From NCBI GenBank assembly GCA_003165155.1, contig PLSK01000226.1, forward strand, positions 14,402-47,658: a stretch of 33,257 nt of DNA, given 5' to 3'. The notes below the pieces were generated by a model, which searched no databases, was not told where the DNA came from, and was given only the letters and a program-made list of their open reading frames with translations. The position numbers and the translations under genes were made by a program. How positions within the stretch are numbered: the first letter of the stretch is position 1; every line of letters starts with the position of its first letter. Shown here one piece after another: positions 1 to 33,257 of this stretch. Origin of the DNA: Mycobacterium sp. (lineage in GTDB: Bacteria > Actinomycetota > Actinomycetes > Mycobacteriales > Mycobacteriaceae).

Positions 1-1797
1 TCAGTCATCGACAGGTTTGGGTCCAAGATCTCGCATGTTCCCGATCCGCCCGAGCGGGCCGGGGTCACCGACTCGGAGACCGTCACGCAATTGGCAACCG
101 CCGTGATCGAGGCGCTAGGCACGCCGCGCCCTGCTGACGCGATTGCTGCCGAGGATCCGGAGTTCTTCGCCCGGCTGCTGCCGCTGGCTCTGGGCTCCGA
201 GGTCGACGACGAGCAGGTGCCACTTCTCTTGGAGCAAGGCGGTTTCCAGCTGTCCCGGCCCACGCTGCCGCGCACGGTGCCGATTCCGGACACGACCAAC
301 GTGGCCATCATCGGAGCGGGTATCGCCGGCATCAACGCCGCGCTGGCGGCCGCCGACGAAGGTGTCTCCTACGAAATCTTCGACCGCAACGACGAGGTCG
401 GTGGCACCTGGCTGACCACGTACTACCCCGGGATAGGCGTAGACACCCCGTCGGCGTACTACTCGCTTTCTCGCGAGTTGAACCCCGACTGGAGCAGCTA
501 CTACCCGGAGGGCGCGGAGTACCAGGCCTACCTGGTGTCGTTGGTAGACAAGCACGGCCTACGCGAGCACACTCGGTTCGGCACCGAGGTCGAGGCCCTC
601 TGGTGGGACGAGGAACGCAAACAGTGGCAGATCCACTCGGTGAGCGCCGACGGCGCCCGTGATATCAGCTACGCCCGAGTCGTCATCACCGCGGCCGGCT
701 ACCTCAACCGGCCGCGCTGGCCGGAGTTTCCGGGCCGGGAAACCTTCGAGGGCACCAGTATCCACTCCGCGCTGTGGGATCCATCGCTGGATCTCACCGG
801 CAAGCGGGTCGCGATCATCGGGGCAGGATGTACCGCCGTGCAGATCGTCGACGCCTGCGTCGACCAGGTCGAGCACCTTACGGTGTTCCAGCGGCAGCCC
901 CATTGGGTCGCACCGCGCAAACGGCTCACCGACGATGTTCCCCCACACCGCCGCTACCTGGGCCGCCATCTGCCGTACTACGCCAACTGGCACCGGCTGA
1001 AGTCGTACTGGGGCACTGCAGACAACAACTATCCGATCATTCTGCAGGACCCGGAATGGGCGAAGGACCATCTGTCGATCTCACCGGCCAACGATGTATT
1101 GCTGCAGATTTGCCAGGACTACATCGAGCAGACATTCGGTGCTGGAACGGAATTAGCGAAGAAGGTGACGCCGGACTTCGCGCCGTATGGTAAGCGGATC
1201 ATCCGCGATCCGGGCGGTTACTACGCGGCATTGACCCGCGAGCACGTCGATGTCGAGGCCAGCGAGCCGGCCGAGGTGAACGCGATGGGCATTGTCACTC
1301 AAGACGGTCGGCAGATCGACCTCGACGTCATCATCTACGCCACCGGCTATCACCTCGACTTTCTGTCCACGGTGGATATCCGCGGCCGGAATGGCAGGAA
1401 GCTGGCGGATGAATGGGGCGACAGCCCGCGCGCCTACCGCGGCGGAACGGTGCCCGGGTTCCCGAACCTGTTCATCACCTCCGCGCCGAACTACAGCCCC
1501 GGACACGGCGCGGGAGCCAACTTCTCGATGGAAGTGCTGGCGCATTACATCATCGAGTGCCTGCAGTTGATGGCGCTGCGTGGCGCGACCACTATCGAGG
1601 TCACCGAAAAGGCCTACCAGCACTACGTGGCGGCGATCGACGACGCGATGAGTCGCACGGTGTGGTGTCACACGCCCAACGCGCACACCTATTACCGCTC
1701 CGGTTCCGGCCGTGTCGTGGTCGCCACCCCGTTTCGCCTCGTTGACCTTTGGCATGAGCACCGGGCTCCTATCGAAGACGACTTCCTACTGCGATGA
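1..1797 (+). CDS. HAPMO-like Baeyer-Villiger flavin monooxygenase (5' end outside window)
   Basis: Class B flavoprotein monooxygenase that would insert oxygen next to a ketone, using FAD and NADPH. Numbering from the TTG at 91, the FAD Rossmann motif GAGIAG lies at residues 75-80, the BVMO fingerprint FxGxxxHxxxWD at 219-230 (FEGTSIHSALWD), and the NADPH motif GAGCTA at 244-249. The frame has no stop from base 1 to 91 and no ATG or GTG there. 4-Hydroxyacetophenone monooxygenases carry a long N-terminal extension before the FAD motif, so I think the true start lies left of the window and TTG 91 is only the first start-like codon. The stop overlaps the next gene's ATG as ATGA, implying translational coupling with the SDR, a usual partner that makes the ketone. 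Family call is firm; the substrate is unknown. Confidence 0.85.
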   Translation, partial: SVIDRFGSKISHVPDPPERAGVTDSETVTQLATAVIEALGTPRPADAIAAEDPEFFARLLPLALGSEVDDEQVPLLLEQGGFQLSRPTLPRTVPIPDTTNVAIIGAGIAGINAALAAADEGVSYEIFDRNDEVGGTWLTTYYPGIGVDTPSAYYSLSRELNPDWSSYYPEGAEYQAYLVSLVDKHGLREHTRFGTEVEALWWDEERKQWQIHSVSADGARDISYARVVITAAGYLNRPRWPEFPGRETFEGTSIHSALWDPSLDLTGKRVAIIGAGCTAVQIVDACVDQVEHLTVFQRQPHWVAPRKRLTDDVPPHRRYLGRHLPYYANWHRLKSYWGTADNNYPIILQDPEWAKDHLSISPANDVLLQICQDYIEQTFGAGTELAKKVTPDFAPYGKRIIRDPGGYYAALTREHVDVEASEPAEVNAMGIVTQDGRQIDLDVIIYATGYHLDFLSTVDIRGRNGRKLADEWGDSPRAYRGGTVPGFPNLFITSAPNYSPGHGAGANFSMEVLAHYIIECLQLMALRGATTIEVTEKAYQHYVAAIDDAMSRTVWCHTPNAHTYYRSGSGRVVVATPFRLVDLWHEHRAPIEDDFLLR

Positions 1798-2681
1798 CCC
1801 AAAAGCTGGCCGGCAGAATAGCGTTGGTGACCGGCAGTAGTCGTGGCATCGGCCGGGCCGTTGCCCAGCGGTTGGCCGCCGAGGGCGCCACCGTCGTGGT
1901 CACTGCGCGGTCCTACGCGCCGACGCTGTCGATCCGCGGCGGCGACGGTACCGCGCTGCCCGGCACCATCGGCGAGACGGTCGAACTGATCGAGAAGGCC
2001 GGCGGCTCGGCGATCGGTGTCGCCGCCGACCTGGAGGACGCTCAGCAGCGTGACAGCCTCGTCGCCGAGGTTCTTGATCGAACCGGCCGGATCGACATCC
2101 TGGTCAACAATGCCGGCTTCGCCGACTACTCGGTGATCGAGCAGATGAGTATCGAAACGTTTGACCGCACGCTCGAGCACTACCTGCGCACGCCGTTCGT
2201 GCTGACTCGCGCGGCGATCCCGCACATGAGGAAGCAAGGGGCGGGCTGGATCGTCAACATCGGATCGGTCACCGGGCTGGCGCCGGTGCGTCCCTACCGT
2301 GACTACAACAAGTCTTCAGGGGACGTCGTCTACGCGTCGGCCAAGGCGGCATTGCACCGGTTCACCCAGGGAGTGGCCGCCGAGGTGCTGGATGCCAACA
2401 TCGCGGTGAACTGCGTGGGTCCATCCACGGCGATCCGCACCCCGGGTGCAGCGCAACTGATTCCGGACGCCTTCCCGACCGAGCCGGTGGAGTATCTGGC
2501 CGAAACCGTGCTGGCGATGTGCCATCTTCCTGCCGCGCAGCGGACCGGTCTGGTGGCGTTCAGCCTGCATTACCCTTGGTCGCTACAGCTTCCGGTGCAC
2601 ACGCTCGACGGCCGCGAGGTGCTGCCGCCGCTGGAGCCGCCGGTGACGGCCAATCCCAACATCATTCCCGCCGGTCTGTGA
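1794..2681 (+). CDS. Short-chain dehydrogenase/reductase coupled to the BVMO
   Basis: Classical-type NAD(P)-dependent SDR of 295 residues that would interconvert an alcohol and a ketone. The cofactor motif TGSSRGIG is at residues 13-20, NNAG at 105-108, catalytic Ser158 in NIGSVTG, and the YxxxK pair at Tyr180/Lys184. The Ser-Tyr spacing (22) is longer than the usual 12-13 because of an Arg/Tyr-rich insert (PVRPYRDYNKSSGD) that probably sits by the active site, and the C-terminal tail is long and Pro-rich. The ATG overlaps the upstream BVMO stop by 4 nt, so the two are made together. A plausible role is oxidising a secondary alcohol to the BVMO ketone, or reducing a later intermediate. Substrate not deducible. 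Confidence 0.88.
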   Translation: MTQKLAGRIALVTGSSRGIGRAVAQRLAAEGATVVVTARSYAPTLSIRGGDGTALPGTIGETVELIEKAGGSAIGVAADLEDAQQRDSLVAEVLDRTGRIDILVNNAGFADYSVIEQMSIETFDRTLEHYLRTPFVLTRAAIPHMRKQGAGWIVNIGSVTGLAPVRPYRDYNKSSGDVVYASAKAALHRFTQGVAAEVLDANIAVNCVGPSTAIRTPGAAQLIPDAFPTEPVEYLAETVLAMCHLPAAQRTGLVAFSLHYPWSLQLPVHTLDGREVLPPLEPPVTANPNIIPAGL

Positions 2682-2695
2682 TCGCTGCGCCGCCG

Positions 2696-3310
2696 TCAGC
2701 CCATCACTGACGTGTCTACTGCGCAAAAGCTGTGGCACACCCGGTCGCGGACAATGTAGTCCGGGCATTCGGGGTCGAACCAGCGGTCGACGTATGCCCA
2801 GTGGATCGGGTGCATCAAGTACGGGCCGGTCAGACCTTCCAGGTCGGTGAACCGCTGCGAGAACACGTGCGTCCATGCAGAGGTGCCGGTGGCGGTCTCG
2901 ACGCGGCTGAGCTGCCACGCGGTGATGCTGCGGACATAGCGAGGCATGGCGGCAAGGTCGGCCTCGAAGTGTGCGACGACGTCGTCTGCGGTGTCGGGAG
3001 CCACCCGCAGGAACAGTGCGCGATACACGGACCCAGCTGGCTTGTCGGGACCAATGGGGTGACCGCGGTAGCTTGCGCTGTCCACATGGCTGACCGCCGG
3101 TGTCGACAGGACCGCCTCGACGCGGGCTTGCACGCCGGACCACTTGTCGTCGTCGGCGAACTGTAGGTGCATCAGGATGTCGCCGCCATTGCGCACACCG
3201 GGAAGGGTGGGCTCGACCAGGGCGTCCGGCACGTCGCGCACGGCCTCGCGCAGCGCGGCGAGTATGGGTTCACGCTGGTAGGTGTGGATGAGCGTGGTGA
3301 CGTTAAACAT
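2696..3310 (-). CDS. Dabb-like (stress-responsive alpha/beta barrel) protein
   Basis: 204-residue soluble protein with no signal peptide or membrane segment. The second half, about residues 95-190 (ALFLRVAPDTADDVVAHFEADLAAMPRYV..., then WTHVFSQRFTDLEGL and a Tyr/His-rich stretch), reads like a Dabb or ferredoxin-like dimeric alpha+beta barrel domain; the first half may be a degenerate second copy. Such folds serve as small dimeric enzymes (decarboxylases, cyclases, heme-independent monooxygenases) or ligand binders. Its ATG lies inside the last codons of the upstream ORF (8-nt overlap, GATGTTTAA), so the two are translationally coupled and may form a heteromer. It is convergent with the SDR, 14 bp away. 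Fold call moderate; function unknown. Confidence 0.72.
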   Translation of the reverse strand: MFNVTTLIHTYQREPILAALREAVRDVPDALVEPTLPGVRNGGDILMHLQFADDDKWSGVQARVEAVLSTPAVSHVDSASYRGHPIGPDKPAGSVYRALFLRVAPDTADDVVAHFEADLAAMPRYVRSITAWQLSRVETATGTSAWTHVFSQRFTDLEGLTGPYLMHPIHWAYVDRWFDPECPDYIVRDRVCHSFCAVDTSVMG

Positions 3311-3647
3311 CGCACAACGCGTCGACGTCGTCGGCCGCGGCGGCCACGGTGCGGGTGCGCTGTTCGATCAGTGGGGCCACGCCGGCCCACCACGGGCCCA
3401 GGGCGGGGTCCGGCCGGCCCTGCCAGGTCATTTCCCACCACGCCTGCGGGCTGGGCAGCGACCAGGTGATGGTGATGATGTTGGGCTGGTCGTCGAACCA
3501 GATCGGTGGGCTGACCAAGACGTCGCACAGGGTCATGCCGCGCTGGCGGGCACCGGGGGCATATTCGGCGAGATAGGTGTCGACGAACTTTCGGGCGCAG
3601 CCGGGATGGGTGACCACGCGGTCGATGACGTACACCTCGCCGGACAT
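3303..3647 (-). CDS. Small ferredoxin-fold (Dabb/ABM/NIPSNAP-like) protein
   Basis: 114-residue protein starting MSGEVYVIDRVVTHPGC. The ORF track runs 29 residues further upstream, but that extension has biased, non-homologous-looking composition and would end 12 bp from the divergent OYE gene; the ATG at 3647 leaves a normal 99-bp divergent promoter region. The alternating pattern (VYVIDRVVTHPGCARKFVDTYLAEYAPGARQRGM, then NIITITWSLPSPQAWWEM) resembles one dimeric alpha+beta barrel domain with a Trp-rich pocket segment (WWEMTW). It overlaps the start of the next Dabb-like gene by 8 nt. It may bind or act on a hydrophobic intermediate of the catabolic route; that is inference. Function unknown. 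Confidence 0.68.
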   Translation of the reverse strand: MSGEVYVIDRVVTHPGCARKFVDTYLAEYAPGARQRGMTLCDVLVSPPIWFDDQPNIITITWSLPSPQAWWEMTWQGRPDPALGPWWAGVAPLIEQRTRTVAAAADDVDALCDV

Positions 3648-3746
3648 AGGCCGAGGGTAGGACGCTCGCAGCGGTGATAGTGCCCGCGTCCCGCCCATCG
3701 GGAAGGCGTAATTGACCCGCCGGGTCCCAAGCACGACGGTGGGCAG
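3648..3746. promoter_or_regulatory. Divergent intergenic region with a small palindrome
   Basis: 99 bp between the divergent small ORF (minus) and the OYE-like gene (plus). It contains TTGACC at 3712-3717 running into a 13-bp interrupted palindrome GACCCG-C-CGGGTC (3714-3726), which lies 20 bp before the plus-strand ATG. This could be a -35 element with an overlapping operator, but no convincing -10 box is visible and GC-rich palindromes arise by chance here. Confidence 0.3.
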
Positions 3747-4988
3747 ATGACTGCTGCCGCGACGCTTGACCCGTTGAGTCCCGCGCAGCTGGGGCCGGTG
3801 ACGCTGCGCAACCGGGTGATCAAGGCCGCGACCTCGGAGGGCCGCTCACCGCACGGCTTGGTTACCGACGACTTGATCGACTTCCACGTGCGGTACGCGC
3901 GCGGCGGCGTCGGGATGACCACCGTGGCGTACTGCTGTGTCGCCTCCGAGGCGGCCAGCGCTCCGGGTCAGATCGTGATGAGCCGTGCAGCACTGCCGGG
4001 ATTGCAACGGCTGACCGACGCGGTGCACGCCGCGGGCGCGGCGATCTCCGCGCAGCTGGGTCACGCCGGGGTGGTGGCGCACAAACGGCTCACCGGTGTC
4101 ACCCCGGTGGCCCCGAGCAGGTTCGTCAACCCGGCGTCCATGGCGTACTGCCGCGAGATCACCCGAGACGAGATCGTCGTGGTGATTGACCAGTTCGGCG
4201 CGGCCGCCGAGGTCGCGATCGACGCCGGATTCGATGCCGTCGAGTTGCATTTCGGGCATCTGTATCTGCCGAGCTCGTTTCTGAGCCCGCTGATCAACCG
4301 TCGCAAGGATGAATACGGCGGCGATATCGACAACCGCTCGCGGTTGGTGCGTGAGATCGCGCAGCGGGTCCGCGACGTGGTGGGAGATCGCATCGCGGTC
4401 ATCGCCAAGCTGGACATGGACGACGGTGTGCCGGGCAGCATCTGGATCGACGAGGCCCTGCGCAGCGCGCAACTGCTGGACGCAGACGCGACCCTGGATG
4501 CGCTCGAGTTGACTCAGGGCTCTTCGGTGTTCAAACCCATGTACCTGTTCCGCGGCGATGTCCCGGTTAAGGAGTTCGCGACAGTGATGCCGGCAGCTAT
4601 GCGGCTCCCGTTGCGGGTGGTGGGCAAGTGGGCGATGGGCGATTACCCATACGAGGACCTGTACATGCTGCCCGCGGCGCGTCAGTTCGTCCCCGTGATG
4701 CGCAACACCAAGCTGATCCTGCTCGGCGGCATCACCAACCGCGAGCATCTCGACACGGGTATGCGGGAGGGCTTCGGCTTCATGGCGATGGGTCGGGCTT
4801 TGCTACGCGAACCCGGCCTGGTCAACGCGATGCACTCCGACCCCGCCGTGCGCAGCCGGTGCACGCACAACAACAAGTGCATGGTCACGGTGTTCGGACG
4901 TACCCACTGCGTGCTGGATCCCGAGCAGCGCTACGGGCCGGTCACTGCGTTGGGGGTAGCGAAACCAGCTGTGCCACTTCGCGGCTGA
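3747..4988 (+). CDS. Old yellow enzyme family FMN oxidoreductase
   Basis: 413-residue TIM-barrel flavoprotein of the NADH:flavin oxidoreductase / 2,4-dienoyl-CoA reductase N-terminal family; members reduce activated C=C bonds with FMN. The FMN-site opening is PLSPAQLGPVTLRNRVIKAA, the substrate-binding His pair is HFGH (168-171) followed by Tyr173, and the family signature FLSPLINRRKDEYGG follows. The C-terminus keeps Cys372, Cys378 and Cys389 (CTHNNKC...C), but the position where FadH-type enzymes have their second cluster Cys is Asn, so a 4Fe-4S cluster is unlikely, and there is no second NADPH/FAD domain. Its last 47 bp overlap the convergent esterase. A likely job is saturating an enone or dienone in the pathway; substrate unknown. 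Confidence 0.85.
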   Translation: MTAAATLDPLSPAQLGPVTLRNRVIKAATSEGRSPHGLVTDDLIDFHVRYARGGVGMTTVAYCCVASEAASAPGQIVMSRAALPGLQRLTDAVHAAGAAISAQLGHAGVVAHKRLTGVTPVAPSRFVNPASMAYCREITRDEIVVVIDQFGAAAEVAIDAGFDAVELHFGHLYLPSSFLSPLINRRKDEYGGDIDNRSRLVREIAQRVRDVVGDRIAVIAKLDMDDGVPGSIWIDEALRSAQLLDADATLDALELTQGSSVFKPMYLFRGDVPVKEFATVMPAAMRLPLRVVGKWAMGDYPYEDLYMLPAARQFVPVMRNTKLILLGGITNREHLDTGMREGFGFMAMGRALLREPGLVNAMHSDPAVRSRCTHNNKCMVTVFGRTHCVLDPEQRYGPVTALGVAKPAVPLRG

Positions 4989-5880
4989 TGTCGGCGCGGG
5001 CGCGCTGCGCCAGATCCAGCATGGGCATCGTGAGGAACCCGTGCACCCCGCCCTGATACGACAACCGCGTCACCGACACGCCGGCCGTCTCGAGCGCGTC
5101 GGCATATGCCACACCCTCGTCGCGAAGTGGATCGTGGCCTGCGATGACCACGACCGCCGGCGGCAGCCCGTGCAGGTCGGCGCCCAGCGGTGAGGCATAC
5201 GGGTGGCTGCGCTCGGCGACCGTGGGCACGTACTGATCCCAATACCACTGCAGCGCGGGTTTCGGGTTGTAGTAGCCGCGGCCGAACGCGCGGTAGGACT
5301 CGGTGTCGAAGTCAGCGGCGATGACCGGGTAGAGCAGCAACTGCCCGGCCAGCTCCGGCCCACCGCGGTCCCGGGTCATCAGCGCGGTCACTGCAGCCAG
5401 GTTGCCCCCGGCGCTGTCGCCGCCGACCACGATGCGCCCCGCATCGATCCCCAAGGCGTCCGCATTGTCGTTGATCCATCGCACGGCCGCGTAGAGGTCG
5501 TCGGCGGCGGCGGGCCACGGGTGCTCCGGGGCCAGCCGGTAGTCGACCGAAACCATCACGGCACCAATGCGATTCGCCAGGTTTCGGCACAGGCCGTCGT
5601 GGCTGTCCAGATCGCAGAACACGAACCCGCCGCCGTGGGCGTACACCACGACCGGCAGCGCGGCGGCATCGGTCACCGGGCGGTAGATCCTGACCGCGAT
5701 GTCACCGCCCGGGCCGGGAATCGACGTGTCGCTGACGGCGCCCACCGGCTCGGGGTCGGCCGCGGGTACGAACCGGGACCGGATCGTGGCGCGGGCCTGC
5801 GCGCCGGTCATGGTGTGCACCGGCGGGAAACCGGCGTCCAACGCGCCGATCAGGCCGGCAATCTGGGGGTCCAGGCTCAC
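4942..5880 (-). CDS. HSL-family alpha/beta hydrolase (esterase/lipase)
   Basis: 312-residue cytoplasmic esterase of the hormone-sensitive-lipase family, like mycobacterial LipH/LipN/LipI. The oxyanion motif HGGG is at residues 82-85, nucleophile Ser156 in GDSAGG, acid Asp250 in HDPLRDEG, and His280 in GGVHGF. I start it at GTG 5880 (VSLDPQIAGLIGALDAGFP), not at the longer track ORF: this GTG overlaps the IclR stop as GTGA, and the extra 54 upstream residues are the IclR C-terminus read out of frame. It is thus the second gene of an iclR-esterase operon. It could hydrolyse esters or lactones made by the two BVMOs. Its N-terminal segment closely matches the partial hydrolase at the right end of the window. 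Confidence 0.9.
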   Translation of the reverse strand: MSLDPQIAGLIGALDAGFPPVHTMTGAQARATIRSRFVPAADPEPVGAVSDTSIPGPGGDIAVRIYRPVTDAAALPVVVYAHGGGFVFCDLDSHDGLCRNLANRIGAVMVSVDYRLAPEHPWPAAADDLYAAVRWINDNADALGIDAGRIVVGGDSAGGNLAAVTALMTRDRGGPELAGQLLLYPVIAADFDTESYRAFGRGYYNPKPALQWYWDQYVPTVAERSHPYASPLGADLHGLPPAVVVIAGHDPLRDEGVAYADALETAGVSVTRLSYQGGVHGFLTMPMLDLAQRARADISREVAQLVSLPPTQ

Positions 5881-6695
5881 GCGTACTGCGCGGCCGGGAG
5901 AGGCCGCAGTGGGCGCGCCTGCTGCAGCGTCGGCGCCACGCGTTGCGGGCCGTCCTCGATGTCGCGCCAAATTCCCATCGCGGTCATCCGCACCGGTGCG
6001 GCCAGCCGCTGATCGAACATCATCCTGTTCATGGGCCCGCACACCGACACCGCCGCGACCGCGTCGCCGGGCTCACCGATGGGGGCCGCGACACACCCGA
6101 AGCCGGGCAGCGATTCTTCGCGGTCGAACGCCACACCGTGGGCGCGTACCTTGGCCAGTTCCATGGCCAGCTGGGTGGGCGAGGTGATCGAGAAGCGGGT
6201 TTTGCGGGCGTTCAGGTCGACGGTCTCGGGATCCTGGCCGTAGGCCAGGATCGCCTTTCCGACGGCCGCGCAGTGCGCCGGTTGCCGGCCACCCACGCGG
6301 GTCGGGATGGCCGCGGCCATCCGATCGCCGATCTTGTCGAGGTAGACCACGTCGGTGCCGTCGAGAACGGCGAGGTGAACCACCAGTCCAGTGGCGCGGT
6401 GCAATTCGTGCAGCAGCGGGGTCGCCGCCTTGTGGAGGCGGTCCTGGTGCACGGCCAGCGAACCGAGTTCGACCAGGCGCATGCCCAGTTCGTAGTCACG
6501 GCCGATTCGGCGCAGCCAGCGCAGCTGAACCAGCCGGTCGAGCATGCGGTGTGCCGACGACCGCGGCAACCCGGTGCGTCGTACCACCTGGGCCAGCGTC
6601 AGCCGGCCGGGACCGTCGAAGGAGTCGAGCACCAGGGAGACGCGGTCGATGACGGCGCTGGGGGTGGTGGCTTCGACGGGCAACGTTGACGTCAT
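5877..6695 (-). CDS. IclR-family transcriptional regulator
   Basis: 272-residue DNA-binding regulator. The N-terminal winged helix-turn-helix (about 14-70) includes LTLAQVVRRTGLPRSSAHRMLDRL; the C-terminal IclR effector domain (about 85-255) contains HLAVLDGTDVVYLDKI, the AHCAAVGKAILAY segment and GFGCVAAPI. I start it at ATG 6695, which has a clear Shine-Dalgarno (GGAGG, 5 nt spacing); the track's 22-residue extension runs through the AT-rich promoter. It shares a GTGA overlap with the esterase. IclR proteins usually sense an aromatic or acyl catabolite and control adjacent catabolic genes, so this is the best candidate for regulating the island. It probably also controls itself through the repeats in its own promoter. 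Confidence 0.92.
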   Translation of the reverse strand: MTSTLPVEATTPSAVIDRVSLVLDSFDGPGRLTLAQVVRRTGLPRSSAHRMLDRLVQLRWLRRIGRDYELGMRLVELGSLAVHQDRLHKAATPLLHELHRATGLVVHLAVLDGTDVVYLDKIGDRMAAAIPTRVGGRQPAHCAAVGKAILAYGQDPETVDLNARKTRFSITSPTQLAMELAKVRAHGVAFDREESLPGFGCVAAPIGEPGDAVAAVSVCGPMNRMMFDQRLAAPVRMTAMGIWRDIEDGPQRVAPTLQQARPLRPLPAAQYA

Positions 6696-6790
6696 GGGAT
6701 CCTCCGCAACTGTGTGACACAGGCTATATATACCTAGTTGTAATATACCTTTTTGTACCATATCGGAGTGGCCGGTGTCGCATAGCTCCG
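6696..6790 (-). promoter_or_regulatory. AT-rich iclR promoter with tandem repeats (putative operator)
   Basis: A sharply AT-rich patch (about 6722-6763) in otherwise GC-rich DNA, directly upstream of iclR. On the plus strand ATATACCT occurs at 6728-6735 and 6743-6750, a 15-bp period (AGGTATAT on the coding strand), with a looser copy GTACCA at 6755-6760. The TATATA/TATATT runs can supply -10 elements for leftward transcription. The GGAGG ribosome site is just upstream of ATG 6695. Operator assignment is inference. Confidence 0.6.
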
Positions 6791-6833
6791 AAAAATTTGC
6801 CGCCCGGCACAGTCCTTGTGGCGGGCGGCAAAT
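6791..6833 (-). terminator. Intrinsic terminator of the minus-strand ferredoxin-hsaA-hsaC-kstD run
   Basis: Perfect 12-bp inverted repeat ATTTGCCGCCCG (6795-6806) and CGGGCGGCAAAT (6822-6833). After one mismatch the stem continues with CACA/TGTG, leaving a 5-nt loop. In the minus-strand RNA the stem is followed by five U (AAAAA at 6791-6795 on plus). It begins 14 bp after the stop of the KstD-like gene, ideal for terminating that operon before the iclR promoter. Confidence 0.85.
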
Positions 6834-6847
6834 GCGATGGTGTCTGG

Positions 6848-8314
6848 TCAGCCCTTGGCGGCGCGCCCGCCGGCGCGACGGCCATAGAAGCTGCCGTCAC
6901 CGAGTGAGACGCCGCTGGCGTATCCCCAGGCGGCCAGGCCGGCAGTGGAGCGGCCCGCGGCATAAAGACCGGGGATGGGCTGCCCGCTGACGTGCAGGAC
7001 TTCGCCGTCCAGCGTGGTCTGCAGACCACCGAGGGTGAACCCCCCGGTGCTCTCGCGCAGATCGATGGCCCCGACCGGAGAGCCGACGGGCTTGAGCCAT
7101 TGCCGCTTCTTGTGCAGCAACGGGTCCTCGCCGCGCCCGGCCGCCTCGTTGTAAGCGGCGACGGTGGCTTGCAGGCAGCCCGGCGCCAGACCCATCTCCT
7201 GTTCGAGGTCGGCCACCGAGTCACACACCCAGGTGGGCGGGCGCATCATCAGCTGCGGCGACGGTGCTGCCATGGCTTCCTCTTGGGAGTCGCCGTCGAT
7301 GATCAGGTACGCCGTGTTGTCCTGGTGATACAGCGTCAGCTGCCCGATCCGTCCCGGGTAGGTGTCTTCGGCGACGAAGCGTTGGCCGCGGCCGTTGACC
7401 AGGATCCCGCGCACCAGCTGCTGGGGATCGACGAATATCGCCACCTCGGTGGCGTCCATGTGGGCGAGATCGGCGCCGAGGGCTTGGGCCATCCTGATGG
7501 CCTGCCCGTCGTGCTGTTCGATCGAGGCCGCCGGACGTCCGGCGATCCGCGGCGCGTACTGCGCCACCATGGCGTCGTTGTAGGCGAAGCTGCCGGTCGC
7601 GAGCACCACACCGCGTCGCGCCCGGATGTTGATATCAGTGCCGTAGCGCCGTGCCTGTATTCCGGCGACGCGGCCGTCGGACTCGACGATGAGGCGCTGC
7701 ACCCGGACGTCGTAGAGCGCCCGCGCACCGGCCGCGGTGGCGGTTTCCACTAACGGCTTCATCAACATATAGCCGGCGCTGGCCTCGCCTTGCTTCTTGT
7801 TCGACATCTGCGGCACGTGGCCGCGCGGAGCAGGGGTGGCGATGGTGTTGAACGGATACGAGTTTTCGCCGCCGCTGTACATCAGGCCCTGATCGCCCAT
7901 CGGCTCCCAACCGGGCTCACCGAAGAACTCCGCCTTGAACGGGACGTCGCAGCCCGAGAGCCACTCGAAATGCTCGACGCTGCCGGCGCAGTAGTCGGCG
8001 ATCCGGTTCTCGTCGGCGCCCGGGCCCATCGCCGCGTTGAGGAACGCCGCCATGTTGTCCACCGAATCGTCGAAGCCGCAGGCCTTTTGCAGCGCCGTTC
8101 CGCCGCCGAGGTAGATGAAACCGCCCGCCATGGCCGCCGCACCACCCCAGGCGCCGGTGCGCTCGAGGACCAGCACATCGGCACCGGCCCTGGCGGCTTC
8201 AACAGCCGCGGCGGCGCCGGCGACGCCGTAGCCTGCGATCACAACGTCGGCTTCCTGGTCCCAGGCGCCGATCGCCGCGGCGGGCACGGGTGTGACGTCA
8301 TGCTGGGGGGTCAT
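6848..8314 (-). CDS. KstD-like FAD-dependent dehydrogenase
   Basis: 488-residue flavoprotein of the fumarate reductase/succinate dehydrogenase/3-ketosteroid Delta1-dehydrogenase superfamily. The FAD Rossmann motif GYGVAG is at residues 28-33 followed by VLVLERTGAWGG; the C-terminal FAD segment is GLYAAGRSTAGLAAWGYASGVSLGDGSFYG. I choose ATG 8314, which overlaps the upstream dioxygenase stop as ATGA, over the longer track start at 8347; the length then fits the Rv1817-type group. Lying with HsaA- and HsaC-like genes, a role introducing a ring double bond (Delta1-type) before ring opening is plausible. The group is broad and close KstD identity cannot be claimed without alignment. Last gene before the terminator. 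Confidence 0.82.
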   Translation of the reverse strand: MTPQHDVTPVPAAAIGAWDQEADVVIAGYGVAGAAAAVEAARAGADVLVLERTGAWGGAAAMAGGFIYLGGGTALQKACGFDDSVDNMAAFLNAAMGPGADENRIADYCAGSVEHFEWLSGCDVPFKAEFFGEPGWEPMGDQGLMYSGGENSYPFNTIATPAPRGHVPQMSNKKQGEASAGYMLMKPLVETATAAGARALYDVRVQRLIVESDGRVAGIQARRYGTDINIRARRGVVLATGSFAYNDAMVAQYAPRIAGRPAASIEQHDGQAIRMAQALGADLAHMDATEVAIFVDPQQLVRGILVNGRGQRFVAEDTYPGRIGQLTLYHQDNTAYLIIDGDSQEEAMAAPSPQLMMRPPTWVCDSVADLEQEMGLAPGCLQATVAAYNEAAGRGEDPLLHKKRQWLKPVGSPVGAIDLRESTGGFTLGGLQTTLDGEVLHVSGQPIPGLYAAGRSTAGLAAWGYASGVSLGDGSFYGRRAGGRAAKG

Positions 8315-9219
8315 GGCCGCATCGCCGCCGGCAGGTCGCTCACCCATGCGTGGCCCCAGTAGCTGTCAGCAGTGATTTCCTCTGCGGTGTAATGGTTTTC
8401 GTCGACGCGCAGACCATCGGTGCCGAACTCAATATCCCAATCGCCGGGTGCGCGCACATAGAACGACACCATCTTGTCGTTGGTGTGGCGACCCAGAGTC
8501 GACGACAGCTGGAATCCGGCTTTGTTCACTCGGTCCAACGCCTGCCCCACGGTATCGAGGCAATCGACCTCCACCATGAGATGGATCAGGCCTGGATCGC
8601 GCACAGTCATCGCAGGACAAATAGCCAAGCTGTGGTGACGCTCATTGGTTCCCAGGAAACGCACCCGCACAGGTCCGAACTCCGGTGGCGTCGGCACCCG
8701 GAACGCGCCCCGGGAGACGAAACCAAGTACCTCGGTGTAGAACTCGAACAGCCCGTCGACATCCAGAGCTGGTAGGACGACGTGGCCCAGCCCCTGATTT
8801 CCTGTGACGAACTTCGCGCCGAACGTCGTCACCACAGGACTGTGATCGAGGACCGCGCCGTGGAAAACCTCCAGCGGGGAGCCCGCCGGGTCATCGAACG
8901 CGATGCCCTCCTCGATGCGCCGCGCGTCGACGTCGTCCTGCGTGAGCTGTTTGAACGGCACGCCCGCAACATTTAAGGCGGCCTTCACACGCTCGAGCGC
9001 GGCGCGGTCGCGGACCTCCCAACCGATGGTGACAATCCGGTCGCTGTCGGCGGGCACCACGATGATGCGCCCCGCCCGCTCGTCCATCCGCAGGTATAAG
9101 GCCGACTCGTCGGGACCGTTGCCTTCGGCGAATCCCAGCACGCCGAAGGCGAAGTGGCGCCACCGCTCGATGTCGGCCGTTTGCACCTTGACGTAACCCA
9201 GGCTCTTGATGAGTCCCAC
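8311..9219 (-). CDS. HsaC-like type I extradiol ring-cleavage dioxygenase
   Basis: 302-residue two-domain vicinal-oxygen-chelate dioxygenase that would open a catechol next to the diol (meta cleavage) using Fe(II). The metal triad is visible as His146 (GLGHVVL), His213 (LIHLMVEV) and Glu264 (DIEFGTDG), matching the BphC/HsaC spacing; the conserved HHSLA at 195-199 and TLGRHTNDKMVSFY are present. The track start (TTG 9252) is too early: GTG 9219 has a strong ribosome site (AGGAAGGA, 7 nt spacing) and gives the usual ~300-residue length. It lies 29 bp after the HsaA-like gene and overlaps the KstD-like gene by 4 nt. Overall it reads like HsaC of cholesterol catabolism, but as a divergent homologue. 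The preferred catechol is unknown. Confidence 0.9.
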   Translation of the reverse strand: MGLIKSLGYVKVQTADIERWRHFAFGVLGFAEGNGPDESALYLRMDERAGRIIVVPADSDRIVTIGWEVRDRAALERVKAALNVAGVPFKQLTQDDVDARRIEEGIAFDDPAGSPLEVFHGAVLDHSPVVTTFGAKFVTGNQGLGHVVLPALDVDGLFEFYTEVLGFVSRGAFRVPTPPEFGPVRVRFLGTNERHHSLAICPAMTVRDPGLIHLMVEVDCLDTVGQALDRVNKAGFQLSSTLGRHTNDKMVSFYVRAPGDWDIEFGTDGLRVDENHYTAEEITADSYWGHAWVSDLPAAMRP

Positions 9220-9248
9220 TGGTTTGTCCTTCCTGTCGGCTGGGGACG

Positions 9249-10430
9249 TCAAATCATCGCCCGCAGCGGACCCTGCGGGTCGACGCCCAGTGAGCTGAGT
9301 GCCGAGGCATGGTAGACGGTTCCGGGAACGTGGATGGCATGCGCCAAACCAGTGTGCGCGTCACGCCAATACCGCTGCAACGGCTTGTCCATCCGCATCG
9401 CGTTTCCGCCGGATCGGCCGAAGATCTCGTCGACGGCCGACACGGCCCGCCACACCGCGCGCACCTGGGTGCGCCGACCGGCGGCGCGGTCCTCGAAGGA
9501 CACCTCCTTGCCGGCATCGACCATGTCGTAAATCTTGTCGGCGTTGGCCAGCAGTTCCTGGCGGGCGGCGTTGATGTCGGCGGCGGCCTCACCGATTGCA
9601 TACATGACGTACGGGTCGTCTTTGATCGCGACGCCGCTGGAATTGACACGCTCGCGCTGATAGTCCAGGTGTGCGGCCAGTGCGCCTTCGGCGATGCCGA
9701 TCACCGCCGACGAGATACCCAGCGGGAACATCGTCGACCATGGCATCAGGTACAGCGTCTCGGTCATCCCGGCCTTGCGCTGGGCCGTGCCGTCCATCAC
9801 TTCCAGCGCGTCCATAGTGCGGTAGGACGGCACGAAGGCGTCCTTGACGATGACGTCCTTGGACCCGGTTCCGCGCAGTCCCACCACATTCCACGAGTCC
9901 GGCACGATCTCGTAGTCCTTGCGGGGCAGGATCATGTGCAGCATCTGTGGCGGCATCAGCGGCTTGCCGTCGGCGTCGCCGATCATCGCACCCAGGATGA
10001 TCCAGTCGCACGCGTCGGTGCCCGAGCTGAACTGCCAGCGGCCATTGAAGACGTACCCGCCATCGACTGGTTTGGCAACGCCTTGCGGCGCGTATGGCGA
10101 GGCGACCCAAGTGTCGATGTCCTGGGCCCACACCTCGTCGGCGACGCGGGGGTCGGCGTAGGCCAACTGGTAGGGATGCACGCCGACGACGCCGTTGATC
10201 CAGCCCGCCGCCGGGTCCAGCGCGGCGGTCGCCATGACCGTCTCGGCGAATTCCCGCGGGTGCACCTGCAATCCGCCGTAGGCCTTGGGTTGCAGCAGCC
10301 GGATGGAGCCGATCGCCTTCATGCTTTTGACGGTCGCGTCGGGCAGCTGACCCAGCTGTTCTGCCTCCCAGGCCTGTTCGCGCAGTTGGTCGGCAATGTC
10401 GGTGACCCTGTCGAGTACCCGCTCGCTCAT
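9249..10430 (-). CDS. HsaA-like flavin-dependent monooxygenase, oxygenase component
   Basis: 393-residue acyl-CoA-dehydrogenase-fold oxygenase of two-component group D monooxygenases (HsaA, HpaB-like, PheA families). These use FMNH2 or FADH2 from a separate reductase to ortho-hydroxylate a phenol. HsaA-type features are the LPDATVKSMKAIGSIRLLQPKAYGGLQ opening, AAGWINGVVGVHPYQLA, the SSGTDACDWIILG segment, VVGLRGTGSKDVIVKDAFVP, and the C-terminal RYWRDAHTGLAHA. ATG 10430 is preceded by an AGGA site. It would supply the catechol cleaved by the HsaC-like enzyme 29 bp downstream. No HsaB-type reductase gene is in the window, so reductant must come from elsewhere. Substrate specificity is inference. 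Confidence 0.9.
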   Translation of the reverse strand: MSERVLDRVTDIADQLREQAWEAEQLGQLPDATVKSMKAIGSIRLLQPKAYGGLQVHPREFAETVMATAALDPAAGWINGVVGVHPYQLAYADPRVADEVWAQDIDTWVASPYAPQGVAKPVDGGYVFNGRWQFSSGTDACDWIILGAMIGDADGKPLMPPQMLHMILPRKDYEIVPDSWNVVGLRGTGSKDVIVKDAFVPSYRTMDALEVMDGTAQRKAGMTETLYLMPWSTMFPLGISSAVIGIAEGALAAHLDYQRERVNSSGVAIKDDPYVMYAIGEAAADINAARQELLANADKIYDMVDAGKEVSFEDRAAGRRTQVRAVWRAVSAVDEIFGRSGGNAMRMDKPLQRYWRDAHTGLAHAIHVPGTVYHASALSSLGVDPQGPLRAMI

Positions 10431-10534
10431 GTGTACGTCCTAACCTAAGGGGCTGTTCATGGTGTACCGCAGTCGATACCGCGCACCGGCTTTAATCCCG
10501 GTCAGTGGACCGAATTCGGGGCTGCCGGCGAAAG

Positions 10535-10837
10535 TCAGTACTCGATGTGCACGTCATCACTCACCGGTCGCGCCTGGCATCCCAGGATGAGGCCATCGGC
10601 AAGGTCGTCGGGTTCGAGAATGTCACACTGGGCCATCTCCACCCGCCCGGAAATGACCGTGGCCACGCACGAGCCGCAATGGCCTTCGCGGCAGGAATGG
10701 GGCACGTTGATGCCCGCGTCCAGCATGGTGTCCACCAGAGTCCTGTCCCGGGGCCACGACAGGCGGTGGTGGGCGCCGTCCAAGTCGACCGTGGCTGAGG
10801 CATCGGTGATGGAGTCGATACGTACGACTTCTGACAT
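10535..10837 (-). CDS. Stand-alone KshB-type [2Fe-2S] ferredoxin
   Basis: 100-residue plant-type ferredoxin. The cluster ligands are Cys49, Cys54 and Cys57 (CREGHCGSC) and Cys87 (LGCQARP). As I remember KshB/Rv3571, this sequence (SWPRDRTLVDTMLDAGINVPHSCREGHCG... LILGCQARPVSDDVHIEY) resembles the C-terminal ferredoxin domain of that 3-ketosteroid 9alpha-hydroxylase reductase, but without the FAD and NAD domains. I start at ATG 10837; the track's 8 extra residues run into the divergent promoter. It is upstream of and co-oriented with the HsaA-like gene (104-bp gap). It could feed electrons to a Rieske oxygenase or a P450 such as the one at 18869. Partner unknown. Confidence 0.85.
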   Translation of the reverse strand: MSEVVRIDSITDASATVDLDGAHHRLSWPRDRTLVDTMLDAGINVPHSCREGHCGSCVATVISGRVEMAQCDILEPDDLADGLILGCQARPVSDDVHIEY

Positions 10838-10968
10838 GCCACGATTGTCGCCGGGGCACATTGGCGGTTCATCACCGTTGCCCGGTGGTCGGGACGCTTC
10901 ACATGCAAGCGTCCAGTCACCGGGAAACGGCGCGGGCCGGGGTTACGCGCCGACTTAGCGTGACCATT
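10838..10968. promoter_or_regulatory. Divergent promoter region, ferredoxin/BVMO
   Basis: 131 bp separating the minus-strand ferredoxin from the plus-strand BVMO, judged non-coding because both track extensions into it are low-complexity and lack homology. A TAGCGT hexamer (TANNNT type) at 10956-10961 ends 7 nt before GTG 10969, the geometry of a mycobacterial leaderless promoter. No obvious symmetric operator was seen. Confidence 0.4.
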
Positions 10969-12594
10969 GTGAGCGTTGCGACCGACCAGCAGGTTGAACA
11001 AGACTTGGACGCGGTGGTTATCGGCGCCGGCTTCGCCGGCCTGTACGCGCTGCACAAACTGCGTTCCAAGGGGCTATCGGTACGGGTGTTCGAGTCTGCG
11101 CCCGACGTCGGCGGAACGTGGTATCACAACCGGTACCCGGGTGCGCGCTGCGATGTGGAGAGCGTCGACTATTGCTACTCGTTCTCCGCGGAGCTCGAGC
11201 AGGAGTGGAACTGGACCGAGAAGTACGCCACCCAGCCCGAGATCCTGCGCTACATCAACTGGGTGGCCGACAAACTCGATCTGCGCCGCGACGTCACCTT
11301 CAACACCAGGGTGGTTTCGGCCGTCCTCGACGAGACGACGCTGCACTGGACGGTTACCACCGACACCGGTGAGGTTGTCACCGCCCGGTTCTGCCTGATG
11401 GCCACCGGCCCGCTGTCGGCGGCGATGACGCCACCGTTTGATGGGCTGGACAGCTTCGCTGGGCAGATCTACCACACCGCGCACTGGCCACACTGTCCCG
11501 TCGACTTCACCGGTAAGCGTGTCGCCGTCATCGGTACCGGATCCTCGGGGGTCCAGTCTATTCCGATCATCGCAGAGCAGGCCGCCCATCTCTACGTTTT
11601 TCAGCGCACTCCGAACTACAGTGTCCCGGCTGGCAATAAGGCGCTGAGCGCCGACGAGCTCGCCGAGATCAAAGCCCACTACGCCGAGCGGCGGCGGCAG
11701 TCGTGGCGCAGCGGTGGCGGCTCACCGCATATCGCATACCCGAAGATGACCATGGAGGTCTCGCCCGAGGAGCGCCGCGCTCAGTTCGAGAAACGCTGGG
11801 AGCTCGGCGGCGTGCTGTTCTCCAAGACGTTCCCTGATCAGATGATCGACCCGGCCGCCAACGCCGAGGCCCGCAAGTTCTACGAGGAGAAAATCCGCAC
11901 CGTAATCGACGATCCCGATGTGGCCGAGCTGCTGATCCCATCCGACCACCCGATCGGGACCAAGCGAATCTGCACCGACACCAATTACTTTCAAACCTTC
12001 AACCGGCCGAACGTGACGCTGGTCAGCGTGCGCCAAACCCCGATCGAGTCGGTCGATGCGACAGGGATCAACACGACTGAAGCGCACTACGGCCTCGACA
12101 TCATCGTGCTGGCGACGGGATTCGACGCGATGACCGGGACGCTGGCCAAAATCGACATCGTCGGCCGGGACGGGCGGCGGCTGCGCGAGGACTGGGAGCA
12201 CGGCCCCCGGACCTACCTGGGGCTGGGTGTGGACGGATTCCCCAACCTGTTCCTGATCTCCGGGCCCGGCGCACCTGCGGTGCTGGCTAACATGGTGCTG
12301 CACGCCGAGGCGCACGTGAACTGGATCGCCGCGGCCATCGACTATCTCGGCGAACACGACTACAGCGCCATCGAAGCCAGTCCGGAAGCCGTCGGCAACT
12401 GGATCACCGAATGCGCCCAGCGCGCCGAGTCCACCCTGTTCACCCAGGCTAACTCCTGGTACATGGGCGCCAACGTGCCCGGCAAGCCGCGGGTGTTCAT
12501 GTTGTTCCTCGGGGGATTCTCCGTCTACAACGACATCTGCGCCGAGGTAGCCGAGGCGGGGTACAAGGGATTCACCCTGATCAAGTCGTCGTGA
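10969..12594 (+). CDS. Type I Baeyer-Villiger monooxygenase (cyclic ketone/steroid type)
   Basis: 541-residue FAD- and NADPH-dependent BVMO of the cyclohexanone/phenylacetone/steroid monooxygenase group, expected to turn a ketone into an ester or lactone. The FAD motif GAGFAG is at residues 19-24, ESAPDVGGTWYHNRYPGARCDVES follows, the BVMO fingerprint FAGQIYHTAHWP (FxGxxxHxxxWP) is at 163-174, and the NADPH motif GTGSSG comes after it. I start at GTG 10969 (VSVATDQQ); GTG 10960 is the alternative. The track start at 10861 adds 36 residues without family resemblance. It overlaps the downstream SDR start, giving a second BVMO-SDR pair in this window. Substrate unknown; a ring ketone of a steroid or terpenoid is plausible. 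Confidence 0.92.
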   Translation: MSVATDQQVEQDLDAVVIGAGFAGLYALHKLRSKGLSVRVFESAPDVGGTWYHNRYPGARCDVESVDYCYSFSAELEQEWNWTEKYATQPEILRYINWVADKLDLRRDVTFNTRVVSAVLDETTLHWTVTTDTGEVVTARFCLMATGPLSAAMTPPFDGLDSFAGQIYHTAHWPHCPVDFTGKRVAVIGTGSSGVQSIPIIAEQAAHLYVFQRTPNYSVPAGNKALSADELAEIKAHYAERRRQSWRSGGGSPHIAYPKMTMEVSPEERRAQFEKRWELGGVLFSKTFPDQMIDPAANAEARKFYEEKIRTVIDDPDVAELLIPSDHPIGTKRICTDTNYFQTFNRPNVTLVSVRQTPIESVDATGINTTEAHYGLDIIVLATGFDAMTGTLAKIDIVGRDGRRLREDWEHGPRTYLGLGVDGFPNLFLISGPGAPAVLANMVLHAEAHVNWIAAAIDYLGEHDYSAIEASPEAVGNWITECAQRAESTLFTQANSWYMGANVPGKPRVFMLFLGGFSVYNDICAEVAEAGYKGFTLIKSS

Positions 12595-13394
12595 TGTCGG
12601 GATTGCTCGACAAGGTCGTGATGATCACCGGGGCCGCGCGGGGGAGCGGACGCGCGCACTGCGAGCGGTTCGCCGACGAGGGCGCCGACGTGATCGCACT
12701 GGATGCCGCCGCCGTTGCCGACGATCTGGGCGACACCGCTACCCGCGTGCGTGACCGGGGCCGGCGTTGTGTGGTCGGGTGTGCCGATGTGCGCGAGCTG
12801 ACCGCACTGATCTCGGCCGTCGATGCGGCTGTGGCCGAACTGGGTCACCTCGACGTCATCGTCGCCAATGCCGGCGTCCACACTGGCGGGGCGCCTACTT
12901 GGGAGCTCAGCGCACAATCCTGGCAGCAAACCCTCGACATCAACCTCACTGGTGTCTGGCACACGGTGAAGGCGGGAGTGCCCCACCTCGGCGCCGACGG
13001 TGGCTCGATCGTCATCATCAGTTCAACCAACGGACTGCGCGGTACCGTCAACACCGCGCACTACACCGCGAGCAAGCACGCGGTGGTTGGGCTCGCCCGC
13101 ACGCTGGCCAATGAGCTAGGGCATCAACGGATCCGGGTAAACACTGTGCACCCCGGCGCCGTCGGCACCGCAAGCCTGCTCAACGAGGAGACGTTCAAGC
13201 GGCTGCGGCCAGATCTGGGCAACCCGACCGTTGAGGACGCCGCGCAGGTGCTGACCGCGCGCAACCTTTTGCCCGTGCCGTGGGTCGAGCCGGTCGACGT
13301 CGCCAACGCGGCGGTGTTCCTGGCCTCCGATGCCGGACGCTACATCACCGGTACTCAACTCGTGGTCGACGCCGGATTGACCCAAAAGACATGA
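12594..13394 (+). CDS. Mycofactocin-type SDR lacking the usual cofactor-shielding insert
   Basis: 266-residue SDR whose sequence follows the mycofactocin-coupled SDR family: ITGAARGSGRAHCERFADEGADVIALD, the long LDVIVANAGVHTGGAPTWELSAQSWQQTLDINLTGVWHTVKAGVPHL, and the typical HPGAVGT...LPVPWVEPVDVANAAVFLASDAGRYITG. The cofactor motif TGAARGSG is at 12-19; the catalytic residues are Ser143/Ser144, Tyr157 and Lys161. Members normally carry a 10-12 residue insert after strand beta2 that buries NAD(H); here that stretch (DAAAVADDLGDTATRV) is short. Start is ATG 12594 (TGATG overlap with the BVMO stop); GTG 12591, one codon earlier, is possible. Probably oxidises the alcohol feeding the BVMO. Confidence 0.88.
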   Translation: MSGLLDKVVMITGAARGSGRAHCERFADEGADVIALDAAAVADDLGDTATRVRDRGRRCVVGCADVRELTALISAVDAAVAELGHLDVIVANAGVHTGGAPTWELSAQSWQQTLDINLTGVWHTVKAGVPHLGADGGSIVIISSTNGLRGTVNTAHYTASKHAVVGLARTLANELGHQRIRVNTVHPGAVGTASLLNEETFKRLRPDLGNPTVEDAAQVLTARNLLPVPWVEPVDVANAAVFLASDAGRYITGTQLVVDAGLTQKT

Positions 13395-13461
13395 CGAGCC
13401 GGCGCCTGATGGACACGGTCGCGGTCATTGCGGGACAACACGGATAGATCCAAAGGACTTC

Positions 13462-14385
13462 ATGGGCGTATACGCAGTGACCGGGTCGGCGTCGGGGATG
13501 GGACGCCAGGCCGCGCAGAAACTACGGGCCGACGGTCACACGGTGATCGGCGTTGACCTACGCGAGGCCGAGGTGGTTGCCGATCTGTCGAGCGCCCCGG
13601 GTCGGCAAAGCGCGGCCGAGGCGGTCCTGGTCGCCAGCGACGGTCGACTCGATGGTGCGGTACTCGCGGCCGGCGTTGGCCCGACACCGGGCCCCGACAG
13701 CCCGACACGCATCTGCGAGGTCAACTACTCCGGCGTCGTCGACCTGCTGGCGGCATGGCGCTCGGCGTTCGCCGCGGCAGGCAACGCAAAAGTTGTTGTC
13801 GTTTCGAGCAATTCGACGACCACCGTCCCGCTGGTGCCCCGGCGTGCCGTGCGGGCGTTACTTGCGGGCGACCATGAGAAGGCCGTGCGGGCGGTGAGGT
13901 TGTTGTCCAGCGCGGCTCCGGCGATGGCCTACGCGGCCTCGAAGATCGCGGTTACCCGCTGGGTGCGCCGGCACGCCGTGACACCGGACTGGGCCGGCGC
14001 CGGTATCCGACTGAACGCGCTCGCCCCCGGGGCGATCATGACGCCGCTGCTGCAACGGCAACTCGCGACGCCGCGCGAAGCCAAAGCCATCCAGGGCTTC
14101 CCAGTACCGGTCGGCGGATTCGGCGATGCCGGGCAACTGGCGGACTGGATGCTGTTCATGCTATCGGACGCTGCGGACTTCCTTTGCGGCAGCGTGGTAT
14201 TCGTCGACGGCGGCTCGGATGCCTATCTGCGCGGTGACGACTGGCCGGCGCGCGTACCAGCCACGGGGTTGCCGTCCTACCTCTATCGGTTTGTCCGCCA
14301 CCGGCACCTGGTCGACAACCCCATGCCTGAGGTCTCGTCTGCACCGACGCGTCACAGGCGATGGATCTGGCCGATTGTGAGATAG
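13462..14385 (+). CDS. 3alpha-hydroxysteroid dehydrogenase/carbonyl reductase-like SDR
   Basis: 307-residue SDR. The cofactor motif TGSASGMG is at 7-14 and LDGAVLAAGVGPTPG replaces NNAG. Catalytic Ser115/116 is separated from Tyr157/Lys161 by about 41 residues because of an insert (VPRRAVRALLAGDHEKAVRAVRLL). This spacing and the AAGVG and MLAGD-like features match, as I recall them, Comamonas testosteroni 3alpha-HSD/carbonyl reductase (Ser114, Tyr155, Lys159), which oxidises 3alpha-hydroxysteroids such as bile acids. A tail of about 45 basic and aromatic residues after VFVDGGSDAYLRGDDWP is extra and may be unstructured. ATG 13462 has an AAAGGA ribosome site 4 nt upstream. It follows the BVMO-SDR pair by 67 bp with no visible terminator, so probably the same transcript. 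Confidence 0.84.
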   Translation: MGVYAVTGSASGMGRQAAQKLRADGHTVIGVDLREAEVVADLSSAPGRQSAAEAVLVASDGRLDGAVLAAGVGPTPGPDSPTRICEVNYSGVVDLLAAWRSAFAAAGNAKVVVVSSNSTTTVPLVPRRAVRALLAGDHEKAVRAVRLLSSAAPAMAYAASKIAVTRWVRRHAVTPDWAGAGIRLNALAPGAIMTPLLQRQLATPREAKAIQGFPVPVGGFGDAGQLADWMLFMLSDAADFLCGSVVFVDGGSDAYLRGDDWPARVPATGLPSYLYRFVRHRHLVDNPMPEVSSAPTRHRRWIWPIVR

Positions 14386-14418
14386 CCGACTTCCAGTCAG
14401 TGGGCAGCACGCGTCGAC

Positions 14419-14432
14419 CGCGAGCGCTCGCG
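14419..14432. repeat. 14-bp perfect palindrome
   Basis: CGCGAGCGCTCGCG in the about 100-bp gap between the 3alpha-HSD-like gene and the broken enoyl-CoA hydratase. It could be an operator or a hairpin, but there is no following U-run, and self-complementary CG-rich 14-mers are not rare in this base composition. The rest of 14386-14484 shows nothing recognisable. Confidence 0.3.
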
Positions 14433-14484
14433 AGCCACGATGGTGCCGCGCGCGAGTGTTTGCAGATTCGAGAGGCGGTCAGAT

Positions 14485-14970
14485 GCGGGCGAGGACGCTT
14501 TGGTGACCTATCGGGTGACTAGTGGCGTAGCCATGGTCACTATGAACCGGCCGCAATACCGCAATGCGCAGAACTAGGCCATGACCTACGGCTTGGATGC
14601 CGCGTTCGGCCGCGCTGTCGATAACGAGAATGTTCGTGTCATCGTGCTAGGCGGCAACGGTGAACATTTCAGCGCCGGCCACGATATTGGCACGCCGGAA
14701 CGCGACCATCATGTGCATTACGACAACCGTGCGGTGTGGTGGGATCACGTCGGAAAATCCGCAGGAGATCAGCGCTTCGCCCGGGAGGCGGAAGTCTATT
14801 TGGGAATGTGTCGGCGCTGGCGGGAGATTCCAAAGCCGATCGTCGCGATGATTCAGGGCGCCTGTATTGCCGGCGGTTTGATGCTCGATGAAAGATACTG
14901 CATGACAATCGCTTTCGGAGATATCACAAAGCTCACGGGACTGGGCTCTGTCCAGCTGAGTTTCAAGTAG
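14485..14970 (+). pseudogene. Enoyl-CoA hydratase (EchA) remnant: amber stop and truncated C-terminus
   Basis: Reading one frame through from about 14485 gives ALVTYRVTSGVAMVTMNRPQYRNAQN, then TAG at 14575-14577, then AMTYGLDAAFGRAVDNENVRVIVLGGNGEHFSAGHDIGTPE and PKPIVAMIQGACIAGGLML, a clear crotonase N-terminal half with the oxyanion segments AGHDIG and GACIAGG. A single C-to-A change (TCG Ser to TAG) would explain the stop. After GLML (about 14883) the frame continues 27 residues (DERYCMTIAFGDITKL...) that are not hydratase-like, and the remaining ~130 residues are missing, so a deletion or recombination joined this gene to the leader of hsaG. The track ORF at 14581 is only the downstream fragment. 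No functional hydratase is expected. Confidence 0.85.
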
Positions 14971-14986
14971 AGAGAAGATCAAGAAC

Positions 14987-15964
14987 ATGTCCACCGCTTC
15001 GCCTGGCAAGGCGTCCGTAGCCATCGTCGGGTCGGGCAACATCAGCACCGACCTGCTGTACAAGCTCTTGCAATCGGAGTGGTTGGAGCCACGCTGGATG
15101 GTCGGCATCGACCCGAAGAGCGAGGGCCTGGCCCGCGCGCGCAAGCTCGGTTTGGAGACAAGCCATAAGGGTGTCGACTGGCTGCTGGCCCATTCGGAGA
15201 AACCCGATCTGGTCTTCGAGGCCACTAGCGCCTACGTGCATCGCGATGCCGCGCCGCGCTACGCCGAGGCCGGCATCCGAGCGATTGACCTGACCCCGGC
15301 CGCCGTGGGTCCCGCAGTGATCCCGCCGGCCAACCTGCGCGAGCACCTCGACGCCCCCAACGTCAATATGATCACCTGCGGTGGCCAGGCAACGATCCCG
15401 ATCGTCTACGCGGTGAGTCGCGCGTTGGTCGAAAAAGGGGGAGTGCCCTACGCAGAGATCGTCGCGTCGGTTGCCAGCGCATCGGCAGGCCCGGGAACCC
15501 GGGCCAACATCGACGAGTTCACCAAGACCACCAGCAAGGGCGTGGAGACCATCGGCGGCGCCAAGCGCGGCAAGGCGATCATCATCCTCAACCCAGCGGA
15601 CCCGCCGATGATCATGCGCGACACCATCTTCTGCGCCATTCCCGAGGACGCCGACCGCGAAGCTATCGCCCAGTCCATCAGGGACATGGTGGCGGAGGTT
15701 CAGACGTATGTGCCCGGCTACCGACTGCTCAACGAGCCGCAGTTCGACGACCCGTCCATGCACTCGGGAGGGCAGGCGGTGGTCACCACGTTCGTCGAGG
15801 TCGAGGGCGCAGGCGACTACCTTCCGCCGTACGCAGGCAACCTGGACATCATGACCGCGGCGGCTACCAAGGTCGGCGAAGAGATCGCGAAGGAATCCCT
15901 GGCTGCGGGCGATGAGCGCTTGCGCGAAGAGCAGACGACCACAGCCGGAGGAGCGCAAGCATGA
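14987..15964 (+). CDS. hsaG: Acetaldehyde dehydrogenase (acetylating), HsaG/MhpF/DmpF family
   Basis: 325-residue cytosolic enzyme converting acetaldehyde (or propanal) with CoA and NAD+ to acetyl-CoA (propanoyl-CoA), fed by channelling from its partner aldolase. The NAD-binding motif [14 protein letters not shown] opens the protein; the catalytic thiolate is Cys131 in [30 protein letters not shown] and the [15 protein letters not shown] partner-interface region are intact. The sequence resembles Rv3535c (HsaG). It carries a few extra residues around [14 protein letters not shown]. It overlaps the aldolase by ATGA. The expected third partner HsaE (hydroxypentadienoate hydratase) is not upstream; the hydratase remnant is. 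The leader has only a weak AGAGAAG ribosome site. Confidence 0.95.
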
Positions 15965-17019
15965 GCATCGACGAGATCTTCTTCAACGACGTGTGGGACG
16001 TGCGGATGACCGACACGTCACTGCGGGACGGGTCGCACCATAAGCGTCACCAGTTCACCAAGGACGAGGTCAGTTCCATCGTGGCCGCGCTGGACGCTGC
16101 GGGTGTCCCGGTCATCGAGGTGACCCACGGCGACGGCCTGGGCGGGTCCAGCTTCAACTACGGGTTCTCCAAGACGCCCGAACAGGAGCTCATCAAGCTG
16201 GCGGCTGAGACGGCGAAAGGGTCCAAGATCGCCTTCCTGATGCTGCCCGGCGTGGGCACCAAGGAGGACATCAAAGAGGCGCAGAACAACGGTGGTTCGA
16301 TCTGCCGCATCGCCACGCACTGCACCGAGGCCGACGTATCGATCCAGCACTTCGGGCTCGCTCGTGAACTCGGTCTGGAGACTGTCGGCTTCCTGATGAT
16401 GAGCCACACCATCCCGCCCGAGAAGCTCGCGCAGCAGGCCAGGATCATGGCCGACGCCGGCTGCCAGTGCGTCTACGTCGTGGACTCTGCTGGTGCGCTG
16501 GTGCTCGAAGGCGTGGCCGACCGTGTCTCCGCGCTGGTCGCCGAACTCGGTGACGACGCGCAGGTGGGTTTCCACGGCCACGAGAACCTGGGTCTAGGCG
16601 TCGCCAACAGTGTCGAGGCTGTCCGCGCTGGTGCCAAGCAGATCGACGGCAGCACCCGCCGGTTCGGTGCCGGTGCCGGCAATGCACCCGTCGAAGCCAT
16701 GATCGGGGTGTTCGACAAGATCGGCGTCAAGACGGGTATCGATTTCTTCGAGATCGCCGACGCAGCCGAGGACGTCGTGCGGCCCGCCATGCCCGCCGAA
16801 TGCCTGCTCGACCGCAACGCATTGGTCATGGGCTACTCGGGGGTGTACTCCAGCTTCCTCAAGCACGCCATCCGCCAATCGGAGCGCTACGGCGTCCCGG
16901 CGCACCACCTTCTGCACCGTGCGGGCCAGCGCAAGCTGATCGGCGGCCAAGAGGATCAACTGATCGATATCGCACTCGAGATCAAGCGGGAACAAGATGC
17001 CGCACCGTCGGTCCTCTGA
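15961..17019 (+). CDS. hsaF: 4-hydroxy-2-oxovalerate (or -oxohexanoate) aldolase
   Basis: 352-residue DmpG/MhpE/HsaF-type class II aldolase cleaving 4-hydroxy-2-oxoacids to pyruvate plus acetaldehyde or propanal. The N-terminal TIM barrel has the signature [16 protein letters not shown] with Arg22, metal ligand Asp23 and His26; the other metal ligands are His205 and His207 in FHGHENLG. The C-terminal DmpG communication domain ([29 protein letters not shown], then [18 protein letters not shown]) is complete, so the aldehyde channel to HsaG should form. The ATG overlaps the hsaG stop by 4 nt, fitting equimolar production. It closely resembles Rv3534c. The window shows the bottom of a meta-cleavage pathway but not the hydratase step. 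Confidence 0.95.
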
Positions 17020-17123
17020 TGCCTGCGAAGATACCCGTTCCCATCGCGATGCAGATCGTGCGTATCTGGGGTTGTCCACGCCGCAGACCACAGAACCACT
17101 GCTTCAACAGTCAATTCTGATCC

Positions 17124-17990
17124 TTATTTACGGGTCAAGAAACCCAGCACGGTGCTTTCGAATGCCTCTTTGGCCTCGATCATCGCCCAATGCCCGGACT
17201 TGGGGAATATGTGCAGCTCCGCGTTGGGAATGGTGCGCATCGGGATGAGCGCCATGTCGGGCGGGCTCACCCGGTCGTCTCGGCCCCACGTCAGCAGGGT
17301 GGGTGCCGCCACCTTGTGCATCATTGCCCAAGGCATCGGCCTGTCGGCGGCTTCCATCGCGGCCGTCATCGCGGCGAAGGCGGCCTTTCCGTACATGCGG
17401 CGCGCGGCGGCCAGCGTCTCCGCGTCGGTGGCCAGCTGCCAGCGTTCCTCGATGAGTTCGTCGGTGACCAGGGACTGGTCGTACACCATCGACTTGAGCC
17501 AGTCGACGAGCCGTTGCCGAGTGGGGTCCTCGGTGAACTCCTGCAGCAATCGGATGCCCTCGCTGGGGCTTGGGCTGAAGATGTTGGTGCCGATCCCGCC
17601 GATGGTCACCAGCCGGTCGATGCGGCCGGGATTCTGGATGGCGAAGTTGATGCCCACGCCGCCGCCCATCGAGTTGCCGACGATGTGCACCCTGTCCACG
17701 CCGAGTGCGTCCAGGAACGGTGCCACCGCGCCTTGGGCAGTGACCATCGGATGGCCGCCGAAGTCGGGGCTGACGCCGAAGCCGGGGAATTCCAGGATCA
17801 GGCAGCGGAAATGTTCGGCGAACGTGGGCAGGACCCCCCGAAAGTTGCGCCAGCCAGTAACCCCGGGGCCCGAACCGTGCAGGAACAGCAGCACCGGACC
17901 GGAATCAGCGCCGCAGTCGTAATAGCGCAGGACGCCTTGAGGAGTGGCGACGTCGCGGAGATCATTGGTGTTGGTCACGGATGTCACCAT
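17124..17990 (-). CDS. HsaD/BphD-like meta-cleavage-product hydrolase
   Basis: 288-residue alpha/beta hydrolase of the C-C bond hydrolase group that splits the dienoate made by an extradiol dioxygenase. The family motif HGSGPG is at 38-43, nucleophile Ser107 in GNSMGGG, acid Asp238/239 in WGRDDRVSP, and His267 in SGHWAM; the motif spacing fits BphD/HsaD. ATG 17990 is used; GTG 17978 four codons in is an alternative. It is convergent with hsaF (104-bp gap without a clear terminator) and lies downstream of the SnoaL-like gene, probably in one transcript. With the HsaA-, HsaC-, HsaG- and HsaF-like proteins it completes all but the hydratase and reductase steps. Family call firm; substrate inferred. 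Confidence 0.88.
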   Translation of the reverse strand: MVTSVTNTNDLRDVATPQGVLRYYDCGADSGPVLLFLHGSGPGVTGWRNFRGVLPTFAEHFRCLILEFPGFGVSPDFGGHPMVTAQGAVAPFLDALGVDRVHIVGNSMGGGVGINFAIQNPGRIDRLVTIGGIGTNIFSPSPSEGIRLLQEFTEDPTRQRLVDWLKSMVYDQSLVTDELIEERWQLATDAETLAAARRMYGKAAFAAMTAAMEAADRPMPWAMMHKVAAPTLLTWGRDDRVSPPDMALIPMRTIPNAELHIFPKSGHWAMIEAKEAFESTVLGFLTRK

Positions 17991-18049
17991 GCCACGTCGC
18001 CATCATGACGAGGGGTGTCGCTCCCGCAGAGCGGGCCTCCCCAAACGTG

Positions 18050-18487
18050 CTAGTGCCGAGCCATGGCTGACTCGGGGGCCGCCCAATCGGTCGACACTTT
18101 GCGGTGCTTGATCAGCCAGGTGTCGCCGATGGGCACCAGGGTGTCGCGGTAGCGGCCGAAATGATCGAGCCCGATGTGGGTGACCACCGTGAAGTAACAC
18201 GACACGAGCGCCTGGTCGGGAGTCACGGCGGTGAACAACACGTTGGCCAGGTTGTGCCGCACCACGGGCTTGACGTCGCCCATGCTGGAGATCTTTCCGC
18301 TGACCCCGCCGAGGAACGCCACGATCTCGGACCGGCCGTGTAGTTCGGCGCCGCCGCGTATCTCGAGTACGCCGTCCGTGCAGAACGTCTCCGCCAGGCC
18401 CTCGAGCCGGCCGGAGTCGCCCGACCATTTGTAGCGCGCAAGGGTGTCCCGGATTTGCTCGCGGGCGCTCAGTTCCCAGATCTCCAC
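18050..18487 (-). CDS. SnoaL-like (NTF2-fold) protein
   Basis: 145-residue single-domain protein with the SnoaL-4 type pattern: helix REQIRDTLARYKWSGDSGRLEGLAETF, then DGVLEIRG and GRSEIVAFLGG, then the strand set VRHNLANVLF, ALVSCYFTVVTHIGLDHFGRYRDTLVPIGDTWLIKHRKV with a terminal Trp-containing strand. NTF2-fold members act as isomerases, dehydratases or hydrolases on polyketide- or steroid-like substrates (the Delta5-3-ketosteroid isomerase fold). It starts at GTG 18487 with a GAGGAG ribosome site 8 nt upstream. It lies 59 bp upstream of the HsaD-like gene and is likely co-transcribed. A steroid isomerase-like or dehydratase role is possible; catalytic residues cannot be assigned. Confidence 0.8.
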   Translation of the reverse strand: MEIWELSAREQIRDTLARYKWSGDSGRLEGLAETFCTDGVLEIRGGAELHGRSEIVAFLGGVSGKISSMGDVKPVVRHNLANVLFTAVTPDQALVSCYFTVVTHIGLDHFGRYRDTLVPIGDTWLIKHRKVSTDWAAPESAMARH

Positions 18488-18585
18488 CGTGCGGACTCCT
18501 CACCGACGCGCCTTCGAGTAGGACGATAGTCATGATGCCGCCCGGATTCGGGAATGAATCGTGACGCGCGGCCGTAGAACGACGA

Positions 18586-18657
18586 ATGGAGCTCAATGAC
18601 GCCGCGCGCGGCCTGATCGGCAAGGGCGCCGACGCCACCCTGGTCACCCTCCACCCT
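18586..18657 (+). pseudogene. N-terminal fragment resembling PPOX/F420-type flavoprotein
   Basis: From ATG 18586 the frame reads MELNDAARGLIGKGADATLVTLHP, which resembles the opening helix and first strand of mycobacterial PPOX-class (pyridoxamine-phosphate-oxidase fold, F420- or FMN-dependent) proteins. Resemblance stops at about 18657, and the frame ends soon after in unrelated sequence. Treated as a gene remnant; the match is short, so confidence is limited. Confidence 0.4.
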
Positions 18658-18772
18658 CGTCGAACGGCTCACGGCCGAAGTCAACGTTCGCCCGCAGGAC
18701 GTGATGATCGTGTTAACTGAAGTGGCGAAGGAGAATTGGTCGTTCGGCAACGGGGTAGCCCAATACGCCTGA
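18646..18772 (+). pseudogene. C-terminal fragment of a tautomerase-family protein
   Basis: The +1 frame relative to the preceding fragment reads LVERLTAEVNVRPQDVMIVLTEVAKENWSFGNGVAQYA followed by TGA at 18770-18772. The ENWSFGNGxAQYA ending is characteristic of 4-oxalocrotonate-tautomerase-like proteins found with aromatic catabolic genes. Upstream the frame is closed by TGA at 18614-18616 and has no plausible start, so the N-terminal half, including catalytic Pro1, is lost. The remnant abuts the PPOX-like fragment in a different frame, suggesting a deletion fusion. Confidence 0.7.
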
Positions 18773-18868
18773 CCAGGGCCAGTGCCTGTATCGATTCGGC
18801 AGGCTGACCTTCGGTGCCGCCGCGCCAGGTATCGTTTCGCGTACACCACAAGGCGGGCGGGGGTGGCC

Positions 18869-20230
18869 ATGGCTAGCAGACCAGGGATTGGGATGGCCCT
18901 GCTGCACGTGGCCTCGACCCTGTCGGCGATCGCGTCGACAACGGCTCGTGCGGCCTGGGCTGGTATCGACCCTGAGGGATTCTTCCGGCGTCATTCAACC
19001 GACACCGAACCGTTTTTGCTGAAATTCCCAGGACTCGGTGACGTGCTGTTCGTCTCGACAGTCGATGGTGCGCGCGACATACTGACCGCTCCCACGACGC
19101 TATGCCGTGCGCCGCTGCCCAATCCGATCGAACCCGTCGTCGGGCCGAATTCGCTGATCCTGCTTTCCGGTGAGACTCATCGGCGCACCCGTAGCATTCT
19201 GATGCCCGCGTTTCGCGGCGAGCGGGTGCGCAGCTACGTCGACTTGATAGCCGACGCCACCAATGATGAAATCACGGCATTGCAACCGGGCGATCAGTTG
19301 ATGGTTTGCGACGCGGCCCAAGCCATCACGCTGGACGTGGTGATTCGAGTGGTTTTCGGCGTGACGGACGGTGCTCGTCGCGCCGAGTGTGCCCGGTTGA
19401 TTGAGGAATTGATGCGTTCCGGCACCGCGCCGCTGATGCTGGTGCCGTGGCTGCGACGGGAGATAGCCGGGCGAGGGCCATGGGCCCAATTGGTCGCTTT
19501 CCGCACGCAGCTCGATCGTCTGTTATCCGAGCAGATCGAAGAGCGCAGGGGGATGGGGGATCACGGCAGCGACGTGATGGAGTTGATCCTCACGGCGACC
19601 GACGAAGACGGCGACGCCCTCGGTGACGACGCTTTGCGTGACCAGTTGCGGACGATGCTCGCCGCGGGGCACGAAACCAGCTCGACGTCGTTGGCGTGGG
19701 CGCTGTATTACATCCACCGCGACGAGAGCATCCGCTCACGGGTTATCGAGGAGCTAGCGGATGCAAGCACACCGGGGGAGATTGCCACTCTGCCTTACCT
19801 CGGTGCGGTGATACACGAGACTCTGCGCATGCACCCGACGGTGCCGATCGTGTTGCGCAGGCTTACCGGGCCACTCACGGTCGCCGGCGTTCCGCGTGCG
19901 GCCGGTGATGTGATCGGAATCGCTTTGCCCGCATTGCATTTCAACCCCGACGTGTGGAGAAATCCAGAATCCTTCGATCCTAACCGATTCTTGGAGCGCA
20001 AGCCTTCACCGTTTGAGTACGCTCCATTCGGCGGTGGGTACCGTCGTTGCATCGGCGCAACATTCGCACAACACGAGCTGGCCGTGGCGATCGGCACCAT
20101 CTTGAATACCGTTGAGCTGCGCATGCCGCGCAGTGAGCAGCTCAGCAAACCGCCGCGCGCCGTACCGCGGGGAATTGCCACCAAGCCAAACCGTGAGATT
20201 CTGTTGGACGTGATCGCCCGACGGCAATAG
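18869..20230 (+). CDS. Cytochrome P450 (CYP135/137/138-like)
   Basis: 453-residue heme monooxygenase. The I-helix oxygen-activation motif AGHET is at 266-270, the K-helix ExxR at Glu317-Arg320 (HETLRMHP), the PERF-type region NPESFDPNRF follows, and the heme loop FGGGYRRCIG carries the thiolate ligand Cys394. The ATVAQ-like L-helix start (ATFAQHELAVAIG) and overall style resemble mycobacterial CYP135/137/138 rather than CYP125/142. ATG 18869 lies in a G-rich leader; the track start (GTG 18782) adds a 29-residue Arg-rich stretch overlapping no known P450 part, so I reject it. It is 37 bp upstream of a methyltransferase and heads the cassette with the MMPL transporter. Probably hydroxylates the molecule that is then methylated; substrate unknown. 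Confidence 0.88.
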   Translation: MASRPGIGMALLHVASTLSAIASTTARAAWAGIDPEGFFRRHSTDTEPFLLKFPGLGDVLFVSTVDGARDILTAPTTLCRAPLPNPIEPVVGPNSLILLSGETHRRTRSILMPAFRGERVRSYVDLIADATNDEITALQPGDQLMVCDAAQAITLDVVIRVVFGVTDGARRAECARLIEELMRSGTAPLMLVPWLRREIAGRGPWAQLVAFRTQLDRLLSEQIEERRGMGDHGSDVMELILTATDEDGDALGDDALRDQLRTMLAAGHETSSTSLAWALYYIHRDESIRSRVIEELADASTPGEIATLPYLGAVIHETLRMHPTVPIVLRRLTGPLTVAGVPRAAGDVIGIALPALHFNPDVWRNPESFDPNRFLERKPSPFEYAPFGGGYRRCIGATFAQHELAVAIGTILNTVELRMPRSEQLSKPPRAVPRGIATKPNREILLDVIARRQ

Positions 20231-20267
20231 ACGACCCGCCGTGCTGCCCGACGATCGGAGAATTCAG

Positions 20268-21041
20268 ATGGACCTCGAAACCATGCCACGCGGCGGATTC
20301 GACGCCACGTGGTTGGATCGACGGCTACAGACCGACCGCCCGGAGTACCTGGACCGCGACGACGTCAACGACCGCGTCAAGCGACAGGTGATTCGCTCGC
20401 TCGACTTGATGGGCCGAGTGTTACGAGATCACCAGCACATCGCCGAGCGCGCACTGGAGCTCGTTGCCGATATTCCCGAGCCGAAGATCCTGGAATTGGG
20501 TGCGGGCCACGGTGGGCTGTCGCGCAAGCTCCTGGAAATGCGCCCCACCGCCCGGGCGACGGTTACGGATATCGACCCAATCTCGGTGTCGAAGATCGCC
20601 TCGGGTGAGTTGGGCAGGCACCCGCGCGTCCTCGTGCGCCAGATGGACGCCACCGACATCGACGCGCCCGATCTCTCCTACGACCTGGTGCTGTTCGTGC
20701 TGTCGCTTCATCACCTGCCGCCGGTCCCGGCCGCGCGGGTACTCGCCGAAGGAACCCGCGTGGCGGACAAACTGCTCATCGTCGACCTGCGCCGGCCGCC
20801 CGCTGTGCTGCACCTGATCCGCCTGGCCTCTTTTTTCCCGTTCGCGCTCGTCCTGCCCTTCGCTCATGACGGGCTGATCAGCTCGTTACGTGCCTACAGC
20901 CCCTCGGGGTTCCGGGCGCTGGCCGCTCACGCGGATCCGGCCATCACGGTCGAGTTCAGTCGACTGGGACGCAACCAGATAGTCGTCGCGCACCGGCGGA
21001 CTGCCAACGAGCAGCCGACACCCGCGTCTGAGCACTCTTAG
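20268..21041 (+). CDS. Class I SAM-dependent methyltransferase
   Basis: 257-residue protein with a Rossmann-type methyltransferase core: motif I ILELGAGHGGLSRKLL, the acidic end of strand 2 in ATVTDIDPISVSKI, motif II/III region VRQMDATDIDAPDLSYDLVLFVLSLHHLPP, and KLLIVDLRRPP. A hydrophobic segment after it (LIRLASFFPFALVLPF) could touch the membrane or a lipid substrate. I start at ATG 20268, preceded by GGAG at 7 nt spacing; the track's GTG 20241 adds nine residues without support. The TAG stop lies within the AGGAGG ribosome site of the transporter gene. It is between a P450 and an MMPL gene, so it may methylate the P450 product or a precursor of the exported compound. Confidence 0.85.
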   Translation: MDLETMPRGGFDATWLDRRLQTDRPEYLDRDDVNDRVKRQVIRSLDLMGRVLRDHQHIAERALELVADIPEPKILELGAGHGGLSRKLLEMRPTARATVTDIDPISVSKIASGELGRHPRVLVRQMDATDIDAPDLSYDLVLFVLSLHHLPPVPAARVLAEGTRVADKLLIVDLRRPPAVLHLIRLASFFPFALVLPFAHDGLISSLRAYSPSGFRALAAHADPAITVEFSRLGRNQIVVAHRRTANEQPTPASEHS

Positions 21042-21045
21042 GAGG
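21040..21045 (+). promoter_or_regulatory. Ribosome binding site that points to a CTG start
   Basis: AGGAGG, a near-ideal Shine-Dalgarno, overlaps the methyltransferase stop. It lies 5 nt before CTG 21051 and 32 nt before the first ATG (21078), too far for that ATG. The codons from the CTG read LLAGIARLAMGAPRR, a typical MMPL N-terminus. Confidence 0.7.
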
Positions 21046-21050
21046 TTGCC

Positions 21051-23306
21051 CTGTTAGCAGGTATCGCGCGGCTCGCGATGGGTGCGCCGCGGCGCATCAT
21101 CGCAGTCGGCTTGCTTGTCCTCGTCGGCACAGCGGTTTTCGGCGTCCCGGTGGCCGGCAGGCTCTCAGCCGGCGGACTCACCGACCCGGGTGCGCAATCG
21201 TCACGGGCGACCGCGCTGCTGGCGAGTACCTTCGCTCAGGGCGACATGCCGATGCTGATCACTGTTAGCTCCACGGAAGGGATCAACGGAAGCGAAACCC
21301 GGACGGTGGGCACGCAGATCGTGCATGCGCTTGCGCAGTCGCCGGCCGTGGCAGCGGTGACGTCGCCCTGGACCGCTCCGCCGGCCGCGGCGGCACCGCT
21401 GATCAGCAAGGATGGCAGAACCGGCGTGATCATCGCCGGTATCACGGGCGGCGACAACGGAGCGTCCAAGAACGCCGAGGTGCTGATCAACGAGCTGGTT
21501 CACGATCGTGGCGGGGTTACCGTGCGGGCCGGTGGCGAGGCGGCGATGAAACTTCAGATCACCCTGCAGAGCGAAAAAGACTTGAAGGTCATGGAATTCG
21601 TTGCGGTCCCGCTGAGCTTTTTGGTGTTGGTCTGGGTGTTTGGCGGCCTGGTGGCGGCTGCGCTTCCGCTGGCGGTCGGCGCCATCGCGATCTTTGGGTC
21701 GATGGCGGTGTTGCGCGTGATCAGCTTCGCCACCGATGTCTCGATCTTCGCACTCAACCTCGCCGCCGCGATGGGGTTGGCTCTGGCGATCGACTACACG
21801 CTGCTGCTGCTGAGCCGGTTCCGCGACGAGCGTGCCGCCGGCGCGGACCGGGATGAAGCGCTGGTGCGCACGATGGCCGCCGCCGGCAGGACGGTGTTGT
21901 TCTCTGCCATCACGGTCGCGCTGTCGATGTCCGCGATGGTTCTGTTCCCGATCTATGCGCTGAAGTCGTTCGCCTATGCCGGCGTGGCGGTTGTCGCGTT
22001 CGCGTCCCTCGCCGCGATTATTGTGACCCCGGCGGCCATCGTGCTGCTCGGGGACCGCCTGGACTCGTTGGACCTGCACCGGTTGATGCGCAGGTGGCGG
22101 CGGCGCCCGATGCCGGCGTCGCGCCCGGTTGAGCAGACTCTCTGGTACCGGCTGGCCATGTTCGTGATGCGCAGGGCCGTACCGATCGGGGTCGCGATAG
22201 TTGCGTTGCTAGTTGCGCTCGGCGTTCCGTTCGCCAGCGTTGAATGGGGTGTGCCCGACGACCGCGTCTTACCGAGGTCGAGCTCGCCGCACGTGGTCGG
22301 CGACCAGATGCGCACACAGTTCGCCAATGACCTGGCGACGAACCTGACGGTAGTGATACCCGATGTCGGCGGTGTCAGCTCCGCACAGCTCGACAGCTAC
22401 GCCGCTGCTCTGTCCCGGGTGCCCTACGTGTCGTTGGTCTCCGCACCCGGCGGCACGTTCGTCGCGGGTGCGCTGGTGGGGCCACCGTCGGCGGCGACGG
22501 CGATCACCAACGGCCGCGCATTTTTCACCGTCACAAGTAGCGCTCCCCCGTATTCCCAAGCATCCGAAACGCAACTCGACGGCCTGCAAGCGGCTCCCGG
22601 TCCGGGGGGACGGCGGGTGCTGATCGCTGGGACCGCACAGGTGAACCGCGACACGGCCAACGCGATCAGGTCTCAGTTGCCGCTGGTGGTGGGCGTCATT
22701 GCCGCGATCACGTTCGTGTTGCTGTTCCTGCTGACTGGCAGCGTGGTGGTGCCGCTGAAGGCGTTGTTGCTCAACGTCTTATCGTTGACTGCGGCGTTCG
22801 GCGCGCTAGCCTGGATTTTCCAGGAAGGTCACCTCGGGGCATTGGGCACGACAGCCACCGGAACTCTGGCGATCAGCATCCCGGTGCTGTTGTTCTGCAT
22901 CGCCTTCGGCCTGTCGATGGACTATGAGGTGTTCCTGGTGTCACGGATCCGCGAATACTGGCTGGCGAGCAGCCAGACACCGGCCGATAACGACAAAAGC
23001 GTCGCGCTTGGACTGGCCGGCACCGCACGCGTAATCACGGCTGCCGCACTGATCATGTCCATCTCCTTTGCGGCGCTCGGTGCGGCGCAGGTGTCGTTTT
23101 TGCGGATGTTGGGCGTTGGACTGACGGTGGCGGTCCTGGCTGACGCCACCCTCGTGCGCATCCTCCTCGTCCCGGCATTCATGCATATGATGGGCCGATT
23201 CAACTGGTGGGCACCAAAATCACTCGAGCGTTTGCATGAACATTTCGGAATCCGCGAGGCCGGCTATGCGGCAAGTGGATCTGGTGTGGAACGAGGTGGC
23301 CGATGA
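21051..23306 (+). CDS. MMPL-family RND transporter
   Basis: Integral membrane proton-driven exporter of about 751 residues (742 from ATG 21078). It has the duplicated MMPL layout: TM1 (IIAVGLLVLVGTAVFGV), an extracytoplasmic porter domain (about 40-165), five TMs, a second TM1-like helix after the Arg-rich linker (RRWRRRPMP), a second porter domain and five more TMs. The proton-relay Asp-Tyr pairs are present in both halves: LAIDYTLLLLSRFRDE and GLSMDYEVFLVSRIRE. There is no long cytoplasmic C-terminal domain, unlike MmpL3 or MmpL11. I favour CTG 21051 as start, from the ribosome site and the family-like LLAGIARLAM. Its stop overlaps the O-methyltransferase ATG (ATGA). It probably exports a lipid or small molecule made by the adjacent P450 and methyltransferases. 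Confidence 0.9.
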   Translation: MLAGIARLAMGAPRRIIAVGLLVLVGTAVFGVPVAGRLSAGGLTDPGAQSSRATALLASTFAQGDMPMLITVSSTEGINGSETRTVGTQIVHALAQSPAVAAVTSPWTAPPAAAAPLISKDGRTGVIIAGITGGDNGASKNAEVLINELVHDRGGVTVRAGGEAAMKLQITLQSEKDLKVMEFVAVPLSFLVLVWVFGGLVAAALPLAVGAIAIFGSMAVLRVISFATDVSIFALNLAAAMGLALAIDYTLLLLSRFRDERAAGADRDEALVRTMAAAGRTVLFSAITVALSMSAMVLFPIYALKSFAYAGVAVVAFASLAAIIVTPAAIVLLGDRLDSLDLHRLMRRWRRRPMPASRPVEQTLWYRLAMFVMRRAVPIGVAIVALLVALGVPFASVEWGVPDDRVLPRSSSPHVVGDQMRTQFANDLATNLTVVIPDVGGVSSAQLDSYAAALSRVPYVSLVSAPGGTFVAGALVGPPSAATAITNGRAFFTVTSSAPPYSQASETQLDGLQAAPGPGGRRVLIAGTAQVNRDTANAIRSQLPLVVGVIAAITFVLLFLLTGSVVVPLKALLLNVLSLTAAFGALAWIFQEGHLGALGTTATGTLAISIPVLLFCIAFGLSMDYEVFLVSRIREYWLASSQTPADNDKSVALGLAGTARVITAAALIMSISFAALGAAQVSFLRMLGVGLTVAVLADATLVRILLVPAFMHMMGRFNWWAPKSLERLHEHFGIREAGYAASGSGVERGGR

Positions 23307-24427
23307 CACGAAACTCTCAGCCCGGCAGAGTGTTTCGGTCAAGCTTCGTGCCGCCCGCCGTATTGGTCCGCGCCGTCGAATGGACGCGGCACCGCCTTCT
23401 TCGGCTCCATCAACGGCTATTACCCGCGCCAGCGGCGATGATGGAGATGATCGTCGGCGGCTGGCCGGCGCAAGTGATTACGACGGCAGCCCAACTCGGT
23501 GTTGCCGATGCGCTGGCGGACGGCCCACTGTCGATCGATGAACTGGCGGCTCGGGTGGGTGCGGACGCGGATGCGCTGCGACGGTTGCTGCGGGCGCTGA
23601 TCGGACGAGGCGTCTTCCGTCATCGTCGCGACGGCCGCTATGAGCTGAATTCCCTTGCCGACACGCTGCGTTCCGATGCGCCGATCTCGATGGCCGGGAC
23701 GGCACTGTTCACCGGGTCGAAAGAGCAGCGCGAACGGTGGAGCCTGCTGGTTGATTCGGTCCGAACCGGGAAATCGATTGTCCCGGCGATGCACGGCAAG
23801 GAGGGCTTCGAGTACCTCGCCGAAGAACCGGAGCATGCCGAACTTTTCAATCGGTTCATGACGAGCCTCACGCAGATGACGGTGGCGACCGTGGTGGCCG
23901 GTTATAACTTCGGTGCCCACCAGACCATCGTCGATGTTGGAGGCGGGCAGGGCACGCAACTGGCCGCCATTCTGGCTGCGGCGCCCCAATCGCGGGGTGT
24001 CCTCTACGATCTGGCGCGGGTCGTCGAGACCGCCCCGAGCGTGTTGCGTGAGTACGGTGTCGCCGATCGGGTGCTGATCGCGAAAGGGTCGTTCTTCGAA
24101 AGTGTTCCGACCGGTGGAGACGCCTACATCCTCAAGAACATCGTCCACGACTGGACCGACGATAAGGCGCTACAGATTCTGCGTAATGTTCGCGCTGTAG
24201 CGGGGCCCCGGACCACAGTGCTGCTGATCGAAATGGTCGTTCGCGAAAACGACCGTGACGGCCCGGGAAATTGGGCGGATCTGGAGATGCTGCTGAATCT
24301 GGGGTCCCGGGAGCGCACCGCGGACGAGTATCGGGAGTTGCTCAGCCAAGCCGGATTCCGGATGACGCGGGTCGTCCAGACAGCCTCGCCGCTCAGTGTG
24401 GTCGAGGCCATCTTGGAAGAGACTTAG
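23303..24427 (+). CDS. COMT/TcmO-type O-methyltransferase
   Basis: 374-residue SAM-dependent O-methyltransferase of the caffeate/hydroxyneurosporene/tetracenomycin type. The N-terminal winged-helix dimerisation domain runs about 45-115 (MIVGGWPAQVITTAAQLGVADALADGPLSIDELAARVGADADALRRLLRAL). The catalytic domain has motif I VDVGGGQG at 210-217 and the catalytic His282 in LKNIVHDWTDD; the C-terminal dimer contact LNLGSRERTADEYRELLSQAGF is intact. Members methylate phenolic or enolic hydroxyls of aromatic polyketides, quinones or phenazines. The ATG overlaps the MMPL stop by 4 nt, so it is the last gene of the P450-methyltransferase-MMPL-OMT cassette. It is convergent with the SDR beyond a 38-bp gap. 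Acceptor unknown. Confidence 0.9.
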   Translation: MTRNSQPGRVFRSSFVPPAVLVRAVEWTRHRLLRLHQRLLPAPAAMMEMIVGGWPAQVITTAAQLGVADALADGPLSIDELAARVGADADALRRLLRALIGRGVFRHRRDGRYELNSLADTLRSDAPISMAGTALFTGSKEQRERWSLLVDSVRTGKSIVPAMHGKEGFEYLAEEPEHAELFNRFMTSLTQMTVATVVAGYNFGAHQTIVDVGGGQGTQLAAILAAAPQSRGVLYDLARVVETAPSVLREYGVADRVLIAKGSFFESVPTGGDAYILKNIVHDWTDDKALQILRNVRAVAGPRTTVLLIEMVVRENDRDGPGNWADLEMLLNLGSRERTADEYRELLSQAGFRMTRVVQTASPLSVVEAILEET

Positions 24428-24465
24428 AAGAAACATAGTCGAAGACGCAGAACACGACTGAGTGA

Positions 24466-25311
24466 TCAGGGCGCGATAGGTCTGTTCGTCCATTCCCGGT
24501 CGGCTCGGCGCGACGAGCGGAACCATCCGCCCGCGGCGCCGGTGCCGCCGTCTGTCGGAATCGTGTGGCCGGTGACGAACGCCGACAGTTCGGAGGCCAG
24601 GAAGAGAATCACGCCGGCCTGGTCCTCGGCCACCCCCATCCGTCCGACCGGAACCCATTGCGGCCACTGCAGTTGCTCCTCGGCGGATAGCCACTGCGAG
24701 TAGGGAACCTGTAGCGATTCGGTGACGTCGGGGCCGATTGCGTTGACGCGCACACCGTCGCGGCCCACTTGCACCGCGAGGCTGCGGGTGAAATGAATGA
24801 CCGCCGCTTTGAATGCGGCATAAATCGGATCCTCCGGATAACCGCGCAACCCTTCGACAGACGAGACGTTGACGATGGCGCCGGCGTGTTGCTCGGTCAT
24901 CGCCGGCAGGAAGGCGTGGGTGACGAGGAAGACGTGGTGCAGGTTCACCCGGTAAAGCTCGTCCCACAGCTGCGGGTCGGTGTCGACGAAGTTTCCCGGG
25001 TGCCGCAGCCAATGTCCCACGTTGTTCACCAGCACATCCACCCGGCCGTAGCGATCCAGCACCGACCGCGCCAGGGCGGTTACCTGGGTGGCGTCGCGCA
25101 CGTCGGTGACGACCGCTAGGGCCGACCCTCCGGCCGCAGTGATCTCGGCGGCCTTCTGCCGGGCTAACTCGGCGTCGATATCCGCGACGATCACGTGGGC
25201 GCCATGTCGCGCGAACAGTCGCGAAGTAGCCGCGCCGATACCGCCACCGCCGCCAGTCACCACCGCGACGCGATCGACCAGCAGCCGGCCGGTGGGCATT
25301 AGTTCATCCAT
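24466..25311 (-). CDS. Short-chain dehydrogenase/reductase
   Basis: 281-residue classical SDR. The cofactor motif TGGGGGIG is at 19-26, with Asp at the end of beta2 (IVADID) suggesting NAD preference. NNVG at 96-99 replaces NNAG, catalytic Ser150/151 lies in VNVSSVEG, and Tyr164/Lys168 in YAAFKAA. The track start at 25461 adds 50 residues that run through the divergent promoter and into the next gene, so I use ATG 25311 (ATG 25299 also possible). Divergent from the Rv1747 homologue and convergent with the OMT, it is a single-gene unit. Unlike the other SDRs here it is not paired with a BVMO. Substrate unknown. Confidence 0.88.
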   Translation of the reverse strand: MDELMPTGRLLVDRVAVVTGGGGGIGAATSRLFARHGAHVIVADIDAELARQKAAEITAAGGSALAVVTDVRDATQVTALARSVLDRYGRVDVLVNNVGHWLRHPGNFVDTDPQLWDELYRVNLHHVFLVTHAFLPAMTEQHAGAIVNVSSVEGLRGYPEDPIYAAFKAAVIHFTRSLAVQVGRDGVRVNAIGPDVTESLQVPYSQWLSAEEQLQWPQWVPVGRMGVAEDQAGVILFLASELSAFVTGHTIPTDGGTGAAGGWFRSSRRADREWTNRPIAP

Positions 25312-25442
25312 GCCCACAATTTGATCATCGTGAGCTAGCGCCACACGCCCTAACGGCGGCATACGGGGCCGCCTCGTGAAACGTTGGCAATAAATCATGT
25401 CCACTGCCCTGCAGGCGGCACGGATGGATACAGTTGGTCCTG
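25312..25442. promoter_or_regulatory. Divergent promoter region, SDR / FHA-ABC transporter
   Basis: 131 bp between ATG 25311 (minus) and ATG 25443 (plus). A TACAGT hexamer lies about 10 bp upstream of the transporter ATG, with GGAT before it, which could be a -10 for a leaderless or short-leader transcript. No convincing repeats or operator symmetry seen. Confidence 0.35.
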
Positions 25443-28127
25443 ATGAGCCGACCAGCCCCACCTGTGTTGACCGTGCGGTACGACGGATCCGAGCGCACCT
25501 TTGCCGCAGGCAACGATGTAATCGTCGGACGTGACCTGCGGGCCGACGTCCGTGTCGCGCACCCGCTGATCTCCCGAGCGCACCTGCTGGTGCGATTCGA
25601 CCAGGGTCGATGGCTCGCCATCGACAACGGCAGCCTTAACGGGCTCTACGTCAACAACCGTCGCGTGCCGGTCGTCGACATCCAGGACGGCCAGCGGATA
25701 AATATCGGCAACCCGGACGGCCCGGCGCTGACCTTCGAGGTCGGCCGCCACCAGGGTTCGGCCGGACGTCCGCCCCTGACGGCGTCAATTCCGATCGGCA
25801 ATCTGATCACCGCTGCACAGCCGCCGCAGAGCCCGCCGCACACCGGCGCGTCGTGGTCCAGCCCTCCGCAACAGTCCGCGCCTGAGACGTCCCGACTGCA
25901 GCCCCCGGCCGCGCCAAGCGGTTCGCTGCCGTCGCACCCGCTCAGTGGTCCGCAAGCCAGCTATCCGTCCGGGTCGCAACCGCAGTACCCGACCGGCGGG
26001 CAACCGGTCCGGCCGCACACCGGACCGCAGCCGTCGCCGCAGATCTATCGCCCGCCCGCGCCGGTGCCCCCAGCCGAACCCCTGCCCGCTCCCGTACCCG
26101 CTCAGGCCTCGTCCGCCGGCGAGACTGGCCGCATCGGCGGCGACACCAACATCGCCACATCGATGATCAAGATCCTGCGGTCGGGCAGGGCGGTCGGCGA
26201 CGTGCCGCCGGGCGCCATCAGGATCGGCCGCGCCGACGACAACGACATCGTCATCCCCGAGGTGCTGGCATCACGCCACCACGCCACTCTGGTCCCGACG
26301 CCCCACGGCACCGAGATCCGGGACAACCGCAGCATCAACGGCACCTTCGTCAACGGGACCCGGGTCGAGACGGCGGTGCTGAACGACGGCGACATCGTCA
26401 CGATCGGCAACATCGACCTCATATTCGGTGACGGCACACTCGCTCGCCGTAACGAGAGCACGGCGGCAACGCGCACCGGGGGCCTCGATGTGCACGGGGT
26501 GACGTGGACGATCGAGAACAACAAGACGCTGCTGGACGACATCTCGTTGGCCGCGCAACCGGGAACGCTCACGGCCATCATTGGCCCCTCCGGTGCGGGC
26601 AAGTCGACGTTCGCCCGATTGGTGGCCGGGTACACCCAACCGACCGATGGAACGGTGACGTTCGAGGGCCACAACATTCACGCCGAATACGCCTCACTGC
26701 GCAGCAGAATCGGCATGGTGCCGCAGGACGATGTGGTGCACGGACAGCTGACCGTGAAGCAGGCGCTGGGGTACGCCGCCGAACTGCGACTGCCGCCGGA
26801 CACCACCAGCGATGACCGCGCCCAGGTGGTGGCCCGGGTGCTCGAGGAACTCGAGATGACCAACCATCTCGAAACCAGAGTCGACAAACTATCGGGCGGT
26901 CAGCGCAAGCGCGCGTCCGTGGCACTGGAGCTGCTGACCGGGCCGTCGCTGCTGATCCTCGACGAGCCCACCTCGGGTCTGGACCCTGCCCTGGACCGGC
27001 AGGTCATGACCATGCTGCGCCAGCTGGCCGACGCCGGACGTGTGGTGCTCGTGGTCACTCACTCGCTGACCTACCTGGACATTTGCGACCAGGTGCTGTT
27101 GCTGGCCCCCGGCGGCAAGACCGCGTTCTGCGGGCCACCCAGCCAGATCGGCGCGGCGATGGGCACGACGAACTGGGCCGATATTTTCAGCTCGGTCGCC
27201 GGTGACCCGGATGCGGCCAAGGCTCGGTACCTGGCGCACACGGGTCCGCCGCCGCCGGCGCCACCGGCCGAGAAGCCCGCCGAGCTGGGTGATCCACCGC
27301 AAACGAGTCTATTCCGGCAGTTCTCCACCATCGCCCGGCGCCAGATCCGGTTGATCGTCTCCGACCGCGGCTATTTCGCGTTCTTGGCATTGCTGCCGTT
27401 CATCATGGGTTCGCTGTCGATGTCGGTGCCCGGCGACGTCGGATTCGGCGTCCCGAACCCACTGGGTATTGCGCCCGGCGAACCCGGGCAGATCCTGGTG
27501 CTGCTCAATGTCGGCGCGGTCTTCATGGGCACCGCGTTGACCATCCGAGATCTGATCGGTGAGCGCGCAATCTTCCTGCGAGAGCAGGCCGTTGGCCTGT
27601 CCACCTCCGCGTACTTGTTGGCGAAGGTGTGCGTCTACACCGTGTTCGCGATTGTCCAGTCGGCAATCGTGACCGTCATCGCGCTGCTCGGTAAGGGCGG
27701 CCCGACACGCGGCGCCGCGGCGATAGGTAGTCCCGGTCTTGAGCTGTTCGTCGACGTCGCGCTGACCACCGTCGCCTCGGCCATGCTCGGTTTGGCGCTG
27801 TCGGCCGTCGCCAAGTCCAACGACCAGATCATGCCGCTGCTGGTGGTGGCGGTCATGTCGCAGCTGGTGTTCTCCGGCGGCATGATTCCCGTCACCGCGC
27901 GTATTGGGCTCGACCAGATGTCCTGGGTCACACCAGCAAGATGGGGATTCGCGGCGTCAGCCTCCACGGTCGACCTGACCACATTGCAGCCCGGTCCGCA
28001 GACGCCGAAGGATTCACACTGGGAACACAATGCCGGCACCTGGTGGTTCGATATCGGGATGCTGGCCACCATCAGCATTTTCTACCTCGGGTTTGTACGC
28101 TGGAAGATTCGCCTCAAGGGCGGCTGA
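25443..28127 (+). CDS. FHA-domain ABC transporter, Rv1747 homologue
   Basis: 894-residue ABCG-like half-transporter fused to two phosphothreonine-binding FHA domains. FHA1 is at about 26-95 (VGRDLRADVRVAHPLISRAHLL...NGSLNGLYVN) and FHA2 at about 259-330 (IGRADDNDIVI...ASRHHATL...NRSINGTFVNG), joined by a long Pro/Ser/Gln-rich linker (about 105-245). The nucleotide-binding domain has Walker A GPSGAGKST at 381-389, signature LSGGQ at 483-487, Walker B ILDEP with Asp507-Glu508, and switch His540. Six TMs form the ABC2 membrane domain after about 625. M. tuberculosis Rv1747 is controlled by kinase PknF phosphorylating linker threonines, and pknF lies directly upstream there. Here no kinase gene is adjacent; the neighbour is a divergent SDR. 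ATG 25443 is preferred to the track's TTG 25434. Confidence 0.95.
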   Translation: MSRPAPPVLTVRYDGSERTFAAGNDVIVGRDLRADVRVAHPLISRAHLLVRFDQGRWLAIDNGSLNGLYVNNRRVPVVDIQDGQRINIGNPDGPALTFEVGRHQGSAGRPPLTASIPIGNLITAAQPPQSPPHTGASWSSPPQQSAPETSRLQPPAAPSGSLPSHPLSGPQASYPSGSQPQYPTGGQPVRPHTGPQPSPQIYRPPAPVPPAEPLPAPVPAQASSAGETGRIGGDTNIATSMIKILRSGRAVGDVPPGAIRIGRADDNDIVIPEVLASRHHATLVPTPHGTEIRDNRSINGTFVNGTRVETAVLNDGDIVTIGNIDLIFGDGTLARRNESTAATRTGGLDVHGVTWTIENNKTLLDDISLAAQPGTLTAIIGPSGAGKSTFARLVAGYTQPTDGTVTFEGHNIHAEYASLRSRIGMVPQDDVVHGQLTVKQALGYAAELRLPPDTTSDDRAQVVARVLEELEMTNHLETRVDKLSGGQRKRASVALELLTGPSLLILDEPTSGLDPALDRQVMTMLRQLADAGRVVLVVTHSLTYLDICDQVLLLAPGGKTAFCGPPSQIGAAMGTTNWADIFSSVAGDPDAAKARYLAHTGPPPPAPPAEKPAELGDPPQTSLFRQFSTIARRQIRLIVSDRGYFAFLALLPFIMGSLSMSVPGDVGFGVPNPLGIAPGEPGQILVLLNVGAVFMGTALTIRDLIGERAIFLREQAVGLSTSAYLLAKVCVYTVFAIVQSAIVTVIALLGKGGPTRGAAAIGSPGLELFVDVALTTVASAMLGLALSAVAKSNDQIMPLLVVAVMSQLVFSGGMIPVTARIGLDQMSWVTPARWGFAASASTVDLTTLQPGPQTPKDSHWEHNAGTWWFDIGMLATISIFYLGFVRWKIRLKGG

Positions 28128-28145
28128 TAGCTTTTTAAAAACGGC

Positions 28146-28202
28146 CGAACGTCGACTTGTCGGGCTGAAAAGCCCAGTTGTAGTCCGACAAGTCGACGTT
28201 CG
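28146..28202. repeat. 57-bp inverted repeat with nested GAAA-loop hairpin
   Basis: Perfect 18-bp inverted repeat: CGAACGTCGACTTGTCGG at 28146-28163 and its exact complement at 28185-28202, separated by 21 nt. Overlapping the inner end of the left arm is a second, mutually exclusive hairpin GGGCT-GAAA-AGCCC (28162-28175). It lies between the ABC transporter and the acyl-CoA dehydrogenase start (20 bp downstream). No U-run follows on the plus strand, while CTTTTTAAAAA precedes it, so it is not a standard plus-strand terminator. It may be a large operator, a 5'-UTR switch for the beta-oxidation operon, or a small mobile repeat. Confidence 0.8.
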
Positions 28203-28222
28203 AGTGAGAGATAAGGGCCGGA

Positions 28223-29413
28223 GTGGACTTCGAACTCGATGCCGAGCAGCGTGCTTGGCTGACCGAGGTTCGCGAATTCCTCGATGTCAACGTCACCGCG
28301 GAGTTGCGGGCTGAACTCGACCAGCACGATCTGGAGTTTCCCGGCGGAGAGGTAGCGCGGTTCCGTCGCAAGATCGGCGCGAAAGGCTGGTTCGGGCTGA
28401 ACTGGCCGCGCGAATACGGGGGTCTTGCAGGTGAGGGGGGCCTCGGCGCCGTTTATCAACATCTGCTGATGAGTGAGTTCGAATACTGGGGCGTGCCCGG
28501 ACCCGACCTGACGGTCACATCGGTAGCGCCGATGATCATGCGCCACGGTACCGGGCAGAACAAGACCGAATGGCTGCCACCAATTGCCAAGGGCGAAATG
28601 ATTTGTGCTGTAGGATATTCCGAGTCTGAAGCCGGTACCGACTTGGCCAACCTGTGCACCCGTGCCGTGCGCGATGGCCAGGAATGGGTGATCAACGGCA
28701 GCAAGATCTGGAACAGCGGGGCGCAGCGCGCCACCCACGAGTGGCTCTGTGTGCGCACCGATCCCGACAGCGCTCGCCATCGCGGGATTTCGGTGATCAT
28801 CGTCCCGATCGACAGCCCCGGCGTGGAAATCCGCCCGCTGTACGCGTGGTCGGGCTATCGCACCAATGAGGTGCACTTCCAGGATGTCCGGGTTCCGCTG
28901 ACAAATCTGGTGGGTGAGGTCAACAGTGGCTGGAAGTACATCACCGGCGCGCTTGACCTAGAGCGTGGTGCGTTGACCAATGCGGGCGATCTGGGCCGAG
29001 CCGTTGACGACTTGTTTGAACTCGCCGCCCGCCCGCGCCGCGACGGCACGGTGCCCGCCGACAGTCCGGCCCTGCGCCGGCGGCTGGCACAGGCCGAGGC
29101 TGACGTGGAGGTGGCCACACTGATGGGTTATGAGGCCGCGTCGATCCTGGACAGCGGAGTCATCCCGACCGTCGAAGTCAGCGTGGAGAAGATCTTCACC
29201 AGTGAACTACGCCAGCGGATCGCCGACCTGGCTCTCGATTTGCTCGGCCCAGACGGCTTGTTGGCGCATCGCAGCCAAGACGCCCCGATGGCGGGCAAGT
29301 TCGAACGGCTCTACCGCGCAGCGCCGTTGATGCGGTTCGGCGGCGGCACCAACGAGGTGTTGCGCGACATCATCGCCCAGCGCGGCCATGGCATGCCCTC
29401 CTATGGGCGTTAA
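28223..29413 (+). CDS. Acyl-CoA dehydrogenase, catalytic (FadE29/ChsE2-like) subunit
   Basis: 396-residue FAD-dependent acyl-CoA dehydrogenase. Features: N-terminal helical domain (FELDAEQRAWLTEVREFL), GLNWPREYGG, the flavin segment VGYSESEAGTDLANL, INGSKIWNSGA, VPLTNLVGEVNSGWKYI, and C-terminal MRFGGGTNEVLRDIIAQRG. The MCAD-type catalytic Glu position (before GT near the C-terminus) is Gly, while Glu247 in LDLERGAL is well placed as the base. This fits the ChsE2/FadE29 side of mycobacterial alpha2beta2 steroid acyl-CoA dehydrogenases. GTG 28223 follows an AAGGG site. The next gene, 18 bp away, is a second shorter FadE lacking the Glu, the expected partner. Likely acts on a steroid- or terpenoid-type side-chain CoA ester. 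Confidence 0.9.
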   Translation: MDFELDAEQRAWLTEVREFLDVNVTAELRAELDQHDLEFPGGEVARFRRKIGAKGWFGLNWPREYGGLAGEGGLGAVYQHLLMSEFEYWGVPGPDLTVTSVAPMIMRHGTGQNKTEWLPPIAKGEMICAVGYSESEAGTDLANLCTRAVRDGQEWVINGSKIWNSGAQRATHEWLCVRTDPDSARHRGISVIIVPIDSPGVEIRPLYAWSGYRTNEVHFQDVRVPLTNLVGEVNSGWKYITGALDLERGALTNAGDLGRAVDDLFELAARPRRDGTVPADSPALRRRLAQAEADVEVATLMGYEAASILDSGVIPTVEVSVEKIFTSELRQRIADLALDLLGPDGLLAHRSQDAPMAGKFERLYRAAPLMRFGGGTNEVLRDIIAQRGHGMPSYGR

Positions 29414-29431
29414 CGGGAACCCCGGGAACTC

Positions 29432-30559
29432 ATGAAAGCGACACTGACCGCCGAGCAACGCGAATTCGCCTCGAGTTCGCGTGCGCTGTTGTCGGCGGAG
29501 TGCCCGTTGAGTTTGGTGCGCGCGCTGGGTGAGCCCGGGGCCGACCGCACCACGCCGGCGCTGTGGAAGGCGTTGGCGGACGCCGGGGTATTCGGGCTGG
29601 CCATCGGCGAGGTCTACGGCGGCTCAGGCGGTTCGCTCGACGACCTCGCCGTCTTCTACACCGAGGCCGGTCGTGCGCTGTGCCCGACGACTGTGCACAG
29701 CACCATTCAAGCCGTCCTGGCGATCGACCTGCTTGGTGCCCCGTCAGTCAAGGCCGCATGGTTGCCCCAACTGGCCGGCGGGAGCGTTCGCGGCGCCACT
29801 GCGTTGTGGAATGCCCGCGATGCCGCTGTCGTTTCGGCTGTGCTGCGGGCCAATCCCGTGGCGACCGGCGGCTGGCGGCTCACCGGAATTGCGGATTACG
29901 TCGCTGACGCCGACATCGCCGACCTCGTCGTCGTTTCCGCCATCGATACGACCAGCGAGCGCACGCTGGTCTTCATCGTTGATGCGCGCGCGACCGGCGT
30001 GCGAATGGAACCGCTTGCGATGGCGGGCGGGCACCGGGTTTTCGCTGTGCGTTTCGACGACGTGATCGTCACCGCCGACGCGCTGGTTGGTGACCGCGAG
30101 CGCGAGGCGCTACGCCGGATGGCCAACGCTGCGGTGGCATTGGGGTCGCTCGACTTGGTTGGCGTCGGGCAGGCCGTGCTGGACCGCACCGTTGACTACA
30201 CGAAGCTGCGCCACCAGTTCGGGCGACCAATCGCCTCGTTCCAGGCGGCCCAGCATCTGATCGCCAACATGCACATCGCTCTGGCCGCGGCGCGATTGGC
30301 GGCGCACTCGGCGATTTTCTGGATAGCCCGCGGTCGCACCGCAACCAGGGAAACCGCCATCGCGCGGATGCATGCGGCCGCCGCGGCCAGGCTGATAACC
30401 CTGGACGCCCATCAACTGCACGGCGGGATCGGGTACGTGACCGAGACCGATCTACATCTGTGGACCGAGCGGGCAAGGCTCGGTTCGACTCTCGGCGGAA
30501 CAAGCGACGTCGCCGCATCATGGTTGGAGGAGAGCATGAACGGAAGGGAGCGCAGTTGA
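29432..30559 (+). CDS. Acyl-CoA dehydrogenase, partner (FadE28/ChsE1-like) subunit
   Basis: 375-residue acyl-CoA dehydrogenase homologue. It has the N-terminal LTAEQREFASSSRALL, the GVFGLAIGEVYGGSGGSLDDLAVFYTEAGRAL segment, and the C-terminal flavin-binding RHQFGRPIASFQAAQHLIANM and QLHGGIGYVTETDLHLW with LGGTSDVAASWLEE. At the position of the partner's catalytic Glu it has SLDLVGVGQAVL with no Glu, and the flavin/substrate loops are shortened. It is therefore probably the non-basic half of a heterotetramer with the gene 18 bp upstream, as for ChsE1-ChsE2. ATG 29432 follows GGGAAC. Its stop overlaps the TTG start of the MaoC gene (TTGA). Heteromer inferred from sequence and gene order. Confidence 0.88.
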   Translation: MKATLTAEQREFASSSRALLSAECPLSLVRALGEPGADRTTPALWKALADAGVFGLAIGEVYGGSGGSLDDLAVFYTEAGRALCPTTVHSTIQAVLAIDLLGAPSVKAAWLPQLAGGSVRGATALWNARDAAVVSAVLRANPVATGGWRLTGIADYVADADIADLVVVSAIDTTSERTLVFIVDARATGVRMEPLAMAGGHRVFAVRFDDVIVTADALVGDREREALRRMANAAVALGSLDLVGVGQAVLDRTVDYTKLRHQFGRPIASFQAAQHLIANMHIALAAARLAAHSAIFWIARGRTATRETAIARMHAAAAARLITLDAHQLHGGIGYVTETDLHLWTERARLGSTLGGTSDVAASWLEESMNGRERS

Positions 30560-31056
30560 GCGAGGACACCTTGATCGACGCCGAATCGGCGGCACGAGTG
30601 GGCAGCATCGCGGCTTCCGCGATAGGCGAGGTGAACCGGCGGGATTGGCAGCGATGGGCGGCGGCGGTCGGTGACCACAACCCGCTGTACTTCGATCCGG
30701 ATTACGCCCGGGCCAATGGCTTTCGCGACGTCATCTGCCCCCCGCTTTTCCTGCAGTACGCGGTGCTAGGCGTCGCGGCTCTCGACACCCTTCGCGCGGA
30801 CGGCTCGTCCGGCGCCGTCTCGGGCGGTCTCGCCTTCCCCAGTGCGCCCAAGCGAATGGCGGGCGGCGAGAGCTTTACCTTCCACCTGCCCGCCTATCAC
30901 CGCGACCAGATCGAAATGGTCCGCACCATCGAATCGATCGTCGAAAAGCACGGCCGCTCTGGCAGATTCGTCCTGGTCACCTGGCGGACGGTATATCACA
31001 ACCAGCACCGCGATCTGGTTGCCGAAGCGTCAACGTCGATGATCGCCCGACCATAG
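30556..31056 (+). CDS. MaoC-like hydratase subunit, His-lacking (FAS1-type dehydratase domain)
   Basis: 166-residue hot-dog-fold protein starting at TTG 30556. That codon overlaps the fadE stop as TTGA and has a GGGAG ribosome site, so the track's 32-residue Arg-rich upstream extension is rejected. The family motif appears as AAAVGDHNPLYFDPDYA: Asp and Asn-Pro are kept but the catalytic His of GDxNPxHxD is Tyr, as in the structural, non-catalytic halves of mycobacterial hydratase heterodimers (HadA or ChsH2 side). Further typical segments are FRDVICPPLFLQY and VEKHGRSGRFVLVTWRTVYHNQ. The following gene encodes a second, His-containing hot-dog protein, so a two-subunit enoyl-CoA hydratase is likely. 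Confidence 0.85.
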   Translation: MSEDTLIDAESAARVGSIAASAIGEVNRRDWQRWAAAVGDHNPLYFDPDYARANGFRDVICPPLFLQYAVLGVAALDTLRADGSSGAVSGGLAFPSAPKRMAGGESFTFHLPAYHRDQIEMVRTIESIVEKHGRSGRFVLVTWRTVYHNQHRDLVAEASTSMIARP

Positions 31057-31063
31057 GAGTGCC

Positions 31064-31507
31064 GTGAACGGTGAGCTGTATTTCGAAGACGTCGGCGTGG
31101 GCGAGCAGATGCCGACGCTAGCCGTCACCGTCGATGAAACCCAGCTCTTCTTCTTCAGCGCCGCTACCTACAACGGCCACCGCATCCATTACGACAAGCA
31201 GTGGGCTCAGACGGTCGAGGGCTATGACGACGTGCTGGTCCATGGGCCGCTGCAGGCGGCTCTGCTGGCTCGCGCGATCGGCGACTGGATTGGTGGGCGC
31301 GGCCGCCTGGTGTCCTTCGCGGTGCAGAACCGGGCGACTGCCCATCCCGGTGAGCTACTCACCTTCGGTGGGGAAGTCACCGGCAAGCGGCTCACCGATA
31401 GCGGCGCCGGGTTGGTGGACCTCAATATCGCCGGGTGCCGCGATGACACCGTGCTGATGCCGGGAACAGCAACCGTGGAGCTACCTCGACGCGGGGGGCC
31501 GTCGTGA
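31064..31507 (+). CDS. MaoC-like enoyl-CoA hydratase subunit (His-containing)
   Basis: 147-residue single hot-dog domain (YFEDVGVGEQMPTLAVTVDETQLFFFSAATYNGHRIHYDKQWA) with downstream LVHGPLQAALLARAIGDWIGGRGRLVSFAVQNRATAHPGELLTFGGEVTGKR. The motif NGHRIHYD keeps the catalytic His, while the usual Asp is Asn, as in the HTD2/RIHYD subgroup. GTG 31064 has a TAGGAG site 5 nt upstream. It follows its partner by 7 bp and overlaps the Ltp gene (GTGA). Expected to hydrate the enoyl-CoA made by the FadE pair, as a ChsH1-like subunit. Stereochemistry and substrate are inference. Confidence 0.86.
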   Translation: MNGELYFEDVGVGEQMPTLAVTVDETQLFFFSAATYNGHRIHYDKQWAQTVEGYDDVLVHGPLQAALLARAIGDWIGGRGRLVSFAVQNRATAHPGELLTFGGEVTGKRLTDSGAGLVDLNIAGCRDDTVLMPGTATVELPRRGGPS

Positions 31508-32715
31508 GTGGGCTGCGCGGTGAGGCGGCCATCGTCGGCATCGCCGAGTTGCCCGCCGAACGCCGTCCGAGTCGACCGGCGCTGTTCACCCTGGACCAGT
31601 ACGCGCTGTTGGCGAAGATGGTGGTCGAAGACGCGGGAGTAGACCCCGCACGCATCAACGGCCTGCTCACCCATGGCATCGCCGAGTCGGCGATGTTCGC
31701 GCCGGCCACCCTGTGCGAATACCTGGGTTTGGCCTTGGATTTCGGTGAGCGAGTCGACCTCGGGGGCGCCACGTCCGCTGGAATGGTTTGGCGCGCCGCG
31801 GCCGCCGTGGAACTCGGCATCTGCGACGCCGTGCTGGCGGTGGTACCCGGATCGACGTCGCTGCCCCAGTCCCCGCAGTCTCTCAAGACCCCACCTACGG
31901 CCCCGAATTGGTATGGGGCGTCGTCAAACAACTACGGGTCGCCGCAGGCCGAGTTCGAGATCCCGTACGGCAACGTCGGCCAGAACGCGCCGTACGCGCA
32001 GATAGCTCAGCGTTACGCCGCGGAGTTCGGCTATGACCCAGCCGCCGTCGCCAAGATCGCCGTCGACCAACGCACCAACGCGTGCGCGCACCCAGGCGCG
32101 GTTTTCCACGGCACTCCGCTGACCGTCGACGACGTTCTGGGCAGCCCGATGATCGCCGACCCGATCCACATGCTCGAGACGGTGATGCGCGTGCAGGGGG
32201 GTGTCGGGGTGCTGATTGCCAACGCCGACATCGCGCGTCAGAGTCGCCATCGTCCGGTCTGGATCACCGGCTTCGGCGAACACATTGCCTTCAAGACCCC
32301 GACCTACGCGGACGACTTGCTGCATACGCCCATTGCGCGCGCCGCCGATAAGGCGTTCACGATGGCGGGGCTGAGCCGATCCGACGTCGATGTCGCTTCG
32401 ATCTACGACTGCTACACCATCACGGTGCTGATGAGCCTGGAAGATGCCGGCTTCTGCACCAAAGGCAAAGGCATGTCGTGGATTGCCGAGCATGATTTGA
32501 CCTATCGCGGCGACTTTCCGCTGAACACCGCGGGCGGCCAGCTGTCCTTCGGGCAGGCCGGCATGGCCGGCGGCATGCATCATGTCGTCGACGGTGCGCG
32601 CCAAGTAATGGGCCGAGCGGGGGACGCGCAAGTGCCGGATTGCGACACCGCGTTCGTCACCGGCAACGGCGGCATCATGAGCGAGCAGGTCGCGTTGCTG
32701 ATGGTGGGGGACTAG
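31504..32715 (+). CDS. Ltp2-like thiolase-fold lipid-transfer protein (probable retro-aldolase)
   Basis: 403-residue SCP-x/nonspecific lipid-transfer thiolase homologue. The thiolase fold is recognisable (AAIVGIAELP, DVASIYDCYTITVLMSLEDAGFC, FPLNTAGGQLSFGQAGMAGGMHHVVDGARQV). The N-terminal nucleophile Cys is absent: the loop reads DLGGATSAGMVW. That is the hallmark of Ltp2-type proteins, which cleave beta-hydroxyacyl-CoA by retro-aldol reaction with help from a DUF35 partner instead of thiolysis. Tyr301 and Tyr304 in YDCYT are candidate catalytic residues. GTG 31504 overlaps the MaoC stop (GTGA), and the DUF35 gene begins right after its TAG. It probably releases a short acid or CoA ester from a branched side chain. 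Confidence 0.88.
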   Translation: MSGLRGEAAIVGIAELPAERRPSRPALFTLDQYALLAKMVVEDAGVDPARINGLLTHGIAESAMFAPATLCEYLGLALDFGERVDLGGATSAGMVWRAAAAVELGICDAVLAVVPGSTSLPQSPQSLKTPPTAPNWYGASSNNYGSPQAEFEIPYGNVGQNAPYAQIAQRYAAEFGYDPAAVAKIAVDQRTNACAHPGAVFHGTPLTVDDVLGSPMIADPIHMLETVMRVQGGVGVLIANADIARQSRHRPVWITGFGEHIAFKTPTYADDLLHTPIARAADKAFTMAGLSRSDVDVASIYDCYTITVLMSLEDAGFCTKGKGMSWIAEHDLTYRGDFPLNTAGGQLSFGQAGMAGGMHHVVDGARQVMGRAGDAQVPDCDTAFVTGNGGIMSEQVALLMVGD

Positions 32716-33114
32716 ATGCGTCCGATTCCCGAGCCCACGCCGGTGTCCCAGCCCTTCTGGGACGGCCTGGCGCAGCACCGAATCCTGGTGCAATACTCGC
32801 CTTCGCTCGACCGCTACGTCTTCTACCCTCGCACCCTCGCTCCGGGAACTTTCGCCGACGATCTTGAATGGCGCGAAATCGACGGCGCCGGCGCGCTTTA
32901 CACCTATACCGTCGCCCGTCGGCCTACCGGTCCCCCCTGGGCCGACGCGCTCCCGCAACTGCTGGCCGTGGTGCAATGGGATGCCGGGCCCCGGATCAGC
33001 ACCGAACTGGTCGATGTGGAGCCGAGCGACATTCGGATCGGGATGCGCTTGCGGCCGGTGTTCTGCGATCAACCCGAAGCCGGCATCACGCTGCTGAAGT
33101 ATCGTCCGGCATGA
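32716..33114 (+). CDS. Stand-alone DUF35 OB-fold protein without zinc-ribbon cysteines
   Basis: 132-residue DUF35/OB-fold acyl-CoA-associated protein: PFWDGLAQHRILVQYSPSLDRYVFYPRTLAPG, then DLEWREIDGAGALYTYTVARRP and LPQLLAVVQWDAGPRISTELVDVEPSDIRIGMRLRPVF. DUF35 proteins normally have an N-terminal rubredoxin-like zinc ribbon (CxxCG...CPxC); those positions here are Tyr/Ser and Tyr/Pro, so zinc binding is lost. In the cholesterol igr operon the DUF35 domain is fused to the MaoC protein ChsH2 and activates Ltp2; here it is a separate gene adjacent to ltp. The ATG directly follows the ltp TAG. It should dock on the Ltp2-like protein. Its stop overlaps the next ATG (ATGA). Confidence 0.88.
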   Translation: MRPIPEPTPVSQPFWDGLAQHRILVQYSPSLDRYVFYPRTLAPGTFADDLEWREIDGAGALYTYTVARRPTGPPWADALPQLLAVVQWDAGPRISTELVDVEPSDIRIGMRLRPVFCDQPEAGITLLKYRPA

Positions 33115-33257
33115 ACGAGGACGTACGGGCGATGTTGGACCAGCTGAACACGGGCTTCCCCCGGGTGGAGAGCATGACCGGCCCGCAGGCTCGCGCCGCG
33201 GTCGCCCATAGGCGGTTACCGGTTGGCAATCTGGACGACGTTCGCAGCACCGTCGAC
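33111..33257 (+). CDS. HSL-family alpha/beta hydrolase, N-terminal part (cut by window end)
   Basis: 49 codons are visible from ATG 33111, which overlaps the DUF35 stop as ATGA. The sequence MNEDVRAMLDQLNTGFPRVESMTGPQARAAVAHRR closely parallels the start of the esterase at 4942-5880 (LIGALDAGFPPVHTMTGAQARATIRSR), so this is very probably a second HSL/LipN-type esterase and the seventh gene of the beta-oxidation operon. The catalytic motifs lie beyond the window. It may hydrolyse an ester in the substrate or a BVMO product. Confidence 0.78.
   Translation, partial: MNEDVRAMLDQLNTGFPRVESMTGPQARAAVAHRRLPVGNLDDVRSTVD

What the first reader, a model, noticed from the sequence alone, without database searches (positions are those of the whole stretch)
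10535..10837. KshB ferredoxin domain living as a separate gene beside an HsaA-like monooxygenase
The 100-residue ferredoxin resembles the C-terminal 2Fe-2S domain of the 3-ketosteroid 9alpha-hydroxylase reductase (SCREGHCG ... ILGCQARP) without its FAD/NAD part. A split electron-transfer chain beside a Delta1-dehydrogenase-like gene suggests an undescribed Rieske or P450 electron donor.
Basis: partly seen in the sequence, partly recalled or inferred. Interest (0 to 1): 0.55.

Follow-up and report, generated by a model that had tools for sequence, protein, structure and literature searches.

The report
Steroid-hydroxylase reductase cut to its ferredoxin
This small mycobacterial gene is what remains of a steroid-hydroxylase reductase after its flavin half was lost, and the same loss has happened several times in related species, so the enzyme probably now draws its electrons through a free-standing ferredoxin fed by some other reductase.

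Summary
Window 10535-10837(-) is an intact plant-type [2Fe-2S] ferredoxin gene whose nearest non-orthologous relatives are the C-terminal domains of KshB-type FNR-ferredoxin fusions. It lies in a mycobacterial cluster matching the C-19+ steroid cluster of M. smegmatis. At the same place other mycobacteria carry full-length KshB2 (FNR plus ferredoxin). Of 73 same-genus loci, 29 are fused and 44, the window's among them, keep only the ferredoxin. The short form is under the same purifying selection (dN/dS about 0.2). The neighbour-gene tree needs about six FNR losses or gains, at least three forced by well supported branches. The KshA2 Rieske oxygenase is present in 72 of 73 of these genomes. 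The lost FNR is not elsewhere in nine complete short-form genomes; only KshB1 remains. In freshwater-lake mycobacteria kshB1 itself has shrunk to the ferredoxin, with KshA1 kept and no KshB-type FNR found. Best explanation: a split, three-component 3-ketosteroid 9-alpha-hydroxylase, ferredoxin to KshA2, reduced by another reductase. Electron transfer itself is untested. A XylT-like role in reactivating HsaC2 is not excluded.

The parts
10535..10837 (-). Standalone plant-type [2Fe-2S] ferredoxin, 100 aa (an ATG at 10861 would give 108 aa); the ferredoxin domain of KshB2 without its FNR half
   Evidence: Fer2 E 2.8e-16; CX4CX2CX29C; AF2 pLDDT 89; synteny with full-length KshB2
9249..10430 (-). 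HsaA-like (HsaA2) flavin-dependent monooxygenase, next gene of the operon
   Evidence: NF045629 HsaA 382 bits, cut-off 450; beside the ferredoxin in most related loci
8311..9252 (-). HsaC/BphC-like (HsaC2) extradiol dioxygenase, overlaps HsaA2 by 4 bp
   Evidence: TIGR03213 364 bits, NF045631 HsaC 354 bits, both below cut-off
6848..8347 (-). FAD enzyme of the PRK07121 subfamily, related to KstD and flavocytochrome c
   Evidence: NF005512 965 bits, above cut-off
5877..6761 (-). IclR-family regulator of the cluster
   Evidence: PF01614 and PF09339
10972..12594 (+). Baeyer-Villiger-type FMO (BVMO2), divergent from the ferredoxin; adjacent in the related loci whatever the state of the FNR (ORF listed from 10861, likely start near 10970)
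   Evidence: NF045818 282 bits; adjacency
10910..10926 (-). Conserved 17-bp box TTCCCGGTGACYGGACG in the divergent ferredoxin/BVMO2 promoter, a candidate operator
   Evidence: at least 13/17 matches in 72 of 73 loci against 53 of 730 random windows
14987..17019 (+). HsaG-like acetaldehyde dehydrogenase and HsaF-like 4-hydroxy-2-oxovalerate aldolase of the same cluster
   Evidence: TIGR03215 and TIGR03217 above cut-off
17124..17990 (-). HsaD-like meta-cleavage product hydrolase
   Evidence: NF045632 HsaD 273 bits, cut-off 400

Best explanation
The gene is KshB2, the reductase of the second (C-19+) steroid cluster of mycobacteria, cut down to its C-terminal ferredoxin domain. It most likely carries electrons to the Rieske centre of the cluster's 9-alpha-hydroxylase oxygenase KshA2. 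NAD(P)H is oxidised by another flavoprotein, for which KshB1 of the cholesterol cluster is the first candidate; that enzyme reduces the [2Fe-2S] ferredoxin, and the ferredoxin reduces KshA2. A two-component enzyme has thus become a three-component one. Shown: the domain loss, its recurrence, the purifying selection, the retention of KshA2, and the absence of a relocated KshB2 FNR in nine complete genomes. Inferred: the electron flow and its partners.
For: Same place, same neighbours, fused in 29 and ferredoxin-only in 44 of 73 loci. Domain tree: the short forms group with KshB2 and KshB-like fusions, apart from KshB1. At least 3, most simply 6, changes of state on the neighbour-gene tree. dN/dS median 0.21 for the short form, 0.19 for the fused domain. 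KshA2 in 72/73 genomes, mostly on the same contig within 4-46 kb; the window genome's copy best matches solved KshA (3-ketosteroid 9alpha-hydroxylase oxygenase), 4qdf, E 1e-180. The only KshB-type FNR in nine complete short-form genomes is KshB1. Independent repeat: in lake mycobacteria kshB1 itself, between hsaA and an acyl-CoA dehydrogenase gene, is ferredoxin only; no KshB-type FNR was found (best hit 33% identity) and KshA1 is intact in 9 of 11 genomes. In Nocardia terrae a fused KshB-like gene stands between KshA and HsaC genes on one strand. Literature: kshA2 (MSMEG_2870) and kshB2 (MSMEG_2893, 351 aa) sit in one cluster (PMC5270728; PMC5962712).
Against: No biochemical data. The ferredoxin is co-transcribed in appearance with HsaA2/HsaC2, not with KshA2. 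KshB1 could serve KshA2 alone, leaving the ferredoxin free for another job. Physical linkage to KshA2 is not shown in the window genome because KshA2 lies on short contigs. In M. smegmatis KshB2 did not replace KshB1 on sterols (PMC5270728), so cross-talk between the two systems may be limited.
Confidence: 0.66

Rival explanations
1. XylT-like role: the ferredoxin re-reduces the active-site iron of the oxygen-sensitive extradiol dioxygenase HsaC2, whose gene lies two places downstream, as XylT does for XylE (from general knowledge).
For: In most loci the ferredoxin precedes HsaA2 and HsaC2. In pWW0 the XylT gene directly precedes the catechol 2,3-dioxygenase gene. In lake mycobacteria the shortened kshB1 lies beside hsaA-hsaD-hsaC.
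Against: No alignment with XylT even at E 100, against 4e-12 for the BenC ferredoxin domain. In the loci of 12 genomes HsaA2 or HsaC2 was not found directly beside the gene; in four of them read in full it lies on the other side of BVMO2, in another operon (L132-L135). G517 keeps KshB2 in the cluster while its HsaC2 is 0.85 Mb away. The parent protein is an oxygenase reductase.
Confidence: 0.15
2. Electron donor to the HsaA2 flavin monooxygenase or to the PRK07121 FAD enzyme, replacing a flavin reductase.
For: Adjacent genes. No HsaB-type flavin reductase was found on the window's contig.
Against: Flavin reductases of the HsaB type (PF01613) exist elsewhere in all 13 genomes tested, in G224 close to kshB1. 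HsaA enzymes use free reduced flavin (general knowledge). The FNR half, the part that could reduce flavin, is the part that was lost. Some loci lack the PRK07121 gene in the cluster (L042, L048).
Confidence: 0.05
3. Redox partner of a cytochrome P450, such as the one at 18782-20230.
For: Same window; many P450s use small ferredoxins (general knowledge).
Against: The P450 is not part of the conserved cluster. The ferredoxin derives from a Rieske-oxygenase reductase.
Confidence: 0.04
4. Functionless remnant of kshB2 on its way out.
For: It is a truncated form of a longer enzyme.
Against: Intact start, stop and cluster ligands in the short forms; dN/dS about 0.2, as in the fused form; retained across deep splits in the genus.
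Confidence: 0.03

Closest known systems
KshB2 (MSMEG_2893) of the C-19+ steroid cluster, M. smegmatis
   Same: Same cluster type and, in the fused relatives, same place; the ferredoxin domain is about 70% identical to fused homologues
   Different: KshB2 is a 351-aa FNR-ferredoxin fusion; here only the ferredoxin half is encoded
KshB1 (MSMEG_6039; Mtb Rv3571)
   Same: Homologous ferredoxin domain, 52-59% identity; also next to an hsaA gene
   Different: Fused FNR, cholesterol cluster, separate branch in the domain tree; in lake mycobacteria it too is reduced to the ferredoxin
Three-component (class II/III) Rieske oxygenase systems
   Same: Separate ferredoxin between reductase and terminal oxygenase
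   Different: KSH has been described as two-component; [quoted passage not shown]
XylT/NahT-type ferredoxins of meta-cleavage operons
   Same: Small plant-type ferredoxin near an extradiol dioxygenase gene
   Different: No detectable sequence alignment; different origin

Membership tests
Plant-type [2Fe-2S] ferredoxin (Fer2) | CX4CX2CX29C ligands and beta-grasp fold | tested here: met
KshB (3-ketosteroid 9-alpha-hydroxylase reductase) | C-terminal ferredoxin domain of the KshB branch | tested here: met
   55-64% identity to KshB-type fusions, groups with KshB2
KshB (3-ketosteroid 9-alpha-hydroxylase reductase) | FAD- and NAD-binding FNR domain | tested here: not met
   no FNR in the ORF or nearby; none relocated in nine complete short-form genomes
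KshB (3-ketosteroid 9-alpha-hydroxylase reductase) | Supports KshA activity | not testable with these tools
   KshA2 is encoded in the same genome; activity unmeasured
C-19+ steroid cluster | kshA2, kshB2, hsaA2, hsaC2, hsaD2 together | tested here: inconclusive
   hsaA2, hsaC2, hsaD2 homologues in the window, kshB2 as ferredoxin only, kshA2 on other contigs; no direct comparison with the M. smegmatis sequence
XylT-type ferredoxin | Sequence similarity to XylT and dioxygenase reactivation | tested here: not met
   no alignment at E 100; reactivation not testable here
Three-component Rieske oxygenase | Separate ferredoxin plus separate reductase for one oxygenase | tested here: inconclusive
   ferredoxin and oxygenase genes present, reductase partner unidentified

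The most novel reading that the evidence does not exclude
Steroid 9-alpha-hydroxylase has changed from a two-component to a three-component enzyme several times in mycobacteria, once in its only form (the lake clade), by dropping the reductase half and borrowing an unrelated flavoprotein.
Probability: 0.55. Interest if true: 0.65.

Novelty: new variant of a known kind. Interest (0 to 1): 0.5.

Why it matters
KSH is a key enzyme of steroid breakdown in mycobacteria and of industrial steroid production, and it is taught as a KshA plus KshB pair. A form that has repeatedly shed the flavin half of KshB would mean that the ferredoxin carries the partner specificity while the reductase is interchangeable, gives natural 'minimal' donors for engineering KshA, and poses a sharp question: what reduces KshA in the lake mycobacteria, where no KshB-type FNR was found?

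Tried and rejected
Searching for a relocated or remnant KshB2 FNR in the short-form loci and in nine complete genomes found none. XylT membership was tested and rejected. A P450 partner was rejected for lack of conserved linkage. A shared operator between the ferredoxin and KshA2 promoters was looked for: KshA2 promoters carry their own conserved box (GTCCTGATGAGCGGAAC) that matches the ferredoxin box at only 11 of 17 positions in most relatives and 13 of 17 in the window genome, too weak to claim. PADLOC gave no match. The transcriptome paper read for M. smegmatis did not show induction of the ring-degradation genes by androstenedione.

Full report
Observation. The ORF 10535-10837(-) is real. 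It encodes a plant-type [2Fe-2S] ferredoxin (Fer2 E 2.8e-16; CX4CX2CX29C), predicted to fold completely on its own (pLDDT 89; best PDB matches are plant-type ferredoxins, TM 0.81-0.85). No FNR sequence precedes it; a divergent Baeyer-Villiger monooxygenase gene starts about 110-130 bp away. Downstream on the same strand come HsaA-like, HsaC/BphC-like, a KstD-like FAD gene of subfamily PRK07121 and an IclR regulator.

What it is. The window lies in a 5.26 Mb draft genome, G000. Searches in 301 genomes of the family and 327 of the genus gave standalone orthologues at about 58-82% identity, and then C-terminal domains of about 360-aa FNR-ferredoxin fusions. I read 73 same-genus loci with this gene neighbourhood. 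In 29 the gene at this place is a complete FNR-ferredoxin fusion, in 44 (the window included) only the ferredoxin remains, without FNR remnants nearby. The short forms keep a start codon and the four cysteines. The nearest named relative is M. komossense DSM 44078, 90% identical and also standalone.

The cluster matches the C-19+ steroid cluster described in M. smegmatis, where kshA2 is MSMEG_2870 and kshB2 is MSMEG_2893, 351 aa (PMC5270728; PMC5962712; gene list kstD2, kstD3, kshA2, kshB2, hsaA2, hsaC2, hsaD2 in PMC6351609). I did not compare it with the M. smegmatis sequence itself. The fused form here is therefore most likely KshB2 and the window gene is KshB2 without its FNR half.

How often the FNR was lost. 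On a tree of the neighbouring proteins (HsaA, HsaC, BVMO2) the two states need six changes, at least three of them forced by well supported branches. Fusion is the likely ancestral state, because KshB1 and the KshB-like genes of Rhodococcoides, Williamsia, Rhodococcus and Nocardia are fused. The tree alone cannot tell gain from loss. The domain tree puts the short forms with KshB2 and KshB-like fusions, away from KshB1, though 90 columns resolve little. Selection on the short form (median dN/dS 0.21) is about that on the fused domain (0.19).

The oxygenase partner. The Rieske oxygenase KshA2 is present in 72 of the 73 genomes, mostly on the same contig 4-46 kb away. G000 has two copies, C57:1451-2551 and C184:1-1020; the first matches solved KshA enzymes, best 4qdf at E 1e-180. 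They are on other contigs, so linkage is shown in relatives only. In Nocardia terrae a fused KshB-like gene stands between a KshA gene and an HsaC gene on one strand.

The reductase. In nine complete short-form genomes the only KshB-type FNR is that of KshB1, 58-63% identical; no copy of the KshB2 FNR exists elsewhere. KshB1 is thus the first candidate to reduce the free ferredoxin. An independent case strengthens the reading: in a clade of small mycobacterial genomes, several of them lake metagenome assemblies by title, the kshB1 gene itself, between hsaA and an acyl-CoA dehydrogenase gene, is reduced to the ferredoxin. No KshB-type FNR was found in the 11 genomes searched (best hit 33%), while KshA1 is intact in nine. 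Several of these assemblies are incomplete, but the most complete (G486, 100%) shows the same. KshA there must be reduced through the free ferredoxin and another flavoprotein, by some other donor, or not at all.

Rivals. A XylT-like role for HsaC2 is the main one. The operon order favours it, as in pWW0. Against it: no sequence relation to XylT, the position of the ferredoxin on the other side of BVMO2, away from HsaA2/HsaC2, in the four loci of that type read in full, and G517, where HsaC2 is 0.85 Mb from KshB2. It is not excluded. A flavin-monooxygenase or P450 role has little support.

Regulation. A 17-bp box, consensus TTCCCGGTGACCGGACG, lies in the divergent promoter in 72 of 73 loci against 7% of random windows. 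It is a candidate operator; no regulator is assigned. Its likeness to the box in KshA2 promoters is too weak to claim co-regulation.

Known and new. KshB, KshA2 and the C-19+ cluster are known. [quoted passage not shown] I found no report of a free-standing KshB ferredoxin in the open-access library searched; most subscription papers, probably including the original C-19+ paper, are not held. It fails membership in KshB (no FNR domain) but probably works like the ferredoxin half of it. I rate it a new variant of a known kind.

Noticed in passing
window 14491-14970: The enoyl-CoA hydratase gene stops matching after residue 138 and runs into what looks like the last dozen codons of the neighbouring hydratase (HsaE-like) gene; compared with L132 a deletion has removed most of both, so the cluster lacks its HsaE-like hydratase here.
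   Followed up: partly
L144 (G000:C184:1-4300): A second copy of the cluster core in the same genome: KshA2, HsaC, HsaA and BVMO2 adjacent, with no ferredoxin between HsaA and BVMO2.
   Followed up: partly
L154-L160, L220, L226, L235, L238, L240, L243: Small mycobacterial genomes, several from lake metagenomes, with kshB1 reduced to its ferredoxin and no KshB-type FNR found; two records are titled Bifidobacterium breve, probably mislabelled.
   Followed up: partly
window 28223-33114: Two acyl-CoA dehydrogenases, two MaoC-like proteins, a thiolase-like lipid-transfer protein and a DUF35-like protein in a row, resembling the igr side-chain operon of cholesterol degradation (the likeness to igr is from general knowledge).
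   Followed up: no
window 18782-24427: P450, methyltransferase, MmpL-like transporter and O-methyltransferase genes interrupt the cluster and are absent from the homologous loci read; possibly a lineage-specific insertion.
   Followed up: no
G279:C13:183792-184223 and G099:C16:39231-39659: Flavin reductase (PF01613) genes about 3 kb from KshA2, not seen there in most of the other clusters.
   Followed up: no

Follow-up and report, generated by a model that had tools for sequence, protein, structure and literature searches.

The window analysed in the present study, the whole stretch of 33,257 nucleotides from a Mycobacterium sp. contig (PLSK01000226.1), contains a gene for an FHA-domain ABC transporter (25434-28127, plus strand), which we take to be Rv1747-like from its domain make-up, and the downstream gene fadE, encoding an acyl-CoA dehydrogenase (28223-29413, plus strand) and starting with a GTG codon at 28223. 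The genes from 28223 to 33114 are arranged in the order fadE, fadE, MaoC-like, MaoC, thiolase/lipid-transfer and ChsH2-like OB-fold, and this order presumably resembles the cholesterol side-chain degradation operon type rather than generic beta-oxidation. A palindromic element of 57 bp (28146-28202) follows the 3' end of the transporter gene, whose stop codon is located 18 nt upstream, and stops 20 nt ahead of fadE. The two 18-bp arms, CGAACGTCGACTTGTCGG (28146-28163, plus strand) and CCGACAAGTCGACGTTCG (28185-28202, minus strand), are perfect complements separated by a 21-nt centre (28164-28184). According to the half-site consensus described below, the left arm holds the conserved half-site AACGTCGASTTGTYG (28148-28162), and the right arm is its inverted copy. 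Sequence comparison confirmed the arms, their spacing and the distance to fadE reported in an earlier, sequence-only reading of this DNA. The description of the element as a "57-bp perfect inverted repeat" holds for the arms, but the centre is unpaired, and the 57 bp are therefore not palindromic throughout.

No other perfect inverted repeat of the window is as long as the 18-bp arms; when the window was simulated 60 times with a first-order Markov model, the maximum was 14 bp. Plus-strand RNA folding of the element gave a z score of -6.5. A small GAAA hairpin, GGGCT-GAAA-AGCCC (28162-28175, plus strand), had been proposed to compete with the long stem. This hairpin is present and overlaps the left arm, but the overlap comprises just 2 nt (28162-28163), and a shortened long stem and the small hairpin are formed together in the minus-strand RNA fold, so that the two structures are hardly exclusive; the hairpin belongs to the variable centre of the window copy and is not conserved in the family. 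Similarly, the minus-strand GCCGTTTTT run noted previously does lie beside the window copy, with GTTTTT adjoining the element at 28137-28142 (minus strand), but it is private to this copy and no family trait, as at least five T residues within 8 nt were found at 1 of 106 family-member ends. A canonical intrinsic terminator, consisting of a G+C-rich hairpin and a T-run, was rejected because the T-run is missing at the other 105 ends. The terminator scan revealed no plus-strand terminator at the window element, and no match to the element was obtained in Rfam or in the plasmid and phage collections searched.

The window inverted repeat is one copy of a palindrome family scattered after mycobacterial genes, and not an operon switch. 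The arm comparison and the other family members identify it as a solo copy, and the alternative suggestion of the sequence-only reading, a small dispersed repeat, was borne out by its recurrence at unrelated Mycobacterium loci. A second copy was observed in the source genome at convergent gene ends, and several copies are carried by relatives. A strict-pattern scan of 84,980 prokaryote species identified 39 stretches, all in Mycobacterium, and a sequence-only model gave matches to the family in 48 of the 119 Mycobacterium genomes sampled, the richest of which (G017) contains at least 45 match rows, counted on both strands. The usual position of a family member is 3-15 bp past a stop codon. According to gene calls made with a simple home-made codon-usage gene finder, 68 copies were distributed among convergent (29), tandem (28) and divergent (2) gene pairs, the interior of a predicted gene (8, several of which overlap a gene end) and a contig edge (1). 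Among the tandem copies, 27 of 28 are nearer to the upstream stop codon than to the downstream start codon, with median distances of 10 and 56 bp, respectively (p = 2e-7). A preference of this kind for gene 3' ends was observed for two further palindrome families of the source genome.

Across the family, the half-site AACGTCGASTTGTTG is conserved in both arms, and the consensus GCCGAACGTCGASTTGTTG-N~23-CAACAASTCGACGTTCGGC has a nearly fixed length and a centre of variable sequence. The consensus starts with GCCGAACGTCGA, in which CGTC lies within the paired arm and is not an unpaired tag. No covariation between the arms was detected among 20 pairs, with 83.4% of arm cells paired compared with 83.3% when partners were shuffled; the sample was partly gathered by a search pattern in which some arm positions are fixed, so that column 13/49 is biased, and the conclusion uses all 20 pairs. 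The arms thus vary independently, suggesting that the selected feature is a pair of inverted half-sites, as expected for a dimeric protein, rather than a base-paired stem. The two-site protein operator that had been considered as another alternative is consistent with these findings in its two conserved half-sites, but not as an operator of fadE.

The full form of the family is a cassette of approximately 1 kb, in which two palindromes surround a gene for a homing-endonuclease-like nuclease. At six loci (L005, L006, L014, L035, L036 and L043), pairs of copies 954-968 bp apart enclose a single nuclease gene, which is disrupted in L005 and L036 and intact in most of these loci, and the nuclease was the sole cassette-length open reading frame between the palindrome pairs examined. 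Thus, the palindrome and the nuclease are linked in cis. The protein comprises approximately 290 amino acids, with an AbiEi-like N-terminal part (AbiEi matches from PADLOC fall on this half) and a C-terminus matching MTES_1575/DUF559 (PF18741/PF04480), a Vsr/homing-endonuclease-like PD-(D/E)XK domain. Proteins of the AbiEi type bind inverted repeats. Among 41 homologs with identities as low as approximately 20%, the active-site residues D219, E230 and D232 are invariant and E186 is nearly so. The top PDB match of the AlphaFold model (pLDDT 95.5) was the catalytic domain of the homing endonuclease I-Bth0305I (3r3p), with a Foldseek probability of 1.0, a TM score of 0.75 on the target and an E value of 0.02, which is not significant alone; a profile search returned 3hrl (2e-8) and 3r3p (0.006). 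From the profile match and the conserved acidic active site, the protein can be assigned to the Vsr-like MTES_1575/DUF559 nucleases of the PD-(D/E)XK type.

This arrangement extends beyond the window family. Nuclease-type genes were found in all 119 sampled Mycobacterium genomes, with 1-19 genes each, and a matched, mostly palindromic pair of flanking repeats was observed for 39 of 47 mycobacterial nuclease genes and for 16 of 20 genes from other genera of the order, the repeat sequence differing between nuclease lineages. The mycobacterial figure combines 27 of 33 loci with 12 of 14 further loci at which the flank match exceeded a threshold of 20, the 99th percentile of 525 random 870-bp placements, which replaced a first control inflated by orthologous loci. 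In the other genera, the 16 genes scored above both their own shuffles and 20, and their units are mostly clearly palindromic and show no sequence relationship to those of mycobacteria. The source genome has seven nuclease paralogs, six of which (L066-L071) have matching palindromes on both sides, with a separate sequence for each, and two of these palindrome families have extra solo copies in the same genome.

Orthologous sites differ in the presence of these elements. At one convergent junction, nine species carry the cassette and at least five lack it, and in these empty junctions the stop codons abut or overlap with no palindrome left; at a neighbouring junction, the pattern of presence and absence is reversed. 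At an unrelated junction, the source genome has one family, G017 has the window family, other genomes have a third or fourth family and six species have none. Two solo copies of the window family in G017 are replaced by different palindromes in G083, which is 90% identical there, and the flanks are alignable up to the palindrome borders; at one solo site in G017, the stop codon of the host gene has been lost to the palindrome. In many species, the cassettes at sites 1 and 2 share position and orientation, as would be expected from vertical inheritance. An apparent inversion of cassettes between orthologous sites was an artefact of contig orientation, and the nuclease orientation is actually the same. 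In several loci (L085, L093-L096, L098 and L100), a second cassette with its own palindromes was observed at the far end of the gene neighbouring cassette 1, and two cassettes at both ends of one gene suggest a hotspot. Neither a transposition event nor an intermediate or a target-site duplication was observed among orthologs of 75-90% identity, whose junctions are too diverged to resolve duplications.

Taken together, the window element is best explained as a solo and probably non-autonomous member of a family of mobile palindromes. With moderate confidence, we favour a REPIN/RAYT-like system whose enzyme is an unrelated nuclease, in which palindrome-nuclease-palindrome is the autonomous form and the window element a solo copy. 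At least 10 palindrome rows were found in all nine genomes with a close nuclease (at least 79% identical), compared with 9 of the 110 others (Fisher p = 5e-9), a correlation confounded by shared ancestry. We infer that the nuclease binds, cuts and mobilises its palindrome and that a copying step is involved. The two inverted half-sites would be recognised by the N-terminal domain, or by a dimer of the whole protein; the Vsr/homing-endonuclease-like domain might then cut at the palindrome or at a target near gene 3' ends; and repair of the break would copy the palindrome, or the entire cassette, into a new site just past a stop codon. A close cognate nuclease for the window family was not found in the source genome, the assembly of which is 90% complete, and therefore the window copy may be a relic.

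Several other explanations were weighed against this one. A regulatory RNA leader that controls fadE through two alternative folds, as the sequence-only reading had proposed for the beta-oxidation operon, would fit the position 20 nt ahead of the start codon and the strong predicted fold. However, the hallmarks of a leader or riboswitch are conservation upstream of orthologous genes and covarying stems, and neither was found for the window element. The family is dispersed at unrelated loci after genes, the arms do not covary, the two folds share just 2 nt, Rfam contains no match, and the ABC-fadE interval of the three relatives in which it is readable (G071, G036 and G083; 451-580 bp) contains no palindrome of the window type, an absence that the sequence-only reading had itself named as grounds for refutation. 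The leader is accordingly extremely improbable, and the palindrome has no evident fadE-specific role. In these three relatives, the interval apparently contains a small convergent open reading frame and a fadE upstream region, compared with 95 bp in the source genome; sequence beside the window palindrome has apparently been lost in the source genome or gained in the relatives. A stronger candidate, although still an unlikely one, is that selection maintains the palindromes for a role at 3' ends that works in both directions, as terminators, exonuclease blocks or supercoiling sites, while their sequence turns over, with the nuclease as an unrelated passenger or a user of the site. The strong bias to the first 3-15 bp past stop codons and to convergent pairs, the strong predicted hairpin and the finding that sister species keep a palindrome of entirely different sequence at the same two 3' ends are consistent with such selection, whereas the many species without a palindrome at the same junctions, the missing T-run at 105 of 106 ends and the lack of the arm covariation expected under hairpin selection argue against it, and the matched lineage-specific pairs around nuclease genes would be left unexplained.

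The two remaining explanations concern the protein that uses the palindromes. If the AbiEi-like N-terminal domain were a regulator, the palindromes might be its operators, with the nuclease gene autoregulated and the solo copies serving as other sites of the same regulator. The AbiEi matches, the location of one cassette palindrome within approximately 150 bp upstream of the nuclease gene and the resemblance of two independent conserved half-sites to protein-binding sites point in this direction; but solo copies lie preferentially at 3' ends and away from promoter regions, and neither a second, matching palindrome on the downstream side of the gene nor the presence and absence of cassettes at orthologous junctions is predicted by this explanation, which we consider quite doubtful. 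It is very unlikely that another enzyme, e.g. an IS200/Y1-type transposase as for REPs, moves the palindromes while the nuclease cassette hitchhikes. The REP-like location and size would be accounted for, and some Mycobacterium genomes do encode Y1 transposases, the source genome among them, with four matches, some fragmentary, on contigs C291, C131, C182 and C196. However, no Y1_Tnp match was found in G017, which has the most window-family rows of any genome, or in G001; the nuclease is the sole cassette-length open reading frame between the palindrome pairs examined; and each nuclease lineage has its own palindrome.

The favoured interpretation, a palindrome family spread by its own nuclease, can be compared with described systems. 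REPs and REPINs are short dispersed inverted repeats located mostly after genes, between convergent or unidirectional open reading frames, and the RAYT gene, encoding a Y1/HUH enzyme, is flanked by its cognate palindrome, with several lineage-specific repeat families and solo copies elsewhere, according to PMC3116915 and PMC3733652. The system described here likewise has an enzyme gene flanked by its cognate palindrome and dispersed copies downstream of genes. In contrast, its enzyme is a PD-(D/E)XK Vsr/homing-endonuclease-like protein with an AbiEi-like N-terminus rather than an HUH/Y1 transposase, its palindromes measure 50-62 bp and lack a terminal unpaired GTAG (or CGTC) tag, and the copy-rich G017 is without a Y1 transposase. 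Two features that define REPIN/RAYT systems, the HUH/Y1 enzyme and the GTAG tag, are therefore absent, and the system would work like REPIN/RAYT without being a member. MITEs and insertion sequences with terminal inverted repeats resemble it in the one-gene cassette with matching ends and the short gene-less copies, but here each cassette end is a complete palindrome, no known transposase domain is present and no target-site duplication was recognised at the diverged junctions (75-90% identity). I-Bth0305I, a Vsr-like EDxHD homing endonuclease, has the closest solved catalytic fold and is likewise a nuclease encoded by a mobile element, whereas the present nuclease lies outside introns and inteins, is flanked by palindromes at gene 3' ends and has the extra AbiEi-like N-terminal part. 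The likeness to the type IV toxin-antitoxin system AbiE (AbiEi antitoxin and AbiEii nucleotidyltransferase toxin) consists of the N-terminal AbiEi-like match. In M. tuberculosis, REP-like stem-loop repeats without a known enzyme (PMC3733652) and the repeat families Myt-1 and Myt-8 (PMC2267715) are likewise short structured mycobacterial repeats, compared here by their published description, and no link to a nuclease was found in the passages of these two papers that were examined.

There is about an even chance that these elements represent a class of mobile DNA that has not been described before and is widespread among actinobacteria, in which a homing-endonuclease-like enzyme with an AbiEi-like N-terminus recognises the palindromes flanking its own gene and spreads them, leaving solo copies at gene 3' ends. 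No report of a link between nuclease and palindrome was found in the literature searched, in which subscription papers were sparse and preprints lay outside the search. If such a class exists, an unrelated enzyme would have given rise to a functional counterpart of REP/RAYT, and the REP/RAYT lifestyle would have arisen with different chemistry; a role would also be found for many of the functionally uncharacterised DUF559/MTES_1575 genes in these genomes, and an added source of 3'-end sequence turnover affecting transcript ends would be recognised. Moreover, if the nucleases are the enzymes of palindrome elements, they would explain a set of mycobacterial REP-like repeats for which no mobilising enzyme is named in the papers examined here.

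Several minor observations concern individual repeats. The Mycobacterium motif CGAAA(N)19TTTCG (PMC5217627) is different from, and shorter than, the family palindrome. Evidence that the two palindromes of one cassette evolve in concert is weak (0.77 within compared with 0.71 between loci), and no claim is made for it. No nuclease is assigned to the GCGAGCAGACGC-type palindromes or to the palindrome family of the form GCGAGCAGACGCAAAA..TTTTGCGTCTGCTCGC (L314:7940-7999 and L165-L167), which was found at gene 3' ends of several species. In addition, a 61-bp CGCGAAACTGYAACTACC palindrome is present three times on one side of a nuclease gene of the source genome and a fourth time on the other (L066:317-1497), and occurs at approximately 17 places in that genome.
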